From: a virus
Strand: one strand, 5' to 3'
IMG/VR virus record: IMGVR_UViG_3300042554_001552
Location: 53,229 to 117,228 of that record
Length of the DNA stretch: 64,000 bases
The notes beneath the pieces were generated by a model. The model saw nothing but the letters and a program-made list of their open reading frames with translations. It had not been told where the DNA came from and ran no database searches. Every line of letters begins with the position of its first letter. Within the stretch, counting starts at the first letter, position 1. Shown here piece by piece: positions 1 through 64,000 of the stretch. Both the position numbers and the translations under genes were made by a program.

Positions 1-2206
1 TTGGCGCTTCAATTGCAGCAGAAACAATTGATGTTACAATACCAGAAAGAGTAGTACTATTATTATCTAGAGATATTACTCTTCCGTTTGATATTGAGCA
101 TCCAATACTAATTGAATTCAATGTTCCAATACTATTTTCAAAATCATCAAATAATACTGTATTGGAGTTTGGAACTGGAGTGGATGTTGGAACTGCAGAT
201 GTTCCTGTCGAAACCTTTGTCCCAAAAATATCGTCCAATAAAATTCCACTATTTGTAGAATTTTTAATAACGGGTGGAGTTATATCTGCATTTGTTACCA
301 GTTCAATAACAGTTACTGTTGGGAATGAGTATCCGCTAGTATCTGTTCCATCAACGGTAAGTGTAACTGTCTGTACTGGAGGTGGATCATAGTCAGATGA
401 TAAGTATAGATAATGCCAAGTATCGTCAAGAGCATAGACATTTGAAGTTAATGATATTGTTCCGATACCAACTTCAAAATATCCTGAAGAATTAACTCTC
501 ATATCAACATTGTTAGCATACCCACCATTGGATAATCTGTTCAGTTCTATGAAAGTTGAAACACCTGATAATGTAGATGGAACTTTAACAAACATTTGAA
601 TAGAACCAGTTATTCCAATAGAGACGACACCTGCTCCAGAAATTGCTGGTCTAGTAATATTTCTATTCGGTTCTGTTGAAATTATTTTCCAAGAATTTGA
701 ACCAAATTTTGGTTGATTGACAAATCCAGGACTTAATACTAAGAAATCAATATTTAATGATGGCTCAGTTGTATAGTACCTACCTGAGCTCAATAGTGAA
801 TATGAAATTGTAGATATACCACCAGATGAGACTAGTGAAGAAGATACTCTGGCAGTTGATGCTATACCTGTAGGGTTATCAAAGGTTAATGTTGGATTTG
901 TGATGTAGAATTGTCCAGAAGATGCTATCGAAATGCTAGAGACAGTCTCTCCATAAACTAGCCCACCAACTGCGATAACTGTTGCAGTTGATCCAACTCC
1001 TGTTGGACTATCAATTGTAATAGTTGGAGCCTGACTATATCCTATACCAATATTTGCAATATTAAATGAGGATAACTGCTCATTTTGAATATTTGCAGTG
1101 GCAATTGCCGTTACAAAACCAATTGGATTTGGGGGACTAAAAGTAACTCCTATACTTAGTTTTGGAGAGTAACTAGAACCACCATTATTAATTACTACTC
1201 TATCTAACGCTGTGTCTGCTATAACTGCGGTTCCTGCTGCACCAATAAATGTGGGACCAGAGAAAGTAACACTTGGTGATGTGGTGTATCCTTGCCCACC
1301 AGAAGTTACAGGCACAAAAGATACCCCCTTTCGATAAACATCTATAGAGCAAGTTGCTGCCGCACCCGTACCACCTCCACCGCTAATTGTTATAGTAGGT
1401 ATTGAAGTATATCCCCAACCAGCGTCTTTTAATACAATTTCTTTGATTGAACGGACTCCAGCAACTGAAGTTGTAATTGCAACTGCTTGTGCAGTTCTTC
1501 CGAATGCAGGAGCATTAGAAAATGTTACAGTTGGAGTCGATGTATATCCATATCCATCATTATTCAAATAGATTTTTCTAACATAATTGCTGTTTATATC
1601 TGCACCAAGAACTGCTGTTTGACCATAACCCACTAATCTGAGTGATAGAATTTCTCCTTGATTTGCGATTACAGCATCTACATCTTCATTACCAGTATCA
1701 AAGACTTCATTCTCATATTCAAAGAGTTCGCATGATAACTCATACACATAACCTTTTCCAAGTTGATAAAATGGTTTTTCATGCTCAACAAATTTAACTT
1801 CAAATAATCTTTGACCAAGTGGAAAATAAATTACATCACCTTCTCTAGGTCTTAAAGCTACTTCTACTTCATATGCATCTTCTTCCTGTAAAAATGGACT
1901 AATAAATTCTTCAAATCTTTCTCTTGAAATAACTAAATTCAATTCATCCTTTAAACTCATCCCAAATTTAGTTAAAATATCTCCAGCACCAGTATATCCC
2001 TCATAATTATTTACATATGCTTCTAGTAAATAAGAATCATCGAATTTTGAAGTTTGAACTTCTTCGATAATTGTTTTTTTATTAACAAAAAATCTAGGAA
2101 CATATACAACTTCAACACCATACATTCTTAACTGTTCATTGATTAAATCCTGAACAAGTCTTTGTTCAGCAGCGGATCCTTGTAAGAAAAAGGGATTTAA
2201 TGCCAT
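1..2206 (-). CDS. 14: Neck protein gp14 homologue with long beta-repeat extension (3' end beyond window)
   Basis: Homologue of the T4 neck protein gp14, which joins head to tail. The start ATG at 2206 begins MALNPFFLQGSAAEQRLVQD, the typical cyanophage gp14 N-terminus. About 735 codons are visible and no stop is reached, against about 256 residues in T4. After roughly residue 200 the protein becomes a series of beta repeats with a GYTSxPxxT core (for example GYGYTSTPTVTFS, GYTTSPSVTFS). Its ATG shares one base with the gp13 stop (TAATG), so translation is probably coupled. The extension is not in T4 gp14 and is probably surface decoration of the virion (inference). Confidence 0.88.
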   Translation of the reverse strand, partial: MALNPFFLQGSAAEQRLVQDLINEQLRMYGVEVVYVPRFFVNKKTIIEEVQTSKFDDSYLLEAYVNNYEGYTGAGDILTKFGMSLKDELNLVISRERFEEFISPFLQEEDAYEVEVALRPREGDVIYFPLGQRLFEVKFVEHEKPFYQLGKGYVYELSCELFEYENEVFDTGNEDVDAVIANQGEILSLRLVGYGQTAVLGADINSNYVRKIYLNNDGYGYTSTPTVTFSNAPAFGRTAQAVAITTSVAGVRSIKEIVLKDAGWGYTSIPTITISGGGGTGAAATCSIDVYRKGVSFVPVTSGGQGYTTSPSVTFSGPTFIGAAGTAVIADTALDRVVINNGGSSYSPKLSIGVTFSPPNPIGFVTAIATANIQNEQLSSFNIANIGIGYSQAPTITIDSPTGVGSTATVIAVGGLVYGETVSSISIASSGQFYITNPTLTFDNPTGIASTARVSSSLVSSGGISTISYSLLSSGRYYTTEPSLNIDFLVLSPGFVNQPKFGSNSWKIISTEPNRNITRPAISGAGVVSIGITGSIQMFVKVPSTLSGVSTFIELNRLSNGGYANNVDMRVNSSGYFEVGIGTISLTSNVYALDDTWHYLYLSSDYDPPPVQTVTLTVDGTDTSGYSFPTVTVIELVTNADITPPVIKNSTNSGILLDDIFGTKVSTGTSAVPTSTPVPNSNTVLFDDFENSIGTLNSISIGCSISNGRVISLDNNSTTLSGIVTSIVSAAIEAP

Positions 2207-3048
2207 TATCCAATAAAGTCGTAAGGTGGAAGTTCGTAATCCATTGACATTCTCTTTGTTATTTCATCAATTTCTCTTTCTGCATCTTCATAAATCTCTC
2301 TACCATTTAATTCAATTCCACCAGGTAACTTAACGCCACGGAACTTGATTAGATTTTGTCCCCATTGTCTTTTGATCAATGCAGTTAAGTATCTTTTAAC
2401 AAAACTATCATTATATACTTTAGAAAAATCTGTTGGGTCAAGTGCTCTATAACAATCCATAACTAACCAAGTATCAACTGTTTTTGCCCCCCAATCAATA
2501 TCTAAATATAATCTATTTTGCCTTTTATTAAATCTTATTTGCTTATCTGTTGAAAGTAAAAAATCAATATCTTCTAGATATGTTTTTACCATTGCATACT
2601 GTAAGAGTTCAACTGAATTAAAGTAGTATAAATCATTCAAGAATAGTTGATACTTAATACTCCACATTCCAGATGAAACGGAACTCGTATCAAACTTATA
2701 TATTTTTTCAATCCCAATTACAGAGTCTGGAACTTGAATATAGTTTGAATTTTCGTAAAAGTTAAAAGATGTGGATCCATAACCCGTAATTGTAGAACTC
2801 GCAGTTGTAGTTACAATTCCAACACCATTGTCATTTTTTGCTCTTCCTCTATCAATATCCGCTTGCGTTATCTTGTACTTTAAGTACATTCTTTCAACAC
2901 CATCAAAATGACGCTCATTAAAAAATTGAATTGCATCATCAACCAGATCATCAATCTGATCATCATCTACGTTTATTTCTAAAACAGGAGCTCCTAATTT
3001 TCTTAAACAATAGTCAATCAATTGTTGGCGTGTTGATGGTTTTGCCAT
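2206..3048 (-). CDS. 13: Neck protein gp13 homologue
   Basis: 280 aa, close to the 309 aa of T4 gp13, which with gp14 forms the neck completing the filled head. The N-terminus MAKPSTRQQLIDYCLRKLG and the acidic DDDQIDDLVDDAIQFFNERH segment are characteristic of cyanophage gp13. It overlaps the upstream coiled-coil gene and the downstream gp14 by one-base TAATG junctions, giving a three-gene coupled unit. The family call is firm; no unusual feature was seen. Confidence 0.93.
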   Translation of the reverse strand: MAKPSTRQQLIDYCLRKLGAPVLEINVDDDQIDDLVDDAIQFFNERHFDGVERMYLKYKITQADIDRGRAKNDNGVGIVTTTASSTITGYGSTSFNFYENSNYIQVPDSVIGIEKIYKFDTSSVSSGMWSIKYQLFLNDLYYFNSVELLQYAMVKTYLEDIDFLLSTDKQIRFNKRQNRLYLDIDWGAKTVDTWLVMDCYRALDPTDFSKVYNDSFVKRYLTALIKRQWGQNLIKFRGVKLPGGIELNGREIYEDAEREIDEITKRMSMDYELPPYDFIG

Positions 3049-3413
3049 TAGAGTTCTCCCTCATTAGGTTTAGTATCTTCTATCAACTCAACATCCTCAC
3101 TCGTAACTGTCTTTTTGATCTTTTTCTTTGGTGGCATAGAAACCAATCCAAATTGCATTTCTGACTCTACAGTTTCTAATAACTTCCTTTCTTCCTCCTC
3201 TAATCTTTCCATTTCAGCAATTTTCAATTCGGCAATAATTGCTTTTGCCTTTTCCAATTCAGCAATTAAATCTTGAACTCTTTTATTTAATCCATCAATA
3301 ATTTGATTACTAGAAGAAACACGAGCTTCTAAAGCAATCACTTGATTTAATAAATCAAAAGATTTCTGTTGATAAGAACCTAATAAAATTTTATAATCTA
3401 CGTCTGAAGCCAT
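3048..3413 (-). CDS. Small coiled-coil protein, conserved near gp13
   Basis: 121 aa. The centre (about residues 15-85) is a long predicted coiled coil rich in L/E/K/A heptads, with a basic PPKKKIKKTV patch and an acidic tail. No enzymatic motif is visible. Its position directly before gp13 under a late-type promoter suggests a virion or assembly role, but the function is unknown. Confidence 0.75.
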   Translation of the reverse strand: MASDVDYKILLGSYQQKSFDLLNQVIALEARVSSSNQIIDGLNKRVQDLIAELEKAKAIIAELKIAEMERLEEEERKLLETVESEMQFGLVSMPPKKKIKKTVTSEDVELIEDTKPNEGEL

Positions 3414-3435
3414 ATTAATGATTCCATAATAAAGT

Positions 3436-3443
3436 TATTTATC
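3436..3443 (-). promoter_or_regulatory. T4-type late promoter variant (GATAAATA)
   Basis: On the minus strand the 8-mer GATAAATA lies 23 bp before the ATG at 3413 and differs from the T4 late consensus TATAAATA at one base. It would drive the coiled-coil gene, gp13 and gp14. Confidence 0.6.
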
Positions 3444-3445
3444 TA

Positions 3446-5569
3446 TCAGAATGCACCACCATCGATTGTGATATTTTGAAGGAATCTTTCTCCACCTACG
3501 CATGTAATAACTTGAGATTGACCAGCACAATCATTAACCCAAAGAGAACCAATTTCAATCGGTGCATAAACAACATCCGACATAACGCTTGAAGTTTCTG
3601 TTACAGATGATGCAACAGCAACTCTATTTACAGATTCATCCCAATAAATTGCAGCTTTTTTCGCTGATGTTGTGTAATAATGCATTACAACACCAACATC
3701 AATATTTTGATCGGTTGATGGTGGTACTAAGCTGCCTCCACTATTAACTAATCCAAGTTCAATAATACTATCTTCAACTTTAAGTTGTTCAGTATTAACA
3801 ATTGTTTGGGTTCCAAGTACAGTAATATCGCCTGTGATTGTGACACTACTTGCAAAACTTACATTACCAGTAGTATTTGAAACTGTGATTGAAGGAGACC
3901 CATCAGCAGCATTAATAGTTCCTGTTCTAATAATGGGAGCTGATAATGTAGTTGTATTTGCATTATATGATAGAGTTGGATCTACATATGCAGTTTGTCC
4001 TGCTCCAGCGGTTGATGAATCAACAAAGGTTAGATATCTTGTATTGGAATCAACTACGGATGAGACATCAATTGATGATGATCTAGTTGCTGTTGAAATT
4101 GTACCTGTAATTGTACCAGTGATTGTACCAGTGACTACAAGGTCATCTTCAACACGAACTGTAGTTGCAACTTCTCCAGACTTAAGGATTAAGTTTCCAG
4201 AGTTTGTACTAATAATATTAGTACCTTCAGTTCCAACACCAATATTACCAATTAATGCACCACCAGATGTTACCTTGATACCAGAAGTAAATGTTGCAAA
4301 TCCAGTTGTATTTGTCTGTGCAGTAATATCAACTGTATTTGTTGCAGCATCAAGTCTTAGATTACCTGAAGATGTATCAATTTGAGTTGTACTATTAACT
4401 CCTATTTGAATATTTTTGACGGTCTCGCTACCAACAATCGTAGAATTACCTTGAACATCAAGATTTCCTAATACACTAGCATCACCAACTGTTACTACTC
4501 TTGAATCTGCACCTGTTAAGAATAGAGACCCTGATGTTGTATTAATGGTTCTCGCTGAAGTAATACCAATAGTAACATTGGCACCCCTTAATCCACTAGT
4601 AGCCGATACAATTCCACTAAAGCTACCATTTAACCAGGTTTTTCCCTGAGTTGCATCACCAATATTATAAGCATTGTCGATATTTGGAAGCCAGTTTCCT
4701 TCTACATCAGCATTAACAATAATATTATCTGTCTCAGCATTTCCAAGAGTAATGTCACCATTGAAAACTGCATTACCCTCAAAAGTCGATGCTTGAGATA
4801 CACTTAGAGCAGCACCAACATAAAGGTTTTGTGCAATACTAGCACCACCCTTAACATCTAACGCACCTTGACCAAGGTTTGTTGTGTTGGCAGTGCTAGC
4901 AATCGTTGTAACACCTGTAATAGAAGCACCAGCACCAACGAAAAGATTTCTCGCTAATCCTACCCCACCGTTAATAACAACTGCTCCAGTGCTCGTAGAA
5001 GTCGAGTCTGTGGTGCTTGTGACTCTAAGACCAGATACAAAAGTTCCTAACCCAGAAACTTGAATCTGACCACCGATATTTGTATTCTTTTCTACTCCAA
5101 GACCACCATCTACAACTAAAGAACCAGTATCTTTATTAAATGAATCTGTAGTATCCGAAACATAAACTGCAGACTGGAATGTACTAAATCCAGTAACATA
5201 TAGACTTGATAAATTAACTTGTGTTAATGCACTTGACCAGGATAACTGACCATTTGCATCAGATTGCAGCAGACCACCAGCTACTGGTGTTGCTGGTAGT
5301 ACATAAGTAGTTACACCTGCTAGTACATTGGGTGCCTTAAGACTTATTCTGTTCGAACCGTTTCTATCTACTAAGTTTAAATATGCAGACTCAATTCCGT
5401 CTTCTCTAGTCCAATATCTTTGACTTCCGAAGAATTTATTATTACCAATCGTATCATCAAGACCAATGTAGAAATCATAAAAGTCAGTTGTAAATCCTGG
5501 TTCCCCCGCTCCAAGTGCTGGCAATCCAGCGTAATTACCTCTTTTAAACTGAATTACGGCGGCTGTCAT
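3446..5569 (-). CDS. Tail-fibre-like virion structural protein
   Basis: 707 aa, rich in Thr, Ser, Gly and Asn, with many short beta repeats of the type GALVVNGG-VGI/ITGVTTIAST found in cyanophage fibre or whisker proteins (for example GSLVVDGGLGVEKNTNIGG and GAVVINGGVGLARNLFVG). The N-terminus MTAAVIQFKRGNYAGLPAL is the kind that attaches to the virion. The C-terminus ends in LQNITIDGGAF, resembling the NIDLDGGTW ending of the next upstream protein, perhaps a shared trimerisation or attachment end. A perfect late promoter precedes it. The exact T4 counterpart is unclear. Confidence 0.8.
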   Translation of the reverse strand: MTAAVIQFKRGNYAGLPALGAGEPGFTTDFYDFYIGLDDTIGNNKFFGSQRYWTREDGIESAYLNLVDRNGSNRISLKAPNVLAGVTTYVLPATPVAGGLLQSDANGQLSWSSALTQVNLSSLYVTGFSTFQSAVYVSDTTDSFNKDTGSLVVDGGLGVEKNTNIGGQIQVSGLGTFVSGLRVTSTTDSTSTSTGAVVINGGVGLARNLFVGAGASITGVTTIASTANTTNLGQGALDVKGGASIAQNLYVGAALSVSQASTFEGNAVFNGDITLGNAETDNIIVNADVEGNWLPNIDNAYNIGDATQGKTWLNGSFSGIVSATSGLRGANVTIGITSARTINTTSGSLFLTGADSRVVTVGDASVLGNLDVQGNSTIVGSETVKNIQIGVNSTTQIDTSSGNLRLDAATNTVDITAQTNTTGFATFTSGIKVTSGGALIGNIGVGTEGTNIISTNSGNLILKSGEVATTVRVEDDLVVTGTITGTITGTISTATRSSSIDVSSVVDSNTRYLTFVDSSTAGAGQTAYVDPTLSYNANTTTLSAPIIRTGTINAADGSPSITVSNTTGNVSFASSVTITGDITVLGTQTIVNTEQLKVEDSIIELGLVNSGGSLVPPSTDQNIDVGVVMHYYTTSAKKAAIYWDESVNRVAVASSVTETSSVMSDVVYAPIEIGSLWVNDCAGQSQVITCVGGERFLQNITIDGGAF

Positions 5570-5605
5570 CTAGATTGCCTCGCTTTTGATACTCTTTCCT
5601 TTAGG

Positions 5606-5613
5606 TATTTATA
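5606..5613 (-). promoter_or_regulatory. T4-type late promoter TATAAATA
   Basis: Perfect TATAAATA on the minus strand, followed by AAAGGAAAGAG, a purine-rich stretch that can serve as ribosome-binding site for the fibre gene starting at 5569. Confidence 0.8.
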
Positions 5614-5617
5614 TTTT

Positions 5618-5932
5618 TTACCAAGTTCCACCATCTAAATCAATATTATTTGCTCTAGATTGATCTGTATCCAAAGCATCGATAAAAGAACCTGGTAATC
5701 CAGCAGCAGAAGCTGTATTTACCGTTGCAGCGGCTGCTACTAAAATTTGATCTGGATCTACAAATACATATTTGTTCAGAGCAGCATTATAAACCATAAC
5801 AAACTTATCAGCTCTACCCGAGATATCTATATCTGATATATCAGATAATTTAATTCCAGATCCAGCAAATGAGTTGGATGCAATTACTCTAATTGTGTTT
5901 TGTTGTCCTACTCTAGCCTTTATAGATGTCAT
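5618..5932 (-). CDS. Small virion structural protein
   Basis: 104 aa, starting MTSIKARVGQQNTIRVIASN. It carries an Ala-rich linker (LVAAAATVNTASAAG) and ends NNIDLDGGTW, much like the C-terminus of the neighbouring 707-aa fibre-like protein. It overlaps the upstream gene by TAATG. Cyanophage homologues are annotated as virion proteins; the precise location is unknown. Confidence 0.72.
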   Translation of the reverse strand: MTSIKARVGQQNTIRVIASNSFAGSGIKLSDISDIDISGRADKFVMVYNAALNKYVFVDPDQILVAAAATVNTASAAGLPGSFIDALDTDQSRANNIDLDGGTW

Positions 5933-6270
5933 TAAGTTGTTACTCCTTCTCTGACTAAAGCGTTTCCTTCGATAACCCTTGTTTTGTATCCAGTAGAGCT
6001 AGTAATTACTATATCGTAAACATATCTACCTGGTTTTAAATCTGCGGTTTGACCAGAAGTTAAGGCAATTCCAACTGTACCATTAGCAGCATTACTTATT
6101 GTTGCTGTAAATGCTGTAGAAGAAGAACTGGCAGGATGTTTTTTAAGTTTGGATGCTATGGAATAATTTGTCAGATTAAAAGAAGTATCACCTTGAGTGT
6201 TAGTCAGATTAAATGTTTGGAAAAAGTCAGTACCACAATTAATCACTAAATTTGATACATATACTGCCAT
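5932..6270 (-). CDS. Small beta-sandwich virion protein
   Basis: 112 aa, starting MAVYVSNLVINCGTDFFQTF. The all-beta pattern (alternating hydrophobic strands, LTSGQTADLKPGRYVYDIVI) resembles the immunoglobulin-like N-terminal domain of baseplate-upper-protein families. That similarity is from memory and weak. Coupled to the 104-aa gene downstream by TAATG. Confidence 0.68.
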   Translation of the reverse strand: MAVYVSNLVINCGTDFFQTFNLTNTQGDTSFNLTNYSIASKLKKHPASSSSTAFTATISNAANGTVGIALTSGQTADLKPGRYVYDIVITSSTGYKTRVIEGNALVREGVTT

Positions 6271-6298
6271 CTACTTTTTGAAATAACATCTCATGTTA

Positions 6299-6306
6299 TT
6301 ATTTAG
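6299..6306 (-). promoter_or_regulatory. Possible late promoter variant CTAAATAA
   Basis: CTAAATAA overlaps the stop codon of the 60-aa gene and lies 29 bp before the ATG at 6270. CTAAATA is a plausible degenerate form of TATAAATA; it is weaker evidence than the perfect copies elsewhere. Confidence 0.4.
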
Positions 6307-6481
6307 TTCCGATAGACTCTAAAGAAATAATAGTCTCCTGGGTTTTCAAAAATAATTTGACATAGCATTTTGCAACATCTCGCATTTTCTCTAAATCATT
6401 ACACGCATCAATTTCTCTTGAGATTTTTGCATATTCAAAATTTTTGTTTAGATTTTCTAAAGTAATTTCGTCAGGATTCAT
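6299..6481 (-). CDS. Hypothetical 60-aa protein
   Basis: 60 aa, starting MNPDEITLENLNKNFEYAKI. Mostly helical and charged, with no recognisable domain. The start overlaps the end of the upstream 69-aa gene by 11 bp, typical of compact phage operons. It sits between virion genes and may be a small assembly factor, but nothing in the sequence proves a role. Confidence 0.6.
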   Translation of the reverse strand: MNPDEITLENLNKNFEYAKISREIDACNDLEKMRDVAKCYVKLFLKTQETIISLESIGTK

Positions 6482-6680
6482 TTTTTAAAAGTTGTACTAA
6501 TAGAGTTTTAATTTCACTTAATTCATTTTTCAATTCCAATATTTCTTGTTTTTCTTTATTCCTTCTTTCCCTTTGTTTAATATACTGCGAATATTCATAT
6601 TCATCTGTATTAATTATTGCACCAGAACTTGTATCTCTGTACAAGTTCTTTTCGCCTTCAACACGAATCATTTTTTTCAT
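6471..6680 (-). CDS. Hypothetical coiled-coil protein, 69 aa
   Basis: The start at 6680 (MKKMIRVEGEKNLYRDTSSG) is chosen because it begins one base after the stop of the giant upstream gene; a start at 6671 (MIRVEG) is possible. The N-terminus looks like a small beta unit (DTSSGAIINTDEYEYSQYI). The C-terminal half is a charged coiled coil (KQEILELKNELSEIKTLL). Similar short proteins recur in cyanophage structural modules; function unknown. Confidence 0.65.
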   Translation of the reverse strand: MKKMIRVEGEKNLYRDTSSGAIINTDEYEYSQYIKQRERRNKEKQEILELKNELSEIKTLLVQLLKNES

Positions 6681-6681
6681 A

Positions 6682-9600
6682 TTAAGCCAATGCAATAGCA
6701 CGAATATCCTTAAATTTAGGAGATTTTGCCTCATTGGTTCCACTCATAACAATTTTAATAGAATATCCAGTAAATTGCTCTAAATCATCAACACTGAATT
6801 GATATTCAATGAATTCATTTTCCCTACTAGAGCGAACTAGTTTATCTGGTTTTCCATTATTGTTTGCTTCATTAACAATAGTATCCCCAAAACCATCGTT
6901 ATTTGTATCAGTTAAGTTATCATAACCAGGGAACAGATTATATGATTGTGCAATTTCACTAGAGTCTGCTTTAAAGAGTCTATAAAGAACTCTAAAATCT
7001 GCAGAGGAGTCTCTGTATGCTGAAACAAAGACTTTAAGTGAAGTTGCTGGTTGAGATAAATTAACTCTCTGAGACACATAGATAGCAGAATGAGGGTCTC
7101 CGCTTAGTTGATTAACTCTAGAGTCATTTGCATAGTCAAGTATTGGATTATTGAGACGATTTCTTCCAAGAGCAACAAATGCTGTCTGAGTATCGATCGC
7201 AGGGGAAAGATTTGGATCATTAGACTTCATTGAAACATTAACAGTTAGAGATCTGTTCTTTGGAAGTGTGGTTAATCTTGTTGTCTCATTGATTCTTGAA
7301 CATACAATTCTTGGAGATGAAAGGTCATTAATTTGATTGAGTTGAACTGCTTCAAATCCATTATCCAAGAATGATACCTCTGAACCACCTGCACTTGTGC
7401 CAGAAACTGTTCTAATTGAACCAGAAACTGATGAAGACTGACCTGGTGTAATTACATTGAATTGTGGGATAATAGAATTATACTGAATATTTTGAGAAAC
7501 CGAAATATCATCTCCACCAACTTGAGACTCAAGTGAGAAGTTCAATTGCGATTCTCCAGTGGAACGAGAACCCCTATCAATTTCAATATTATAACTATCG
7601 ATATCATTGAGACTTCTTAACGTTGCATCAGAGGACATGTCATGGGTTTTATTTACTCTTGTTAAAGAAACATCTCCAATTTCATACTTATAAACAGGGT
7701 CATTTACATAGTGTTTTCTAATAGCAGTTCCATCAACACCTCTGGTTGCAATTCCAAGTACGCCACTGCCAATGCTATTATAGTAGATAACTTCATTATT
7801 AACTTTTAGATATCCAAATGCTGTAGTTATTCCTTCAAATCTTGAAAATCCAGTGGTATTAGCTAATGAAATTGTAGTATCTGTTATATCTAAATCAACG
7901 GTTAGGGAAGTTGGATTTGTATTTGGTTTAACTCCACTAATAGTAACTTTATTATTATTGGAAGTCATGCCATGATTAAACTGAGTAACTTCTAGAACAT
8001 TTCCAGAATATTGACCACCAACAGCTGTTGATGTAATAACTACAGTATTCGCATATGAAACTTGAGTTGTATCATTAGTATAAACTTGAAGACTGCCACC
8101 TAAAAGGAAATTGTCACCCTGTACATTAGTCAAATATAGTGTATCATATCCATCAATTCCACTGATAGACAGTCTAGCACCTGTACCAGAATTGCCAACA
8201 TCTGCTGTAACAACTCCAACAACATCACCAACAGAAAATCCTTTTCCAGTTGCAATACCAGTTGTATTGATTACGACTTGATTAAGTTTTCCTGTATTGA
8301 AGAATGAAACTGATTGTGCAATTAAATCACTACCATTTCCTGTAATTGGGTATAGGCGAACATTTGGATATGAACCGCCAGAATAACCAGCACCAGTAGA
8401 AATCGTTGTAATTCCAGTGAATGAAACACCACCTCCAACTCTTTCAATGTATCCATTAGCCAGAGAAGTGCTTGCCTTAACTCTCTTACCAGGTACTAAT
8501 TGTTGTTTGATAGAGTTTAAATAAACAGTTGTAATACCAACATTAATTTTTCTTGGGAAGATTCTTATTGAATCTGGAATTAATTTTTGAATATTGGAGT
8601 CACCAACTTCTAACTTTGGATTGTAGAAGAATGCAGATCCAGATTGGGAAGTAAATTTCGCTTTATAAAGTTTGAATTTCAAATCTTCAAATTGGCTCGC
8701 TGTCCAAATAGTACCATTTTGGGATTTAAATAGACTTCCTCCAATATATTGTTTCGTTACCATTACAGACTCTGCATCTGGTAAATTCTGCCCATTTACA
8801 GTCTTTTCACCCATTCTCGCAACCCAAAGTTCATAATTATTCGTTGTAGGTGCAAGAACAACAATTGCATATTCTCTTTGTGGTTGTAAGTATATTGGTG
8901 ATGGGAAAGTTACTTTTGTTGCAACAGATGCATCTGAAGATATTCCAATTTGACTTGGTTCTAAAATTACTCTCGCAAAATCTTGTACAAGTCTATCAGT
9001 AGGTGTTCCAAGTTCAACATCTCTAACTTCAACATAGCATTTTTCATTTTCATCTTTGCTTGCAAAGTATAAATCTACTGCAGTTAAGAAAGCACCCGTC
9101 TCATCAACAGTGAATGATTGTGCAAGTGGATCCTTTCCACCACCTCTATTAGGTGGTGGTGGGGGTGGAGTTCTTACAATAACAGTATCTTGTCTGTAAG
9201 TATCTACTATTCCGCTAGCAGAATATGTTGTTTCACCACTACTGATCAGCAAACTACCAGGAAGTGGAGTTGCATTTGTTGAGCTAGTTGTTAGTTTAAA
9301 TGTTCTACTACCAGTTTGAATTCTTATTGATGGTGGAGGAGTTGTTAGTGGATCTCTAATGAAGAATGAACCAATTAAATCACCAAAAGTGTCAGCTACT
9401 AATCTAATATTCGAAACTATGCAGGTGGCACCACTAGTTTGTCCAACAAGAGTCATTCCACTTGTAACATAACCACTATATTTGCCTAGAACTTCTTCCG
9501 AGAGTGAAGCAATATCAATATTTAAAACCGTTGCAGATGCTGAATATTGAGTACTTAATGATAATGAGGTATTATATGGATTTGAATTGTACGTTGTTGT

Positions 9601-12600
9601 TGGTGTTAAATATGGTCCAGATTTGTGATCGGGTCTAGATGTTCTAAAAGTAATGAGTTTAGATGCACCTACAAACCCATCTACAGTCTCTCCGACTGAG
9701 AAAGTTCCAGATTGCATTTCAATTTCAAGTAGTTTGGGAACAACATCAATACCCGATATTCCATCAAGGAATGGGTAGTATCTTCCTAATGGTTTTAATC
9801 CACCAGATGCAAATTGTACGTTTCTAGAACGCATGTACGTGTCTGGTTCTGAACTAATTAGAACATTATCGATGTAGGAACCATTCCATCCACCAGTTAT
9901 TGTTCTAGTTCCACCAGGGACATATACGTTTCTAACCCAGTTATCCGAAGCTGGTGAGAGAATAACTCTTCCAATATATTCAACCATTTGGAATGGATTT
10001 ACATTTTCAACTCTTGAAGCTAATGGTTGCTGAATCCATTCCTTTTCTTCATAATTGAGAGTGATTAAATCTCCAGTCTTCTTGACATTTGGATCTAGAA
10101 GTGCCAAATTGCTGCTAAAGTCTGCAGTATCGGAGTTAATGGAATCTGATAATGCTGGTTCTAATTTTAATGAATAGAAATCAGTTGGTGTCTTTAATTC
10201 TTTGCTTTCAGTATCAACATCAGACTTTGAATCAAAGTTTGTCAAATCCATTCTTCCATTATCAGAAAAATCATCTACAAAGAATCCTGACTTAAACCTT
10301 GATAGTCCATCAGCATCTTGTATTTGAAGACTCTTTGTATTAAGTTCTAACAAACTTAAAGATGTTACTGTTTCTAAGGTTTCTATTCTGTCCTCTAGTT
10401 TTCCAATATCTCTCATCGTATATCTTCTATTATCAATTAAATTAATAGAAGCATCTTTTACATTGTATAAGTATGGTGGGTAAGATATTGTAGCGATTGT
10501 CATCGCTTCTTCAACATTTACTGGTTCTTTAGGTGGAGTTGAAGAAGTTCCTTTAACTACACTGATATTTCCTTGTTTATCTAAAACAACTTTATCAACT
10601 CTTGATAGATAATACTTATATCCTAAAATGGAACTTTCATTTGGAGAAACAACCAAATTGGTATTTACTGATGACGAACCAAATGTGCGACTAGAAAAAT
10701 CAAATGGGGAACTTGAAGTTGAAGTAAAATCGGAAACCCTTGGTCTAAAGTCAATTACATCAGAAGCTCTTGTATTATTTGCTAGTATTGGAATATCTTT
10801 TGTATATCTTTCTTTATCATAAGAATTTACTGTGTAGAAGTCACCAGTATCGTTTGATGGGACAACATACTTATCAAATATAATCAGTAGCTTTCTGGAA
10901 GGTGATACAGTACCTCTATTTCTAACAATTCTAGAGTAATCGTAATATTGCTCTTTTTGACCCTTATCTAGAGAATATCTATCTGTAATGTTTAAATAAC
11001 TTCCAGATGTAATTGCTTGAATTGATGATTGAATATTTGATTCACTAAAAGTAACTAACTCACCGACAACAAATTTATTTGAGTTTAGATAAACAAATTG
11101 AATATCTGTTGAAGATGGTTTATTTACAATTTGAGCAACAGATCCACTTTCAGAACCTGTAATTTTTTCACCAATAATTGCATTAATGTCAAGTCCTAAC
11201 CCACTAACAAATTGTAAAGTATCTAAAGTTGGTGTTGAAGTTGATAAAGACTCATAAACTGCAATCAGTTTTACAGCGTCTGGGACATTCAGTGATATTT
11301 CTCTATCTTCAACTCTTAGACCATAATAAGGACTCGTTGATAGTCCAGAAATTGATGTTGAAACTCCAGAAGAAGTAGAACTTACGATTATCTGAGCACT
11401 TCTAATATAATCCTTTCTTTTACTTTTTACAGCCTGCCTCTTGATTGTTGTATTAACTGTTACGCTACCAATTCCAGATCTTAATCCAGTAAAGTTTATT
11501 TGTGAATTATTTGCAGATAACGATACTTGGTCTGAAGTTAGTTGTTCAACTGCACCATCATTATAAATTATCGAATATCTATCGCTATCATAAGGTTCAA
11601 AAAATGCACTACTAAATCCTAAAGTATTTGTATTGAGACTTAAATTTCCAGAGGGGCTTGTAGATTGTCCATTTACTTGCTTTACAATTGTTACCGTAGA
11701 TGAATTTAAATCTACAGTGGAAACATTTGGAGAAGATAATTTAGCATATAAAAATGCGTTATCTTCATTTTGAACTTTTGGAAGTCCGATGGTAAAAGTA
11801 GCATCAACTGTTCCCGATCCTGGAACTCCACCATCACATACTCCAAAAACTGTGCTAACTCCAGTCAGATACAAATATTGTAAATCTGTTGATACTGCTG
11901 TTACTCTATTATATGTTTCAGTTGTGAATCCAGGTCTTTGATATCTAATTATCGTATTGGTTGATATTCCACTGAAGGTTTTTCCAGCACATGTTGCAAT
12001 ACCAATGGAATTAACAGTAATTGTATCAGTTATTGAAAATCCTGTTGGGATTTTTCTATCTAAAATAGTATCTGCAGAAAAATCTGTGGTTATTCCAGAT
12101 GCAGTTGTATATGATTGATAAACCGATTTTATGTCCTTAATACTATTTGTTTCTACAGCAACAATGGATCTTCTATATTCAGAAGATTCATTAATTAAAA
12201 CTTGCTCTCCAACAATAAAGTTTCCAGAAGTTTGAGAAAGATAGATTCCTGTGGTCCCAGATGGTCCTGGAGCTTGTACAAGATAACCTGAAGCTCCACT
12301 ACTTAAACCTCTAATATAACTTGTCGCTGGACAAAATCCAGAAAATACAAGTTCATTTAAAGTTATTTTTGTATAAGTTTGGATATCAAAAAGATATAGA
12401 TTAAATGCTGAGCTTTCATTTACATAATCTGAATTTGCTGAAAATGAATAAACTCTCGCTCTACCAATTGTTTCACCAGATGCTGCATTATTAGAAGTTT
12501 TTCTATATGTTTGTAGATCAACATAGTTATTATTATTATTTAATCCAACAAATGGGCATCCACGAACGTTATTGACTTTTACTAGATTTCCCATTTCAAA

Positions 12601-13770
12601 TGGGATTGAAGCAGATGTTACTGTTTCTAAATCTCTAGGTTTTTCTACATCTAAGATTGTTGTTCCTGGAAAATCAATATCATATCCTCTAACATAAGCT
12701 TTTCCTGGAGAAATTTTTACGCAAACTAAGTCATCAGATGGGGTATTATTTTGCTCTGTTTTTTGATCAGAATTATAAATTCCACCATTGGATAACCTAT
12801 CATTTAAAGATTCTGCTAATTCAACGCCAAAAGCCCCAACGGAATAATCTCCAGATTCTTCAAAAGTTCTCTTTGCGAAATAATCTTTGATTATTGAATA
12901 TGTTGATTTATCCTGCAGTTTTTTAATTTCACCATTATCAATTCTTACTAGTTCAATAAAATTCTTATCATCAAAATCTGTTAATACTTTTTTTGCTAAA
13001 ACAGTTGAAATTTTTAATCTATCTGCTCCAGGAGCGGCATAGTTGGAAAATCCACGAGCATTATCATAAAGGGAAGAATCATCGCCAGAAGAAATTAATT
13101 CTTCAGAAATATTAAATCCAACTCTATATGAAGATGAATTTGAGTATGGATCTAATATAATAGTGTCTTTTTGTACTTGTACAAAAGTTCCTCTAATAAA
13201 ATAAACACCCTCACTAACATGAACGGCTGAGGATACTGAAGTTGCACTGCTATCTACGCAAGAAGCAAAACTATCACCAACCTGGAGAGTTGTATTGCCA
13301 TATGTTATAGATTCTTGAAGAATTAGAGTTTCCCCATCATTAAATGGTGCTGGTTCTAAATCTATATTTGCGTTTATATATTTTACATATATTGTAGGAT
13401 ATTCAATATCTAAATCTGGTGGAAGTAGAATCTTTTGTACAGATGCAGTTACTCCAGATTCAGCACCTGTGATTTTTTTACCAACAATACTATTCAAATA
13501 AATTGAAATATCAATTCCAAAATGTTGTGGGTTTAATTTGACTGCATTGTAAAGTCTATCATATGTGACTCCACCAGGAATCACCATTGATCCATCTTTG
13601 AAAATATGACTACCAAAAGATTCAATTTGATTCTGTAGAATAGACTGTAGAGTCGTTAATTCTCTAGCTTGTACAGGATATCCTGGTTTAAATAAGACAC
13701 GATAAAAATTATCATTCTTATCAAAATCATCATAATATGGATTGATATTTAAATTAGTTTTTTGTGGCAT
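6682..13770 (-). CDS. Giant virion structural protein with DUF4815-type N-terminus
   Basis: 2362 aa. The N-terminus (NINPYYDDFDKNDNFYRVLF, then PGYPVQARELTTLQSILQNQ) is the hallmark of the DUF4815 family of large baseplate or tail-fibre proteins in T4-like phages of cyanobacteria. The rest is long stretches of beta-rich Ser/Thr/Gly repeats. There is a proline cluster TPPPPPPN about residue 1535 followed by GGGKDPLAQSFTVDETGAF, probably a hinge before a new domain. The C-terminal about 150 residues (YRLFKADSSEIAQSYNLFPG) end in an SIKIVMSGTNEAKSPKF beta-sandwich. Only 2 bp separate it from gp8. Probably peripheral baseplate (inference). Confidence 0.85.
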   Translation of the reverse strand: MPQKTNLNINPYYDDFDKNDNFYRVLFKPGYPVQARELTTLQSILQNQIESFGSHIFKDGSMVIPGGVTYDRLYNAVKLNPQHFGIDISIYLNSIVGKKITGAESGVTASVQKILLPPDLDIEYPTIYVKYINANIDLEPAPFNDGETLILQESITYGNTTLQVGDSFASCVDSSATSVSSAVHVSEGVYFIRGTFVQVQKDTIILDPYSNSSSYRVGFNISEELISSGDDSSLYDNARGFSNYAAPGADRLKISTVLAKKVLTDFDDKNFIELVRIDNGEIKKLQDKSTYSIIKDYFAKRTFEESGDYSVGAFGVELAESLNDRLSNGGIYNSDQKTEQNNTPSDDLVCVKISPGKAYVRGYDIDFPGTTILDVEKPRDLETVTSASIPFEMGNLVKVNNVRGCPFVGLNNNNNYVDLQTYRKTSNNAASGETIGRARVYSFSANSDYVNESSAFNLYLFDIQTYTKITLNELVFSGFCPATSYIRGLSSGASGYLVQAPGPSGTTGIYLSQTSGNFIVGEQVLINESSEYRRSIVAVETNSIKDIKSVYQSYTTASGITTDFSADTILDRKIPTGFSITDTITVNSIGIATCAGKTFSGISTNTIIRYQRPGFTTETYNRVTAVSTDLQYLYLTGVSTVFGVCDGGVPGSGTVDATFTIGLPKVQNEDNAFLYAKLSSPNVSTVDLNSSTVTIVKQVNGQSTSPSGNLSLNTNTLGFSSAFFEPYDSDRYSIIYNDGAVEQLTSDQVSLSANNSQINFTGLRSGIGSVTVNTTIKRQAVKSKRKDYIRSAQIIVSSTSSGVSTSISGLSTSPYYGLRVEDREISLNVPDAVKLIAVYESLSTSTPTLDTLQFVSGLGLDINAIIGEKITGSESGSVAQIVNKPSSTDIQFVYLNSNKFVVGELVTFSESNIQSSIQAITSGSYLNITDRYSLDKGQKEQYYDYSRIVRNRGTVSPSRKLLIIFDKYVVPSNDTGDFYTVNSYDKERYTKDIPILANNTRASDVIDFRPRVSDFTSTSSSPFDFSSRTFGSSSVNTNLVVSPNESSILGYKYYLSRVDKVVLDKQGNISVVKGTSSTPPKEPVNVEEAMTIATISYPPYLYNVKDASINLIDNRRYTMRDIGKLEDRIETLETVTSLSLLELNTKSLQIQDADGLSRFKSGFFVDDFSDNGRMDLTNFDSKSDVDTESKELKTPTDFYSLKLEPALSDSINSDTADFSSNLALLDPNVKKTGDLITLNYEEKEWIQQPLASRVENVNPFQMVEYIGRVILSPASDNWVRNVYVPGGTRTITGGWNGSYIDNVLISSEPDTYMRSRNVQFASGGLKPLGRYYPFLDGISGIDVVPKLLEIEMQSGTFSVGETVDGFVGASKLITFRTSRPDHKSGPYLTPTTTYNSNPYNTSLSLSTQYSASATVLNIDIASLSEEVLGKYSGYVTSGMTLVGQTSGATCIVSNIRLVADTFGDLIGSFFIRDPLTTPPPSIRIQTGSRTFKLTTSSTNATPLPGSLLISSGETTYSASGIVDTYRQDTVIVRTPPPPPPNRGGGKDPLAQSFTVDETGAFLTAVDLYFASKDENEKCYVEVRDVELGTPTDRLVQDFARVILEPSQIGISSDASVATKVTFPSPIYLQPQREYAIVVLAPTTNNYELWVARMGEKTVNGQNLPDAESVMVTKQYIGGSLFKSQNGTIWTASQFEDLKFKLYKAKFTSQSGSAFFYNPKLEVGDSNIQKLIPDSIRIFPRKINVGITTVYLNSIKQQLVPGKRVKASTSLANGYIERVGGGVSFTGITTISTGAGYSGGSYPNVRLYPITGNGSDLIAQSVSFFNTGKLNQVVINTTGIATGKGFSVGDVVGVVTADVGNSGTGARLSISGIDGYDTLYLTNVQGDNFLLGGSLQVYTNDTTQVSYANTVVITSTAVGGQYSGNVLEVTQFNHGMTSNNNKVTISGVKPNTNPTSLTVDLDITDTTISLANTTGFSRFEGITTAFGYLKVNNEVIYYNSIGSGVLGIATRGVDGTAIRKHYVNDPVYKYEIGDVSLTRVNKTHDMSSDATLRSLNDIDSYNIEIDRGSRSTGESQLNFSLESQVGGDDISVSQNIQYNSIIPQFNVITPGQSSSVSGSIRTVSGTSAGGSEVSFLDNGFEAVQLNQINDLSSPRIVCSRINETTRLTTLPKNRSLTVNVSMKSNDPNLSPAIDTQTAFVALGRNRLNNPILDYANDSRVNQLSGDPHSAIYVSQRVNLSQPATSLKVFVSAYRDSSADFRVLYRLFKADSSEIAQSYNLFPGYDNLTDTNNDGFGDTIVNEANNNGKPDKLVRSSRENEFIEYQFSVDDLEQFTGYSIKIVMSGTNEAKSPKFKDIRAIALA

Positions 13771-13772
13771 CT

Positions 13773-15347
13773 TTAAAATTCCAGGATAATTTTAACGTCT
13801 TCTTTTTGTCTAGAATTTCTTGAAACAAGAGGTCTATTATCTAAGTAAATAATATCCCCTGTTCCTTTATTTATCTCAGATGCTGCAAGACCATTTGTAA
13901 ATTGTATTCCAAGATTTATATTTTTATTTCCAGTTGGATTTGTAGTGATTCCAGTATATCCAGTATCAACAGAACCAGAGAACCCATCAGTAGTGGTTAT
14001 TGTTCCTCCAGATGATGAGAATTCGTATCTTCTACCTAAGCTACTAACTCCAACATAATCCTGCTGATCATAAGTTGATGGGTGGTAGAATAAAGATCTA
14101 TCTGTAAAGTATTTGATTACTTTAGTCTCTTCATCATATGAAGCAACATAACCAACCGCAGTAACATTATTACCATCAACAACTACACTTTGGGATATTT
14201 CTTTTCCAATCGTTAAATAATTTTCACCACTGATAGTACCATCATTTCTCAACTTAATCGCATTTGTTGCAGAAAATTGACTTTCATCATAAACATTAGT
14301 TGAATTGACTCTTAATGGATTTTTTACAACTGAAACTTGGGCAAATGCAGTATCAGTTGGAAAATCTTTATTTGAATCATCAAATCTAGCATAAAGCAAT
14401 ACTCTATCAGTCCCTAATTCCTTATAGATATCATATCCATGACCTCTAGATGGTGGAATAATTGGAATTAGTTTTGCTGGGTTGCTGATATTACCTGCTG
14501 GTTGTAGAGGTCCCAAATCTACCATAGCATAAGTATAATTCTTTCCTCCAGCAGATACAACAGCAGAAGTTATTTTTCCACCACTATCTACTGAAATAAC
14601 TGCTTTACCACCAGTTCCATCTCCAACTATATTTACTTCACCTGAACTATAATTTTGTCCAGGGTTATCGATATAGATTTTTTTAATTTGATTTTCATTA
14701 ACAGTGGAATCACCGTTTTCTCTGACAGATTGGATTTGGGAATCTGTACTGGTGCTCCAATTTGAAGGAACAGAAATATATTCTGTAGAATCAAATTTTA
14801 TAATATCACTTGGGGATACAGTAAATAAGTATTTCCAGGTATATCCATCACCACTATTTCCAGCTACTGATGGTTCTAAATCAGTAAAAAGTGGTTCATC
14901 TTGAGATGCATTTCCAGTTGTATTGATTCCACTCGATCCATTATCAATGCAAATATAGACTCTATAATCACTATTCATTACATAATAATTTGCATCGTAT
15001 AAACGACTTGATGAAGTTACTGGAGATAGGTTTGTTGTGCTATAATCATGTCTGTAGATTTCATATCTGCTTCCTCTAGTCCAATCAATTCTCCTTACCA
15101 ATCTCCTAACATTTGAAGAAGTAACTTTTTTCCCAAAGAGAGAAGTATCTTGAACATGGGACAAATAACTAAAATTATCTGTTGGGGTTTCTACATTATC
15201 ATTCCAGTTAGTCACTCTACCAAAACCGACTTGTGTTGGGTTTGGCAGTCCAACAACAATGTAATAGGAATTATTGGTACTATCTACCGATTCAACAAAA
15301 TTGTTTGCATTTAATATTCTAAATTGATCAGTTATAATTGCCGACAT
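13773..15347 (-). CDS. 8: Baseplate wedge protein gp8 homologue
   Basis: 524 aa, longer than T4 gp8 (334 aa). The N-terminus MSAIITDQFRILNANNFVES and the SYYIVVGLPNP strand are typical of cyanophage gp8, a dimeric baseplate wedge subunit. A YNPGQNYSS-like repeat near residues 230-270 (NPGQNYSSGEVNIVG, SAGGKNYTYAMVDLG) resembles the repeat in gp14 and the 4169-aa protein. It lies between the DUF4815 protein and the giant YHYH protein, preceded by an AATAAATA late-type promoter. Confidence 0.85.
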   Translation of the reverse strand: MSAIITDQFRILNANNFVESVDSTNNSYYIVVGLPNPTQVGFGRVTNWNDNVETPTDNFSYLSHVQDTSLFGKKVTSSNVRRLVRRIDWTRGSRYEIYRHDYSTTNLSPVTSSSRLYDANYYVMNSDYRVYICIDNGSSGINTTGNASQDEPLFTDLEPSVAGNSGDGYTWKYLFTVSPSDIIKFDSTEYISVPSNWSTSTDSQIQSVRENGDSTVNENQIKKIYIDNPGQNYSSGEVNIVGDGTGGKAVISVDSGGKITSAVVSAGGKNYTYAMVDLGPLQPAGNISNPAKLIPIIPPSRGHGYDIYKELGTDRVLLYARFDDSNKDFPTDTAFAQVSVVKNPLRVNSTNVYDESQFSATNAIKLRNDGTISGENYLTIGKEISQSVVVDGNNVTAVGYVASYDEETKVIKYFTDRSLFYHPSTYDQQDYVGVSSLGRRYEFSSSGGTITTTDGFSGSVDTGYTGITTNPTGNKNINLGIQFTNGLAASEINKGTGDIIYLDNRPLVSRNSRQKEDVKIILEF

Positions 15348-15366
15348 TTTTAAACGGTTTTCTTTC

Positions 15367-15374
15367 TATTTATT
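15367..15374 (-). promoter_or_regulatory. Late promoter variant AATAAATA
   Basis: AATAAATA on the minus strand, 19 bp before the gp8 ATG at 15347; one mismatch to the T4 late consensus. It lies in the short gap between the giant protein and gp8. Confidence 0.6.
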
Positions 15375-15378
15375 AAGG

Positions 15379-18300
15379 TTAATCTGGTAGAATTTTTCTA
15401 ATAGCTCCATTATCTCTCAATCCATACCCTCTTCTTTGAATTGTTGGGAACGTTGATAGTCCAGAATTAATTGTTCTTCCAGATACACCAATAGATATTG
15501 GATTACTTGCTCTGGATAGAGAAGATAATCTACCCCATGAATAATATCCATTAGGATTATAAATTGATGTTCCTAATGTTTGGATTCCAGTTGTCACTGT
15601 ATTAGATCTGATATTACAAACAATTTCATTCAATGCTGGTAAAGCACTTACTCTGTAAATGTTATCAACGTATTGAGTTCCTACACCAATAACATCATTA
15701 TTATTTGAATAAATTGATGTAACTCCACTACCAACATTTGTACCAGATACAAATATATGATATCCAACTTGAAGATCAGTATATGCATTAACAAAGAACT
15801 TGAGTGCAAGGGCAGTTCCAATTCCAGCGGTAGTTGTAATTCCAGTTATGATTCCAGAGAAACCTTGAACTATAGAAATATCTTTTACTAGTTCTGAAAT
15901 TACTTTTGGTTGTTCAACGAGAATTTGTGGTGGATTCGTGCTTGTATAACCAAATCCAGGTTTTACCAAAGTTACTGAAGACACAGAACCATTTACAATT
16001 GTTGCAGTAGCACTTGCAATTGAAGTAGAATTTTGTGGTCCAGCAGTTGTGCCAACACCAACTGAAGATCTCTTAGGAGCTGAAAACTTAACAGAAACTG
16101 TTGCAGTTGTGTATCCAAATCCCGCATTGGTTATCGTTAATCCAGATATAGTACCAGCGACTGATACTGTTGCAGAAATTGCAGCAGCAACTGGAGACTT
16201 ATCTTCAATTATTAATGCATCAAATGATGGAATGTTAATACTGGATTCATCCTCTTCATAATTAAAGAATCTAGCGTTATCGACAAATATTTCATTATCT
16301 CCAGATTGAATTGTTTTAATAACTCTTGCTGTTGGATAAATTTGACCCTCTAAAGAATCCCTATCTTTATAAACAATATCACCATTAATAATTAAGTCTC
16401 TTTTCTGCTTAGACCAATCTATAGAGCGATAATTAAATTCATCAATTCCAATATTTTGATAAAGATCTGTCTCTAGTGTATCTGAAGTTGGGATATCATA
16501 AACAGTTCTTTGAGAAATTTGAGACAATGACGTTGAAATTCCATTTGCCCTATTAACAAATACTGAATCTCCAATTTTTATCGTCTCTAAAATATCAGTC
16601 TGTTCGCTATCAACACCTCTAGTTCCATTATAGAAGAATATGGAAATATTATCTTCAACTTTAGGTGCTGAAATAAACTGAATTGAAGAACCACCATCAA
16701 ATATATAAGCAGATTTTGGTTCTTGTAATACACCATTTAAGAATACTAGTAAGACAGCATCTAAATCTATGAGTGCGGAATCATTATTTTTCTCATCTTT
16801 TTCAAAACTCACTAGCTCGGAATTGTATCTGAGTGGGAATACGGAGCGAGTTCCATTTTGAAGTGGTTTAATTGAATCAATAAAGTCTAATTGTCCAAAT
16901 TGCCATGATGCAAATTTATCATAATAAACATCAAGGACTGTTAATTGAAAATCTGCTACTGGAGAAACCAAACCTTTCGCGGTAACTAGACCAACTGGTT
17001 TAAATACATCTCCAATTTCAAATGCATATCCAGGTCTATTAATAATGAATTTGGAAACTTCAAATAGTGATCCTGGCGCGATAGTTCTTGAACCAGGTAT
17101 TGTTCCTAGACCGACAGCATATGTTACAATACCAACAAATGTTGTGATTGCTGAGGCAACATCAGCACAATCTCCAGGGTTATATACTCCAGGTAATTCA
17201 GAAATATCACCTTCAATAGTATAATCAAAGACTTGAGTTTCACTAGAGTACCCACCAATGGTTATAGACTCATTTCTCATGGCTTGAATTGCCATATCTC
17301 TTGCTTGTTGGAATGCATAGATTGATTCTGCTTCCTCTCCAGCAAGGTACGCATTGTCGATATAAATCTTACCAGCATCATATACTGAGTCATTACCACC
17401 ATATTGGAGATTGTATGTAATACACTCTAAAACATCAACAATATCATCAATACAATTTTGATTTCCACCTGGAACTGTAAATGCTGGGAATGCCGCTAAC
17501 ATTCTACCTACAGCAACTTCACCAATTAACGTCTTATTTGCAAGAATCAATCTTGCAGCATCTGCATTTCTTCCAGAAGTTATTGGATTTGAATTTGGAC
17601 CGACTTCTAAAGAAATTAATGCATTTAGTCCAGTAGTGGTAGTAGATCCAATTCCTAATCTAGAAACCCCAGTGATTTGTAGATTTTCATAAGTTGGTTC
17701 GGAAACTAAAATATCAGGATTTGCTGTATATCCATTTCCACCAACAATAACAGTAAATGATAGACTTCCACCAGCTCCAACATTGGCTCTAATTGAAGCT
17801 GCTACTCCAGTATGTCCAGGTTGATAAACACTAACACCAATTGCTGTAAGTCCATTATATCCAGATCCAAGAATATCTGTACTACCCAATCCAACAGATA
17901 CAATCGAACCACCTGCACCAACCACAGCAGTCACAGAAGCACCAACAAGGGGTGCAAAACCTAATCCATTTGTTGATCCAAGAGAAACAATCAAACCGCC
18001 TCTTGGGAATTGATTTTGATTTACATCCGAAATAGATGTAACTTTTGTTCCATCAGTAGATGTAATACCAGTAAATGTTATACTGGATATTCCAGCACTT
18101 TCTCCATATAAGAAATTATTACCCGCATTATTTACAGTTGTTGGTGTCTGGAATAATCCATTGATTAAAACTAATCCACTTCCAGTCTCAATACCACTAG
18201 TATTGACGCCAGCAATAGTAAGTCTAAAAGTCTGCCCAATACCAGTGAAGTCTTGGGAAATATCATCATATATTAAATTATTTTCATAATTTTGTCTTAA

Positions 18301-21300
18301 GAAAACTCTACCATTAAATTTAGAAAATGGTCTTGGAAGTCCGCTATCATCTAAAGTTACTAATCCACTTCCTTTTGGTGGATCTGTAAAGAATACTTTG
18401 TTTCCAACAATGTTGTAAGAACCTTTATAAACTCTAGCTGTTGAAGCATCCATATGACTGGTAGCTACTGTACCAACAAATCCCCTTTCAACATTGACTA
18501 ATTTAATCATGCCCGTAGATATTGGACCAGTGCTGGTAGTTCCTAGTCCAACTCCAGCGACTTTCATATACTCATCTTCAACTCTAATAATATCACCAGT
18601 CACAATTGAAGAAATTCCACTGATTGAGAAAACAGTTTCTCCTGTTCCAATGAAACCACCATTACCATCAACTGTATATACTATTGGGGTCCAAGCGAGT
18701 GGAGACTGAATGACATCATCAACTGCAATTATGGTTTTTTCATTTTTCTTAACCATCTCAAATATATGTGCATTTCCACTACCTAAAGTCGTGAAAGTTA
18801 CAGAAATTCCAGCGGTTGCATATTCTGGTCTTGTTGCAATTCTAAATTCGGTGTTATTATCTTTAATAGCCCACACTCTATATGGAAGTCTGTTTGTCAC
18901 TACTCCAACAGAATCTGCAGTTAAACCAATGCCAACAGGCGCAGAAGAAACTCCAGCAATAGTAGAACCAGGTTTATAAATTAAAGCTTCTCCAGTACTA
19001 AAGAAGTGATTTGGAATTGTGAATTTACCTGTTGCTGGGTTTAAAATTGAACTATCTTGAGGATTAAATTCTTTTGTAAAAATTGGAGTGTTATTATACT
19101 CTAGTTCAAATTCCGTTTTATTGATTCTCTTACTATTAAATGAATCAAATAATCCTATTCCGATACTTTGTGTTCTATTAAATCCATAGGTTATTTCTGG
19201 GTAAGAATTTTCTAAATCTAAATCGGTATAAATTATTTCATTATATGACTTAATAGTAACTATACCAGTTACTGATGCATCTGGGAAAAATCTTACTCGA
19301 ACATTGCCAGATGAAATATCTGCACCAAAAGTACCAATACCCGTGGTACTTCCAACCGATAAGAAAGGATACTGTGTAGAAAATACATCGGTTCCATCGG
19401 CATTGATTGTTAGTATCTGATGTAGTGCATATGTTGAACCATAGCTAACACTAACTAAAGATTTGATTGATGTAATCTCTGAGGATGTACATGTTAGGAT
19501 AGTTGTAACACCAGTACCAACAACATAATTGGATTGGTATTTTGCACTTCTCTCCGTACCTTCTGGTTGGAAATCATTTATAAATCTAATTGTTCCAATT
19601 CCAGCAGATGTTGAACCAAATCCAACTGCATTAGTTAATACTCTAACTTGAGACGTAGTTGGATTTGTATATTTTAATGTTAATGTCCCACCCACTAAAG
19701 AAGCATCAAATTCTCCAAAATCATTAAAAGATATTCCTTCAGAAGAATTAGAATCAAAGTAATAATCTGCTAGATAAGTATTTGTTCCATCATGACTCAA
19801 ATAAACTTCCACAAAATTCATTGTATTATCATTCAAGTTAGAAATATGGAACATTGAATGGACAGCATCATATTGATTAGCTGGATATTCAAAAATAGTT
19901 GCAGTAGAACCAGCAGAAACTAAAGTATTTGTAGATAGGTTTTTAACCAGACCAATAGAAGTTGATGCAACTCCAACAACATTTGGATTTAAAACTTCCT
20001 TAATAAATTTTATGTCATAATCAGTATCATATGGATCATTTGGTGTAAATCTCAGGGAAAGAACATCAAATGTATCAATATTTCCAGTTACATCAGCAAA
20101 TTCCTCTTCTTTCCATATAGTAGTTAATGCATCAGTTTCGAATCCAGGAGAGAATGTTATACCAAGTCCAGTATTTGATAAATATCCCTTTCTTAGAGTA
20201 AATACTGATTCCTGGTTATTATCATACATCAGCAATAATTCATATAGTGCTATTTGAGTTCCTGAGGTATTTCTAATCTGAACTAAGAATCTTGCAAAGG
20301 AATCTGTATATTCATCCAAATCAATAAATGTATCTGATACATTTTCTTTATTTGTAAATTGATCGCTAACATCATCTATTGATAGAACTCTATTTGTTTT
20401 GCAAATCAAACCATCTACAAACTTTTTATTAAAAGTCTTTAAGAACTTAGATGTCCCATTTTGAGTAGAAGTATCTTTTGATAATGCAAATCCGTAGATT
20501 GTATCAACTCTCTTATCTTCACTTACATCATAAATTATTAGACCATCTACAGAAGTAGATCCGATCGAGACTTTTTTATTAGATATAATTTCAGTATCTA
20601 CAAAGTTTTTAAGTCCAGTTGTATGTAAAAGTCTATTGATTGTATCAATTGAGTCTTTATATTGGATTGTACTCTTTACAGAATATGAGAGATTTTGGTA
20701 ATAGTCATTATCTGGTAAAACCTGAATATCATTATTTAATTGCCCACTATTTGTTTTCCAACCAAGAGAAGCAGTTACTCCATATCCAACATTGAATTTA
20801 CCTCTACTATGGATAATTTCCGAAATAGTTCCCACAGAACCAGATTCTGTTCCCCTAACAATGTCAGATTCTTTAAATGAATCTCTACCAGATATTTTGA
20901 TATAATCTTTTAGAACTGCAGAAATGTAAAGATCTGAAGGTAGATTATTTAAATATAAATTCTCCCCTACTAAAAATTCAGTTCTCTTTTGATTTACTTT
21001 GAATTTTGGATAGTTTGAGTATTTTGTAATTGTCGCATAAGAACCTTGTATTGTATCAGCAATTCCTGGATTTGCTGTATATCCAGATAGATTAAATCTA
21101 ACTATAGCTGGTATAAGATTTTCATAAGAAGAAACAGTGAAGAATGTATATCCATAATCTTCGGAATTAAATCCAGATCCACCTACTCCATTTTTTGTAA
21201 TACCCTCTACAAAAATTAAGTCTCCCGCATTAAACACGTTAGTCGTAAATCCAACTAGAGGTGTAGTTAAGAAACAAGTTACTATGCCAGAAGCAGATGA

Positions 21301-24300
21301 TTGTATGGTGGAAATACCGACTCCATTTGAGTTATTAGTCGTAAATAAAGTTTTTGAGTTGAAACTAAGTCCAGTTGGAGATTCAAAAATTTCAACAGAT
21401 GATATTGAATTTGAATTTATTTTTGGAACTAATATTCCACTATTAACCTTTTCCCCAGTTTCGTCATCAACAATCACAATTTCTGGTGCGGAGCTATAAT
21501 TTCTACCACCATCAATAACTTCAATGCTATCAATTGTTAATGAATCTTTTAATTTAATCGTTGGTGGAATATTTGCTTCAGGTCTAAGAGTATTATCAGA
21601 AGGATATTCAAAAGATTGTTCTATAATTCTTATATCTCTTACTTTACCTATTTCATTAGATTTTACAAATAAATTAGCATCTCTTCCATTATCAGTGATG
21701 ATACTTGTTATGCCAGGTAAAGTTTTATAAGTTTTTGTACTAAAATTAACAGAAATTTTGTCAATAGGTCCAGATGCTGTTTTTGAGGTGGTAGAATACT
21801 CTAGAGCAGAAGTATTATTTTGGTTATATAAAGTATTTTCTGGTTGTGATGATAGTGAGACAATAAACGTAGTTGTTCCTACACCAACAACAGAATAATT
21901 TTGATTATAGTAACTATTAATGAAAGAAATCTCACAATAATTTCTTACACTAACATCAGCTGTAGAAATATATCCAGATTTTTCAATATTATAAAATAGA
22001 GAATTTGGAAGTAACTCTGAATAATTTAAAGTAAGTTTAGCAGTGCTAGTCACCCCAACTGTTCCAACACCAATTGTTGATATGATTGAAGTATTTGCTA
22101 TTGATACAAATTTGTTATTAAAGTCTTTATCTGAGTATAGATTAAAATTGTAACCACTCAATGAAGAATCGCTTAGATCAAATACTAAATTATTTCCTTT
22201 GATTGGTTGTAATTTTGGATTAACTAAGGACAATGCTTGATTAGAACCACCAGTAGATGCAATTGAAACTATTACTGGTGGGTTGGATACGGAGTCTTCA
22301 TAAGTTATTGTTAATTTGATATTGTCTTTATCTACTCTATAAACATAATAAACTCCCGTCGATAGCCCAGAAGATACTAAATCAGATGCTGAATAATAAA
22401 CTTTATCACCAGTTTTATATGAATGTGATGTTATGTTTATTGTATCTAATGCTGGATTAACACGATATGAATTGAAACCTACTGGATTAACCAATAACTT
22501 TTGAATATCTGACGCAAATTTTAATTTAACCGCAGTAGAAGTTCCAATACCTACAGATTGGTTAGGAACAACATTTAAAGTAACTGAATCACCTGGAATA
22601 AGTCCATGTGCTGTGGATACTGATACAACGGCATCATTTTTTTGAATGGTGCATGTTATTTGATTATATGTTGGTTCAAATGAATATTCAAAATTATTAG
22701 AACCATTTGTTCTAAAGAACAAACCCTTAGTATTTGTCGTTAGACCAACTTGAGTTACTATACCAATGTAGTCTTTTGATTTGTTAATAGCATAGACATA
22801 TTCAAATGAAGAGTTTAGCAAATTAAATGGTGATGAAGTTTCTGTATTTGAAACAGAAATAGGATCTCCACTCTTCTTCCTAATGATAAGTCTTTGATTT
22901 GTTTTAAATGGGTGATCTGGTAAATAAATGCTTTGTGTAGGAATATCTATTTGATAATTTAATTCTCCTAGAGAATAAGTAACTGCTACTCCAACTCCAG
23001 ATGTTGTACCAACACCAACAGACTGATTTGGATTGAAATATACCTTTGAATTTAAATCCGAATCAAAATATTGTAATGGTAATCCAATTTCAATAAAGTT
23101 GGGATATACAAATCCCAAAGTGCTAGTTGTGTGAGAAGTCCCACTTACACCCCTTTTAACTCTTAATAATTTTCTTTCCGAAAAAATATTTAGTACTGAC
23201 ATTATTTCAGTACCTATTCCTATACTTGAACCTATAGAAAGGGTATTTGGTATAGTAGAAATATAAATGTCTGTTACTAAACCAGATTGAGTAACTGGAT
23301 TTGATGGAATATCTTTAAATACGGTAAATCTATCTGTTGATATTGATACCTGTCTATTTCCAGCTATTTTTGGAACAAATGTTGATAGACCAGATATTGA
23401 TACAATATCACGATTATTTAATACATGGAATGGTGTAATATAAACTCTTGCTTTATTTTTATCTTCCCAGGTTAGAACCGCATTAGAATATTCTATAGTT
23501 GATGATGCAATAGATGTTATTGTCTTACCCTTTAGAGAAGAAACTACAGCTGATGCACCTTCAGCATTTGAATTCGAATTATCAAATACTAATGCATCAT
23601 TTAATTTATAGTCAATGCCGTTTTTTGTAACCTCAACTGTTTTTATTTGACCCTTTTCAATAGATGTAATTATCGACTCTTGATTAAATTGTGAGTCATC
23701 TTCAATAATAAAATCATTTTGAGAGTATTCATCTGAAATTTTATATGGATAAGTATTTCTAACTAGATCTGATTTTGAAAAATCAAAGTCTTGATCTAAA
23801 TTATTTTCAGCATATAGAGACCTAAATCTATTGCCAATAAAATATGGGAATTTTGGTTGATATAATCCATCCGTTGTTATTCCAGCAAAATATGCATATG
23901 TTCCATTTGGAAAGTCTGGAGTTTTGCAAAATCTTCCATTGTGTATATCTAAGTCTCCAGAATTATCAAATTTATAGTCTTCAACAAAGAATCCTGGCAC
24001 AAATCCAGATGGTCTATCAACGATAACTGAAGTATCTTCAACATATCCTGGTTTTAATATGACTATACCTTGTGCTGAATTAATTGGATTTCTATATCCA
24101 TATGGTCCATATATTGGATTTCCATCATATGCCCACCCAATAATTGGTGAATGAGAAGACCCGTTATCATTGAATTCATTTGTTGCAAGTTCATTTAAGT
24201 AGGAAATATTGCAATATTCTAACCCAGTGTTTAATTTTGGATGTAGATATTCAGATCCATATCTCTTTGCATCATTTAAAGTTAAATCTCTAACCTTTGT

Positions 24301-27300
24301 TTCTAGTTTTACATTTCTTCCAGCAGAAACTACCTTGATAGATGTTGTTGATTGTGTATATCCTATTCCAGAATTAATTACAACAACATTAACAATTTGA
24401 CCATTATTAATTATTGGGCGTAAGACTGCTCCACTACCTTCACCAACTACCGTTAATGATGGGGTTGAATAATACTCAGTTCCCTTATTTCTTATATCTA
24501 CTCTGACAATTTTTCCTGCAAGAACAACTGGATAAAGAGTAGCATCTTTACCATTTTTAATTGATATGTTGGGTTTTCTTTCAAAGTTTAAAACTGTACT
24601 ACCATATCCACTACCAGATTCATATAGGTACAAATCAACAATACTACCACGAACAATGGGTGTGCATGTAATTACACCAACATTCGTCGATCCATATGCA
24701 ACATTAACTGTGACACTGACATCTGGATATTTAAAAATATGATATCCACTTCCAGTATTTGAAAATTTAGTAAAAATATTTCTAGTATAATTTGTTGATA
24801 TTGTTGCACCTATTCCAGCATCTGCCAATCTAAAGGAATCATTATCTTTCTTTATAATATAGTATCTGTTTGATGTTGATAGACCAGAAATTGGGGTGCC
24901 AGTATATTGATATTCAACAATATCACCCTCTTTAAAATTATGATCAGTAAAACTAATTGTATGCTCTATTGTAGAAATTCCTACTGGTTTAACATATAGT
25001 TTTCTATTTTGATATCCAGACCCAGAATCTAAGACTTTAATTGACTTTAAAGTCTTTTTACCGAGATAAGTTCTAAACTTATGGATTCCTGTATTTGACG
25101 CTGTTGTGAATCCAACTGTATTAATTCCAGTTATGTAATCATTAAAAGATGGATACAATCTAACAGTTTTATTATTTAAAACCCTTACAAAATAAGTTGC
25201 ATTTTCCAGCAGGAATCTATTTTGATCAGCATTTGAACCAAGATATGTTCCGATACTAACTGGAGAATTTCCGTTAGATTTATATACTACAGCTTCACCA
25301 TTTGAAAATTCGTGATTCGATAGAAATGTTATTGTTTCTGCAGTTTCGCCAACGCCACCAAAATTACTCAGAAGTCTCGCATCAAAATCAACTTCTCTAA
25401 AAGTTTTTTCTACAATAGGTTCTAATAAACATCCACTACCATTACCACCTTGAATACTTAATGAAATAACTTTTTCAAGTTCAATATTTTGCGGATCTAC
25501 TAGTACTTCTTTAACAGAACCACTTATAACTGGTTGAACAAGTGAAGTTGTACCAGATCCAGTTGGTGGTCCAGATACAATTATTTGTGGTGGATTAACT
25601 ACATCATAATCAATTCCAGAGTTTAAAATGCTTATAGATTTTAATGGTCCATAATAAATCTTATCTTGAGATTTATAATTTTTTATTTCGACACCATTGA
25701 CCAACATTCCAATAAACTCTTTATCATTCTCTACTCCATCATTATCTTTGATGACTTCTCTAAGTGGAAATTTCCTTAATAATTTTTGTGGTTCAATATT
25801 TTTATTAAATTTAGATTCCACTACAAAACTATGCTTTCCACCAACTCCAGGAGAAAGAGGATTGAATGTAATATAATCATCTATTTGAATAAATGAATTT
25901 GATGCATATAATTTTATTTGTTTTGGATCAGTTAATACTTTTACAAAATATTTCCCTGTAGCAAGTCCAGATATTGGTGTTGTTTCTGGACTATAGATTA
26001 CAGCATCTCCTGTCAAAAATGGTATAGAAGTTGGGAATGAAATAATAGAATAATCATCATCTGATAGTTCTTTTTGAATTGCACCGCTTTGAGTAGTTGC
26101 TGCGCCAATAAAAGTCGAAGCTGTACCAACTCTTATTGATGGTTTGGATGGTGTTGCATCAAGTCTGAAAGTGTATGATGGCAAAGAATTCGATGCCACA
26201 TACATAAATTCATTTGCATCATCGGAATACACATTCTGAACATCTGCAAATAAAGTATCATTACCATACTTCAACGGTACTAATTCACTAGATGTTTTCT
26301 TAATGATTCTTCTTAATAGATGTGGTATCGAAGTCGAAGTGGTATATCCAACATAACTTAAGGTAACTTCTTTTGTTCCCCCATCAATACCTGTTACTTT
26401 TGCATTGGAAATTCTAACAGAACCAGTAACAGCATTAATAATATCAACTCTATCATTAACCTTTAAACTAGAAGAATCTATATCAGATTTTAAAGTAAAA
26501 ACTTTAGATGATAGATTAAAAGAATCAACTTCAAAAGTACAGCTAGTATTATATACCCAAGAATTTGCAAAAATTTGCTTATAAGTTCTGTCGTTGGGGT
26601 TGCTTGGATTTTTTATTAAGTCACCTAGGTGTTTGATATAAATTTTTTCATTTTCAAGATTTAAAGCTTTATCTTCAATCATCTGTAAATTTGAAATTAT
26701 GGAACATACTTTTAATTCTACTTTCTTATCTAAATTTCCATTTTCAAATCCAAAAATTGTCTGATTTGATCTTATCGAATCTTTGTTCGAAATATTTTCA
26801 GATATACCTGAACAATTTAAAAGTTGATTTACAGTTTTATCTGTATATACAATAGTATTATTTCCAGATATTGCTGTCCCAGATTTCTCAAATCCAATTG
26901 TCGAATCTACAGTAATAATTGAAGATCCTATTGAAACATCACCAATTACTTTAGTATTTGCTGTTACTGTAAGGTCACCTTCAATTAAGTCTTGATCGCT
27001 ATACCCAATGAATAAACCTAGTTTATAATATACTTTATTTTTTCTGGTTAAAATTTCTACTTCAGATACAGCTGCACTTGTTTTAGTATCTAAAGAACTA
27101 TAAATTGTTTGCCCAACTAAATTATTTGGATTTCCAGAAATTGCTTCGGTTAAAATAATAACTCTTCTAATGTACTCTGAATCAGATGGTTTAAAAAGAA
27201 ATTGCTCTAGGTCAATTACTTTTGGAGTAACTCCATACAAAACTTTATAGAGGATTTTAAAAGATTCTTCAGTACCTTTTGACTGATAGAATGATCTTGC

Positions 27301-27888
27301 TTCTTTTAGAAAATTGCCAACATTTAAATCGGAAACAAAATCAACATTTTCCAAACCTGGAGCAATAGAATATTTGATTTTATTATAAAATTCTTTTAAA
27401 AATAGAGAGCTTAGATTTTGTACAGAAGAATATTGCGTATGTGAAGATGCGGTTGTTTCTGAAAAAACTAATTCTTCTGGATTATTTGAATCTCTATAAC
27501 TAGTAATTCCACTAAATCCTCTAACACATCCAGTGAAAGAGTTTGTTGTAATTCCAGTATATGTAATAATTTCATCATCAATCTTTAGCAAACCATAATA
27601 TTGGGGAAATCCCTTTGTACTCAAAACATTGATTGTTGAGCTAGTAGAGGTGATTGAAGAAGTTATTGAAGTGAATCCAACAATAACTTCTGGAGTTAAG
27701 TTGTCAAGATTAATGTAAGAATTAAAATTCTCAGAAATATCCGATGGACCACTTGGATATTCTTGAGAAATATAATATTGTTTTAAAAATTCAGATGCCT
27801 TTGGGCTTTCATCTAATATGAATGCAGGTAACTGATTTTCAATAATTTGATATGCCTTTACCTTTGATTCGATACCAGTTTGAATCAT
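15379..27888 (-). CDS. Giant baseplate protein with YHYH domain, gp7-position homologue
   Basis: 4169 aa, one uninterrupted frame of 12.5 kb. It occupies the place of the large wedge protein (T4 gp7, 1032 aa) between gp6 and gp8. The N-terminus has a helical segment (FLKEARSFYQSKGTEESFKI) typical of the cyanophage family. Around residues 1240-1340 lies a YHYH-type domain (GWAYDGNPIYGPYGY, then NGTYAYF). Around residues 3470-3540 is a helical insert (CIDDIVDVLECITYNLQYGG). Dozens of beta repeats of the type GxGYxSxPxI occur throughout, for example GFGYTSTNPPQI near the C-terminus. It is probably an extended peripheral baseplate component; equating it with gp7 is inference from synteny. Confidence 0.85.
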   Translation of the reverse strand: MIQTGIESKVKAYQIIENQLPAFILDESPKASEFLKQYYISQEYPSGPSDISENFNSYINLDNLTPEVIVGFTSITSSITSTSSTINVLSTKGFPQYYGLLKIDDEIITYTGITTNSFTGCVRGFSGITSYRDSNNPEELVFSETTASSHTQYSSVQNLSSLFLKEFYNKIKYSIAPGLENVDFVSDLNVGNFLKEARSFYQSKGTEESFKILYKVLYGVTPKVIDLEQFLFKPSDSEYIRRVIILTEAISGNPNNLVGQTIYSSLDTKTSAAVSEVEILTRKNKVYYKLGLFIGYSDQDLIEGDLTVTANTKVIGDVSIGSSIITVDSTIGFEKSGTAISGNNTIVYTDKTVNQLLNCSGISENISNKDSIRSNQTIFGFENGNLDKKVELKVCSIISNLQMIEDKALNLENEKIYIKHLGDLIKNPSNPNDRTYKQIFANSWVYNTSCTFEVDSFNLSSKVFTLKSDIDSSSLKVNDRVDIINAVTGSVRISNAKVTGIDGGTKEVTLSYVGYTTSTSIPHLLRRIIKKTSSELVPLKYGNDTLFADVQNVYSDDANEFMYVASNSLPSYTFRLDATPSKPSIRVGTASTFIGAATTQSGAIQKELSDDDYSIISFPTSIPFLTGDAVIYSPETTPISGLATGKYFVKVLTDPKQIKLYASNSFIQIDDYITFNPLSPGVGGKHSFVVESKFNKNIEPQKLLRKFPLREVIKDNDGVENDKEFIGMLVNGVEIKNYKSQDKIYYGPLKSISILNSGIDYDVVNPPQIIVSGPPTGSGTTSLVQPVISGSVKEVLVDPQNIELEKVISLSIQGGNGSGCLLEPIVEKTFREVDFDARLLSNFGGVGETAETITFLSNHEFSNGEAVVYKSNGNSPVSIGTYLGSNADQNRFLLENATYFVRVLNNKTVRLYPSFNDYITGINTVGFTTASNTGIHKFRTYLGKKTLKSIKVLDSGSGYQNRKLYVKPVGISTIEHTISFTDHNFKEGDIVEYQYTGTPISGLSTSNRYYIIKKDNDSFRLADAGIGATISTNYTRNIFTKFSNTGSGYHIFKYPDVSVTVNVAYGSTNVGVITCTPIVRGSIVDLYLYESGSGYGSTVLNFERKPNISIKNGKDATLYPVVLAGKIVRVDIRNKGTEYYSTPSLTVVGEGSGAVLRPIINNGQIVNVVVINSGIGYTQSTTSIKVVSAGRNVKLETKVRDLTLNDAKRYGSEYLHPKLNTGLEYCNISYLNELATNEFNDNGSSHSPIIGWAYDGNPIYGPYGYRNPINSAQGIVILKPGYVEDTSVIVDRPSGFVPGFFVEDYKFDNSGDLDIHNGRFCKTPDFPNGTYAYFAGITTDGLYQPKFPYFIGNRFRSLYAENNLDQDFDFSKSDLVRNTYPYKISDEYSQNDFIIEDDSQFNQESIITSIEKGQIKTVEVTKNGIDYKLNDALVFDNSNSNAEGASAVVSSLKGKTITSIASSTIEYSNAVLTWEDKNKARVYITPFHVLNNRDIVSISGLSTFVPKIAGNRQVSISTDRFTVFKDIPSNPVTQSGLVTDIYISTIPNTLSIGSSIGIGTEIMSVLNIFSERKLLRVKRGVSGTSHTTSTLGFVYPNFIEIGLPLQYFDSDLNSKVYFNPNQSVGVGTTSGVGVAVTYSLGELNYQIDIPTQSIYLPDHPFKTNQRLIIRKKSGDPISVSNTETSSPFNLLNSSFEYVYAINKSKDYIGIVTQVGLTTNTKGLFFRTNGSNNFEYSFEPTYNQITCTIQKNDAVVSVSTAHGLIPGDSVTLNVVPNQSVGIGTSTAVKLKFASDIQKLLVNPVGFNSYRVNPALDTINITSHSYKTGDKVYYSASDLVSSGLSTGVYYVYRVDKDNIKLTITYEDSVSNPPVIVSIASTGGSNQALSLVNPKLQPIKGNNLVFDLSDSSLSGYNFNLYSDKDFNNKFVSIANTSIISTIGVGTVGVTSTAKLTLNYSELLPNSLFYNIEKSGYISTADVSVRNYCEISFINSYYNQNYSVVGVGTTTFIVSLSSQPENTLYNQNNTSALEYSTTSKTASGPIDKISVNFSTKTYKTLPGITSIITDNGRDANLFVKSNEIGKVRDIRIIEQSFEYPSDNTLRPEANIPPTIKLKDSLTIDSIEVIDGGRNYSSAPEIVIVDDETGEKVNSGILVPKINSNSISSVEIFESPTGLSFNSKTLFTTNNSNGVGISTIQSSASGIVTCFLTTPLVGFTTNVFNAGDLIFVEGITKNGVGGSGFNSEDYGYTFFTVSSYENLIPAIVRFNLSGYTANPGIADTIQGSYATITKYSNYPKFKVNQKRTEFLVGENLYLNNLPSDLYISAVLKDYIKISGRDSFKESDIVRGTESGSVGTISEIIHSRGKFNVGYGVTASLGWKTNSGQLNNDIQVLPDNDYYQNLSYSVKSTIQYKDSIDTINRLLHTTGLKNFVDTEIISNKKVSIGSTSVDGLIIYDVSEDKRVDTIYGFALSKDTSTQNGTSKFLKTFNKKFVDGLICKTNRVLSIDDVSDQFTNKENVSDTFIDLDEYTDSFARFLVQIRNTSGTQIALYELLLMYDNNQESVFTLRKGYLSNTGLGITFSPGFETDALTTIWKEEEFADVTGNIDTFDVLSLRFTPNDPYDTDYDIKFIKEVLNPNVVGVASTSIGLVKNLSTNTLVSAGSTATIFEYPANQYDAVHSMFHISNLNDNTMNFVEVYLSHDGTNTYLADYYFDSNSSEGISFNDFGEFDASLVGGTLTLKYTNPTTSQVRVLTNAVGFGSTSAGIGTIRFINDFQPEGTERSAKYQSNYVVGTGVTTILTCTSSEITSIKSLVSVSYGSTYALHQILTINADGTDVFSTQYPFLSVGSTTGIGTFGADISSGNVRVRFFPDASVTGIVTIKSYNEIIYTDLDLENSYPEITYGFNRTQSIGIGLFDSFNSKRINKTEFELEYNNTPIFTKEFNPQDSSILNPATGKFTIPNHFFSTGEALIYKPGSTIAGVSSAPVGIGLTADSVGVVTNRLPYRVWAIKDNNTEFRIATRPEYATAGISVTFTTLGSGNAHIFEMVKKNEKTIIAVDDVIQSPLAWTPIVYTVDGNGGFIGTGETVFSISGISSIVTGDIIRVEDEYMKVAGVGLGTTSTGPISTGMIKLVNVERGFVGTVATSHMDASTARVYKGSYNIVGNKVFFTDPPKGSGLVTLDDSGLPRPFSKFNGRVFLRQNYENNLIYDDISQDFTGIGQTFRLTIAGVNTSGIETGSGLVLINGLFQTPTTVNNAGNNFLYGESAGISSITFTGITSTDGTKVTSISDVNQNQFPRGGLIVSLGSTNGLGFAPLVGASVTAVVGAGGSIVSVGLGSTDILGSGYNGLTAIGVSVYQPGHTGVAASIRANVGAGGSLSFTVIVGGNGYTANPDILVSEPTYENLQITGVSRLGIGSTTTTGLNALISLEVGPNSNPITSGRNADAARLILANKTLIGEVAVGRMLAAFPAFTVPGGNQNCIDDIVDVLECITYNLQYGGNDSVYDAGKIYIDNAYLAGEEAESIYAFQQARDMAIQAMRNESITIGGYSSETQVFDYTIEGDISELPGVYNPGDCADVASAITTFVGIVTYAVGLGTIPGSRTIAPGSLFEVSKFIINRPGYAFEIGDVFKPVGLVTAKGLVSPVADFQLTVLDVYYDKFASWQFGQLDFIDSIKPLQNGTRSVFPLRYNSELVSFEKDEKNNDSALIDLDAVLLVFLNGVLQEPKSAYIFDGGSSIQFISAPKVEDNISIFFYNGTRGVDSEQTDILETIKIGDSVFVNRANGISTSLSQISQRTVYDIPTSDTLETDLYQNIGIDEFNYRSIDWSKQKRDLIINGDIVYKDRDSLEGQIYPTARVIKTIQSGDNEIFVDNARFFNYEEDESSINIPSFDALIIEDKSPVAAAISATVSVAGTISGLTITNAGFGYTTATVSVKFSAPKRSSVGVGTTAGPQNSTSIASATATIVNGSVSSVTLVKPGFGYTSTNPPQILVEQPKVISELVKDISIVQGFSGIITGITTTAGIGTALALKFFVNAYTDLQVGYHIFVSGTNVGSGVTSIYSNNNDVIGVGTQYVDNIYRVSALPALNEIVCNIRSNTVTTGIQTLGTSIYNPNGYYSWGRLSSLSRASNPISIGVSGRTINSGLSTFPTIQRRGYGLRDNGAIRKILPD

Positions 27889-27889
27889 A

Positions 27890-29797
27890 TTATCCTCTCT
27901 TTAGCTCTCCGTTTGAATAACTTGAAGTTACTTTAAATCCTACTCCTGAAATCTTCTCACCAGAAGAAATAGTATCCTTTACCATATTTATGGTGCTCTT
28001 TGAAACATCAAAATCCAAATACAAATCTTTTAATCCAATAACATCATTCGATTCTGGATATGCTTGAATCTCAATAATATTGTTTTCTAGTTCAGTTTCT
28101 GTAATAACTGTAGTTGAAAGCATTATTTCTCCAGTAACATAATCAACAGTTCCAGCAGATTTAATAATTACTCTATTTGTATTATTTTCTTTGATTTGCT
28201 TTACGATTGATAAAATTCCAGTCTTCTTATCTGCATTTGGAACATCTGTTAAATAAACTGTTTCCAATTCTCCAGAAATTTTAAATCCAGTGGATTTAAT
28301 ATTAAATCCAGCAGAATCCACATGGAAAGCATTTCCAAAGCAAAGTTCATATTGAGCAGATTGATTAACTAATGCTTTTAAATTCCTTCTAATTCTTACT
28401 CGGGTAATATTTGAAGTAATTGATCTATCTACATTATCAATTACATTCAAAATTTTACTATACTTAAATCTACCACCAAACTTATTAACCTCAACAGAAT
28501 TAGAATAAGATTGTAGTGAATTGGTAATATTAGTTTTTAAATCATTGACATTATTAACTTGTGAAGAATTATAATAGACATATGAATCAATCTCAACATA
28601 AAGAACCTTCAGATCTATAATTTTTTGATTGATACCTGTCAGTGAATAATTTTTTAATCGACTTAAAATAAAATCTTTATCGAAGTCAGATATAAAATCT
28701 CCATTTTTTGGTTTAATACTTATCTGAACTGTTCCAAATTGAGGTGGATTTAATTCTTCACCCCCAACAACAGATACTGATTCTGTATTTGGATAGATTG
28801 ATTGAATAATCGCTTCATAATCTCTAGCTGTTACTGCCCTATATTGTGCTGAGTACAATCTTGGTGCAAAATATTTAATTGATTCTACTGGTTCAATGCT
28901 TGTTCCATTAGAAGACTTATTAACTGTAGTTAAGGTTGTAGAAGATACCGTTGCAGATCCTCCTAGAGAATCAACAAATGTACCTGCAAAAGCAAAATTT
29001 GTAGCTCCATTCCCCTCTTCACCATCAGTAACAATATAAGTTACTGTGATGATTGTGCCATTTTCAAGTTTTTTACCAAAGTAACCATCACCAAAAAGTA
29101 ATTCATACTTCTCATCCTGTATCTCTTGAATTAAATAAATTTCAGAAGTTGAATTAATGCTCAGAATATTATCAACTCTTTGATATTCTCTACCTACCCC
29201 TGTATCTGATGTACCTTTTACTTTAACTATAATAGTCTGAGTATCAATATATGAGTTATCTAAGATAAATCTTTGGTCTAAACTACCATCAACTGTAAAG
29301 GTCTTTTTCAGTAAAGTTCCTTGGTAAATCTCAATTGGTTCGTCAGCAGTTCCAAAAGTTGCTGTCTGATTTGTGACTGTGGTAGTTATATTTTCTGGGA
29401 TTGAAAAGATATATGAATTCTCATTTGATGCCGTTCCAACGCACACAGGACCCCTTGCTTCAAGAGTTAGGGTAGGGCTGGTGAATGAACTACTAACGCC
29501 CACCTGAAGCGTTACAGACGCTCTGGAGCATGTCCTAGAGCGAGGAACATATCCTATCGTTCTGGCAAGAGATACGACGTTTTCACGAAGAGTTGCTGAG
29601 TCAAGAAATGCCTCATTGGCTGCCATATTCGTGTTAAATGCATTAATATAAGTGTTATATGCTAGGGCATTTAACAAGACAGAGAAATTAGAACCTTCAA
29701 AATCAAAGTCCGTGAAGTTGCTGTTCGCACGGAGATAATCCTTGATTGAAGTCTTGATTTGATCGAAGTCTAGATTCGTAAATTTAGTGAAAGGCAT
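27890..29797 (-). CDS. 6: Baseplate wedge protein gp6 homologue
   Basis: 635 aa against 660 in T4. The N-terminus MPFTKFTNLDFDQIKTSIKD and FEGSNFSVLLNALAYNTYIN are diagnostic of gp6, the wedge protein that forms the inter-wedge ring and belongs to the baseplate J-like group. The middle carries YGxxYFGKKLENGTIITVTYI, the beta region usual for this family. It is separated by one base from both neighbours (gp25 and the giant protein), so the wedge genes are cotranslated. Confidence 0.93.
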   Translation of the reverse strand: MPFTKFTNLDFDQIKTSIKDYLRANSNFTDFDFEGSNFSVLLNALAYNTYINAFNTNMAANEAFLDSATLRENVVSLARTIGYVPRSRTCSRASVTLQVGVSSSFTSPTLTLEARGPVCVGTASNENSYIFSIPENITTTVTNQTATFGTADEPIEIYQGTLLKKTFTVDGSLDQRFILDNSYIDTQTIIVKVKGTSDTGVGREYQRVDNILSINSTSEIYLIQEIQDEKYELLFGDGYFGKKLENGTIITVTYIVTDGEEGNGATNFAFAGTFVDSLGGSATVSSTTLTTVNKSSNGTSIEPVESIKYFAPRLYSAQYRAVTARDYEAIIQSIYPNTESVSVVGGEELNPPQFGTVQISIKPKNGDFISDFDKDFILSRLKNYSLTGINQKIIDLKVLYVEIDSYVYYNSSQVNNVNDLKTNITNSLQSYSNSVEVNKFGGRFKYSKILNVIDNVDRSITSNITRVRIRRNLKALVNQSAQYELCFGNAFHVDSAGFNIKSTGFKISGELETVYLTDVPNADKKTGILSIVKQIKENNTNRVIIKSAGTVDYVTGEIMLSTTVITETELENNIIEIQAYPESNDVIGLKDLYLDFDVSKSTINMVKDTISSGEKISGVGFKVTSSYSNGELKRG

Positions 29798-29798
29798 T

Positions 29799-30200
29799 TT
29801 ATCTTGCTGCCTCTAATATAAATGTGTATTCTTGTGTTGGTATTTCTTGACCAATAATATCAAAATTAACGGTTACTTCAAAAGCATTATCATCTGGTCT
29901 TGCTTCTACAATAACAACTAAATTAGAAATTCTTGGTTCATAATTAGAAATTGCTTCTGCAATTTCATTTTCAAGAACTGATGCTGTACCTGCATCAACA
30001 AATTCAAATAATGTAGAATAAACGTCAGATCCAAAGAGAGAGTCAAAAAATCTCTCTCCTTGGATCGTTTCAACAATATTTCTCACTGAGCGACGAATAG
30101 CAGCTTCATTTTTCAATACAGGCAAGTCCTTTGTAACAGGGTGAGGTTCAAAGGACAAACTTATATCTTTAAATCCGCGTGAAATGCGTTGAACTGCCAT
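29799..30200 (-). CDS. 25: Baseplate wedge protein gp25 homologue
   Basis: 133 aa, matching T4 gp25 (132 aa), the gp25/lysozyme-like fold that nucleates sheath assembly on the baseplate. Visible signatures are FKDISLSFEPHPVTKDLPVL, the AIRRSVRNIVET helix and GERFFDSLFGSDVYSTLFEF. It is the first gene behind a perfect late promoter and leads into gp6. Confidence 0.95.
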   Translation of the reverse strand: MAVQRISRGFKDISLSFEPHPVTKDLPVLKNEAAIRRSVRNIVETIQGERFFDSLFGSDVYSTLFEFVDAGTASVLENEIAEAISNYEPRISNLVVIVEARPDDNAFEVTVNFDIIGQEIPTQEYTFILEAAR

Positions 30201-30221
30201 TTAATGATTATTTCTTCACTT

Positions 30222-30229
30222 TATTTATA
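30222..30229 (-). promoter_or_regulatory. T4-type late promoter TATAAATA
   Basis: Perfect TATAAATA on the minus strand, 22 bp before the gp25 ATG at 30200, followed by AAGTGAAGAA as a likely ribosome-binding region. Likely the main promoter of the gp25-gp6-baseplate unit. Confidence 0.82.
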
Positions 30230-30230
30230 C

Positions 30231-30476
30231 CTATTGCCAGGGAGAACCATAGTTTGGTTCTGTTCCATATTCCCAATCATCGTAACTTTCATCATTTCGA
30301 ATTTTCTTATGTAAATCACTCTGTTCTTTAAGATGATGTTTTTTTCCAAGTTCATCATGCATAATTTCTTGAATGACTTTTGGTTTTTCAGTTGAAGAAT
30401 AATCTGTAACCAATTTAGTTGTACCCCACATGTGGTACATGTAATTTTCGTCTCTATCTACTGGTAGATTTGACAT
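30231..30476 (-). CDS. Conserved hypothetical, 81 aa
   Basis: Starts MSNLPVDRDENYMYHMWGTT. Hydrophilic, with no membrane segment; the middle (KPKVIQEIMHDELGKKHHLK) is helical and the C-terminus ends in YDDWEYGTEPNYGSPWQ. Its location directly before gp25 suggests a late virion-associated protein, but no domain is recognised. Confidence 0.65.
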   Translation of the reverse strand: MSNLPVDRDENYMYHMWGTTKLVTDYSSTEKPKVIQEIMHDELGKKHHLKEQSDLHKKIRNDESYDDWEYGTEPNYGSPWQ

Positions 30477-30515
30477 TTTAGCTCCTGTTTTAATGAATAA
30501 AACAGAACTTTTATA

Positions 30516-30535
30516 AAGGAGGTTGCTATCTCCTT
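30516..30535 (-). terminator. Possible weak terminator hairpin after speD
   Basis: On the minus strand AAGGAG and CTCCTT form a 6-bp stem with an 8-base loop, followed by TTATAAAAG. The T run is interrupted, so termination would be partial. It lies just downstream of the speD stop at 30544. Confidence 0.35.
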
Positions 30536-30543
30536 GTTTTTAT

Positions 30544-30870
30544 TTAACGATCTATCTCTCTAATCTTATAATCATCCGAATTTAAGTATTTTAAAATCTC
30601 TAAAGCAATTAATTTTGGGTTTCCTTCACCACAAGTATAGACATCTACAGCAATGCACCCATTTTCTGGCCAAGTATGGCAAGAAACATGACTTTCTGAT
30701 AGGGCAATCACGACCGTACATCCTTGTGGAAGGAAACAATGTGAAAAAATGTTTAAAATTGTCATTTTTGCTCTCTTTACTCCACTCTCCATCGCATTTT
30801 GGAGTGAAGTAACATCATTTAAAAGAGAGAAATCAACACCATGCACCTCTAACAGCAGGTGCTTGCCCAT
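30544..30870 (-). CDS. speD: S-adenosylmethionine decarboxylase proenzyme
   Basis: 108 aa from the ATG at 30870 (an in-frame TTG lies 15 bp upstream). SpeD decarboxylates S-adenosylmethionine to supply aminopropyl groups for spermidine synthesis. The self-cleavage motif SESHVSCHTWPE is intact: cleavage between Glu59 and Ser60 would create the pyruvoyl group. His65 and Cys80 (VDVYTCGEG) sit at the spacing known for the bacterial/archaeal class 1B enzyme. The start MGKHLLLEVHG is also typical. It is slightly shorter than cellular versions (about 120-130 aa). speD is a known cyanophage auxiliary gene, here next to virion genes behind an AATAAATA element, so probably late-expressed. Confidence 0.92.
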   Translation of the reverse strand: MGKHLLLEVHGVDFSLLNDVTSLQNAMESGVKRAKMTILNIFSHCFLPQGCTVVIALSESHVSCHTWPENGCIAVDVYTCGEGNPKLIALEILKYLNSDDYKIREIDR

Positions 30871-30908
30871 CGAAAAGTGTTCCAATTCAGTTTTAGCAAC
30901 AAAAAATG

Positions 30909-30916
30909 TATTTATT
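30909..30916 (-). promoter_or_regulatory. Late promoter variant AATAAATA before speD
   Basis: AATAAATA on the minus strand within GTAAATAAATAC, overlapping the stop codon of the 168-aa gene and 39 bp before the speD ATG. One mismatch to the T4 late consensus. Confidence 0.5.
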
Positions 30917-31422
30917 TACGATTTCCAGTGGTTATTTGGTTGCTCCCACCAAAAATGAAGGTCCTCTACAGTGTCGTCATAGTACAAACTGACAAAATCA
31001 CTCTTGAAAGCACTATGAACGTTCTCACAGAGGGCAACTGTATAGATGTTTCCACCTGTCATACGACTCATGATCTCTGTAATCCAGGTATAATTACCTC
31101 CACGAATGACTCCTGCTTCAATCAAGACGAAATTATCCCATCTTGTCTGCCATTTCATGAAGTTTTGAGTAAATTCTAACTTATAATCACGTACCTCTTC
31201 ATCAGGGAAAGGTACATTAACTGCTTCAATATGAAAAATCTCCCCATCCATGGTCAATGAATGAGAGAGATGTTGTGTAACGATTGCTGAGTAGTCAGGA
31301 GAGACCATTAGAAAGCAAGTATTAGACGGATGAATGTCTAAATTTGCCATTTTGAGTCTATAGGTCATCTCCTGAATTAAAGACTTTTCCTTATCTTCCG
31401 AGATAAAGAGGAGTTGTTTCAT
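30916..31422 (-). CDS. Conserved hypothetical, 168 aa
   Basis: Starts MKQLLFISEDKEKSLIQEMT. Alternating alpha/beta pattern with a VLIEAGVIRGGNYTWITEIM segment reminiscent of a phosphate-binding or phosphoribosyltransferase-type loop. I cannot identify a catalytic site and do not assign an activity. The start codon overlaps the stop of the tiny basic gene upstream (ATGA), so the two are translationally coupled. Confidence 0.72.
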   Translation of the reverse strand: MKQLLFISEDKEKSLIQEMTYRLKMANLDIHPSNTCFLMVSPDYSAIVTQHLSHSLTMDGEIFHIEAVNVPFPDEEVRDYKLEFTQNFMKWQTRWDNFVLIEAGVIRGGNYTWITEIMSRMTGGNIYTVALCENVHSAFKSDFVSLYYDDTVEDLHFWWEQPNNHWKS

Positions 31423-31574
31423 CCTTTTCCTTGTCCTCTATACTTTTTACGAGCCGAGTTACGCGAGGTAGCGGCATATTTAGTTCCTCCACCTTGTCCT
31501 TGCCGAGATCTTTTAGGAGGACCTGGAATATAAGTCTTACCTTTACTTAATCCGCCTACTTTGGGTTTTGCCAT
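31419..31574 (-). CDS. Tiny basic protein, 51 aa
   Basis: Starts MAKPKVGGLSKGKTYIPGPP; about one quarter of the residues are Lys or Arg and it is rich in Gly, with tail ARKKYRGQGKG. No fold is obvious; it looks like a disordered nucleic-acid-binding or scaffold-type peptide. The ATGA junction with the 168-aa gene and the 32-bp overlap with the upstream 67-aa gene support it being real. Confidence 0.68.
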   Translation of the reverse strand: MAKPKVGGLSKGKTYIPGPPKRSRQGQGGGTKYAATSRNSARKKYRGQGKG

Positions 31575-31746
31575 ATCGTGTGACTCCTATAATTTCAGTT
31601 TCAAGTTCGTCGGGACTTGGAGAACCTGTCTGATAGAATTGAATCGCCAGGCCCTCCATAATATCGAAGTACTCTTCCTCTGTGAGGTCTGAGTAAATCT
31701 TACGACCTTTACAAAGTATATTGTAAGTTTCGTAAGTTTCTTCCAT
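31543..31746 (-). CDS. Conserved hypothetical, 67 aa
   Basis: The start at 31746 (MEETYETYNILCKGRKIYSD) is preferred because it lies just after the upstream stop and gives the form usual in cyanophages; an ATG at 31773 would add 9 residues. The core LTEEEYFDIMEGLAIQFYQT is a short helical unit recurring in cyanophage genomes next to the glycosyltransferase-like gene. Function unknown. Confidence 0.68.
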   Translation of the reverse strand: MEETYETYNILCKGRKIYSDLTEEEYFDIMEGLAIQFYQTGSPSPDELETEIIGVTRYGKTQSRRIK

Positions 31747-31750
31747 TGTA

Positions 31751-32506
31751 TCAGATGATGCGGGATTTTTCATGGCCAACACGAATACGAGGATCACACC
31801 AGATTTCAAATCCTGCCTCTTTTGCATCTAGACAGAATGAAACGTCCTCACCGCACATATCCTGCACTTCTCCTGATTCGAAGACTTGCATCTTGGGTGC
31901 GAACCAGGGATACTTCATTTCAGGGTGCTCAAAGACACCGTGCTTAATCAGCAACCATCCGAAACCAGTGTAATCAACAGTGAAGGGACTACGACGCTTT
32001 TGAATGCTGTCAAGAGTTTCATGATTCATCACGCCACCATTGGAGCGGAAGTCATCTTCTTCCAGCCAATGTGCAACTGATGTAGTGTGACCATCTTCAG
32101 TACAATACCAACCAGCAGCGATATCTTGCTCCATCAGAACGAGTTGATAGAACTTCTCTGTATTGAAGACAATATCAGAGTCAATCCAAAGTTGCCAATC
32201 ATATTGTAGTTTTCCATCCCAAGGAAGTTGGTCTGGACCACGAAGAACGTTTGCACCAAGACACTTACAGCGGGCGAAATTCACCATTGAACTGTAGTCT
32301 TGGGAAATTTGAATACTTGCACCTGCTTGTACAAGATCGAAACAGAGTTGTACAAATGCTTTCAGAAAGATATAAGATACCCCACGTCCAGGCAGACAAA
32401 AGACTACGGTTTTACCTCTGACTAGTTCTTTTGCCTTATCATAATCCCACTCAGGTTCTTGAGACTTAACAGGTGTTTTTGCTTTTACTGTGAATCCTTT
32501 AGCCAT
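31751..32506 (-). CDS. Glycosyltransferase-like protein (GT-A fold)
   Basis: 251 aa. The segment WQLWIDSDIVF (about residues 106-116) carries a D-x-D metal and nucleotide-sugar binding motif. GEDVSFCLDAKEAGFEIWCD near the C-terminus resembles the ED motif that closes the GT-A active site in family-2-like transferases. The N-terminal TVVFCLPGRGVSYIFLKAFV is the first beta-alpha unit. The acceptor is unknown; candidates are host surface glycans or a virion protein. A near-consensus early-type promoter lies directly upstream. Confidence 0.72.
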   Translation of the reverse strand: MAKGFTVKAKTPVKSQEPEWDYDKAKELVRGKTVVFCLPGRGVSYIFLKAFVQLCFDLVQAGASIQISQDYSSMVNFARCKCLGANVLRGPDQLPWDGKLQYDWQLWIDSDIVFNTEKFYQLVLMEQDIAAGWYCTEDGHTTSVAHWLEEDDFRSNGGVMNHETLDSIQKRRSPFTVDYTGFGWLLIKHGVFEHPEMKYPWFAPKMQVFESGEVQDMCGEDVSFCLDAKEAGFEIWCDPRIRVGHEKSRII

Positions 32507-32529
32507 AATTGTGTTGAGTTTTCAATCGA

Positions 32530-32558
32530 ATCATAACATATTATATAGAGACTGTCAA
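32530..32558 (-). promoter_or_regulatory. Sigma70-type promoter before the glycosyltransferase gene
   Basis: On the minus strand TTGACA (32553-32558), 17-bp spacer, TATGAT (32530-32535). It lies 24 bp before the ATG at 32506 and overlaps the stop of the 58-aa gene. A perfect -35 box and ideal spacing suggest recognition by the host main sigma factor early in infection. Confidence 0.75.
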
Positions 32559-32731
32559 TGAGAAGAGATTGTGAATTCTTCATAACTTAAGTCCTCTACA
32601 TTATACTCTGTTTGAATCAATCCGACCATATGTGTTAAGGTACTCCAAGTTGAAGAAAAGTCCTCTTCCGCCACCGAATCAAACAAACACTTATCCTTAG
32701 CGTAGATACGATATCTTTTTAGATTAGCCAT
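32555..32731 (-). CDS. Conserved small hypothetical, 58 aa
   Basis: Starts MANLKRYRIYAKDKCLFDSV and ends SYEEFTISSH; a small alpha/beta protein. It overlaps the upstream AbrB-like gene by 8 bp. No functional motif is visible. Confidence 0.66.
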   Translation of the reverse strand: MANLKRYRIYAKDKCLFDSVAEEDFSSTWSTLTHMVGLIQTEYNVEDLSYEEFTISSH

Positions 32732-32903
32732 TTTTTGCGTCTTCTGTAATGATTAACTCATTCCCTTCGATAGTTAATCTTACAGAAGTATCTTCATACC
32801 ACTCCAATTCATTAACTACAGATTCTGGTAAAGTGATATAATATTCTCCCGTAATTGGATCGACCTGTACAGACTGAAAATTTTCCGCGAAATTTTTTTT
32901 CAT
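32724..32903 (-). CDS. AbrB/MazE/SpoVT-like DNA-binding domain protein
   Basis: 59 aa. DPITGEYYITLPESVVNELE followed by DTSVRLTIEGNELIIT matches the swapped-hairpin AbrB fold (strand, PESVV helix, strand, strand). Such proteins act as transition-state regulators or antitoxins. There is no toxin gene beside it, so a transcriptional regulator is more likely. A TATAAATG late-type element lies 26 bp upstream. Confidence 0.68.
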   Translation of the reverse strand: MKKNFAENFQSVQVDPITGEYYITLPESVVNELEWYEDTSVRLTIEGNELIITEDAKNG

Positions 32904-32928
32904 CTCATGTAAATTGATTCCTAATTTT

Positions 32929-32936
32929 CATTTATA
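32929..32936 (-). promoter_or_regulatory. Late promoter variant TATAAATG
   Basis: TATAAATG on the minus strand, one mismatch to TATAAATA, 26 bp before the AbrB-like gene. It marks the upstream boundary of the late module just before the GC-rich island. Confidence 0.5.
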
Positions 32937-33023
32937 TAGGAATCGATAGATCTCTCGCGTTTTCAAAGTTTTGTAGGTTAGGGGGACCCATTGATTTTAT
33001 ATAGGGGGGGGGTAACGCTTAAC

Positions 33024-33039
33024 GCGCCCGCGAGGGCGC
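33024..33039. terminator. Strong GC hairpin at the module boundary
   Basis: GCGCCC and GGGCGC form a perfect 6-bp GC stem with a GCGA loop. A second small hairpin, CCCCC-GCGCA-GGGGG, lies at 33042-33056. There is no T run on either strand, so intrinsic termination is uncertain. The stretch 32937-33090 has no gene; it also holds a run of nine G (33004-33012). It separates the AT-rich late module from the GC-rich island. Confidence 0.4.
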
Positions 33040-33090
33040 ACCCCCCGCGCAGGGGGACTGCTGCCCCACGCACGAACGCACAGGGGGGCG

Positions 33091-33282
33091 TCACCGCCAC
33101 TGCACCCCCCGCCCCTCATCAGCGTGTGCCTCAGCGTACTGGGCGGCGATGGTGGTGGCGGGCAGTCCCCAGTGAATGTAGGAGGAGGGGCGGGAACCGT
33201 TCTTCAACTGGTCAGCGCGGGAGATCCATTTGATTTGGCGGGTCTCCAGGTCAGAGCACATGGCGAGCGGGAAGATGGTCAT
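33091..33282 (-). CDS. Hypothetical island protein, 63 aa
   Basis: The start at 33282 (MTIFPLAMCSDLETRQIKWI) is fixed by the repeated promoter-leader element directly upstream (TACACT, then GTTCAACCGACACCCC). The C-terminal half, WGLPATTIAAQYAEAHADEG, is helical. No domain recognised. High GC and last gene of the island transcript. Confidence 0.55.
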   Translation of the reverse strand: MTIFPLAMCSDLETRQIKWISRADQLKNGSRPSSYIHWGLPATTIAAQYAEAHADEGRGVQWR

Positions 33283-33343
33283 GGGGTGTCGGTTGAACTG
33301 CTGATAGTGTAGCACGTACCGTGGCACACGAACGGGGTAGGGG

Positions 33344-33532
33344 TCAATACCCCAACCACACCAGGAACTCACCCGTATCGACAGGACCGAAGCGGGCGGT
33401 CACCCCATAGTCGGTGCGGAAGTCATCCCACAGACCGTGCTCCTTTGCTGCCTGGCAGGCGGTGCTCCAGGGGATGGTCCCGTTGCTGGGGTCGGTGCAG
33501 TTCCAGAGGATGTCGGAGAATGTGGCGTTCAT
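33344..33532 (-). CDS. Hypothetical island protein, 62 aa
   Basis: Starts MNATFSDILWNCTDPSNGTI. Contains a Cys-containing helix (TACQAAKEHGLWDDF) and ends EFLVWLGY. It is preceded by the island promoter repeat with -10 TACAAT. No family recognised. Confidence 0.55.
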   Translation of the reverse strand: MNATFSDILWNCTDPSNGTIPWSTACQAAKEHGLWDDFRTDYGVTARFGPVDTGEFLVWLGY

Positions 33533-33571
33533 CGGGTCGGTTGGTTGAACTGAGAGAATTGTAGCACGGGG

Positions 33572-33919
33572 TCAGACGGCACACCAGGCACAGTAGCGGT
33601 CGGCGTAGACCTGCTCCAGGCGGTACGCTTCGGATTCGCGGGCGTCGTCGTCGTGGTTGCCCTCCAGGGATTGGCGGCAGTGAATCAACTCATGGATCAG
33701 GGTGGTGACATACTCCAGATGGGGCAGGTCGCGCTCAACATCAATCAGGAACTCATGAGCATCCTCCTGCTGCTGCCACCCCACCACACCCTCAGCGTTC
33801 AGGCGGCGATGATGGACGGTGACGGTAGCAGCGCCCAGGAGCGGTTCCTGATCCAGCATGAAGCGATAGACCTGCTGGGCGAGGCGGGGGCGTTGCTTCT
33901 GTCCTGAGGTGAGCAGCAT
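33572..33919 (-). CDS. Zinc metallopeptidase-like protein (HExxH)
   Basis: 115 aa. TLIHELIHCRQ (about residues 72-82) is an intact HExxH zinc site; ARESEAYRLEQVYADRYC downstream supplies a candidate third ligand (Glu). This order resembles SprT-like or minimal gluzincin-type proteins. A second HExxH protein of the same kind lies at 51340-51816. The substrate is unknown; a role against host proteins is speculation. Preceded by the island promoter repeat (-10 TAGAAT). Confidence 0.68.
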   Translation of the reverse strand: MLLTSGQKQRPRLAQQVYRFMLDQEPLLGAATVTVHHRRLNAEGVVGWQQQEDAHEFLIDVERDLPHLEYVTTLIHELIHCRQSLEGNHDDDARESEAYRLEQVYADRYCAWCAV

Positions 33920-33963
33920 GGGTCCGTTGCGGTTGAGAGTATTCTACAGGGTCGCCGCGGCCA

Positions 33964-34170
33964 TCAGGCGGGCAGGCAGTGCCAGTTGATCCATTGACCC
34001 TTGCTGCCCTTGCTGTTCCACAGGAGCGACAGAATCTCACGGCGCGATGCCACGTAGCGGTAGCAGGTCGTGGGGCTGTTGAACCAGCGGACGCGAACGC
34101 TGCCCGTGATGGGGTTGGCGCTCAGGCTCCAGACGCTGGTGGAATCGTTGCAGTTGATGGGGTAGCGCAT
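33964..34170 (-). CDS. KTSC-like small protein, 68 aa
   Basis: The start at 34170 (MRYPINCNDSTSVWSLSANP) follows the promoter repeat. The pattern SVRVRWFNSPTTCYRYVASR, then EILSLLWNSKGSKGQWINW resembles the KTSC domain (two strands, a Y-x-Y motif, a helix and G-x-[FYW]-x-N near the end). That assignment is by pattern only. Confidence 0.5.
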   Translation of the reverse strand: MRYPINCNDSTSVWSLSANPITGSVRVRWFNSPTTCYRYVASRREILSLLWNSKGSKGQWINWHCLPA

Positions 34171-34210
34171 CGGGTCGGTTGCTTTGAGAGTATTGTAGCA
34201 GGTCGGGGGC

Positions 34211-34378
34211 TCACTGCCCGTTGGTGTAGTCTCCGATGATGATGCCCGTCTCATTGTGGCGGACCTGGGCGTAACCGAATTCCTCAGACAGGGAGAGGCA
34301 GAGGTCCCAGGCGCGGTCCTCATCGGTGGTGGTGTTCTCCCAGGGAGCGGAGGGGCAGATCACGTCGTAGCGGGTCAT
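34211..34378 (-). CDS. Hypothetical island protein, 55 aa
   Basis: Starts MTRYDVICPSAPWENTTTDE and ends GIIIGDYTNGQ; a small alpha/beta protein of mixed strand and helix. Codons are strongly GC-ending. Upstream is -10 TATACT with leader ACAAGCAAACGACCC. No family recognised. Confidence 0.55.
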   Translation of the reverse strand: MTRYDVICPSAPWENTTTDEDRAWDLCLSLSEEFGYAQVRHNETGIIIGDYTNGQ

Positions 34379-34446
34379 GGGTCGTTTGCTTGTGTCCCCA
34401 TAGTATAAGACCCCCAGCGGCGAACCGTGGGGGGCAGTGGTCAGAT

Positions 34447-34590
34447 TCAGAATTGGATGGGTTCGGCAGTCGGTTCGGCGTCACCCTCCTGGGCGATGCG
34501 TTGGCCGTCTGCCAGTCCGTCCAGGATGCTCAGAATCTGGGAACCGTTGCGACCCTGGCGGAGCAGGGAGAGGGCAAGGTCAAGGGTCAT
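34447..34590 (-). CDS. Hypothetical island protein, 47 aa
   Basis: Starts MTLDLALSLLRQGRNGSQIL, a leucine-rich helix pair (ILSILDGLADGQRIA) with an acidic tail. It resembles short helical proteins seen in cyanobacteria and their phages. Upstream is TACAAT and the leader ending GATTCAAACGACCC. Confidence 0.55.
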   Translation of the reverse strand: MTLDLALSLLRQGRNGSQILSILDGLADGQRIAQEGDAEPTAEPIQF

Positions 34591-34653
34591 GGGTCGTTTG
34601 AATCAGTGTGGTTTGGTGTGGGTGTCTTTCAGGGCGCACCCGCTCCCATTGTA

Positions 34654-34830
34654 TCAGGCAGCGATCAGCAGGTCATCCTCCCAGCGGGCAGTGGTCAGAA
34701 TCTCATCGTAGATCCGATCGGCAACCTGATCAACGTAGCGGCGCTCATCCGCTTTCAGGATGGCAGCGCGGCACTGGGCGGCAATCTCATCAATGCTCAG
34801 GGCGCGGTCGGTGGCGGGGTTGTAGCGCAT
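34654..34830 (-). CDS. Hypothetical helical island protein, 58 aa
   Basis: Starts MRYNPATDRALSIDEIAAQC. Almost entirely amphipathic helix (RRYVDQVADRIYDEILTTAR). Preceded by the island promoter repeat (-10 TACAAT). Function unknown. Confidence 0.55.
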   Translation of the reverse strand: MRYNPATDRALSIDEIAAQCRAAILKADERRYVDQVADRIYDEILTTARWEDDLLIAA

Positions 34831-34899
34831 GGGGTTCGTTTGAACTGAGAATATTGTAGAGCAGTTTAGGGTCGGTGCTCAGGACATTGTGCCAGTGCC

Positions 34900-35082
34900 T
34901 CAGGCGGCACAGAGGGCGGATTCCAGGCAGACCTCCCGCACTTCCAGGCGGGAGTAATCATAGAGACCCCGCTGCAGCTCCAGTTCATAATCCTCAGCGG
35001 TGGAGCGGCAATCGAACAGGCGCAGGGAATCGAAGTCGGTGCCTTCATAATCCCAACCACCGATCACAGCATAGACTTTCAT
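34900..35082 (-). CDS. Conserved small protein, 60 aa
   Basis: Starts MKVYAVIGGWDYEGTDFDSL; beta-alpha-beta with RLFDCRSTAEDYELELQRGL and YSRLEVREV. Very similar short proteins occur in cyanobacteria and several phage groups (from memory), so it is probably a real conserved family of unknown function. The start at 35082 follows the island promoter repeat. Confidence 0.62.
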   Translation of the reverse strand: MKVYAVIGGWDYEGTDFDSLRLFDCRSTAEDYELELQRGLYDYSRLEVREVCLESALCAA

Positions 35083-35155
35083 GGGCGGGTCGTTTGAACT
35101 GAGAGTATTGTAGGGGATGGAGGTGGGGGGTTGGTGCCCCCCGTGTGCCAGTGCC

Positions 35156-35332
35156 TCAATCGGCATAGAGGGAGATGAAGTCCTCCACAAACTCCCGCGC
35201 CTCATCGCCTGACATGCGGGAGATCATCTCACGGGCGACGGTCTCCCAGGAGAAGTCGTCTGCCAGGTCAAAGATGGCGACCCGTGCCTCAGAGGCGGAG
35301 AGTTCGGAGGCGGTGATCTGGGCGTAGGTCAT
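35156..35332 (-). CDS. Hypothetical acidic helical protein, 58 aa
   Basis: Starts MTYAQITASELSASEARVAI and continues FDLADDFSWETVAREMISRM to an acidic C-terminus. No domain recognised. Preceded by a perfect copy of the island promoter repeat. Confidence 0.55.
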   Translation of the reverse strand: MTYAQITASELSASEARVAIFDLADDFSWETVAREMISRMSGDEAREFVEDFISLYAD

Positions 35333-35372
35333 GGGGTTGTCTGAACTGAGAGTATTGTAGGGGGTCAGGGGG

Positions 35373-35561
35373 TCAGAATCCTGCCTGCTGTTCCAGTTCC
35401 TCAAGTGTCACACGGTTCCAGGCACTGAACAGGGTAACGTGATCCAGGACGCGGCCCATCGTCTCAGGACCAGTCTGGGGGTCGTCCAGGACCTGATCCA
35501 TGCCAATGCTCATCAGGCGGTGGATCACGGCGTAGGTCTCCTGGCTGATGGTGATCTCCAT
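35373..35561 (-). CDS. Hypothetical helical protein, 62 aa
   Basis: Starts MEITISQETYAVIHRLMSIG; helical, ending TLEELEQQAGF. The promoter differs from its neighbours: TATAATAGGATCAACCGCAA, a consensus -10. Function unknown. Confidence 0.55.
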   Translation of the reverse strand: MEITISQETYAVIHRLMSIGMDQVLDDPQTGPETMGRVLDHVTLFSAWNRVTLEELEQQAGF

Positions 35562-35603
35562 AGGGTCCGTTGCGGTTGATCCTATTATAGGGGGTGGCAC
35601 CCC

Positions 35604-35843
35604 TCAGAATGCCACCAGTTGGTCCAGATCCCATTGTGGCACAGTCTGGACGGTGCCCCCGCAGTTCTTCCGCAACCATGCGTTGATGTGCTTGCTGGTG
35701 GTGGCGCTCCACTGCTGGGCGGTGCGGATCCAACCCTTGCCAGGCACCAGGGCGGCAACGGGAGTCACGTAGGAGAACAGGATGCAGGTCCCGTCTGCCA
35801 GTTGAACCTCAGTCTGGTTGCTGCCGATCTGTTGAACGATCAT
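35604..35843 (-). CDS. DUF8033-like small protein, 79 aa
   Basis: Starts MIVQQIGSNQTEVQLADGTC. The motif YVTPVAALVPGKGWIRTAQQ, then WSATTSKHINAWL is the signature of a small family (DUF8033 type, from memory) found in many phages and plasmids. Molecular role unknown. Preceded by the island promoter repeat with AAGGAA acting as a possible ribosome-binding site. Confidence 0.65.
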   Translation of the reverse strand: MIVQQIGSNQTEVQLADGTCILFSYVTPVAALVPGKGWIRTAQQWSATTSKHINAWLRKNCGGTVQTVPQWDLDQLVAF

Positions 35844-35876
35844 GGGGTTCCTTCGAACTGAGAGTATTGTAGCAGG

Positions 35877-36092
35877 TCAGCGGCGGGCAGCGGCTAGCAG
35901 CAGGTCCAGTAGGACAACTGCCACAACCGCCTTCCAAAAGCCCAGGGCGGTGATTCCAAACCACCCCAGCACCAGCACCAGGAGCCACGCTTTCAGGGCA
36001 ACGACGCCAGCGACGCCAACGATCAGGATACCTGCCAGAGCCACCATCTGCGGGGTGCTGAGGTCCTCAATCCAGGGGTAACGCTTGCTCAT
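35877..36092 (-). CDS. Small membrane protein, 71 aa
   Basis: Starts MSKRYPWIEDLSTPQMVALA. Two or three hydrophobic segments (VALAGILIVGVAGVVALKAW, LLVLVLGWFGITALGF, AVVAVVLLDLLLAAARR) make up most of the chain, so it should sit in the inner membrane. It could be a holin-like or superinfection-exclusion protein; no direct evidence. Confidence 0.6.
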   Translation of the reverse strand: MSKRYPWIEDLSTPQMVALAGILIVGVAGVVALKAWLLVLVLGWFGITALGFWKAVVAVVLLDLLLAAARR

Positions 36093-36161
36093 GGGTGCCT
36101 TGCGGTTGAGAGTATTGTAAGGGGTCAGCGGTGCCCTTTGGGGCAGGGAGTGGACAGTGCC

Positions 36162-36320
36162 TCAGGTGTCCTCATCCTCCCCCAGAATGAACCCATCAAC
36201 CCATCCTGCTGTGTATCCGTCATCTTTGGTGAACAGGCGGATCTTAAGAAGTTTGGCGATTGCAAAGGGCAAACCGATCACCAGGGCTCCAGGGATGAGA
36301 ATGGCAAGCAGTTCGGTCAT
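36162..36320 (-). CDS. Small membrane protein, 52 aa
   Basis: Starts MTELLAILIPGALVIGLPFA: one N-terminal transmembrane helix followed by a short acidic cytoplasmic tail (DDGYTAGWVDGFILGEDEDT). Preceded by the island promoter repeat with AAAGGAACC leader. Function unknown. Confidence 0.58.
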   Translation of the reverse strand: MTELLAILIPGALVIGLPFAIAKLLKIRLFTKDDGYTAGWVDGFILGEDEDT

Positions 36321-36353
36321 GGGGTTCCTTTGAACTGAGAGTATTGTAGCGGG

Positions 36354-36521
36354 TCAGCGGGCGATCAGGTCGCCTGCAGTGTACAGTGCCTGAGCTGTCA
36401 CATGGCGGACGGGGCGAATCGGTTCCCATAGTATCCAGAGCAGCAGAGCGGCAACGGTCAGGCGAAGCATGGTAGCACGGTGGAACTCAGGGGAACGGGA
36501 ACGGGTCAGGGAGCGGATCAT
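36354..36521 (-). CDS. Small membrane-anchored protein, 55 aa
   Basis: The start at 36521 overlaps the stop of the upstream gene as ATGA, arguing for coupling; an internal ATG at 36470 would give 38 aa. It has a basic N-terminus (MIRSLTRSRSPEFHR), then one transmembrane helix (LTVAALLLWILWEPI). Unlike most island genes it lacks its own promoter repeat. Confidence 0.5.
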   Translation of the reverse strand: MIRSLTRSRSPEFHRATMLRLTVAALLLWILWEPIRPVRHVTAQALYTAGDLIAR

Positions 36522-36661
36522 GCGATGTGAGCAGGGGAACCACAGGAACGGTAGAATTCTACCATACGTTCCGCCTCTGCCAGGGTGGGGAACCATTGCG
36601 ACCGCCACTCACAGTGGTTGTAGGGGACCTGGTAGCGGACTTCGTAGCGGGTCAGTGCCAT
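36518..36661 (-). CDS. Hypothetical island protein, 47 aa
   Basis: Starts MALTRYEVRYQVPYNHCEWR, continuing SQWFPTLAEAERMVEFYRSC; a beta hairpin and helix resembling small cyanophage proteins that begin with RYEVRY. A leader of about 150 bp without a gene (36662-36818) precedes it and holds a GC-rich hairpin (GGCGGG/CCCGCC at 36687-36708) and a possible -10 box CATACT at 36764-36769. Confidence 0.55.
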   Translation of the reverse strand: MALTRYEVRYQVPYNHCEWRSQWFPTLAEAERMVEFYRSCGSPAHIA

Positions 36662-36818
36662 GGGTCAGTTGAAAGACTTTGGGGTGGCGGGTCCGTGACC
36701 TCCCGCCTACGGGGTCAAGGGGTCTGTGGGGTTGCCCCCGCCGTTCCTCCCCTTGTTGAACATAGTATGGCACGGCAGAGGGGGCAGGTCTATGGGGTGT
36801 GTGCCACATTCTGAACTG

Positions 36819-37403
36819 TCACAGCACCTCTTTGCCGAACTTGCCACACAGGTAGAATGCCATTCCTTTATCTTTCAGGGTGCAACCTGCAAAGGTGAGA
36901 GGAACATAGGCGCCGTTAGTTTTAGATGCTTTGGTGCGAATTTGCAGCAGTCCGTTAGGACCAGTGATGGTGCTCAGTTGCTCACCAGCATTGAACTTAG
37001 CACGAATGGTATCACAAATGTGGTTGTAATCCTCCGCCAGTTCCTGATAGTGTTCGGGGTGAGTTTCAGGGTTCAGAACCTCAGTGCCCACATAATCGTT
37101 GGAGCGGGTGAAACCAACGTAGATGGTTTGAGAGAGTTTCTCACCGACTTTGCTGTCAGCGAAACTAACACTATCCTCCAGAATCTCAGAGAGGCAATGC
37201 TTCAGTTGGGTGACAGCGATAGACTCACCAACCGTGAAGGTCTTCAGTTCTCCATCCACCAGATCTTTCAGGTTGGAACTGTTAGGAATGCCCAGGGCAG
37301 TTTCAATCAGTTGCCCACGGGATCCTTTGTTCTTCCCAGGTTTGGCGAACGCAGCGAAGTTAGTTACCTTCAGTTGGGCAGCGACTTGCAGGGTGTTGAG
37401 CAT
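36819..37403 (-). CDS. Sau3AI/MutH-family endonuclease-like protein
   Basis: 194 aa; the start at 37403 (MLNTLQVAAQLKVTNFAAFA) follows a sigma70-type promoter. GSRGQLIETALGI (residues 28-39) and DLVDGELKTF (47-56) match the MutH/Sau3AI nuclease core: Glu34, then Asp47, Glu52 and Lys54. The D-x4-E-x-K spacing matches Sau3AI (Asp64, Glu69, Lys71) better than MutH (Asp70, Glu77, Lys79). Enzymes of this family cut or nick at GATC. The phage also has a Dam-like methylase at 55.3 kb. DNA specificity cannot be read from sequence; a degraded or repurposed nuclease is possible, but the catalytic residues are intact. Confidence 0.75.
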   Translation of the reverse strand: MLNTLQVAAQLKVTNFAAFAKPGKNKGSRGQLIETALGIPNSSNLKDLVDGELKTFTVGESIAVTQLKHCLSEILEDSVSFADSKVGEKLSQTIYVGFTRSNDYVGTEVLNPETHPEHYQELAEDYNHICDTIRAKFNAGEQLSTITGPNGLLQIRTKASKTNGAYVPLTFAGCTLKDKGMAFYLCGKFGKEVL

Positions 37404-37425
37404 CGGGTGCGTTGCTGATGAGATT

Positions 37426-37453
37426 AGTATAGGGCACCAGGGGCACCCCACAA
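37426..37453 (-). promoter_or_regulatory. Sigma70-type promoter before the Sau3AI/MutH-like gene
   Basis: Minus strand: TTGTGG (37448-37453), 16-bp spacer, TATACT (37426-37431). The -35 box sits in the loop of a CCCC-TTGT-GGGG hairpin that follows the stop-codon palindrome of the ligase-like gene. Confidence 0.65.
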
Positions 37454-37469
37454 GGGGGTCTGTGCCACT

Positions 37470-38369
37470 TCAACGATTGGCACACTGGAAGCGACCGCTG
37501 TTGAAGTTAGCGTTAGAAAAGACCTCACGATTCACCAGTTTGAACATACCAAACTGATTCACCAGAACGTAACCCTCAGCGTCGATTCTGTTACCGTACA
37601 GATAAGCAGCAGGACCATCATTGCGGCAGAGGAACAGGCAGTCATCTTTGATAGACTTCACCAATGCCCACAGACGCAGCAGGTTAGCATCACAATCAAA
37701 GTCCTCAGGATTCACCTCTTCACCAGCACGAATGCAGGCATTGATCTGTTGTTTGATCTTTGCCGCTTCCTTCTCACTCACAAAGGTGGCAGTTTGTGCC
37801 ATCTGACGGGCGAACTTGCACACCTCTTCAACATCAGCGAACGACTCCTGATTGTGCAGGATGTATGCATTCGGTTTCACGAACTTCACCGTTTCGGTAT
37901 CAGTCCAGATGCTACGGTCAGGGAATGCCTGGGCGTCACGAAGATCGCTCTCAGCATAATAGCAAGTGTGCGGGGCGATGATAATTTTCTGGGAAACTAC
38001 CTCACCGAACTTATACGTGATGGTGTTAGGATTGTATTCGGTATCACCACCGAACCCAATGAAATCACCCTGATAGATGGTTTCGAAACGCGGCAGATAA
38101 TCGAAGCAAGCGTGAAGAATGTCTGCTACGTTGCCTTCGTAGTGTTGATCAATGTCCTCATGATTGTGAGCAATACGAATCTTCTTTTTGTTGAACACTG
38201 CCTTGGTTCCTACAAAGAACTCACCGCAAGCAGGGTCAATCCCCCACACGATGGCAGGGGCACCGTCGATCTTGACGCTCAGGGCACCAGGGGTCACGAA
38301 CCAGTCCAGGACGCTCAGGTCGCCCGTGAGGATGGTATCTTCGGGGTGCTCTTGGTGCTTGTTCTGCAT
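37470..38369 (-). CDS. DNA/RNA ligase-like nucleotidyltransferase
   Basis: 299 aa. LSVKIDGAPAIVWG (residues 30-43) carries a K-x-D-G motif I with Lys33 as the candidate nucleotide-accepting lysine. YQGDFIGFGG (99-108) fits motif III, EGYVL (265-269) motif IV, and MFKLVNREVF (275-284) motif V. This is the motif order of covalent nucleotidyltransferases (ATP-dependent DNA and RNA ligases, capping enzymes). The middle (residues 120-250) is unlike classical T4 ligases, and no OB-fold domain is visible. It lies beside the Sau3AI/MutH-like nuclease but has its own promoter, so a repair or tailoring partnership is speculative. Confidence 0.68.
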   Translation of the reverse strand: MQNKHQEHPEDTILTGDLSVLDWFVTPGALSVKIDGAPAIVWGIDPACGEFFVGTKAVFNKKKIRIAHNHEDIDQHYEGNVADILHACFDYLPRFETIYQGDFIGFGGDTEYNPNTITYKFGEVVSQKIIIAPHTCYYAESDLRDAQAFPDRSIWTDTETVKFVKPNAYILHNQESFADVEEVCKFARQMAQTATFVSEKEAAKIKQQINACIRAGEEVNPEDFDCDANLLRLWALVKSIKDDCLFLCRNDGPAAYLYGNRIDAEGYVLVNQFGMFKLVNREVFSNANFNSGRFQCANR

Positions 38370-38390
38370 CGGTTCTCTGTTGATGGAATC

Positions 38391-38419
38391 AGTATGGCAC
38401 GAACCAGGGGGGACCGCAA
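38391..38419 (-). promoter_or_regulatory. Sigma70-type promoter before the ligase-like gene
   Basis: Minus strand: TTGCGG (38414-38419), 17-bp spacer, CATACT (38391-38396). The -35 lies in the loop of a GGGGGG/CCCCCC hairpin (38407-38426). Confidence 0.6.
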
Positions 38420-38438
38420 CCCCCCCTGTGCCACTTGT

Positions 38439-38642
38439 TCAACTGTCACCCAGGAGGTCTGGATCCAGCAGGTCGGGATAGTAAGACTCAACCTCTGAAA
38501 TCAGTTCCTCATCAGTATAACTGGTGAGATTTTCTTCCATCTGGTCACCAACAATCTGCAGCAAATCTTTGGTGCTCATGTTATCAAGCAAACGGTCGAT
38601 GTATGCTTCAACCAGTGCTTCACGATCGAAAGTGTCAGTCAT
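38439..38642 (-). CDS. Conserved hypothetical, 67 aa
   Basis: Starts MTDTFDREALVEAYIDRLLD; helical, with TDEELISEVESYYPDLL near the end. This short acidic protein recurs in cyanophages, often near early genes. Its C-terminal codons run into the stop-codon palindrome GTGACAGTTGA. Confidence 0.68.
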   Translation of the reverse strand: MTDTFDREALVEAYIDRLLDNMSTKDLLQIVGDQMEENLTSYTDEELISEVESYYPDLLDPDLLGDS

Positions 38643-38646
38643 GGTT

Positions 38647-38844
38647 TCAGTTCAGAACGTGACGATAATCAATGGATTTGATGCACCAACCAGATGCACA
38701 AGTGATCTCTTCAACTAAATCATCTTCATCATCTGCCTCCCAGATTTGACCAATGTATTCTGCATTTAGAAGGTCTTTGTCATAAGCAGTCATCTCATCA
38801 TCGTCATCAGTATCAAACTCAATGTAGAGGATTTGGAACTGCAT
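38647..38844 (-). CDS. Conserved acidic hypothetical, 65 aa
   Basis: Starts MQFQILYIEFDTDDDDEMTA; an alpha/beta protein with a DEDDLVEEITCASGWCIKSI segment. It overlaps the upstream 41-aa gene by ATGA and is followed by the 67-aa gene after 4 bp, so the three form one operon. Function unknown. Confidence 0.66.
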   Translation of the reverse strand: MQFQILYIEFDTDDDDEMTAYDKDLLNAEYIGQIWEADDEDDLVEEITCASGWCIKSIDYRHVLN

Positions 38845-38969
38845 CAGTAATCGTAGTTAGAGTTCAGATACTCATTGACATCGAACTTTTCATCTTTGAG
38901 TTCAGGAATGTCAAGGTCAAAGATCTCACCAGGAGCATCTTGAATCTCAGACCAGAGTTCATCAAACAT
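38844..38969 (-). CDS. Tiny acidic protein, 41 aa
   Basis: MFDELWSEIQDAPGEIFDLD is the start and VNEYLNSNYDY the end. The ATGA overlap with the next gene and the dedicated promoter and leader upstream support it. It could mimic nucleic acid, but nothing demonstrates this. Confidence 0.6.
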   Translation of the reverse strand: MFDELWSEIQDAPGEIFDLDIPELKDEKFDVNEYLNSNYDY

Positions 38970-38993
38970 GGCGTGTCTCTCAGGGACGAATGT

Positions 38994-39022
38994 AATGTAT
39001 CAGGGTCTGGGGGGCATTGCAA
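38994..39022 (-). promoter_or_regulatory. Sigma70-type promoter with -35 inside a hairpin loop
   Basis: Minus strand: TTGCAA (39017-39022), 17-bp spacer, TACATT (38994-38999). The -35 lies between GGGGGG and CCCCCC arms, and the leader ACATTCGTCCCTGAGA is shared with the genes at 39196 and 40139. Confidence 0.62.
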
Positions 39023-39037
39023 CCCCCCTTGTGACAC

Positions 39038-39196
39038 TTACTCAACTGTCACACTCACCTCTTTGATGTTAAGACCCATCAACTGGTTTGTGACACGATT
39101 GCAGACAACTTCGGTGGGGTTCTTTACTCTGGACTTCTCATACCAGAAGGTAACGCAACCATCGTAAGTTTCGACCCGAACTTTAACTTCAGTCAC
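39038..39196 (-). CDS. Hypothetical protein, 52 aa (GTG start)
   Basis: Starts with GTG at 39196 (VTEVKVRVETYDGCVTFWYE), since an in-frame stop lies just upstream and the shared leader TACATTCGTTCCTGAGA ends 8 bp before it. A small beta-rich protein ending in KEVSVTVE; the last codons run into the stop-codon palindrome. Function unknown. Confidence 0.58.
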   Translation of the reverse strand: MTEVKVRVETYDGCVTFWYEKSRVKNPTEVVCNRVTNQLMGLNIKEVSVTVE

Positions 39197-39240
39197 GGTT
39201 GAATCTCAGGAACGAATGTATAATAACCCACGTGGTGGGG

Positions 39241-39333
39241 TTATGGTAAAACTGTGTGCCACTTCACGAACTGGCACAATTGCTCTTGATATCTGCCCTC
39301 TGGGTCTTTAAAGTACTTATACCCTACGGACAT
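39241..39333 (-). CDS. Possible tiny ORF, 30 aa
   Basis: MSVGYKYFKDPEGRYQEQLC, then QFVKWHTVLP. It ends just beyond a copy of the GTGCCA...TGGCAC palindrome, which elsewhere marks gene ends. No other support; it may be a decayed gene remnant. The rest of 39334-39665 has no gene: it holds two long inverted repeats and three TCTCGACGAGA-type palindromes. Confidence 0.3.
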   Translation of the reverse strand: MSVGYKYFKDPEGRYQEQLCQFVKWHTVLP

Positions 39334-39375
39334 CGATACCAAAGGTATCTATAAGAATTCATATTTCTAGATATC

Positions 39376-39405
39376 ATTCTCAATAAGAAAGGTCTTATTG
39401 AGAAT
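39376..39405. repeat. Long perfect hairpin, ATTCTCAATAAGA arms
   Basis: Arms ATTCTCAATAAGA and TCTTATTGAGAAT (13 bp) with loop AAGG. AT-rich within otherwise mixed sequence. Related inverted repeats lie at 39520-39549 and 41575-41603. Confidence 0.8.
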
Positions 39406-39519
39406 TATAATAAAGCACATTTAGATGGTGTGGGAAGGGGTGAGTGGGGTGAAGCACATATTCTTGCACATAAGGCGGGCTATGTGTGCCGCGTGGGTAT
39501 CTAGAACTCACCAGCCGCG

Positions 39520-39549
39520 ATTCTCAATAAGAAACTAGTTATTGAGAAT
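39520..39549. repeat. Second inverted repeat of the ATTCTCAATAA family
   Basis: Arms ATTCTCAATAA and TTATTGAGAAT (11 bp) with loop GAAACTAG. It shares its arm sequence with 39376-39405. Flanked by repeats of ATCTAGATGTGTATGTG. Confidence 0.78.
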
Positions 39550-39597
39550 GAGATCTAGATGTGTATGTGTGTATCTAGATGATGTATGATGTGTGCG

Positions 39598-39663
39598 TCT
39601 CGACGAGATATAATGAATGCGTGTGCGATCTAGTCGAGACCACACACGCACGTCTCGACGAGA
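39598..39663. repeat. Cluster of three TCTCGACGAGA-type palindromes
   Basis: Copies at 39598-39608 and 39653-39663 (perfect) and 39629-39639 (TCTAGTCGAGA), with TGCGTGTG/CACACGCA arms between them. They lie directly downstream of the ardA-like gene; the larger cluster is at 41.17-41.42 kb. Likely protein-binding sites. Confidence 0.65.
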
Positions 39664-39665
39664 TT

Positions 39666-40139
39666 CTACCAGTTCTTATTGAACACGAACCCATCTTCGA
39701 AATCAAAATCATAACGAAGATTACAGTTCCAGGTAGCATCCCAATCAACTACCACGAACGAAGGTGCATCAAACCCATAGATGTCAGTGGTAAATTCTTC
39801 GGCAAATGCTGCCTCAGAATCATAAGGACCCTGATAGGCATCTTCGAAAGACTGAAGATCCGCCTCATCATAGAGTTCCAGGAATGCATTCACAGCACCC
39901 TTACCATAAGAACTACACAGAGTCTGATACAGTTCCTGATACTCTTCGGAGATCTCATCCTCCAGAGTATCATTGTTCAGGATACCCTTGACAGTCAGCA
40001 ACTCAGTGTAGAATTCAGTGTATTTGAGTTTGCCATCACGCTCATACCCACAGGCACGAACGATTTCAGACATCTTAGCAGGCGGGTTTTGTGCCTGCAT
40101 TTCATTCACTTTGTTCAGCAGGGAAGAACCAGTCAGCAT
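39666..40139 (-). CDS. ardA: ArdA-like antirestriction protein
   Basis: 157 aa. FEDAYQGPYDSEAAFAEEFT (about residues 97-116) is the ArdA signature (the family reads FxDAYxGxYxSxExFA), and the acidic C-terminal half ending FVFNKNW fits the DNA-mimic fold that inhibits type I restriction enzymes. The N-terminal half (SEIVRACGYERDGKLKYTEF) resembles the alpha/beta domain of longer ArdA proteins. Identification is by motif and overall acidity. It would protect incoming phage DNA from host type I systems, consistent with its own early-type promoter. Confidence 0.68.
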   Translation of the reverse strand: MLTGSSLLNKVNEMQAQNPPAKMSEIVRACGYERDGKLKYTEFYTELLTVKGILNNDTLEDEISEEYQELYQTLCSSYGKGAVNAFLELYDEADLQSFEDAYQGPYDSEAAFAEEFTTDIYGFDAPSFVVVDWDATWNCNLRYDFDFEDGFVFNKNW

Positions 40140-40163
40140 GGTCGGTGTCTCAGGAACGAATGT

Positions 40164-40192
40164 AATGTAGATCGGATTGGTCAGGAACGCAA
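40164..40192 (-). promoter_or_regulatory. Sigma70-type promoter before the ArdA-like gene
   Basis: Minus strand: TTGCGT (40187-40192), 17-bp spacer, TACATT (40164-40169), then the shared leader ATTCGTTCCTGAGA ending 9 bp before the ATG. Confidence 0.62.
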
Positions 40193-40210
40193 GGGGGTGT
40201 GTGCCACTTA

Positions 40211-40405
40211 TCAGACTGGCACAAGCCCCATCTCATCAATCATAATATCCCGCACACTTTCACGGTCGAAACTATCACCACAGAAATCAGCACCTGAATG
40301 AATGTATTTAAACGTTGCCTCAATGATATCATCATCAGTGGCACCCATATCATAAATGCCACCAGGACCATAGAAGGACTTTACGTAACGAATGAATTCC
40401 ACCAT
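40211..40405 (-). CDS. Conserved hypothetical, 64 aa
   Basis: The start at 40405 (MVEFIRYVKSFYGPGGIYDM) shares its A with the TGA of the upstream gene. This short family is common in cyanophages; FSGDSxDREFVR-type residues are recognisable as CGDSFDRESVRDIM. Function unknown. The stop lies in the conserved palindrome. Confidence 0.68.
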   Translation of the reverse strand: MVEFIRYVKSFYGPGGIYDMGATDDDIIEATFKYIHSGADFCGDSFDRESVRDIMIDEMGLVPV

Positions 40406-40614
40406 CACTTCACCTCCGCCAGCAGCAGTTTGTGAATGCGGTCTGCTTCCTCTAAGATATCACCATCCAGACGGTCCCACTCTACCCAATCATAGGCAGA
40501 AAGTGCAGTCTCATAAGAACCATCAGGCAGCAGGTTAGCATACATCAGAACCCGCTGATTGTTTGCATCCAAAGTGTAAGTGCAATTGTTGAGTTTGGAG
40601 ATGGCGAAAACCAT
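40405..40614 (-). CDS. Hypothetical protein, 69 aa
   Basis: The start at 40614 (MVFAISKLNNCTYTLDANNQ) is preferred over an upstream TTG. A beta-rich N-terminus with a helical C-terminus (EEADRIHKLLLAEVK). TGATG coupling to the next gene. No family recognised. Confidence 0.6.
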   Translation of the reverse strand: MVFAISKLNNCTYTLDANNQRVLMYANLLPDGSYETALSAYDWVEWDRLDGDILEEADRIHKLLLAEVK

Positions 40615-40647
40615 TGGATTTCTCAGCGACAAATGAATATTACCCCA

Positions 40648-40679
40648 CCAGAGGACCCAGTGGCCAGAGGACCCAGTGG
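40648..40679. repeat. Tandem duplication of a 16-bp unit
   Basis: CCAGAGGACCCAGTGG occurs twice in direct succession, extending with the flanks (CCCCA...TGGGG) into a larger imperfect palindrome. It sits between the stop-codon palindrome of the 48-aa gene and the start of the 69-aa gene, where other junctions have a GC hairpin. Confidence 0.75.
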
Positions 40680-40699
40680 GGAATCAGTGTGCCACTACC

Positions 40700-40846
40700 T
40701 CAACTGTCACATGCAACGAACTCTTGGAGATAGTAATCCAATGGCAGCTCAAGTTCAGCCGCTTTCTGTTCCCAAGCATCCCATTCTTCCTGGGAAGCAT
40801 CATTCAGAAAATCTTCGAAAGTATAATCAAAAACTGGACCACACAT
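40700..40846 (-). CDS. Small acidic protein, 48 aa, with DYYLQEFV tail
   Basis: The start at 40846 (MCGPVFDYTFEDFLNDASQE) fits the promoter at 40871-40899. The C-terminal module KAAELELPLDYYLQEFV closely resembles the end of the 68-aa protein at 47217-47423 (KAAELNVSVDYYLQEFV), so the two are paralogous at this end. Function unknown. Confidence 0.62.
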   Translation of the reverse strand: MCGPVFDYTFEDFLNDASQEEWDAWEQKAAELELPLDYYLQEFVACDS

Positions 40847-40870
40847 TGGATTAATTGCGACGACGAAGGT

Positions 40871-40899
40871 AGAATATCCCACCTGGTGGCAGATATCAA
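40871..40899 (-). promoter_or_regulatory. Sigma70-type promoter before the 48-aa gene
   Basis: Minus strand: TTGATA (40894-40899), 17-bp spacer, TATTCT (40871-40876). It follows immediately after the stop-codon palindrome at 40908-40929. Confidence 0.6.
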
Positions 40900-40930
40900 G
40901 GGGTCTTGTGCCAGTTCTCAAACTGTCACA

Positions 40931-41083
40931 TTACTCGAACGGGTCGAATTCTTTTACCCTACAATGAACATCTTCGTTAGGTTCGAGTTGCAATAACTCC
41001 CGCCAATCGATGTTATCCAGGTCCAGATCATCATAACACATGATATCTAGTGTAACCTGTACGATACGCTTCTGTGCTAACAT
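40931..41083 (-). CDS. Conserved hypothetical, 50 aa
   Basis: Starts MLAQKRIVQVTLDIMCYDDL, then DLDNIDWRELLQLEPNEDVH; a beta-alpha-beta pattern found in short cyanophage proteins. It ends with the stop-codon palindrome and lies in the same likely transcript as the acidic 50-aa protein upstream. Confidence 0.62.
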   Translation of the reverse strand: MLAQKRIVQVTLDIMCYDDLDLDNIDWRELLQLEPNEDVHCRVKEFDPFE

Positions 41084-41115
41084 GAGGTCTAGATGTGTAT
41101 GTGTACTAGATTATA

Positions 41116-41268
41116 TCATGCATAATGACGATATGCAAGCGATTCGTAATCTTGCCCATCTCGTGCATAATCCTCGTCGAGATCTAGTGCATCCTGTGCA
41201 TAATACTCGTCGAGATCTTGTCCGTAATCGTTGCTGAATGTATAGTCGAGATCGTAGTCGTCGTACAT
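41116..41268 (-). CDS. Very acidic Asp/Tyr-rich protein with DLDE repeats, 50 aa
   Basis: Starts MYDDYDLDYTFSNDYGQDLD and contains DLDE twice. About a third of residues are Asp or Glu and almost none are basic. The DLDE codons GATCTCGACGAG are themselves copies of the TCTCGACGAGA palindrome found in the upstream promoter region, so coding and regulatory sequence overlap. It could be a DNA mimic like ArdA, but that is speculation. A perfect copy of the palindrome sits just before its ATG. Confidence 0.58.
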   Translation of the reverse strand: MYDDYDLDYTFSNDYGQDLDEYYAQDALDLDEDYARDGQDYESLAYRHYA

Positions 41269-41270
41269 AG

Positions 41271-41420
41271 CTCGTCGAGATTTGTTGAACGCTTATGAAT
41301 TGTAGCATAAAACTCGACGAGATTGCAAGCCTTATGATGCACCGTCTCGTCGAGATTCATGCTAGTATATATGCACTCTCGTCGAGAAATGTTAAGATAT
41401 GCTTATATTTCTCGACTAGA
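41271..41420 (-). promoter_or_regulatory. Operator-like array of TCTCGACGAGA palindromes
   Basis: Five copies upstream of the 50-aa acidic gene: 41271-41280, 41313-41322, 41345-41355, 41377-41387 and 41410-41420, about 32-42 bp apart. Further copies at 41173, 41206 and (partial) 41245 fall inside the gene. Two lie exactly in the spacer of promoter-like pairs: TTAACA-18 bp-TATATA (41366-41395) and TTGCAA-18 bp-TACAAT (41299-41328). One abuts the -10 of the main promoter. This is the geometry of repressor operators. Confidence 0.65.
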
Positions 41421-41448
41421 TTCTACCATACCCTTATAAGAATGTCAA
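41420..41448 (-). promoter_or_regulatory. Strong sigma70-type promoter, leftward
   Basis: Minus strand: TTGACA (41443-41448), 17-bp spacer, TAGAAT (41420-41425), with a TCTCGACTAGA palindrome abutting the -10. It would transcribe the acidic 50-aa gene and its neighbours. Confidence 0.72.
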
Positions 41449-41497
41449 GGTCTGTGAGCCTTATGTGTGGGTCTGGGGATTTTCGGCGGGGCGTGGC

Positions 41498-41526
41498 TTG
41501 ACAAACTGCGCGTCTTATGCTATACC
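41498..41526 (+). promoter_or_regulatory. Sigma70-type promoter, rightward
   Basis: Plus strand: TTGACA (41498-41503), 17-bp spacer, TATACC (41521-41526). The only good plus-strand promoter noticed; it points toward the GIY-YIG gene. The remainder of 41527-41743 is AT-rich and gene-free, with an inverted repeat and three copies of an ACCGTGTTAT-like sequence near the gene start. Confidence 0.65.
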
Positions 41527-41574
41527 TGCTTAGGTCACAAGACTTAGACCTATTCTCATCAATTAACTCAATTG

Positions 41575-41603
41575 ATTCTCAATTATTCATTTTTATTGAG
41601 AAT
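41575..41603. repeat. Third inverted repeat of the ATTCTCAAT family
   Basis: Arms ATTCTCAAT and ATTGAGAAT (9 bp) around an 11-base AT-rich loop, in the leader of the GIY-YIG gene. It shares arm sequence with 39376-39405 and 39520-39549. Confidence 0.7.
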
Positions 41604-41743
41604 GTTACAAATCACTGACATATATTTAATTTAATATTAACCTTCCATACCTCACCATAATACACAACACCAAATTCATTATACCGTGTTATTAATTATA
41701 CATACACTGTTATAAATCCACAGTACACACCGTGTTATAAACA

Positions 41744-42577
41744 ATGGCAAGAGGCATCATTTATCTCATCATCAACAAGCAAACTGGTGAAAAATACGTC
41801 GGAAACACCACACTTGCAATGAATAAAGAATGGGCACACCAGATAGACCGTGCTAAAAGAATGTCCCGAGAACCCTTACACAAGGCATTCAGAGAACATG
41901 GTGTCCATAACTTTATGATTAGAGAGTTAGATGAATGCGATGAATTAGAGTTTAATGAGAAAACAAACTATTGGATAGAGCAATACAAACCTGAATACAA
42001 TCCTGCCATTAGCGCCATAGAGATTGCTAAGAAGGCAATAGAAGAGTATAAACCTGCCGAAGGCAGGCCTGCCGAAGGCATAAGTGCCGAAGGCATAAGC
42101 GCAAGCGCCGCAAGCGCAGCACTACAAGAACTTGCTAAACCAAAACCAAAAGAAAAAAGAAAAGTTAATACCTCACACTTAATGCAATGGAATGAGAATA
42201 CCCGTGGAGATGGTAAGAAGACAGGTCTTAAAATAAGATGCAAGAACTTAGAAACTGGTGTATGCACTGATTATGAATCAGCCAGAGAAGCAGCAACACA
42301 AGTGACAGGCAATCCGAATAACCGTGCAAACATTCTATCTGCTGCCAGGCATTACCGCATTGCCTATGGTCATCGTTGGCAGATCTTAGAAGAAAAGGAA
42401 AAGAAAAAGGCGGTGTTTGGTGTCGATAAAAAAACGGAGATAATTGGTCCCCGTTGTGAAAGTATTAATGCTGCTGTTCATTTTTTTGAAGGCACCGATA
42501 AAAACGGAATTCTCAAGAGTCTGAAGAATCCAGGGCGTTATAGTTGGAAAGGTTATTACTGGTTCTATGTACGTTAA
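41744..42577 (+). CDS. GIY-YIG homing-type endonuclease
   Basis: 277 aa, the only plus-strand gene. RGIIYLIINKQTGEKYVGNT (residues 3-22) is the GIY-YIG core in the form IIY...YVG; Arg36, in the DRAKRM stretch, and Glu64, in EFNEKTNYWIEQY (62-74), are in family-like positions. A repetitive linker (about residues 104-123, PAEGRPAEGISAEGISASAA) separates it from a C-terminal part with two possible DNA-binding repeats (NTRGDGKKTGLKIRCKNLET; SWKGYYWFYV). Free-standing enzymes of this kind spread by cutting related phage DNA. Its orientation, its own promoter and its AT-rich flanks mark it as a mobile insertion between early and late regions. Confidence 0.8.
   Translation: MARGIIYLIINKQTGEKYVGNTTLAMNKEWAHQIDRAKRMSREPLHKAFREHGVHNFMIRELDECDELEFNEKTNYWIEQYKPEYNPAISAIEIAKKAIEEYKPAEGRPAEGISAEGISASAASAALQELAKPKPKEKRKVNTSHLMQWNENTRGDGKKTGLKIRCKNLETGVCTDYESAREAATQVTGNPNNRANILSAARHYRIAYGHRWQILEEKEKKKAVFGVDKKTEIIGPRCESINAAVHFFEGTDKNGILKSLKNPGRYSWKGYYWFYVR
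42053..42117 (+). repeat. Short palindromic repeats inside the GIY-YIG gene
   Basis: Three copies of TGCCGAAGGCA (itself a TGCC-GAA-GGCA hairpin) about 15-17 bp apart, followed by GCGCAAGCGC and CGCAAGCGC. They keep the reading frame and encode the PAEG/SAEG linker. Hairpin repeats of this look resemble dispersed short repeats known from cyanobacterial and chloroplast genomes. Confidence 0.75.
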
Positions 42578-42766
42578 TCAGAGTCCTTTATCTCTTTTCT
42601 CTTGATTCGCCGTCTGCTGCAAATGCATAGTCGTATGAAGACGTTGTAGATTCGCATAGCGATTGTGCTGACGTGTTATGATTCCACTTTCCTTGGCTTT
42701 TGCAGCATCAACCTTTGCCTGTGGTGTTGTGAGAATCTGTTCCATGAACTGAAAGAACGTCTTCAT
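42578..42766 (-). CDS. Hypothetical helical protein, 62 aa
   Basis: Starts MKTFFQFMEQILTTPQAKVD, a hydrophobic first helix then charged helix (DAAKAKESGI, LQQTANQEKRDKGL). Its stop codon abuts the stop of the convergent GIY-YIG gene. A CATAAATA late-type element lies upstream, so it may be a small virion-associated protein. Confidence 0.58.
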   Translation of the reverse strand: MKTFFQFMEQILTTPQAKVDAAKAKESGIITRQHNRYANLQRLHTTMHLQQTANQEKRDKGL

Positions 42767-42786
42767 TTATCCTCTGACTTTTTGAG

Positions 42787-42794
42787 TATTTATG
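42787..42794 (-). promoter_or_regulatory. Late promoter variant CATAAATA
   Basis: CATAAATA on the minus strand, 21 bp before the ATG at 42766; one mismatch to the T4 late consensus. Confidence 0.58.
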
Positions 42795-42812
42795 GCGTCG
42801 CAAACCTCGATC

Positions 42813-43349
42813 TTAGAAACCATAGAATGATTGTGAGATAAAGAAATTATAAGTCAATCGACCATCTGTAATATCATTACCATAAGGTGATGTAGGAGCA
42901 TGAACATAATACCCAGGATAGGCAATCAATCGATTATACTTATGAGCATACGATACTATCTCATTCTTCTCTCCATTGACAATTGATGTGCCACAGGATT
43001 CTGGTGCATCAGACAAATAGATGACCCCTGCATAAGGCACAGGATCAGCATGATACTTGTAATGATGATAATCTTTGATTCTTGTGTTTCTATCGCTTTG
43101 GATATCCCAGTCGATAACCTCAGTGGGAAGAATATGAAAATAAGACTCAATCAGATAATTCTGAATCTTGAAATGCTCCGATACAGTATGAAGAACATTC
43201 TCTTGTATTTCAGGACAATACAATGGACCCGTGCGGTATCCTTGCCATCCAGAATCAATATCCTTAGAGCAGTTATAATTCTGCTCCAAGGACATCTCTA
43301 TGACTTCTTCTGGATTCTCAAAGAAGTCATCAATAACAAGTACGTTCAT
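42813..43349 (-). CDS. 2OG-Fe(II) oxygenase-like protein (DUF6445 type)
   Basis: 178 aa, starting MNVLVIDDFFENPEEVIEMS, the opening usual for this family. The YKYHADPVPYAGVIYLSDAP segment (about 97-116) gives the H-x-D pair, YVHAPTSPYG supplies the distal His, and GRLTYNFFIS a possible 2-oxoglutarate-binding Arg. Cyanophages often carry several such oxygenases; the substrate is unknown. A second, unrelated-looking member is at 46144-46794. Confidence 0.72.
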   Translation of the reverse strand: MNVLVIDDFFENPEEVIEMSLEQNYNCSKDIDSGWQGYRTGPLYCPEIQENVLHTVSEHFKIQNYLIESYFHILPTEVIDWDIQSDRNTRIKDYHHYKYHADPVPYAGVIYLSDAPESCGTSIVNGEKNEIVSYAHKYNRLIAYPGYYVHAPTSPYGNDITDGRLTYNFFISQSFYGF

Positions 43350-43374
43350 TTCTTTGATTGTTGTGCTGATTTAA

Positions 43375-43719
43375 TCACTGAGGAGGTTCTGGAATATGAT
43401 CGTCAGGACAACAATCTTTTCTTGACTCCATGAACTTATCAAACTCTCCATTCATCCAATCTTCATCAGATTCTCTCCATTTACCCAATGGGCAGGCATC
43501 AAGAGCAAAACGAACTTTTGAATCCAAATAACAACCACATTCCTTACAACGATTGGGAATTGGGTCGCGGCGATCACAGGCTTCACAAATTGCCTTTCTC
43601 TTTAATACAACTTCATTGGAACAAAACAAACTATCACTTGCTTGTGCGTACTTGAGCACATCAAATGCAAACTTTGCAAGATTTTTTGCTTGCTGTGGTA
43701 ACGATGGATAATCACTCAT
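43375..43719 (-). CDS. Zinc-ribbon-like protein, 114 aa
   Basis: CEACDRRDPIPNRCKECGCY (about 45-64) and ALDACPLGKW provide two CxxC-type pairs suitable for one or two zinc ions. The C-terminus has MESRKDCCPDDHIPEPPQ. The start overlaps the stop of the adhesin-like gene (ATGA), so it may be a partner or chaperone for that protein. Confidence 0.68.
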   Translation of the reverse strand: MSDYPSLPQQAKNLAKFAFDVLKYAQASDSLFCSNEVVLKRKAICEACDRRDPIPNRCKECGCYLDSKVRFALDACPLGKWRESDEDWMNGEFDKFMESRKDCCPDDHIPEPPQ

Positions 43720-44870
43720 TGGTACAATCCTTTAATGGTTTCAGAAGTTAATTCACCTGTATATATGTAATTTCCTAGGGCAGGGGCAATGGCACGTCCT
43801 GCATTTCCTGCAATACCACCATTACCTACAAGTGTCGATGTTGGTGATGTTGTGGTTGCTGCTGACCCTGATCCAAATAGAGCACCTGATGAACCTGGCT
43901 CTCCAGGATTTCCACTGGGTTGTCCATATTGAGGACTTGCTCCACATCCACCAGGCGCTCCTGCTCCACCAGCAACACCTGTAGTGCTTGGTTGATTGTA
44001 TCCTTGACCGATTCCACCTGCACCACCATCACCACCAGGAGCAGCAGGCACAGCATAATCAACTTGACAAAGATTATACCAACGTCCTACATTGCATCCA
44101 CGGTTAAATTCACAGCAGTTGCCATCACCACCACCTTTACCACCTACTTTATATCCACCAGGACAGTTATTGTTTGGACCACCACCACAATAACCACCAG
44201 TCCAATACTGATAGTTACAAGTTCCAGGATTGCCTGATGTACCTTGAGAACCTCTGGCTCCACCTGATCCACCTGCATAAACCTGAGAACCTGCATCAAT
44301 TACAACTTTAACAGCATATCCTGTTGAAGTTGAATAAATCGCAGATCCACCTACAGCACCAGGCGTACTATAAACAGTTCCACCTGATCCACCTGCACCA
44401 TGAATCTTTCCACCATTTTGAACAATCAAAGACAGATTGTAGGCCAATGAATCAAACCTTGCCGCAGGTGAAGATGTGTTGATGGATCCAATCGTTCCCT
44501 GAACATAGAATCTCTTCTTGATGTTCTTGGGTAGATTACCAAACCAATTCTGTGCTCCAACATCAACACCAGGATTGCTAAAGTTGGCAGAGTTATCATC
44601 CGTTCCTGTCTGAACCAAATTATAATACTTCAGACTATTGCGAAACTGCGAACTCTTGAGATTCTTTGTCGTGCTGTTTGCAATCTGTGAGTTTTCAACA
44701 GCATCGGGTACAATTGGATCTGTTTCTGCAGAGGTTGTAACCGTTGTATTTCTCAGCAATTCAGATGCCTTAATTGGACCTGATGCAACTTCCTTAAAAG
44801 AGTTTCTTAGATCTCCAAACTTAATTGGACCTGATGAAAATAAAAACGTATTACTTGTCGATATTGCCAT
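43716..44870 (-). CDS. Glycine-rich adhesin-like tail protein, 384 aa
   Basis: The N-terminal part has two copies of SGPIKFGDLR/SGPIKASELL (residues 13-42), short attachment-type repeats. Residues about 150-370 are extremely Gly-rich with Pro and unusual Cys (GGSGGTVYSTPGAVGGS, GGGPNNNCPGGYKVGGKGGG, GGDGGAGGIGQGYNQ). This resembles the polyglycine-sandwich adhesin tips of the T4-group gp38 type, suggesting receptor binding. A CTAAATA late-type element precedes it. Host-range function is inference. Confidence 0.7.
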   Translation of the reverse strand: MAISTSNTFLFSSGPIKFGDLRNSFKEVASGPIKASELLRNTTVTTSAETDPIVPDAVENSQIANSTTKNLKSSQFRNSLKYYNLVQTGTDDNSANFSNPGVDVGAQNWFGNLPKNIKKRFYVQGTIGSINTSSPAARFDSLAYNLSLIVQNGGKIHGAGGSGGTVYSTPGAVGGSAIYSTSTGYAVKVVIDAGSQVYAGGSGGARGSQGTSGNPGTCNYQYWTGGYCGGGPNNNCPGGYKVGGKGGGDGNCCEFNRGCNVGRWYNLCQVDYAVPAAPGGDGGAGGIGQGYNQPSTTGVAGGAGAPGGCGASPQYGQPSGNPGEPGSSGALFGSGSAATTTSPTSTLVGNGGIAGNAGRAIAPALGNYIYTGELTSETIKGLYQ

Positions 44871-44899
44871 TAGACAACTAAGAATTCCTTAACGTACTG

Positions 44900-45184
44900 T
44901 TATTTAGTTTTGGAATCCACTTTTGCAGTTTCAGCAGTATAAGGCACTCGTCCTGTTTCTTGATACATCACCATATCATACTTGAACTTGCATTCCAGAG
45001 GTTTCTGATTGCACAGTTTCAGAGTTTGATTGATGGTTGATTCAGTGTATGCATTTGACCCTAGAGCAAATCCAATCATACCTGTCAATACAAGGGCAGG
45101 ATAATAGATAACCTTTCTCTTTACTGAAAAAGGGGTACGATTTCGCTGTTCAGGTAGCCCTGTTTCTGTACGTGTTGTTCCCAT
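44900..45184 (-). CDS. Membrane protein, 94 aa
   Basis: Starts MGTTRTETGLPEQRNRTPFS. One transmembrane helix at about residues 27-45 (YYPALVLTGMIGFALGSNAY), then a soluble tail with two Cys (LKLCNQKPLECKFKY) that could form a disulfide outside the membrane. Function unknown. Confidence 0.62.
   Translation of the reverse strand: MGTTRTETGLPEQRNRTPFSVKRKVIYYPALVLTGMIGFALGSNAYTESTINQTLKLCNQKPLECKFKYDMVMYQETGRVPYTAETAKVDSKTK
44901..44907 (-). promoter_or_regulatory. Late promoter variant CTAAATA
   Basis: CTAAATA(A) overlapping the stop of the 94-aa gene, 31 bp before the adhesin-like gene. Degenerate relative to TATAAATA. Confidence 0.42.
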
Positions 45185-45202
45185 AATGTAGCATCCTCAA
45201 TG

Positions 45203-45457
45203 TTAAAGAAAACTGCGGTTTGTTTGGTTGTTTTGTTCTTCTTCGATTTGTAATATACAACTTGGTATTTCATTGTCATTCCAATGTCTTACGACCCCTG
45301 CGATAATGAATAGATTAGTAATGAGATAAGTACCGAATATAACAGTCCGTATATGAGCAATGTGGTCTGCTTCTCTGTCATTTTTCGTCGCTTTCTCCCC
45401 AAGTGCTTTCGCCCACCATCGCCAAAGTTTTGTCCTCTTCCTTTTCTTCATTATCAT
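45203..45457 (-). CDS. Conserved membrane protein, 84 aa
   Basis: The LWRWWAKALGEKATKNDREA block followed by TVIFGTYLITNLFIIAGVVR (one transmembrane helix) is characteristic of a small cyanophage family. It overlaps the upstream gene by 80 bp in another frame; the start at 45457 or the ATG at 45451 are both possible. Function unknown. Confidence 0.7.
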   Translation of the reverse strand: MIMKKRKRTKLWRWWAKALGEKATKNDREADHIAHIRTVIFGTYLITNLFIIAGVVRHWNDNEIPSCILQIEEEQNNQTNRSFL

Positions 45458-45683
45458 AAACAGATTGTCTTGACCTTACATAGGTGAGTTCTTTCCACTG
45501 ATTATTATAGCACAGAACTAGCAATCGCTCATTGGAATGCAACTTACAGGCAGCATAGTTAGTCTTATCCTTGGGCTTGACATTGACTTCAATTGTGATG
45601 TACTCTACATCCTTGAAATACACCCAACCCTCAACACCTTTGGTCCAGGTGACATAATCATTGACTTCAGGAATGTAACTCAT
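45378..45683 (-). CDS. Conserved hypothetical, 101 aa
   Basis: Starts MSYIPEVNDYVTWTKGVEGW; a small beta-barrel-like N-terminal region (YVTWTKGVEGWVYFKDVEYI) recurring in cyanophages, with an acidic tail. ATGA overlap with the upstream 93-aa gene. Confidence 0.7.
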   Translation of the reverse strand: MSYIPEVNDYVTWTKGVEGWVYFKDVEYITIEVNVKPKDKTNYAACKLHSNERLLVLCYNNQWKELTYVRSRQSVYDNEEKEEDKTLAMVGESTWGESDEK

Positions 45684-45961
45684 ACAAATGCAGATTCAAG
45701 TGGTGTTTGCTTAGGAATCATCGCAGAATAAGGAGTTGTTTTCCTTATATCCACCGACTGTCCAACACTTTTGGAGTTGATGGGGGAATAATATGTTCTT
45801 GTTTTGGTGTTGTAGAACCCCCAGATACAACGAACGGCATCACCCAGATTGTAATCAAACCTACGGTCGTAATGAATCCAGATAGCAACAACATTGCGTT
45901 TAAACTCTGTCTGCTCATAATACATTCCCTCTGGTGCATTGTGTGGAAAATCAATGTTCAT
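45680..45961 (-). CDS. Conserved hypothetical, 93 aa
   Basis: FKRNVVAIWIHYDRRFDYNL followed by VRCIWGFYNTKTRTYYSPIN is a strongly conserved cyanophage block. It lies in a cluster with the 101-aa and 84-aa proteins that often travels together. No function known. Confidence 0.72.
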   Translation of the reverse strand: MNIDFPHNAPEGMYYEQTEFKRNVVAIWIHYDRRFDYNLGDAVRCIWGFYNTKTRTYYSPINSKSVGQSVDIRKTTPYSAMIPKQTPLESAFV

Positions 45962-45975
45962 CGTTATATCCCAAT

Positions 45976-46140
45976 TCAGTCGTTATCAACAACGGCACGA
46001 ATACGATTGGGATTGTATCCATCCTCAATCAGAGTTAGAATACATTGCATTGCTTGTTCTCTGGTCAGTTTGTGATATTGGGGGTCAATATCTTCCCAAC
46101 CTGTGGTTTCTAATTCAACAATTTTATACAGTTGGTCCAT
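45976..46140 (-). CDS. Conserved small hypothetical, 54 aa
   Basis: Starts MDQLYKIVELETTGWEDIDP and continues QYHKLTREQAMQCILTLIED. The TTGWEDIDP...LTREQ pattern recurs in cyanophages. Function unknown. Confidence 0.68.
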   Translation of the reverse strand: MDQLYKIVELETTGWEDIDPQYHKLTREQAMQCILTLIEDGYNPNRIRAVVDND

Positions 46141-46143
46141 GAA

Positions 46144-46794
46144 TTACCTCAGTGAAAGTGGTGCAGTTCGTGTCGTAATATCTCCCAGAATCATTGCATT
46201 AAAACTGATTGTAATACGATTCTTACCCTTACCATAGGATGTATATGTTTGGGGAACACCATGGGGAAGATAAGATGGGAATATCAACAACGTACCCTCT
46301 TCAAATTTAGGAATGAATACACCTGAGTTCGTTGCATTTAATTCATTGTGATTGGGTTCAAAGATTCGTGCTCCTGGGCGTGGATCGGAAAATGCAGTTC
46401 CTGAACAACTTGGAGGCATTGAAACGTGCAAAACACCACTCAGCAATGAATTGGGGTGAATATGATTCTGATGCGAATATTCAGGGCGATAACCTACGTT
46501 TGCCCACATACTTGTAAGATAGGATTCATCACGAATGACCGTCATATAATCCATGACGGATACTGCTTCCTGAAGAAAAAGGTCGGCAAGTTCTTCAAAC
46601 TGAGGTAGATTATGCAGGTTGTGATTGCTATGCCAACCAACAGTTCCTGCTTTATTCCCCATAGTTTCATCTTTGGTCAGTTTCATGACATCAGATGCAA
46701 CCTGGTTCAACAAACTTTTACTCTCAATCTTTGAGGAAAAGACCATTGATGGGAATGTTGGCCAAATTGTGCGATCAATTAGTTTGATACTCAT
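46144..46794 (-). CDS. 2OG-Fe(II) oxygenase-like protein (TIGR02466 type)
   Basis: 216 aa. WANVGYRPEYSHQNHIHPNS (about 97-116) carries the first His ligand region, FPSYLPHGVPQTYT the distal His, and RITISFNAMI the 2OG-binding Arg and final strand. This architecture fits the putative 2OG-Fe(II) oxygenases common in T4-like cyanophages. Substrate unknown. ATGA overlap with the upstream gene. Confidence 0.75.
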   Translation of the reverse strand: MSIKLIDRTIWPTFPSMVFSSKIESKSLLNQVASDVMKLTKDETMGNKAGTVGWHSNHNLHNLPQFEELADLFLQEAVSVMDYMTVIRDESYLTSMWANVGYRPEYSHQNHIHPNSLLSGVLHVSMPPSCSGTAFSDPRPGARIFEPNHNELNATNSGVFIPKFEEGTLLIFPSYLPHGVPQTYTSYGKGKNRITISFNAMILGDITTRTAPLSLR

Positions 46795-47024
46795 GTCGTG
46801 AATGAATCAACAATGCGGGAGTCTTCATCATTGGCAAGAGCAAATTTATGGGCATTAACAACACGTTCCATAATCCGAGAATCGTGTGCATTCTCATACT
46901 CATCACGCCAGTCCAGAAGAACATCATGGCACTCGTTATCATTTTCTGCGATGACACTAACTACGCCACCATATTCAGAAGAAGGAAACGGAACCCAATA
47001 ATCAACCAGATAAAGATACTTCAT
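46791..47024 (-). CDS. Conserved hypothetical, 77 aa
   Basis: Starts MKYLYLVDYWVPFPSSEYGG; an alpha/beta protein (VVSVIAENDNECHDVLLDWR) reminiscent of the small MKVYAV-type protein at 34900. No motif. Confidence 0.64.
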   Translation of the reverse strand: MKYLYLVDYWVPFPSSEYGGVVSVIAENDNECHDVLLDWRDEYENAHDSRIMERVVNAHKFALANDEDSRIVDSFTT

Positions 47025-47037
47025 TGTTGTGTGTAAA

Positions 47038-47217
47038 TTACTCCTTAATTTTAGTGTATTTGTTGCTTCCTGTCAAGCAGTTCAATTGTCGCTCAATCTC
47101 AAACTTAATTGGAAGCAAATGCGAAGAAAAAAATCCAGCATATTGCCCATCACTCAGAAGTTTATGAAGATTTTCAACCTGAATCTGTGCCAGAATCAAT
47201 TTTGTTTTTTGATCCAT
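47038..47217 (-). CDS. Hypothetical helical protein, 59 aa
   Basis: Starts MDQKTKLILAQIQVENLHKL; amphipathic helices with two Cys-free turns. The stop overlaps nothing; the start shares TAATG with the 68-aa gene upstream. Function unknown. Confidence 0.6.
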   Translation of the reverse strand: MDQKTKLILAQIQVENLHKLLSDGQYAGFFSSHLLPIKFEIERQLNCLTGSNKYTKIKE

Positions 47218-47423
47218 TACACAAACTCCTGAAGATAATAATCAACAGAAACATTCAGTTCTGCTGCTTTTTTCTCAATGAAATTGAGACGATGATTGCC
47301 CCCTGTTACATAATTACGTGCTTCCTGCCATTTTTTGTGGGCATCAATTTCAGTTTCTGCGTGTTTCATAAAATCCTCAAATGCGGTCATAAACTGCCTA
47401 ATGTCTTCGTCGTTCATAATCAT
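47217..47423 (-). CDS. Small protein with DYYLQEFV tail, 68 aa
   Basis: Starts MIMNDEDIRQFMTAFEDFMK (an ATG two codons on is also possible). The C-terminal KAAELNVSVDYYLQEFV matches the tail of the 48-aa protein at 40700-40846, suggesting a duplicated small module used with different N-termini. Function unknown. Confidence 0.62.
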   Translation of the reverse strand: MIMNDEDIRQFMTAFEDFMKHAETEIDAHKKWQEARNYVTGGNHRLNFIEKKAAELNVSVDYYLQEFV

Positions 47424-47725
47424 CCAATAATACGATAACAGACAGTTGCATTACCTTTTTGAGGTGATGCAATATGGGCAAATGCAGCATAAGATAAATC
47501 TAAGTCTGCATGAGAGTAAGGTCCGCGATCATTGACGCGAACAATCACCTGCTTCATGTTATCTTGGTTTGTCACCCTGATCTTACTGCCCATAGGCAAA
47601 TGAGGATGAGCTGCAGTCCAACGATAAGCATCAAACCGTTCACCATTGGCGGTTTTTTGTCCATGGAAACCATCGCCAACACCGTAATATGTAGCGATAC
47701 CACACATCAAAGCGGCAATAATCAT
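47420..47725 (-). CDS. RlpA-like double-psi beta-barrel protein
   Basis: 101 aa from the ATG at 47725, which forms ATGA with the upstream stop. ATYYGVGDGFHGQKTANGER, TAAHPHLPMGSKIRVTN and VRVNDRGPYSHADLDLSYAA are the RlpA (DPBB) signatures. RlpA proteins bind or cleave septal peptidoglycan. The N-terminus (MIIAALMCGIA) is short and hydrophobic, probably an export signal. In a phage it may assist cell-wall remodelling or lysis (inference). Confidence 0.88.
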   Translation of the reverse strand: MIIAALMCGIATYYGVGDGFHGQKTANGERFDAYRWTAAHPHLPMGSKIRVTNQDNMKQVIVRVNDRGPYSHADLDLSYAAFAHIASPQKGNATVCYRIIG

Positions 47726-47883
47726 TCTATGTGACAATCAGGGTGAAAAGATTTCATTTGTTCGCAGATTTGTGCTTGGCGATTCTTGTAACCTTCAAAC
47801 ATTTTGTTATCACGTTGGATTAGAAACAAATTCCAACCAAAGATAACGCCAACTGCGAGTAGAGCATAAAAATAGAGTTTCAT
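47722..47883 (-). CDS. Membrane-anchored small protein, 53 aa
   Basis: Starts MKLYFYALLAVGVIFGWNLF, a single N-terminal transmembrane helix, then a soluble tail (QAQICEQMKSFHPDCHIE) with two Cys. It could be a spanin-like or membrane factor next to the RlpA-like gene; there is no firm evidence. Confidence 0.6.
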   Translation of the reverse strand: MKLYFYALLAVGVIFGWNLFLIQRDNKMFEGYKNRQAQICEQMKSFHPDCHIE

Positions 47884-48044
47884 CCGCAATCAAGGTCGTA
47901 GAGAATAGCAGCAGACATTTCAGAAAGAATCTTTCGGTTCAAGTTATGTACATCATAACCAATCTTTTCCGAAAGATCAACCCAATCAGGATGTTTCATA
48001 AGAATGTTGAGCATCGCACTTAGTTCATCAGTTGTAAATGCCAT
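47880..48044 (-). CDS. Hypothetical protein, 54 aa
   Basis: Starts MAFTTDELSAMLNILMKHPD and ends AAILYDLDCG; helical. ATGA overlaps with genes on both sides. Function unknown. Confidence 0.62.
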   Translation of the reverse strand: MAFTTDELSAMLNILMKHPDWVDLSEKIGYDVHNLNRKILSEMSAAILYDLDCG

Positions 48045-48307
48045 CAGCAAGCACCATGAAAAGGATTACCAAGTTGAGGCAGGTCGGAGTTGTCACCAGT
48101 TTCGACATAACCCAGTGCCAGACGCTCACGAATCGCAAGAGTCTTCTCAACACGATTCAGAAACTTCTTGGAGATTTGATCCACACCTTTCCAAGACAGA
48201 ACCTGCAGGCACCATTCCTGACTAATATCACCATAAGGCGTCTTGACAGGATAGTAACCAACCAGCATCGTGCCGTCTGCAGACTGGAGAGTGGGGAAGG
48301 TGGTCAT
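48044..48307 (-). CDS. Hypothetical protein, 87 aa
   Basis: Starts MTTFPTLQSADGTMLVGYYP. A beta-rich first half (EWCLQVLSWKGVDQI) and helical second half (NRVEKTLAIRERLALGYVET). It has its own promoter with a tandem-repeat -35 region and the AAGGTAATC leader shared with other genes at 51.3 and 53.3 kb. Function unknown. Confidence 0.62.
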   Translation of the reverse strand: MTTFPTLQSADGTMLVGYYPVKTPYGDISQEWCLQVLSWKGVDQISKKFLNRVEKTLAIRERLALGYVETGDNSDLPQLGNPFHGAC

Positions 48308-48331
48308 TGGGTGTCCCTCGATTACCTTAGT

Positions 48332-48369
48332 ATTATAGGGCAGAGTCAGGGCAGAGTCAGGGCAGAGTA
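48332..48369 (-). promoter_or_regulatory. Promoter with 11-bp tandem repeats
   Basis: Minus strand: CTGACT (48355-48360), 17-bp spacer, TATAAT (48332-48337). The upstream part consists of three 11-bp units (plus-strand AGGGCAGAGTC at 48337, 48348 and 48359), so alternative -35 boxes are created one unit apart. Confidence 0.65.
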
Positions 48370-48379
48370 TGCCAGTTCA

Positions 48380-50002
48380 TCAAGTGGACCCTCTGTGAAT
48401 GTTTTGTCTCAAATAGTCATACATTGACTGGCATTGTGATGCATAGGACTGATAGTGTTTTTGACAACCAGTAAAAACATCTGATAGGTAATCCAAATAT
48501 GCATCACAATCTAATCCTTTTAACTTACCCATTGCCAAATGTAGATGTGCATCCACAGGAGAATAATCCATACCTGCAGCAATACATTGAAATCCTGCCC
48601 CTGGTTGATATTCCCCAAACTTGTATCGGGCATTTGCAGTGAACATAAACTCACTGGTTGCAACAATATCCCCAACCTTACTTTGCATGGATAAAGTATC
48701 TGCTATTGTTGAATTAACATCTGCAGAGATTCTACATCTCTCAGTAATATCCATCCAATAGTCAGAGTCATGTCTTGGACTGATTGCATAATGCAATGCT
48801 ACAAATTGTGCTAATTGATAGTAGGTCTGACTCATTGAAAAATTATAAGCATCTCTATCCCACTGATTAACAATCCTATTTCTGCGGAGAGTATGGGCAA
48901 GAGGAAGAAGGAATTCATATGTTGTTAGCAATCCTGTGCTTTCCAGTGGTTCAATAAATCCAGCAGCAAGACCAATACCAATCACATTCTTTTTCCAAAT
49001 CTGATTATGCAAACCCAACTTCATATCAATTGGTCTATATTCCAATTCTTCAGGATCAACACGATGAGTGTGCTTAATGTGATTCTTGAATTCTTTCAGA
49101 GCATCTTCTGAAGAAATGTACTTATCACTATAGACATATCCACCACCAATGCGAGACCACAAAGGAATATTCCATACCCAACCATTTGTCAGAGCAGTGC
49201 AGTTTGTAAATGGCTCTAATTGTTTCTTTTTATCTTTATATGGAATATGTGTCGCCCATGCTTTATTGTTTGGAATGATGTGAGAAATCGAATTGAACTT
49301 CTCTTCAAGAGCGCCACCCAAGAGCATACTCTTAAATCCTGTACAATCAATGAACAAGTCTGCGGTAATTGTTGATCCATCTTTGAGTTTAAGATAATCA
49401 ACTCCGTTCTCATTTGTAACTACACCATCTACAGTTGAATGAATCAACTTGACTCCTCTAGGGAGACAAACTGCAGTCTTCAAGTATTGTCCAAATGCTG
49501 TTGCATCAAAATGATAAGCAGCATCAAAGTTAAAATTAAATCCTGGAGTCTTTCCAGTACCATCTGTTGATATTTTTCTTTGTTCAGCAACAGCAGTGAT
49601 TGGATAAAAACAACGGGCATATGAGTTCTTATCCAGAACATCAGGTCTTAGTTGTTTAACTAAGTACCAATCATTTCTACTCAGTTGTTCATGAGGAACC
49701 GTAGACATCCCAAATGGATAGTGAAAGGAACCAGTCCCCTTTCCTTCAAAATCAGTAAATTTAATGCTTAATTTGTATATTCCATCAGTTTTATGCAAGA
49801 AATCTCTATCATTCAATCCAAGCAAAGAAGTCCAGTGCTTAATACCACCCAAGGTGCTTTCACCCACACCAAGAATAGCAAAGTCTGGACTTTCGATGAC
49901 AGTTAGATCAATTTCAGGAATTTGAGTTGCAATGGTGGCAGCAGACATCCATCCTGCCGAACCACCACCGACAACCACAATCTTTTTTATTTCTTTACTC
50001 AT
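48380..50002 (-). CDS. Flavin-dependent tryptophan halogenase-like protein
   Basis: 540 aa, the usual length of PrnA/RebH-type enzymes. VVVGGGSAGWMSA (about 9-21) is the FAD-binding GxGxxG; GVGESTLGGI the conserved GEST loop; IKF (around residue 81) the position of the catalytic lysine in PrnA. GWVWNIPLW is the W-x-W-x-I-P motif that separates halogenases from monooxygenases. Such enzymes chlorinate or brominate tryptophan or other aromatics using FADH2. Homologues occur in several cyanophages with unknown physiological substrate. The upstream -10 TATAAT overlaps the end of the preceding gene. Confidence 0.9.
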   Translation of the reverse strand: MSKEIKKIVVVGGGSAGWMSAATIATQIPEIDLTVIESPDFAILGVGESTLGGIKHWTSLLGLNDRDFLHKTDGIYKLSIKFTDFEGKGTGSFHYPFGMSTVPHEQLSRNDWYLVKQLRPDVLDKNSYARCFYPITAVAEQRKISTDGTGKTPGFNFNFDAAYHFDATAFGQYLKTAVCLPRGVKLIHSTVDGVVTNENGVDYLKLKDGSTITADLFIDCTGFKSMLLGGALEEKFNSISHIIPNNKAWATHIPYKDKKKQLEPFTNCTALTNGWVWNIPLWSRIGGGYVYSDKYISSEDALKEFKNHIKHTHRVDPEELEYRPIDMKLGLHNQIWKKNVIGIGLAAGFIEPLESTGLLTTYEFLLPLAHTLRRNRIVNQWDRDAYNFSMSQTYYQLAQFVALHYAISPRHDSDYWMDITERCRISADVNSTIADTLSMQSKVGDIVATSEFMFTANARYKFGEYQPGAGFQCIAAGMDYSPVDAHLHLAMGKLKGLDCDAYLDYLSDVFTGCQKHYQSYASQCQSMYDYLRQNIHRGST

Positions 50003-50033
50003 GTATATTTTTTAATCTTTAGTAATTATAGCA

Positions 50034-50237
50034 TCAAAAAGAGGGAACTACATCATTCCTAAGCCCAGTCTCAGACCTATCCATCTGTTCCCAGTAGGAA
50101 TAAAGTTTGTTATACAGTGCTGGAGCACTTCCATATTCTCTTGCAATTCTATTTTCATCAGCATTCTCAAGATTTTGAAGTGCAGATAGAATCACACCAA
50201 TTTCATGAACATTCAGTTGTACAGTTGCTTCAGTCAT
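50034..50237 (-). CDS. Conserved hypothetical, 67 aa
   Basis: The start at 50237 (MTEATVQLNVHEIGVILSAL) matches the common cyanophage form. A helical pair (QNLENADENRIAREYGSAPA, LYNKLYSYWEQM). Function unknown. Confidence 0.68.
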   Translation of the reverse strand: MTEATVQLNVHEIGVILSALQNLENADENRIAREYGSAPALYNKLYSYWEQMDRSETGLRNDVVPSF

Positions 50238-50242
50238 TGTTA

Positions 50243-50632
50243 TCAGTCCCAAGATACGTTTTGAAGTAAGAAACCAGGCATCACCAGTGACCAAGCACCC
50301 TGGTCACCAGTGCCACTAACTTTATATTCCCATTTATAGGCAAACTTGTTATGACTGTCCCAAGTCATAAACCCCTTCTCCTTATCAAACCAAGACTTAA
50401 TGGTCAGACCAAATCGATTAGAGTAAATATTGCGGGTTCGCAGTGCTCCGCCAGTTTCACGGGTTTCAACTACTTTACAGGTATCAAACTGAGCCTGAAG
50501 ACCTACATCCAGAGCACAAGGAGTTTCATACACAAATGGACGATAAACTTTCGGTTTAGCGACAGTTGGTGCCGTCTGTGCAAATGCAGGAGAAGTCAGC
50601 AACAGAGTTACAAGTAGAAGTAGTTTTTTCAT
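50243..50632 (-). CDS. Secreted or periplasmic protein, 129 aa
   Basis: An N-terminal signal peptide MKKLLLLVTLLLTSPAFAQ with a probable AFA|Q cleavage site. The mature part is beta-rich with two Cys (TPCALDVGLQAQFDTCKVVE) and ends AWSLVMPGFLLQNVSWD. No family recognised. It may alter the infected-cell envelope. Confidence 0.68.
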   Translation of the reverse strand: MKKLLLLVTLLLTSPAFAQTAPTVAKPKVYRPFVYETPCALDVGLQAQFDTCKVVETRETGGALRTRNIYSNRFGLTIKSWFDKEKGFMTWDSHNKFAYKWEYKVSGTGDQGAWSLVMPGFLLQNVSWD

Positions 50633-50859
50633 TCAAACTCTCCATTACGGTTGTTTGGTTTAGAATTTTTCAATGAATACACTTCAACACTCAGTGATTG
50701 AATTGCAGAATACAAATTGCTATCCAACTGATTCACCTTATACTCAAGGTTTCCCATTTGACGATAGAGATTCAGGCATAGAAGAAGATTACCTGCGATG
50801 CCAACAACAATTGCCCACCCAATCACTTGCTCAAGTCGTTCTTCACTCAGTCTCATCAT
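50629..50859 (-). CDS. Membrane protein with coiled coil, 76 aa
   Basis: MMRLSEERLEQVIGWAIVVG begins a transmembrane helix (WAIVVGIAGNLLLCLNLY), followed by a coiled coil (KVNQLDSNLYSAIQSLSVEV). ATGA overlap with the secreted protein downstream; together they resemble inner/outer membrane pairs, but a spanin role is not established. Confidence 0.62.
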   Translation of the reverse strand: MMRLSEERLEQVIGWAIVVGIAGNLLLCLNLYRQMGNLEYKVNQLDSNLYSAIQSLSVEVYSLKNSKPNNRNGEFE

Positions 50860-51001
50860 CTTCTCCTACAACTTCCAGATAATTATAACCAATCACTTGG
50901 CGTCCTTGATGAGTTGCAGTATCAATCTTTACACCCTCACTTTCAAGTTTTTCCAGGCGACGATTTGTAGCAGTATTCAGTTTAGTAGTCCAATAGGTCA
51001 T
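50843..51001 (-). CDS. Hypothetical protein, 52 aa
   Basis: Starts MTYWTTKLNTATNRRLEKLE, continues SEGVKIDTATHQGRQVIGYN and ends in an acidic tail. Overlaps the next gene by 17 bp and shares TAATG with the previous one. Function unknown. Confidence 0.6.
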   Translation of the reverse strand: MTYWTTKLNTATNRRLEKLESEGVKIDTATHQGRQVIGYNYLEVVGEDDETE

Positions 51002-51156
51002 TAAATTTCTCCTTTCTTATTGTATTCTATCATAGAACGTCGTGCAGCGTAAGCCTCAAATTCTGATGGGAATGATGCAATGGTTCGACCATTATCTGCC
51101 CAGTGCAAATACCAACGGTTTGCAAATTGTTTAATAAGAATTGGTTTGTCCATCAT
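51001..51156 (-). CDS. Hypothetical protein, 51 aa
   Basis: Starts MMDKPILIKQFANRWYLHWA, then DNGRTIASFPSEFEAYAARR, a KTSC- or helix-strand-like small fold. The ATGATG junction overlaps the stop of the gene upstream. Function unknown. Confidence 0.62.
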   Translation of the reverse strand: MMDKPILIKQFANRWYLHWADNGRTIASFPSEFEAYAARRSMIEYNKKGEI

Positions 51157-51314
51157 TCTTCGGGGTAGAGTTTCCAACCATCAGGGCGGATGCCCATTTC
51201 TTCACAACGAACCTCATAAACAATCCGCTTCAGAAGTTGAAGAGGCATTTCATTCTCAATCTTTTTCTGAATGGTGCGGCGCAGTTGGGCGTCCTGGGTG
51301 GTGTCGGTGACCAT
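51153..51314 (-). CDS. Hypothetical protein, 53 aa
   Basis: The start at 51314 (MVTDTTQDAQLRRTIQKKIE) follows a TATAAT box (51339-51344) and the leader ACAAGGTAATCAAGGGAACC. A charged helix (NEMPLQLLKRIVYEVRCEEM) dominates. Function unknown. Confidence 0.6.
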   Translation of the reverse strand: MVTDTTQDAQLRRTIQKKIENEMPLQLLKRIVYEVRCEEMGIRPDGWKLYPEE

Positions 51315-51339
51315 TGCGGTTCCCTTGATTACCTTGTAA

Positions 51340-51816
51340 TTATAGGGCACTCATCAGGCGATTCGGGAAGAACTGTGCCACTTGATGATCTGTCCATCCG
51401 TTCTTCTCAAACAGGTACTCCAGATATAGGGTTTCTTCTTGCTCCCGTGCCTCTATTTCGTGTGGTTGATGCCAATAGTCGTACTTTTCGACAGGTTCTT
51501 TAGAATAACACAATTTTCCGTATCGGAACCGCAGCGAACCGACTACCCACTGTCGCAGATGGACCAGCTCATGCAAAAGAGTTTTTATATACAACTCCTC
51601 GGACATGTGGGTGTTAAGTTCAATCAGAAACTCACGTGGGCGACGTGATTCACCCACATAGTCACAATATCCATAAACCTGCTCACGACGCAGACCACGG
51701 TGAAGAATCTCCACCTCAATCTTATGACGGGGAAGAAACTTATTCAGAAACCAAGTGGTAACGTCCTCACAGAGGAGTTTAGAATAACCGTATCCAGAAT
51801 ACGTGATGTAAGACAT
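51340..51816 (-). CDS. Zinc metallopeptidase-like protein (HExxH), SprT-like
   Basis: 158 aa from the ATG at 51816 (a TTG 21 bp earlier is possible). TLLHELVHLRQW (about residues 87-98) is the zinc motif and HEIEAREQEETLYLEYLFEK gives a candidate Glu ligand. It is a longer relative of the 115-aa protein at 33572. The promoter region of the next gene overlaps its C-terminal codons. Substrate unknown. Confidence 0.72.
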   Translation of the reverse strand: MSYITYSGYGYSKLLCEDVTTWFLNKFLPRHKIEVEILHRGLRREQVYGYCDYVGESRRPREFLIELNTHMSEELYIKTLLHELVHLRQWVVGSLRFRYGKLCYSKEPVEKYDYWHQPHEIEAREQEETLYLEYLFEKNGWTDHQVAQFFPNRLMSAL

Positions 51817-51877
51817 TGCCCCCAATGCAAAAACCAAATGAACGAAGAAATGAAGATGAGTTTGTCTTTAGCAGTCA

Positions 51878-52255
51878 TCAGTTACATCCGAAAGCGGCAC
51901 CTCCAAGAAACACTCCAAGTGGAACAGACCATTTATAACCATCTCCACGACTCATGCTAGCAGCAATACCACCACCTAGAATACCACCTAAAGCAGTTTT
52001 TGTTGGATCACAATAAACACCTCTATTAGGACGATAATCGGAATTATACCGATTATACCTACCATATCCACCATTACATGGAACATTATAACGTTCGGTA
52101 TTCACGTATCCCTGTTGATAGTTGCCATACCCATCATAATATCCTGGGACATAAACCTCACGAGTTCTGGTGCATTCCTGAAATTCAGTCACTTGCTGTG
52201 CCTGAACTGGAATGGAGAGAAAAGTAAGGGAGAGTAGTAGGAATAGTTGTTTCAT
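51878..52255 (-). CDS. Exported glycine-zipper-type protein, 125 aa
   Basis: Signal peptide MKQLFLLLSLTFLSIPVQAQ, then a Tyr/Gly/Asn-rich middle (YVPGYYDGYGNYQQGYVNTE, YGRYNRYNSDYRPNRGVYC) and a glycine-zipper C-terminus (GGILGGGIAASMSRGDG). It resembles envelope-associated YMGG-type proteins of bacteria. Possibly host-derived; role in infection unknown. Confidence 0.68.
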   Translation of the reverse strand: MKQLFLLLSLTFLSIPVQAQQVTEFQECTRTREVYVPGYYDGYGNYQQGYVNTERYNVPCNGGYGRYNRYNSDYRPNRGVYCDPTKTALGGILGGGIAASMSRGDGYKWSVPLGVFLGGAAFGCN

Positions 52256-52258
52256 TGC

Positions 52259-52690
52259 TCAGCGAAGATAGAGATAACCACCTGCCCAGTCGGCGTGTTG
52301 CAGCAACCACTCACGTTGCTCAATGATGCGAAGGTCGAAGCGAACACCTTTGGCAGGTGCTTTGAAACTGGCAGACTTATAGACTTCACCAGTCTTTTTA
52401 TCTATAAAAGCATGAACTGAACGAGAACCAGCAGCGTTCATAATGATTTTGTGATACTTACGACCCGTTTCGGGGTAGAAGTCATAATCACAAGTACCTT
52501 CCTTCAGTTTAGCAATCTGTGCCTGATGATATTCCAGGTTATCATCACAACGCTCATGCATACGGATGGAATAATCAATGTAGTTCTGACGCAGTGCCTC
52601 ACAGAGGGCATAGGTGTGCCCCAGAACAGCAGCAGCGATGTCTTTCCGTGCCTCAGCAGCGGCGGCGTAGTCAGCGAAGGTGGTGGTCAT
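52259..52690 (-). CDS. Hypothetical protein, 143 aa
   Basis: The start at 52690 (MTTTFADYAAAAEARKDIAA) is fixed by a TATAAT box about 30 bp upstream. The N-terminal half is a long helix; the C-terminal half is beta-rich (GRKYHKIIMNAAGSRSVHAF, IDKKTGEVYKSASFKAPAKG), a pattern seen in small phage proteins with a KTGEVYK hairpin. Function unknown. Confidence 0.65.
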   Translation of the reverse strand: MTTTFADYAAAAEARKDIAAAVLGHTYALCEALRQNYIDYSIRMHERCDDNLEYHQAQIAKLKEGTCDYDFYPETGRKYHKIIMNAAGSRSVHAFIDKKTGEVYKSASFKAPAKGVRFDLRIIEQREWLLQHADWAGGYLYLR

Positions 52691-52742
52691 TGCTTGGTTG
52701 CGTATGAACGTATTATAGGGCATCCCAGAGGGGTCTGGGAGG

Positions 52743-52868
52743 TCAGTATGCCAGTTCTGAATCTGGCACCCAGGGTTCGTCATCACCCAGGTATCCCATC
52801 CAATCTTGAGGGTCAGACTCATACATTGCGATTTCCCGCAGTTCGTCAATCAGTTCAGACAGGTCCAT
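52743..52868 (-). CDS. Tiny acidic protein, 41 aa
   Basis: MDLSELIDELREIAMYESDP opens it and EPWVPDSELAY closes it; the last codons include a copy of the GTGCCAG...CTGGCAT palindrome. A TATAAT box sits about 26 bp upstream (plus-strand ATTATA at 52890-52895). Function unknown. Confidence 0.58.
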   Translation of the reverse strand: MDLSELIDELREIAMYESDPQDWMGYLGDDEPWVPDSELAY

Positions 52869-52908
52869 AATGATCCTCAACTACTTGGGTATTATAACAG
52901 AAAGCGGA

Positions 52909-53310
52909 TCAAACCGCCAGTGCTGCAGAAGGAATCTCTACAACTTCAGGCAGTTTGCTGTCATCAAACTGGTGCATATTGTAGCAGACCCATTCGCCAC
53001 CACGGAAGACATAAGCATACTCTTCACTGTTATCAGGAAGAAGATACTCGCACAGGTCAGCATCAAGGCGAGGAGGGCAATTCTCACCACGCTGAGAGTA
53101 GTATTCGGGGTGATATGCGTTCTCATAGTCATTCTTAGTCCAGCAGGAAGACATATCACCACCGTCAATCAGTTCGGCAGCGAGTTCTTTGCTATTGTAA
53201 TGCGTCTTCAGGATGCGACCCAACCATTCGGGATACGAGTCCCAATGATGATAGCTGCTCAGAATGCTGCCATCAGAAAGTTCGATTCCGATTCTTCCGC
53301 GAGTTGCCAT
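52909..53310 (-). CDS. Conserved hypothetical, 133 aa
   Basis: Starts MATRGRIGIELSDGSILSSY and continues HHWDSYPEWLGRILKTHYNS; this family (GRIGIE...HHWDSYPxxLG) is recurrent in cyanophages. Mixed alpha/beta with no catalytic motif known. Promoter -10 TATACT and leader AACAAGGTAATCAAC upstream. Confidence 0.72.
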   Translation of the reverse strand: MATRGRIGIELSDGSILSSYHHWDSYPEWLGRILKTHYNSKELAAELIDGGDMSSCWTKNDYENAYHPEYYSQRGENCPPRLDADLCEYLLPDNSEEYAYVFRGGEWVCYNMHQFDDSKLPEVVEIPSAALAV

Positions 53311-53333
53311 TGGGGCGTTTGTTGATTACCTTG

Positions 53334-54143
53334 TTAGTATAATGCCTCTAGCAGCGGATTCTGGGGTTCCTGTGCCACTTCCTCAACTGGCATAGCATCC
53401 TCTATGCGTTGCTTAGCAATCTCATAATATTCTTGTTCAAATTCCATCCCAATAAACTTTCGATTTAATTTAACTGCAGCAACACCAGTAGAACCAGAAC
53501 CCATACAGTTATCAAGAACAATCTCACCTTCATTAGAATACGTTTTGATTAACCATTCCATTAGTGGAACAGGTTTCTGTGTGGGATGCACCTGTTGTTG
53601 AGCACTAAAGTCTCTGGAGATATTAAGAACAGACTTGGGATATCTTACACCTTCATTACTGAAGGATTTACGTGGTTTCATACCATAACCATGGTCATTC
53701 TTGCGACCAACGTATCCCTCTGGATTCTTACTTGTTCTTGAGTACGGTTCTCCTTTTTCCATCTGTGGGTTGTACGTACCACCTGTTTCCCTGTAAAAAA
53801 TTAGAACGTTCTCGTGAGTCTTCATTGGTCTGTACTTGGCAAGTCCAGGCGATCCACATTTGTTCTTGTTCCATACTAATTCGTACCTGAACCATTCTAG
53901 TTTTGAGCAGATAAGTTGTGCTGAAAAGGGTTGAGAACCAAATAGACATATCACACCTTTAGGTTTGATGATACGCCCATATTGCTGCCACATTTGGTTA
54001 AAATCTAAAACTTCATCCCACTTGATGGAAGTAGTCCCATAAGGTGGGTCGCAGCAGATGAAATCAATAGAATTGTCTGGAATCTCTTTCATGAGTTCCA
54101 GACAGTCACCTAGTTGTAAGTCAAAGGGCATCATAACCTTCAT
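53334..54143 (-). CDS. DNA methyltransferase, beta class (N6-adenine or N4-cytosine)
   Basis: 269 aa. CDPPYG (residues 31-36, motif IV) lies N-terminal and LDNCMGSGSTGVAA (210-223, AdoMet-binding motif I) C-terminal, the order of beta-class methyltransferases; DPPY favours N6-adenine. HPTQKPVPLMEWLIKTYSNE is motif X/II-like. The first codons overlap the end of the restriction-endonuclease candidate by 23 bp, the classic arrangement of a restriction-modification pair. The C-terminal tail MPVEEVAQEPQ is encoded by a copy of the repeated palindrome, as if the element had been absorbed into the gene. Confidence 0.85.
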   Translation of the reverse strand: MKVMMPFDLQLGDCLELMKEIPDNSIDFICCDPPYGTTSIKWDEVLDFNQMWQQYGRIIKPKGVICLFGSQPFSAQLICSKLEWFRYELVWNKNKCGSPGLAKYRPMKTHENVLIFYRETGGTYNPQMEKGEPYSRTSKNPEGYVGRKNDHGYGMKPRKSFSNEGVRYPKSVLNISRDFSAQQQVHPTQKPVPLMEWLIKTYSNEGEIVLDNCMGSGSTGVAAVKLNRKFIGMEFEQEYYEIAKQRIEDAMPVEEVAQEPQNPLLEALY

Positions 54144-54723
54144 GGGCAGTAATTTTTTTGAGAACAGATTCTTTGTAACATCCTACCAGAAAATCATACG
54201 CTTCAGCATGAGTACGCTGAACAGGAGTAGTATTAACCCGCCATTCAATCTGGAAAGGAAGATTGTTACCGTTAGAAGTGAGTTTGTTGAGAGTTTTAAG
54301 AGAAGTAAGATGAACCTCGTTAGTAACTTTATTCAATGAGATGATATAATAATCACGATTATTATCTTTGCTGCTATGATTCTTTAAAAGTTCTTGAAAC
54401 TTCTTCCAACGCTGAACATTAACTTTATCTTCGGGCAAGTCAGTCAGAGCATACAGAATCGCTGCTTTCGAAGTAAAATTATCTGCAGCACTACCATACT
54501 TGGAAGATTTGATGTTGAGAGGATAACCAAACACCTTGACATCCCACCAGTTACGCTCTACAGGTTTCTCTACATTCTCACTACCATACTTATCAACCAA
54601 CAGGTCAATGATAGTATCTTCATCATCAATGCTATTCACACGACCATCGCCATGCTTTTCACTGACAGAGATGACAATGCTGTTGAGAAACTCAACAACT
54701 TCAACAAGAATAGACGGAAACAT
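54121..54723 (-). CDS. PD-(D/E)xK-like type II restriction endonuclease candidate
   Basis: 200 aa; the start at 54723 (MFPSILVEVVEFLNSIVISV) follows TATAAT. GRVNSIDDEDTIIDLLVDKY (27-46) and WWDVKVFGYPLNIKSSKYGS (59-78), then AADNFTSKAAILYALTDL, match the pattern of several type II enzymes in which W-x-D-x-K-x(4-6)-P-x-N-I-K-s-s and a-D-N form the nuclease core. Asp61 and Lys72 would be catalytic, with Asn70 replacing the usual acid before the lysine; Glu35 may contribute. Overlap with the methyltransferase is strong contextual support. The DNA site is unknown. Confidence 0.65.
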   Translation of the reverse strand: MFPSILVEVVEFLNSIVISVSEKHGDGRVNSIDDEDTIIDLLVDKYGSENVEKPVERNWWDVKVFGYPLNIKSSKYGSAADNFTSKAAILYALTDLPEDKVNVQRWKKFQELLKNHSSKDNNRDYYIISLNKVTNEVHLTSLKTLNKLTSNGNNLPFQIEWRVNTTPVQRTHAEAYDFLVGCYKESVLKKITAHEGYDAL

Positions 54724-54745
54724 CAAATTGATTAAACTATTAGTA

Positions 54746-55237
54746 TTATACGTCTTTTTCTGTCTCTTGGATATCTTCTTGTACCACTTCCTCAACTGGC
54801 ACATCAACCTTGGAACTTCTCAAGGTTTTTGGCTTAGTGTATTCGACTGGAACAAAAGGTTGTTCAGGATCTTTTGTTGCTCTAATAGATGGACTAGAAG
54901 TAAATTTCTTGGTCTTTTTTGGTTGTTTTAAAAGTTTGTGGCGGAACAATGTTTGACCAGGATTAAGCTCCTTAGGTGGTTCTGGATCTGGTTCAAATTG
55001 TTTTAAATATGTCTTTTTACTGAAGAGAAGATTCTTTTCAATTGCTTCTTCAGGAGTTGCAGGTAAATCTTCTTCTACAATTGATGATTGTTTCTGAATT
55101 TCTTCATAAACATCAACATGTGGAACATCTTCTGTCTTTTCTTCAACAGGAGCACATACAACTTCTGGTTCTGGTTGAACTACACTCTCTGGTTGTTTTT
55201 GAGATTCAGAAGAAACAAGATCAGAAAATCTTCCCAT
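54746..55237 (-). CDS. Acidic, proline-rich disordered protein, 163 aa
   Basis: Starts MGRFSDLVSSESQKQPESVV; low-complexity Glu/Pro/Val segments (VVQPEPEVVCAPVEEKTEDV) with a basic patch (RHKLLKQPKKTKKFTSS). An AATAAATA late-type promoter precedes it although it lies inside the DNA-modification cluster, so it may be a late, possibly virion protein. Its C-terminus VPVEEVVQE is encoded by a close copy of the repeated palindrome. Confidence 0.62.
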   Translation of the reverse strand: MGRFSDLVSSESQKQPESVVQPEPEVVCAPVEEKTEDVPHVDVYEEIQKQSSIVEEDLPATPEEAIEKNLLFSKKTYLKQFEPDPEPPKELNPGQTLFRHKLLKQPKKTKKFTSSPSIRATKDPEQPFVPVEYTKPKTLRSSKVDVPVEEVVQEDIQETEKDV

Positions 55238-55252
55238 CGTCCTACTTTTTGA

Positions 55253-56080
55253 CTATTTATTATTCCAAACAGCAATTAGTTCATTTGCTTTCTTCCTACT
55301 AGAACCCTTGGCAGAAATGGTCCTAGTCACCTGAATTGGATAGATTTTAGCATTATTATAAAGTTCTCTTGCAACAGGAACATCGTGATTAGAAATAATG
55401 ACGGTAATTCCTTTGTTTGCAAGTTGTTCTGCCAAATCTCTCAACTCAACTTGCTGTGCATCAGTAAATCCATCCGTGGCATAATCTGTAAAGGATGCAG
55501 TTTCCGAAGCTGGAATGTATGGTGGGTCAAAATATACAGTATCACCTGCTTCTAAGTCCTCATAAAGTGACGGATCTTCAAAAGATAATGAAGTGAATCG
55601 TGTAAGTTTTTTAGTGAGGAAGAACATTCTAAAGTTCATCATCTCTTCCGATGGGCAAGATGGTTTATCATACTTACCAAAGGGAACATTAAATTCACCT
55701 TTCTTATTATATCTCGACAGTCCATTGAAGCAGTGACGGTTCAGGTAAATGAACAGTCGTGCCCTCTCTATAGTGTTTGTTGCCTGGTTAAAGTGCTTCC
55801 GCAACTCTAGATATGCTTCCTTAGTATTATTTTCTGGAATGAATAACTCTTCGCAATATTTGATGAAGTTATCATCCCCAGGATGAACCAAATTCTGGTA
55901 GATTGCCACCAAATCTTTATTCACATCATTCAAAATGTATTGCTCTGCTGGTGTGTTAAGGGCAACAGCAAGACTACCACCAAAGGGTTCGCAATAACGC
56001 TTTGGATATCCAATATGGGGAATAAGATGGGGCAGGACCCGTGTTTTGTTTCCTGCCCACTTCAAGAAAGTTTTGTTCAT
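55253..56080 (-). CDS. dam: DNA adenine methylase, Dam type
   Basis: 275 aa. FLKWAGNKTRVL (5-16, AdoMet motif I), FGGSLAVAL (33-41), NRHCFNGLSRYNKKGEFNVP (114-133) and VYFDPPYIP (182-190, motif IV) define an alpha-class N6-adenine methylase of the T4 Dam/EcoDam family, usually GATC-specific. ATGA overlap with the ParB-like gene puts both under the promoter at 57062-57090. It would mark phage DNA against GATC-cutting enzymes, including possibly the phage's own Sau3AI/MutH-like protein at 36.8 kb. Target site inferred from family. Confidence 0.92.
   Translation of the reverse strand: MNKTFLKWAGNKTRVLPHLIPHIGYPKRYCEPFGGSLAVALNTPAEQYILNDVNKDLVAIYQNLVHPGDDNFIKYCEELFIPENNTKEAYLELRKHFNQATNTIERARLFIYLNRHCFNGLSRYNKKGEFNVPFGKYDKPSCPSEEMMNFRMFFLTKKLTRFTSLSFEDPSLYEDLEAGDTVYFDPPYIPASETASFTDYATDGFTDAQQVELRDLAEQLANKGITVIISNHDVPVARELYNNAKIYPIQVTRTISAKGSSRKKANELIAVWNNK
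55254..55261 (-). promoter_or_regulatory. Late promoter variant AATAAATA
   Basis: AATAAATA on the minus strand at the stop codon of dam, 17 bp before the ATG at 55237. One mismatch to TATAAATA. Confidence 0.52.
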
Positions 56081-57000
56081 TTAATAGGGTCTTTCAATCC
56101 GTATTTTTCAAGAATGTCTTCAGAGATACACTGACTGTTTGCAGTTGTAGAAAGAGCATTATAACTCTTAATGATTCTTCTGGCAATCAAAACATCAGTA
56201 TTTGGTCCAGAGATTCCTTCATACCAAACTTTTGGTTTGGACTTAGACATTTCAAAGCAAACAAAATTCAGAACTTTTTCTCTCCTTCCGTTGATGACTT
56301 CACTTGCATTATCAAGAAATCTAATCAAGCAAGATAGTCCATACACGATATCACCACGAACTTCACGTTTGCCTGAAACTTTATCAAAGTAGTCTTTTGC
56401 ATAAGAAACTGCTCTCATAACGGTTACAAGTTCGTAATTCTTTACTGCTTGTCTCCACTGATATTCACCATTTAATTGATGTCCTTCAACATCACCAAGA
56501 CTATCAACATAAACGCCACAGGCACTGAGATTGTCATTATATACAATTGCCTCTGGCAGACCAAACACATACCCTGCTCTCATTTTGTCAATGTGAGTGG
56601 GATTTTTACGTTTTGCATTTTGAGCGTGAAAGATTTCTGCTTCAATCTTTTCGCAGTCTTCATCACTTCTATTTTTGGTGTGTTCAAGCACCATACAAGG
56701 AACTTTATCAATACAACCACTCCACAGTGCCATAACTGCTTTGTGCTGCCCGTCAATCACGACGATTCTACCATCAGGACGAACGGCAACAATTAGTGGA
56801 ACAAAATACCACTTGTTGAATTGACCATATGTATTAATATCACCACAAGAAAGGTCTCTTTGATAGCTTTCGGGAACTATTAACTTATAGACTTCTAGCT
56901 CTTTATACACTAGAAACTCGTTAATACTACCAGGACGAAACTTTTTTGCTTTCGATTTGAATTTATGTGCAAGCTGCACTAAAGGAACATAGTTCTTCAT
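56077..57000 (-). CDS. ParB/Srx-fold protein (ParB N-terminal-like)
   Basis: 307 aa. IVAVRPDGRIVVIDGQHKAV (about 71-90) contains the DGQHK form of the ParB box (G-E-R/Q-R/H), and a helical middle and C-terminal region follows (LIRFLDNASEVINGRREKVL). Phage proteins with this fold can be DNA-binding CTPases or nicking enzymes; which applies here cannot be told. First gene behind a near-perfect promoter and directly upstream of dam, so likely early and DNA-related. Confidence 0.72.
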   Translation of the reverse strand: MKNYVPLVQLAHKFKSKAKKFRPGSINEFLVYKELEVYKLIVPESYQRDLSCGDINTYGQFNKWYFVPLIVAVRPDGRIVVIDGQHKAVMALWSGCIDKVPCMVLEHTKNRSDEDCEKIEAEIFHAQNAKRKNPTHIDKMRAGYVFGLPEAIVYNDNLSACGVYVDSLGDVEGHQLNGEYQWRQAVKNYELVTVMRAVSYAKDYFDKVSGKREVRGDIVYGLSCLIRFLDNASEVINGRREKVLNFVCFEMSKSKPKVWYEGISGPNTDVLIARRIIKSYNALSTTANSQCISEDILEKYGLKDPIK

Positions 57001-57061
57001 TTAAAGACTCCATAAAGGAAGGGATTCGTAGTTTTACGACAAATTGCGGTCAGTGATATTT

Positions 57062-57090
57062 AGTATAACATAAAAAAAGAGGGTTGTCAA
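57062..57090 (-). promoter_or_regulatory. Near-consensus sigma70 promoter inside a terminator
   Basis: Minus strand: TTGACA (57085-57090), 17-bp spacer, TATACT (57062-57067). The -35 box is the loop region of the hairpin terminating cp12, and the T run lies in the spacer. It would drive the ParB-like, dam and downstream genes. Confidence 0.82.
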
Positions 57091-57095
57091 CCCTC
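57072..57095 (-). terminator. Rho-independent terminator after cp12
   Basis: Minus strand: GAGGGTT-GAC-AACCCTC followed at once by TTTTTTT. Seven-base-pair stem, three-base loop, seven T: the best intrinsic terminator noticed in the window, placed 7 bp after the cp12 stop. Confidence 0.88.
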
Positions 57096-57101
57096 TAATA
57101 T

Positions 57102-57314
57102 TCAATCATCATAAACTCTACATTCCAATGCATCAGGATGTAGTTCGCAATAGAGTTCCAATGCTGTAGGATCGTGTGAGTCTTCTGGATGATGTTCTTT
57201 ATAAACTTTAAGTGCTTCTAATTCTTCTTCTGTGTGTCTTCTGGACTGCGGAGAAATTGTTGGGTCATTCAAAAGATCCACATCCTTTTGAATGTGTTGG
57301 TCGATGTTATCCAT
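57102..57314 (-). CDS. cp12: CP12, Calvin-cycle inhibitor
   Basis: 70 aa from the ATG at 57314. The C-terminal ALELYCELHPDALECRVYDD is the CP12 signature that binds GAPDH, with Cys56 and Cys65 in C-x8-C spacing. The N-terminal Cys pair of plant CP12 is absent, as in many phage and cyanobacterial versions; HTEEELEALKVYKEHHPED is the central helix. CP12 bridges GAPDH and phosphoribulokinase and shuts the Calvin cycle, redirecting carbon to the pentose-phosphate pathway for nucleotide synthesis. A known cyanophage auxiliary gene. An AATAAATA element lies at 57335-57342. Confidence 0.93.
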   Translation of the reverse strand: MDNIDQHIQKDVDLLNDPTISPQSRRHTEEELEALKVYKEHHPEDSHDPTALELYCELHPDALECRVYDD

Positions 57315-57345
57315 AGTTTTGTAGCGTGATGATATATTTATTTTA

Positions 57346-57552
57346 TCATTCACTTAAAGTAGAACCTCTCCAATTCTTAGGAGCAGGAGGGTCACATTTT
57401 CCTTCAAGCGAACGAACCATAAGTTCGGTGAATTTTTCCATCTTTTCTGCAGAAACTGTTTGCGGAGCATAGGTAATTGCATCTTTTAGTGCAACAAGTT
57501 CGTCCCATTCTTCTTTTGTAAGAACTTCGGTTCCAGTTTTTGCGAGAGTCAT
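57346..57552 (-). CDS. Conserved hypothetical, 68 aa
   Basis: Starts MTLAKTGTEVLTKEEWDELV; helical, with AEKMEKFTELMVRSLEGKCD and a PPAPKNWRGSTLSE tail. It directly precedes cp12. Function unknown. Confidence 0.66.
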   Translation of the reverse strand: MTLAKTGTEVLTKEEWDELVALKDAITYAPQTVSAEKMEKFTELMVRSLEGKCDPPAPKNWRGSTLSE

Positions 57553-57636
57553 AAGTTTCTTGCGATGTTACTCAATATTAGCATTTCAATACATTACTAT
57601 CTAGAAACTTAATGTTTTCTTCGGGATCGGGTTACA

Positions 57637-57987
57637 TTACTTAATGAAATCGTCAAGAGCGTCAAGGTCAGACTTGAGTTCTTTTTCTCTTTTTTGGTCG
57701 TGATAATAAGACCACAGAGCATTATGAACGTCCATAAGTTCAGACACCCAGAAACCAGCAGGATAAACACCCAGAGAATCTTGGAGACCACGATGACTAG
57801 TTCCTTCACTTTCTGCTTTACACATAATATAGCAGATAGCTTGGAGCATATCAATCTTGTCAGACTCAGAAAGCATAAAATACTTTCCTACTGCACGTTG
57901 CTTTGCTTCTTCAGTTTCTTTCTGAAGTTTTTTGTAGGCGTCTGAATCCCACCATTCTTGCATCCAATTTTTCTTTTCTTCAGTCAT
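57637..57987 (-). CDS. Conserved hypothetical, 116 aa
   Basis: The start at 57987 (MTEEKKNWMQEWWDSDAYKK) follows the conserved form; 8-bp overlap with the upstream gene. AICYIMCKAESEGTSHRGLQ, then YPAGFWVSELMDVHNALWSY is a strongly conserved cyanophage block. All helical; no function known. Confidence 0.75.
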   Translation of the reverse strand: MTEEKKNWMQEWWDSDAYKKLQKETEEAKQRAVGKYFMLSESDKIDMLQAICYIMCKAESEGTSHRGLQDSLGVYPAGFWVSELMDVHNALWSYYHDQKREKELKSDLDALDDFIK

Positions 57988-58210
57988 CTTTCCCAAAAAT
58001 AGTTCCAAAAAAACCAGAGTCTCCTGGTTTGCGGTTTTCTAGTTTATCTAGGAGACTATCAGTTGTTTGCAGTGACTCAATGCGAGAAATCATATCTGCA
58101 ATTACAGTACAAACCATAGGACGTTCTTGACGTGCAGCGTATGCTAGAGCATTACGCAGTGCTCCTTCTGCTTCCTTTAGGGATTCTTCAACTGATTGTG
58201 ATAATGCCAT
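57980..58210 (-). CDS. Conserved hypothetical, 76 aa
   Basis: MALSQSVEESLKEAEGALRN begins a helical protein, ending DKLENRKPGDSGFFGTIFGK. One of the most frequent small cyanophage protein types I recall. Function unknown. Confidence 0.75.
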   Translation of the reverse strand: MALSQSVEESLKEAEGALRNALAYAARQERPMVCTVIADMISRIESLQTTDSLLDKLENRKPGDSGFFGTIFGKDD

Positions 58211-58461
58211 TACTTAACCTCACTTTTAAATAAATTATGATAATAAAGAATATCTGGATTCTCTAAATCTTTACAACGGGGATAATAGATGCCGTCTTTA
58301 TAACAACCATCTTTTGGATCTTGTTTATCGTATTTTAACACATAATTGGGTGGTTGTCTAAAGTTACATAAGTCACCTTGTTTTTCCATAAAATTAGAAA
58401 AACACAATCCCCCTATAATCGGAGCAATTGCTTTTAGTTGCCATAACCAAAGTTCTGCCAT
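58210..58461 (-). CDS. Hypothetical protein, 83 aa
   Basis: Starts MAELWLWQLKAIAPIIGGLC, a hydrophobic N-terminus that could be a membrane helix or signal, then four Cys in the soluble part (CNFRQPPNYVLKYDKQD, GCYKDGIYYPRCKDL). TAATG coupling at its upstream end. Function unknown. Confidence 0.62.
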   Translation of the reverse strand: MAELWLWQLKAIAPIIGGLCFSNFMEKQGDLCNFRQPPNYVLKYDKQDPKDGCYKDGIYYPRCKDLENPDILYYHNLFKSEVK

Positions 58462-59162
58462 TACTCCTTAATCCAGAAACCATCAGCAGTCATAGTCCAT
58501 CCAGAAGCAACCATTTCATCATAAGTCATTGGTACTTTTTTAATAAGATAAGAACCATCACCTTGATCCACCCATTCTACTTGATCACCTTCTTTCAGAT
58601 TTGCTGCTTCTAGCAAATCATCAGGAAATGATACGCAGTATATATATTCATCAGTATCTTCATCTCTGACTTCTTCAACTGGAAGAACCCACTTTTTTAC
58701 TTTATCTTCTTTTGCACCTGGAGTCCATTCATATCCACCTTCTTTACGAATTTCCTCTATTTCTTTTTGAAGACTTGTATTTGATTTTTTATGTTCTTCT
58801 GGATAATAGTTCTCTTCCCAGAAATCATTCCAAGATTTTTGACACTCTGGTGATGGGTCATCTTTATCACAACTCAGAGGTTCTTTATTATTTACAATGG
58901 CATACTCTAGGTCACTATGACCCCAAGGACGCATACCATCATCCACACTTTCATCCTTCACTGGACGATGACCACTCAACAGTTCTAGAAGACCATAAGC
59001 ACGACTAGCATGATCTTTGTAATAGTAATAATCTTCACGAACTGCTTCACGAATCGCAGAATAAATTTCGTGAGGTGATGCTTCTCCAGAACTTAAAGCA
59101 TCATGCACCCACTCTTGAAGTTTTTCAAGAGAATACTTTTTGTAATCAAGATTGGAAGTCAT
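58461..59162 (-). CDS. Conserved protein with C-terminal AbrB-like domain, 233 aa
   Basis: N-terminal helical region (EKLQEWVHDALSSGEASPHE, YYYKDHASRAYGLLELLSGH) usual in cyanophages. Residues about 178-213 (CVSFPDDLLEAANLKEGDQV, then DQGDGSYLIKKV) match a SpoVT/AbrB swapped-hairpin DNA-binding unit. Probably a regulator; partner genes unknown. A second AbrB-like protein is at 32724-32903. Confidence 0.7.
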   Translation of the reverse strand: MTSNLDYKKYSLEKLQEWVHDALSSGEASPHEIYSAIREAVREDYYYYKDHASRAYGLLELLSGHRPVKDESVDDGMRPWGHSDLEYAIVNNKEPLSCDKDDPSPECQKSWNDFWEENYYPEEHKKSNTSLQKEIEEIRKEGGYEWTPGAKEDKVKKWVLPVEEVRDEDTDEYIYCVSFPDDLLEAANLKEGDQVEWVDQGDGSYLIKKVPMTYDEMVASGWTMTADGFWIKE

Positions 59163-59313
59163 TGAGGAAATCTTGGATCGCTTGCTCCATAATAACCTGA
59201 ATTTCAGCAGAAGTCAAGCCATTCAACCACTTCCAATTTGGGTCTTCTTTGTCCCAATCCATTGAGAATGACCCATCTTCATTTTGTGTTATCTTAAGGC
59301 TATCAGCACTCAT
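59146..59313 (-). CDS. Hypothetical protein, 55 aa
   Basis: Starts MSADSLKITQNEDGSFSMDW and continues DKEDPNWKWLNGLTSAEIQV; the beta hairpin with FSMDWDKEDP recurs in cyanophage small proteins. It overlaps the next gene by 17 bp. Function unknown. Confidence 0.65.
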   Translation of the reverse strand: MSADSLKITQNEDGSFSMDWDKEDPNWKWLNGLTSAEIQVIMEQAIQDFLNDFQS

Positions 59314-59488
59314 CACAGTCAGTTTCCTTATGCTTTTTACGAATTTTTTTAAGTTGCTTAAGTTCTTCCTTAATCATTTTATATGCTTCTTCACTTCCAA
59401 TTTTATCACCAATTTCAAGGGCAACAATAATATCTACTCGGGTTCCAAAGTGTGCGAGTGCTTTTTCAAAACAATCTAAATCATACAT
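59303..59488 (-). CDS. Hypothetical charged protein, 61 aa
   Basis: The start at 59488 (MYDLDCFEKALAHFGTRVDI) is preferred. The C-terminal third is a highly charged helix (EELKQLKKIRKKHKETDCDE). It overlaps its neighbours by 8 and 11 bp. Function unknown. Confidence 0.63.
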   Translation of the reverse strand: MYDLDCFEKALAHFGTRVDIIVALEIGDKIGSEEAYKMIKEELKQLKKIRKKHKETDCDEC

Positions 59489-59726
59489 CGTAATTAATCC
59501 CACAACGTTCGGCAATAATATCTATACGGGCATCCAAGGAGTTTTCCATACGATAAAGTTCGTTAGTTGTTTCTACATTTTCTTCCTCAAGACGTTTTAC
59601 ATCGAGAATCAGAGCATTATATTTCTCTTCCAACTCAACTAACCTATCATAAAGGTCAAAATCCTCAAAAAATTCTTGTTTTACGGAAGGAGAAAAAAAC
59701 CAATCAATAAATTTTCTAATTATCAT
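59481..59726 (-). CDS. Conserved coiled-coil protein, 81 aa
   Basis: Starts MIIRKFIDWFFSPSVKQEFF; coiled coil from about residue 28 (LVELEEKYNALILDVKRLEE) ending NSLDARIDIIAERCGINYDV. Function unknown; it resembles short coiled-coil proteins in other cyanophages. Confidence 0.66.
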   Translation of the reverse strand: MIIRKFIDWFFSPSVKQEFFEDFDLYDRLVELEEKYNALILDVKRLEEENVETTNELYRMENSLDARIDIIAERCGINYDV

Positions 59727-59887
59727 GATACACCTATAGATTTTAAATAATTACTAAATGCTTTATATCTTTGCCAATGTGGCTGACCAGGAACTTTTAG
59801 TTGATGGCAGATTTCACAATAACAGAGCCAATCATACCAAGGAGTTGTAGGATCTAATACGTGATAAGGATAATCAGAGTTTTCCAC
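59723..59887 (-). CDS. Hypothetical protein, 54 aa (GTG start)
   Basis: GTG at 59887 gives VENSDYPYHVLDPTTPWYDW, then LCYCEICHQLKVPGQPHWQR, ending in ATGA with the coiled-coil gene. The aromatic-rich YPYHVLDPTTPWYDWL and CxC/CH pairs suggest a small metal-binding fold. The start codon is inferred from the overlap with the upstream gene. Confidence 0.55.
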   Translation of the reverse strand: MENSDYPYHVLDPTTPWYDWLCYCEICHQLKVPGQPHWQRYKAFSNYLKSIGVS

Positions 59888-60080
59888 CTACTTCGCCTTC
59901 ATAAGTTCTGGACGTAGAGAAACCTTCCTGCCGTCCTTTAAGAATAAAACGGGTCGCTGATATACATTGGTCTTCAGTAAGAGATGTGACCAATCCTTTA
60001 CCATCTTTGTCGGTAGAATCCCAGAGTCCATATCGTTTTTGTTCAATGTAGAAGGCATCATCAATTAGTTTCTTTTCCAT
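59874..60080 (-). CDS. Conserved hypothetical, 68 aa
   Basis: Starts MEKKLIDDAFYIEQKRYGLW; LTEDQCISATRFILKGRQEG is a helical unit usual for this cyanophage family, with SRTYEGEVGGKL at the end. Function unknown. Confidence 0.68.
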   Translation of the reverse strand: MEKKLIDDAFYIEQKRYGLWDSTDKDGKGLVTSLTEDQCISATRFILKGRQEGFSTSRTYEGEVGGKL

Positions 60081-60216
60081 TCTTCAACTCAGGATGGGGG
60101 GCATAAAGAGGACCATCATAGTCCTTATGAACTTCTTTAAGTGCTTGAATCACTTCTGGAGTTTCTTCCCAACTCCATTCGTTTCCATTTTTGTCAGTGA
60201 AAGTGCGTGTTGTCAT
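60061..60216 (-). CDS. Hypothetical protein, 51 aa
   Basis: Starts MTTRTFTDKNGNEWSWEETP, continues EVIQALKEVHKDYDGPLYAP. The FTDKNGNEWSWEETPEV hairpin-helix is a recurring small phage fold. ATGA overlap with the epimerase upstream. Function unknown. Confidence 0.66.
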   Translation of the reverse strand: MTTRTFTDKNGNEWSWEETPEVIQALKEVHKDYDGPLYAPHPELKNGKETN

Positions 60217-61241
60217 AGTGTAATCCAACGTTGGTTTTTAAGAGTCCATTGAGTTACCTCTGCAATTCTTTCTTTTACAGATTTTGCAGGAACCCATCCA
60301 AGATTTTTCATTTTATCACCATCCAAAGCATAACGCAAGTCATGCCCAGGGCGTGAAGAATGGAAGTCAATTAATTCGTAGTTTAATTCTTTTCCTTGGG
60401 CTTCGGCAATGATTTGTGCCAACTCCAGGTTGTTGAGTTCTTCCGCTCCAACAATGTTAAACTTAGGGCATTTAGCACCACCCCAAGTAGGTTCGAACTT
60501 ACCCTCATAATTTAAAAGAAATAGAATTGCAGAGGAGACATCTTCTGCATGTATGTAGTGACGAGACCCAGGAATTGTGCAGGTTTTGTCACTATGAATT
60601 GTTACTGTTTCTCCATCCCTAATCTTCTTAATGCACATTGGAATGTATTTCTCTGGGTGCTGACGCTCACCAAACACATTCATTGTGTGAGTAATGTAAA
60701 TGGGAAGACCATAGGTGTTCTCATATGCTACGGCAAGTTCTTCGCCACCTGCTTTTGATGCACTATAAGGATTGGTTGAATTGTATCGGTCATTCTCTTT
60801 ATATTTGATTCCATCTGGAGCAGGACCAAATACTTCATCTGTGCTGAAATACACAAACCTTTCAAGGTTACCCTTTTGTGCTCGCGCAAACTCTAGAATG
60901 TTACAAGTTCCAACTACATTATCAAGGACAAACTCCATAGGATACTCGATACTACGATCGACATGAGACCCAGCAGCAAGATGGAGAATGTAATCAACAG
61001 AGCCAATTTCACTACGAACAAGAGGATTAAGTTCTGCCTTCAAATCATGATGAACAACTTTCACACGTGTGCGAGTTTCAGCGTCAAAAGAAAGCATCAA
61101 GTCATGAAGACGATTTAAGTTTCCACTATAATCCAGTCTATCAAGGGTGACAACTTCCCAATTAGTTTCTCTAAGAATTTGCCCAATCATATGATGGGCA
61201 ATGAACCCTGCACCACCAGTAATAAGAACTCTTTTAGTCAT
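60213..61241 (-). CDS. NAD-dependent sugar-nucleotide epimerase/dehydratase (RmlB-like)
   Basis: 342 aa from the ATG at 61241, preceded by GAAGAG (a GTG two codons earlier is possible). VLITGGAGFIAHHMI is the NAD-binding GxxGxxG; YFSTDEVFG and NPYSASKAGGEEL supply the catalytic Thr/Asp/Glu and Tyr-x3-Lys; HYIHAEDVSSAILFLL and RPGHDLRYALDGDKMKNLGW are RmlB-type substrate-domain motifs. It probably acts on a dTDP- or other NDP-glucose. It may feed modified sugars to host surface or virion glycans, perhaps with the glycosyltransferase-like protein at 31.7 kb and the cupin protein next door (inference). Confidence 0.9.
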   Translation of the reverse strand: MTKRVLITGGAGFIAHHMIGQILRETNWEVVTLDRLDYSGNLNRLHDLMLSFDAETRTRVKVVHHDLKAELNPLVRSEIGSVDYILHLAAGSHVDRSIEYPMEFVLDNVVGTCNILEFARAQKGNLERFVYFSTDEVFGPAPDGIKYKENDRYNSTNPYSASKAGGEELAVAYENTYGLPIYITHTMNVFGERQHPEKYIPMCIKKIRDGETVTIHSDKTCTIPGSRHYIHAEDVSSAILFLLNYEGKFEPTWGGAKCPKFNIVGAEELNNLELAQIIAEAQGKELNYELIDFHSSRPGHDLRYALDGDKMKNLGWVPAKSVKERIAEVTQWTLKNQRWITL

Positions 61242-61243
61242 AA

Positions 61244-61417
61244 TCACTCTTCAAATTTGTAACTTAATTTAATGTCTTTCTTTTTCAGTTTGTAGCGATC
61301 AATGTGCTTTTGTCGATGACTCTCAGACTCAAAATAGCACTTGCGAGTTTCATTCCCGTCTTTATACACCAACTTCCAAGGAAATTGATCAAAAGGAAAT
61401 TCTTCAGCGTAATCCAT
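61244..61417 (-). CDS. Conserved small hypothetical, 57 aa
   Basis: Starts MDYAEEFPFDQFPWKLVYKD, then GNETRKCYFESESHRQKHID and a lysine-rich end. The FPWKLVYKDG motif recurs in cyanophages. First gene behind the promoter at 61441-61469 and 2 bp before the epimerase ATG, so cotranscribed with it. Confidence 0.7.
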   Translation of the reverse strand: MDYAEEFPFDQFPWKLVYKDGNETRKCYFESESHRQKHIDRYKLKKKDIKLSYKFEE

Positions 61418-61440
61418 CAGGTAGGTTGCTCAACATAATC

Positions 61441-61469
61441 AGTATAAGGCAGACTTCACTAGAAGTCAA
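61441..61469 (-). promoter_or_regulatory. Sigma70-type promoter before the epimerase operon
   Basis: Minus strand: TTGACT (61464-61469), 17-bp spacer, TATACT (61441-61446). The -35 and spacer contain a GACTTC-TAGT-GAAGTC hairpin, another promoter overlapping a palindrome. Confidence 0.75.
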
Positions 61470-61472
61470 GAG

Positions 61473-61946
61473 TCATTCACCAAGTGTATGAATGACTGGT
61501 TTTTCGTGGGCAAGAATGTGATAAAGGTCGGGGTTCTTTGCTGCTGATACAGGAACAAATTCGGTCTCAGGGTGAAACTCGTCATCACGGATTGCTTGGT
61601 TGATGACGATAGACCCATCAGCACCTGAATATGAACGATGGAAGGTCATCTTAGGAATCACAAGAGCACCAGAAGAACGATTGAGATGAACGATATGGTA
61701 TGGATATCTCCACTCAGGATTCACCAGTTCAAATGTGCGAAGACCAGACAGAACACGATTGTGATCTATCTGATGATAGTGAATATAAAATTGTTTTGCT
61801 CCCACAATATCATCGGGTGGAGAGATTGCAGGCCCAGTGTGACACACAAGGTCTTGTGCGTTAGAACCATCTACAGAGATATCGTAGAAGACAACTGCTT
61901 CAGTCTCACGGAATACTCTGTGTTTCTTAAAAGTTACTTCGCTCAT
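61473..61946 (-). CDS. Cupin-like conserved protein, 157 aa
   Basis: FYIHYHQIDHNRVLSGLRTF (about 53-72) and ALVIPKMTFHRSYSGADGSI form the two cupin motifs (H-x-H with downstream His and Arg), followed by a third beta stretch. The order of conserved blocks is that of a cyanophage family I recognise but whose enzyme activity is unknown. The neighbouring epimerase suggests sugar chemistry (inference). The stop lies 4 bp upstream of the next promoter. Confidence 0.72.
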   Translation of the reverse strand: MSEVTFKKHRVFRETEAVVFYDISVDGSNAQDLVCHTGPAISPPDDIVGAKQFYIHYHQIDHNRVLSGLRTFELVNPEWRYPYHIVHLNRSSGALVIPKMTFHRSYSGADGSIVINQAIRDDEFHPETEFVPVSAAKNPDLYHILAHEKPVIHTLGE

Positions 61947-62140
61947 TAGTCGTAGGTGTTTTGCTCCTGATTCAATCTATCTATGTGATGATAAATGGTT
62001 GCTTGTGAATATTGAAATTCCTTAAACCTTTGTGGTTTATTCTTTTGCATCTTAGTAAGCATGTTGATCCATTGATAGCGATTATCAACCACCCAACCAT
62101 AACGACGCTCATCGTGCATCAAATCAAAAATAGAAATCAT
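61946..62140 (-). CDS. Hypothetical protein, 64 aa
   Basis: Starts MISIFDLMHDERRYGWVVDN; helical with aromatic residues (YQWINMLTKMQKNKPQRFKE). One-base overlap with the cupin gene and 4-base ATGA-type overlap upstream. Function unknown. Confidence 0.63.
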   Translation of the reverse strand: MISIFDLMHDERRYGWVVDNRYQWINMLTKMQKNKPQRFKEFQYSQATIYHHIDRLNQEQNTYD

Positions 62141-62334
62141 TTGAACCCCTTGCTTTTCTTTTTATCTAATACTTCAATGTGACTTAAAAAGTTTCCACCA
62201 CGTTGAAACCAGAAGACTTGAACGTCTTCATAGTTATCAAACACAGACTCTTTACCATCTTCAAACACTAACTTATAATCGTGACGAATGTAAGGTTCAT
62301 CCGATGTTTGTTTGAATACTTTAAGTTCGGTCAT
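62137..62334 (-). CDS. Conserved hypothetical, 65 aa
   Basis: Starts MTELKVFKQTSDEPYIRHDY; a small beta sheet (KLVFEDGKESVFDNYEDVQV, FWFQRGGNFLSHIEVLDKKK) recurring in cyanophages. Function unknown. Confidence 0.68.
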   Translation of the reverse strand: MTELKVFKQTSDEPYIRHDYKLVFEDGKESVFDNYEDVQVFWFQRGGNFLSHIEVLDKKKSKGFK

Positions 62335-62491
62335 TTTTCATAATAATCAATTTACCAGCAAGCATTCCATAAAACAATTCACACATCTTGTCTTCACAAG
62401 ACTTCATCTTTTCTTTGGAGAGAACAATGAGAGCGTTGAGTTCTTCTTCGTTTAAGTTCCAATCGGTTAGGTTGTGTTCGGTGACTTTCAT
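62321..62491 (-). CDS. Hypothetical helical protein, 56 aa
   Basis: The start at 62491 (MKVTEHNLTDWNLNEEELNA) is chosen to avoid a long overlap. A helical protein with paired Cys (MKSCEDKMCELFYGMLAGKL). Function unknown. Confidence 0.6.
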   Translation of the reverse strand: MKVTEHNLTDWNLNEEELNALIVLSKEKMKSCEDKMCELFYGMLAGKLIIMKNDRT

Positions 62492-62492
62492 T

Positions 62493-62714
62493 TTACAATA
62501 AATTAGGGCATTTAGTAGCAACAATAGATAAAGCGGTAACTTCAATCATAGAAGATTGATTAATAACTCTTCGCACATTTGACCCACCAAACTTATCATT
62601 TGCTTTGGAATATGAAAGTAAAACGGAACGTAGTGAATCTATGCCTTTCATACGATAAGTACAAAAGTCAGCGGCAACAAAGTTTAGAAGTCCTATTAAA
62701 GTCAGTTCAGCCAT
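62493..62714 (-). CDS. Hypothetical protein, 73 aa
   Basis: Starts MAELTLIGLLNFVAADFCTY, mildly hydrophobic at the N-terminus, then a basic middle (VNGGSNVRRVI-like KFGGSNVRRVINQSSMIEVT) and VATKCPNLL. Function unknown. Confidence 0.6.
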   Translation of the reverse strand: MAELTLIGLLNFVAADFCTYRMKGIDSLRSVLLSYSKANDKFGGSNVRRVINQSSMIEVTALSIVATKCPNLL

Positions 62715-62729
62715 AGCATAAAGATTTGG

Positions 62730-62897
62730 TTATTCTGAGTCAAATTTATTCCACTTTGCTATTCTAAGGCACATCAGCAAAGTTTGATGTTCGCGGTCAT
62801 ACAATTCCCAATCTTGTTTGAGTTTTGCAGCATATCGACGACGATATGCACAGCACCAGACATTATAGAATATCCTATCTTTTTCAGTTAAAGACAT
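62730..62897 (-). CDS. Hypothetical protein, 55 aa
   Basis: The start at 62897 (MSLTEKDRIFYNVWCCAYRR) gives a basic helical protein (RYAAKLKQDWELYDREHQTL). Overlaps the next gene by 10 bp. Function unknown. Confidence 0.6.
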   Translation of the reverse strand: MSLTEKDRIFYNVWCCAYRRRYAAKLKQDWELYDREHQTLLMCLRIAKWNKFDSE

Positions 62898-63067
62898 ATC
62901 TGTTCCCCATACACCCAACCAGCATCGGTTTTAATAAGTTCCCAATAAGAATCCCCATCAAGTCTCCTAAAGAGATAACGTGTTCCATCCTCACGCTCAC
63001 ACATAAAGTCACACTTGTGCGGAGAATACAAACGAACCTCAAGTACTTTGTCGTTTTTGTTGAGCAT
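62888..63067 (-). CDS. Hypothetical beta-rich protein, 59 aa
   Basis: Starts MLNKNDKVLEVRLYSPHKCD and continues FMCEREDGTRYLFRRLDGDS; an SH3-like small beta barrel pattern common in short cyanophage proteins. Function unknown. Confidence 0.63.
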   Translation of the reverse strand: MLNKNDKVLEVRLYSPHKCDFMCEREDGTRYLFRRLDGDSYWELIKTDAGWVYGEQICL

Positions 63068-63179
63068 AGGTAATTACATACTTTTTGTGTTCGGTATGAA
63101 GGTCGGAACAAATATAGTGTTCCAACTTTCCACCAAGTTCTTCTGCGATTTTTTCTAATTGCTTTTCAATTTCAGTCAT
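63039..63179 (-). CDS. Hypothetical protein, 46 aa
   Basis: Starts MTEIEKQLEKIAEELGGKLE, then HYICSDLHTEHKKYVITYAQ; helix plus strand hairpin. ATGA overlap at the start and a 29-bp overlap with the next gene. Function unknown. Confidence 0.57.
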   Translation of the reverse strand: MTEIEKQLEKIAEELGGKLEHYICSDLHTEHKKYVITYAQQKRQST

Positions 63180-63526
63180 TGTTCATCATCCCATGGTGCT
63201 TTACGATTCATAAGTTCTTTAATTCTTTCCACCACAGCAGGATCTTGTGGTTCATTGATTCGTCGCACAAGTTCATCATATGCTTCTGCGGATACAATAA
63301 TCCTTTCTGGTTCTTGTCCCAATCTCAACCTACGTTCTGGACTGATGGTTATATTGTAAGGGTCATCATAAGGATAGATGTATTCCTGAAACCAACCAAT
63401 ACTCAAACTCTCCCAGAACTCACCATATCCCCATTCATCACCGTCATCATAACAGTCAAGAATATACAGGACATTACGAAATCCATCAAGGAAGATTTCC
63501 CATTTTGTTGGGTTTTCAAATCTCAC
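63176..63526 (-). CDS. Conserved protein with DUF1778-like C-terminus, 116 aa
   Basis: A GTG start at 63526 is inferred because GTGA overlaps the upstream stop; a TTG 18 bp earlier is possible. RFENPTKWEIFLDGFRNVLY and GEFWESLSIGWFQEYIYPYD form the N-terminal part. PERIIVSAEAYDELVRRINE, then LMNRKAPWDD resembles the DUF1778/TacA antitoxin tail. No acetyltransferase toxin partner is visible. Function unknown. Confidence 0.62.
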   Translation of the reverse strand: MRFENPTKWEIFLDGFRNVLYILDCYDDGDEWGYGEFWESLSIGWFQEYIYPYDDPYNITISPERRLRLGQEPERIIVSAEAYDELVRRINEPQDPAVVERIKELMNRKAPWDDEQ

Positions 63527-63717
63527 GGCGTTTCGTCGCTCCAATAATAACGTAGTTTATCACCATCTGCGTGAATATTCAAGTGGTAAATCTTCTTGTC
63601 TTGTGTGTAAATGCCCACCCATAGACTCCGTTCGTTCATACTTTCCAGGTGAAACATTTCCACCTCTTCCAGTACAATTTCGTCTGGGTTTTCTTCCCAC
63701 CTTACTAGTTTAGTCAT
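63523..63717 (-). CDS. Hypothetical protein, 64 aa
   Basis: Starts MTKLVRWEENPDEIVLEEVE; beta-rich (ERSLWVGIYTQDKKIYHLNI) with a DGDKLRYYWSDETP end. Couples by overlaps on both sides. Function unknown. Confidence 0.65.
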   Translation of the reverse strand: MTKLVRWEENPDEIVLEEVEMFHLESMNERSLWVGIYTQDKKIYHLNIHADGDKLRYYWSDETP

Positions 63718-63890
63718 AAGTCTCTAATGTATCCATAGTTCAGATAGTCCCAAAACATATTGTGATAATCTTCAAAGTCCCATTCAAGGTCAGTTCCATC
63801 ATAACTCACAAGGTCCGTCCAAGTTTGATATGCCCACCTCCACATCAATCTTCTCAACCAGAATTGTTTGATATTGTATGTAAGGTTCAT
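63714..63890 (-). CDS. Tryptophan-rich hypothetical, 58 aa
   Basis: Starts MNLTYNIKQFWLRRLMWRWA; basic Trp-rich helix followed by an acidic half (DGTDLEWDFEDYHNMFWDYL). Six Trp in 58 residues is unusual. ATGA overlaps at both ends. Function unknown. Confidence 0.63.
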   Translation of the reverse strand: MNLTYNIKQFWLRRLMWRWAYQTWTDLVSYDGTDLEWDFEDYHNMFWDYLNYGYIRDL

Positions 63891-64000
63891 TCTCTCAAAC
63901 TATCCAACACTTGAAGAATAAAAGCAATCGAGTTAGCATACTCTCGTCCATCTTGCCCACCCATTACAATATAAGCAATCTCTTTTTCGGCAAGTTCAAT
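63887..64000 (-). CDS. Hypothetical protein, C-terminal 37 residues only
   Basis: The frame enters from the right edge and reads IELAEKEIAYIVMGGQDGRE, then YANSIAFILQVLDSLRE before the TGA, which overlaps the next gene's ATG. The start lies outside the window; no family recognised. Confidence 0.5.
   Translation of the reverse strand: MELAEKEIAYIVMGGQDGREYANSIAFILQVLDSLRE

Follow-up and report, generated by a model that had tools for sequence, protein, structure and literature searches.

A phage-borne restriction endonuclease and methyltransferase pair, probably directed at GTNNAC, in a cyanophage genome

Results

An overlapping endonuclease and methyltransferase gene pair

The stretch of DNA analysed (the window, 64,000 nucleotides) is part of a 117,228-base IMG/VR record that encodes baseplate-wedge and head-closure proteins and gives short DNA matches to Synechococcus phages. 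Two overlapping open reading frames on its minus strand had been proposed, from the letters alone, to encode a restriction endonuclease candidate and a beta-class methyltransferase, and both are found as described. The first (54121..54723, minus strand, ATG at 54723) encodes a 200-aa protein that is predicted to be a Type II restriction endonuclease (REase) with the target GTNNAC. The second (53334..54143, minus strand) encodes a 269-aa beta-class DNA methyltransferase (MTase) predicted to protect GTNNAC, a target that is inferred and not demonstrated. According to the ORF coordinates the end of the REase gene, with its stop codon, overlaps the MTase start by 23 bp (54121..54143, minus strand); many of the viral REase loci in IMG/VR have a similar overlap, and the arrangement suggests, as an inference, translational coupling. 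The 200-aa frame does not arise by chance, as it matches PHROG 3978 [‘endonuclease’, E = 3.5e-96] and has relatives in phage records, viral loci and prokaryote contigs. The MTase matches Pfam N6_N4_Mtase (E = 2e-34) and has the expected DPPY motif followed by GSGSTG. With an REase gene adjacent to an MTase gene the locus has the gene arrangement of a Type II restriction–modification (R-M) system.

The same phage encodes a separate D12 (Dam-like) methyltransferase (window 55253-56080), adjoined by a 307-aa protein with weak ParB-like matches (56077-57000), and a second D12-class methyltransferase outside the window (21519-22205 of the record, G000). A tryptophan halogenase gene lies at window positions 48383-50002 (PHROG 2928, E = 6e-137).

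Fold and active site of the REase

Three REase alignments were used, with 11 phage rows (A1), 55 rows (A2, wide) and 25 mostly bacterial rows (A3). The AlphaFold model calculated from 55 rows has a pLDDT of 93.3 and a pTM of 0.88. Foldseek places SwaI (E = 9e-6), ThaI (E = 1e-4) and HincII at the top ranks. VIA-align superimposes the model on SwaI with a Z-score of 13.3 (170 residues, 3.0 Å), followed by HincII (Z = 11.1), EcoRV (9.0), ThaI (8.6) and NlaIV (8.1); these top five matches are all restriction enzymes and the next have Z-scores of 6.9 and lower. The sequence-only reading would have been refuted by a predicted structure without a PD-(D/E)xK fold or with matches to non-nuclease families only; neither outcome was obtained, and the best structural matches (SwaI, HincII, EcoRV, ThaI) support an endonuclease. 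The predicted model thus has the fold of the PD-(D/E)xK superfamily. An Asp or Glu two residues before the catalytic Lys is missing, so the strict (D/E)xK motif fails; the motif is a variant one, with Asn70, and the claim to the fold stands.

Neither Pfam nor NCBIfam names a family for the REase. The ThaI family (Pfam PF15514) was considered and rejected, since it scores 18.7 bits against a gathering threshold of 25 and its profile matches only 5 of the 55 REase members at E 0.01; the two NCBIfam matches, each to one member, are to unrelated enzymes. Profile searches of the PDB returned nothing at E 1 with the wide alignment A2, and ThaI (E = 0.004) and a glutathione transferase (E = 0.15) with the narrow A1.

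The motifs W59-W-D61-V-K63, P68-L-N70-I-K72-S-S and A80-D81-N82, read earlier as those of a Type II enzyme, are all present, although K63 is not conserved in bacterial relatives. N70-I71-K72 (54508..54516, minus strand, codon position counted from ATG 54723) contains the active-site lysine, invariant in 55/55 rows of A2, with Asn in the place of the (D/E)xK acid. D61 (54541..54543, minus strand) is the probable metal-binding Asp of the PD motif, a role that is inferred, and E35 (54619..54621, minus strand) the probable helix acid, presumably comparable to Glu45 of EcoRV; each is at least 90% conserved in the 55 rows. The pair D81-N82 (54478..54483, minus strand) is invariant in all 55 rows and its role is unknown. 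Asn70 had been flagged as atypical, which is correct for the expected acid position but is not peculiar to the window copy: Asn is found in 11/11 phage rows of A1, in at least 90% of the 25 rows of A3 and at the Helicobacter pylori-type GTNNAC locus. The conservation across phage, mostly bacterial and H. pylori-type rows identifies Asn70 as a family trait. In A2, Asn is the majority residue at position 70, with Gln in some phage rows and Ser in L048; the L062 REase has Asp two residues before the catalytic Lys. Conservation of the peptide NGNNLPF is partly built in, because it served as a search pattern.

Distribution of the pair in phages

Forty phage records contain an REase relative (62–68% identity, all with at least 80% coverage), already annotated ‘restriction endonuclease’ or ‘endonuclease’. 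The best 40 MTase-matching phage records are the same 40, where the MTase (76–81% identity) is annotated ‘DNA adenine methylase’; outside these best 40, a histogram has four more phage records with MTase matches of 60–80% identity. The 40 records consist of a few lineages and RefSeq duplicates (P-HM2, Syn33/S-RIM12, ACG-2014a/S-MbCM100). An R-M pair had been considered unusual for such a phage; that phages seldom carry REase genes is in line with the available portion of a review (PMC4081073), but the pair is already known by name in these 40 cyanophage records. Seven Mycoplasma phage records contain a more distant REase relative.

In IMG/VR, the best 80 of 83 relatives correspond to 79 distinct REase loci, four of them cut by a contig end; 67 have the same beta-class MTase as the window directly downstream, 4 a gamma-class MTase and 8 none. 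In P-HM2 the cassette lies between hsp20 and a hypothetical gene, whereas in P-HM1, of the same species, it is absent; across 24 kb of the window around the pair, the sole megablast match to ACG-2014a covers part of the pair. From these two observations the cassette looks mobile. The REase is under strong purifying selection, with dN/dS of 0.04–0.11 in 14 of 15 pairs (the remaining pair is identical).

Cellular relatives and exchange of the methyltransferase

A scan of prokaryote genomes identified 58 contigs with an REase relative (31–41% identity) from Helicobacter, Campylobacter, Bacteroidota, Saccharibacteria, Mycoplasma, an Altarchaeum and others; no relative was found in the plasmid collection with the L034 REase as query. 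A gamma-class MTase is adjacent in 57 of the 58, in either gene order, and in the remaining locus (L075) a broken gamma-type MTase frame is readable upstream. All eight partner MTases examined match Pfam Eco57I, and one examined against the PDB matches M.TaqI. Two of the 57 loci (L046, L054) also have a distant beta-type match nearby (27% identity). As the MTase is beta-class in 67/79 viral loci and gamma-class in bacteria, the partner has been swapped. In the REase tree (61 rows) the 34 rows of cyanophage type make up one side, a split that has full support, and viral L137 and L138 fall among bacterial REases. L116 is labelled in the tree as having a beta-class MTase, a label that is unproven, as only 29 bp of its contig lie beyond the REase. 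L134, on a 175-kb viral contig (G009), has a gamma-class MTase and an REase placed on the cyanophage side with a long branch, which suggests, without proof, that the swap happened within phages. L134 is a possible intermediate preceding it.

In 37 of 121 genomes from the family to which a Helicobacter canis genome belongs, a profile search detected the REase, in several with internal stops. Four fetched genomes of 1.5–1.7 Mb (L259–L262) have the gene order FlgD, FlgE, REase, gamma-class MTase, UvrD/Rep helicase and outer-membrane protein (the order was checked with Pfam in L259 only, where the last protein has no match). The REases of the window and L259 are 33% identical over 192 residues (E = 4e-31). 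We take the helicase to be HP0911 and, by sequence, the outer-membrane protein to be AlpA. In the portion of PMC7564109 available, HP0907 is flgD, HP0908 flgE and HP0912 alpA; by this flgD–flgE order the REase corresponds to HP0909 and the MTase to HP0910, and the gene order implies that the four genomes are H. pylori or a near relative. The hp0909/hp0910 genes have been assigned m6A in GTNNAC, at 820/826 sites (PMC6381644, partial text), and Hpy166II is described as an isoschizomer of HP0909, with HP0910 inactive in strain 26695 (PMC3936762, likewise partial). By homology to the product of this locus, whose identification as HP0909 comes from gene order, the window REase is assigned to the HP0909 (HpyAIX/Hpy166II) family. 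The gamma-class N6-adenine MTase of that system has no counterpart in the pair; judged from sequence, the partner is replaced by one of a different class, the beta-class MTase. The HP0909 link was drawn after the GTNNAC depletion described below had been obtained.

Depletion of GTNNAC

GTNNAC occurs 12 times in the window against about 188–189 expected, with all 16 central pairs below expectation. The remaining sites (extent 6016..57091, no strand) start at 6016, 33605, 36150, 36229, 36379, 41101, 41723, 47638, 48384, 48639, 49701 and 57086; none is inside the REase or MTase gene. The palindromes GTTAAC, GTATAC, GTGCAC and GTCGAC are missing from the window and from REase-positive contigs mostly without an adjacent MTase.

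Among 952 two-plus-two-base motifs (gaps 0–6) scanned in eight sets, six with the REase (R+) and two without (R-), GTNNAC is the most depleted in 5/6 R+ and 0/2 R- sets. It ranks first in contigs with the REase alone (0/198, observed/expected), the window (12/189), ACG-2014a (8/186), G010, a phage with a gamma-class MTase (7/77), and P-HM2 (112/345), and is not first in Syn33 (R+), P-HM1 (R-) and S-PM2 (R-). Synonymous codons were also shuffled on sampled stretches, keeping proteins and codon use. The observed/expected ratio (O/E) for GTNNAC is then 0.055 in the window, 0.045 in ACG-2014a, 0.048 in S-MbCM100 (the same species as ACG-2014a), 0 of 112 in the REase-only set, 0.12 in G010, which has the bacterial-type pair, and 0.42 in P-HM2; R+ phages with weaker depletion are G014 (0.57), Syn33 (0.69) and G013 (0.71). 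Nine R- cyanophages, in which a search found no REase, have values of 0.51–1.06, with P-HM1 at 1.06. A general avoidance of GTNNAC shared alike by all cyanophages is ruled out by these nine controls, of which three avoid it mildly: ACG-2014f (0.51), Syn9 (0.73) and S-PM2 (0.75). In these three GTNNAC heads a list of 16 motifs ordered by depletion, though its depletion is milder than in R+ phages. Across the 18 sets the O/E of five control motifs stays at about 0.75–1.28, the one exception being TGNNCA in G013 (7/35).

Avoidance is strong in the window, REase-only and P-HM2 sets, whereas Syn33 and some clades show little or none. When 21 REase-positive clades are pooled individually, GTNNAC ranks 1–3 of 952 in 15; the other six ranks are 4 (P-HM2-like), 8 (L019/L128–L131, 59/108), 9 (the G013 clade), 12 (L119–L123/L127, 60/116), 17 (L139) and 27 (Syn33). 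In these six clades methylation may be sufficient, acquisition may be recent or the specificity may differ. Taken together, the 58 prokaryote loci are more strongly depleted in GTNNAC (356/996) than in any other of 16 motifs, with GGNNCC (280/683) close behind; considered singly, 23 of the 58 loci have GTNNAC in first place.

Other motifs are depleted too. AGCT and AGCC are strongly depleted in many sets, R- phages included, and CCGG is absent from the window (0 seen, 52 expected; 12/180 in related phage loci). REase-free P-HM1 (L166–L169) is strongly depleted in GTAC (91/340). The G013 clade (L099–L101, L219–L221, L197), with REase and MTase, has TGNNCA 102/325, CATG 36/221 and GTNNAC 125/218, which may reflect a shifted REase target or a second system. 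The R- phage ACG-2014f (L157/L191/L192), clearly depleted with its O/E of 0.51, has a 46%-identical MTase; it may once have owned the REase, or rivals may target it.

Phages of the same host permit direct comparison. P-HM2 (R+, with MTase) and P-HM1 (R-) belong to the same species, and the host given in either record is MED4. Their alignment (68,276 columns, 82% identity) contains 43 GTNNAC sites common to the two phages; a further 36 occur in P-HM2 alone and 130 in P-HM1 alone. The private-site ratio (P-HM2/P-HM1) is 0.28, compared with 0.80–2.20 for 15 other XYNNY'X' motifs (binomial p = 1e-13). On host WH7803, S-MbCM100 (R+, with MTase) has a codon-shuffle O/E of 0.048 versus 0.75 in S-PM2 (R-); Syn33, also R+ with MTase and on WH7803, has 0.69. 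GTNNAC depletion is tied to carriage of the REase.

REases without an adjacent methyltransferase

The eight viral REase loci without an adjacent MTase are L091, L094, L098, L103, L116, L125, L126 and L132. L094 and L116 are uninformative, with only 97 and 29 bp of contig left beyond the REase. The six informative loci comprise one clade (L091/L098/L103), two with an identical REase (L125/L126) and L132, whose 5' end is cut off. The REase-only contigs (5.8–14.8 kb) gave no match to an N6_N4, D12 or Eco57I methyltransferase, C5-cytosine enzymes being outside the search. The contigs of L091, L098, L103 and L125 (L142, L144, L145, L146; 50.3 kb, the first three partly overlapping) contain 0 GTNNAC against 166 expected (per-contig expectations summed). 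With the contig of L094 (L143; REase 97% identical, MTase status unknown) the count is 0 versus 197 in 59.6 kb, all 16 NN variants being absent; the contig of L132 (L147) has 2 versus 17 expected. The eleven nearest relatives with an MTase (REase 77–82% identity) have 116 of 299 expected. The REases are intact, with dN/dS of 0.04–0.07 in the L091/L098/L103 clade.

On the tree the REase-only state needs two changes, most simply two losses of the MTase. The contigs are fragments and no longer contigs of REase-only phages were found, so genome-wide loss cannot be shown. Perhaps these two cyanophage lineages are protected by site removal; an MTase elsewhere in the genome is not excluded.

Discussion

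The locus is best explained as a complete phage-borne Type II R-M pair in which the REase cuts unmethylated GTNNAC and the overlapping beta-class MTase modifies that site, a reading to which we assign a probability of about 0.83. Fold (in a predicted model), family membership, conserved pairing, purifying selection and depletion are observed. Cleavage, methylation and biological role are inferred, and site-specific cleavage blocked by methylation has only the indirect support of site avoidance. Against the reading stand the lack of a canonical acid before K72 and the weak depletion in some phages that have both genes. The link to H. pylori rests on family membership at 33% identity and on gene order, and there is no direct evidence for the MTase target.

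Avoidance could instead reflect restriction of GTNNAC by host cyanobacteria or competing phages, the phage REase being aimed at another site. Phages exposed to host restriction are known to avoid the sites concerned (PMC4687349, in the part available), and some R- phages are also depleted (ACG-2014f, 0.51; Syn9, 0.73; S-PM2, 0.75). We consider this unlikely: of P-HM1 and P-HM2, which share species and the host MED4, only the R+ phage is depleted (1.06 versus 0.42, and the paired test), which makes host restriction an improbable cause of the P-HM2 depletion; S-MbCM100 and S-PM2, on WH7803, differ in the same way (0.048 versus 0.75); and, as an independent point, the H. pylori-type GTNNAC locus belongs to the REase family.

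It is less likely again that the REase is an inactive relic and that the MTase alone shields phage DNA from host restriction, as might be argued from the Asn in place of Asp/Glu before the lysine and from the suggestion for chloroviruses that orphan viral MTases may remain after loss of the companion REase (PMC7019647, partial text). Against a relic stand dN/dS of 0.04–0.11 (0.04–0.07 in the clade without an adjacent MTase), the conservation of catalytic positions in distant relatives and the complete lack of GTNNAC sites on REase-only contigs. HincII, the second-best structural match (Z = 11.1), likewise pairs with a gamma-class MTase (PMC4081073, in the section available), so that the narrower HincII target GTYRAC has to be considered; of the three alternatives it has the least in its favour, since all 16 NN variants are absent from L142–L146 and non-YR variants are low in the window too (GTATAC 0/14, GTAAAC 1/16).

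If the pair is indeed directed at GTNNAC, the REase, a presumably dimeric PD-(D/E)xK-fold enzyme of the SwaI/HincII/EcoRV branch, and the MTase would be made together from the overlapping genes during infection. The REase would cut GTNNAC in unmodified DNA of the infected cell and the MTase would mark the site (m6A or m4C) in phage DNA, so that progeny would have a double protection, methylation and a scarcity of sites. The likeliest target would be unmarked DNA of the host chromosome, possibly along with that of rival phages; hosts are inferred, on base composition only, to hold thousands of GTNNAC sites. T4 is protected by its modified cytosine, and T4-like cyanophages are not known to have that modification. 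The REase is a candidate for part of the host DNA destruction by T4-like cyanophages, for which chloroviruses offer a precedent by analogy only. When P-HM2 or Syn9 infects, the host DNA is broken down within hours (PMC7852597, available part), and as Syn9 is without the REase, this enzyme cannot be the only nuclease involved in cyanophages.

Relatives that seem to have only the cutter, and that show no GTNNAC sites, indicate that the REase may be used to destroy other DNA in the cell. A restriction-only form is possible. The specific proposal that some lytic cyanophages have lost the MTase and keep, under selection, an active GTNNAC endonuclease that shreds non-phage DNA, protected themselves only by having zero sites, remains tentative, with the odds somewhat against it. 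If restriction without modification does exist, the MTase would serve as a bridge, required only during the purging of sites from the phage genome, and phages with no REase, with REase and MTase, and with an REase but no MTase seen form a natural series for following this purging.

Restriction enzymes are usually seen as weapons against phages, and a widespread marine cyanophage group appears to turn one round. The GTNNAC target is directly testable with commercial Hpy166II. Behind an ordinary-looking annotation lies a phage-borne restriction system whose target is probably GTNNAC; its MTase is of a swapped class and its genomic footprint is strong. No account of the cyanophage pair's target, the MTase swap or the REase-only form was found in the titles and abstracts searched, which leave subscription journals mostly uncovered.

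Comparison with known systems

The annotated pairs of P-HM2, Syn33, S-RIM12, ACG-2014a and S-MbCM100 are direct homologues with no difference in kind; they are annotated by name only and the target is absent from their feature annotations. Chlorovirus R-M systems are also virus-encoded, with adjacent REase and MTase genes, but their hosts are eukaryotic algae. According to the accessible part of PMC7019647, the role proposed for chlorovirus REases is early degradation of host DNA, and mutual exclusion is not accounted for by them; an REase-only, site-free form does not appear in that part. ThaI (3ndh, PF15514) gives a weak sequence match of about 40 residues and is also without an acid before the lysine. 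HincII and SwaI, of the EcoRV branch, have an overall fold like that of the window REase at only 12–18% identity in structural alignment; the window REase differs from both in that Asn replaces the acid preceding the active-site lysine, a comparison that uses what we take to be the active-site residues of HincII. ThaI cuts CGCG, which differs from GTNNAC. The HincII target GTYRAC (PMC4081073, in the section available) is a subset of the predicted GTNNAC. The H. pylori system HpyAIX/Hpy166II/Hpy8I (HP0909–HP0910) has a homologous REase, overlapping frames in the order REase before MTase and the same predicted target, GTNNAC; the window pair differs in being phage-borne and in having a beta-class MTase, whereas the bacterial MTase is gamma-class, of the Eco57I/TaqI type.
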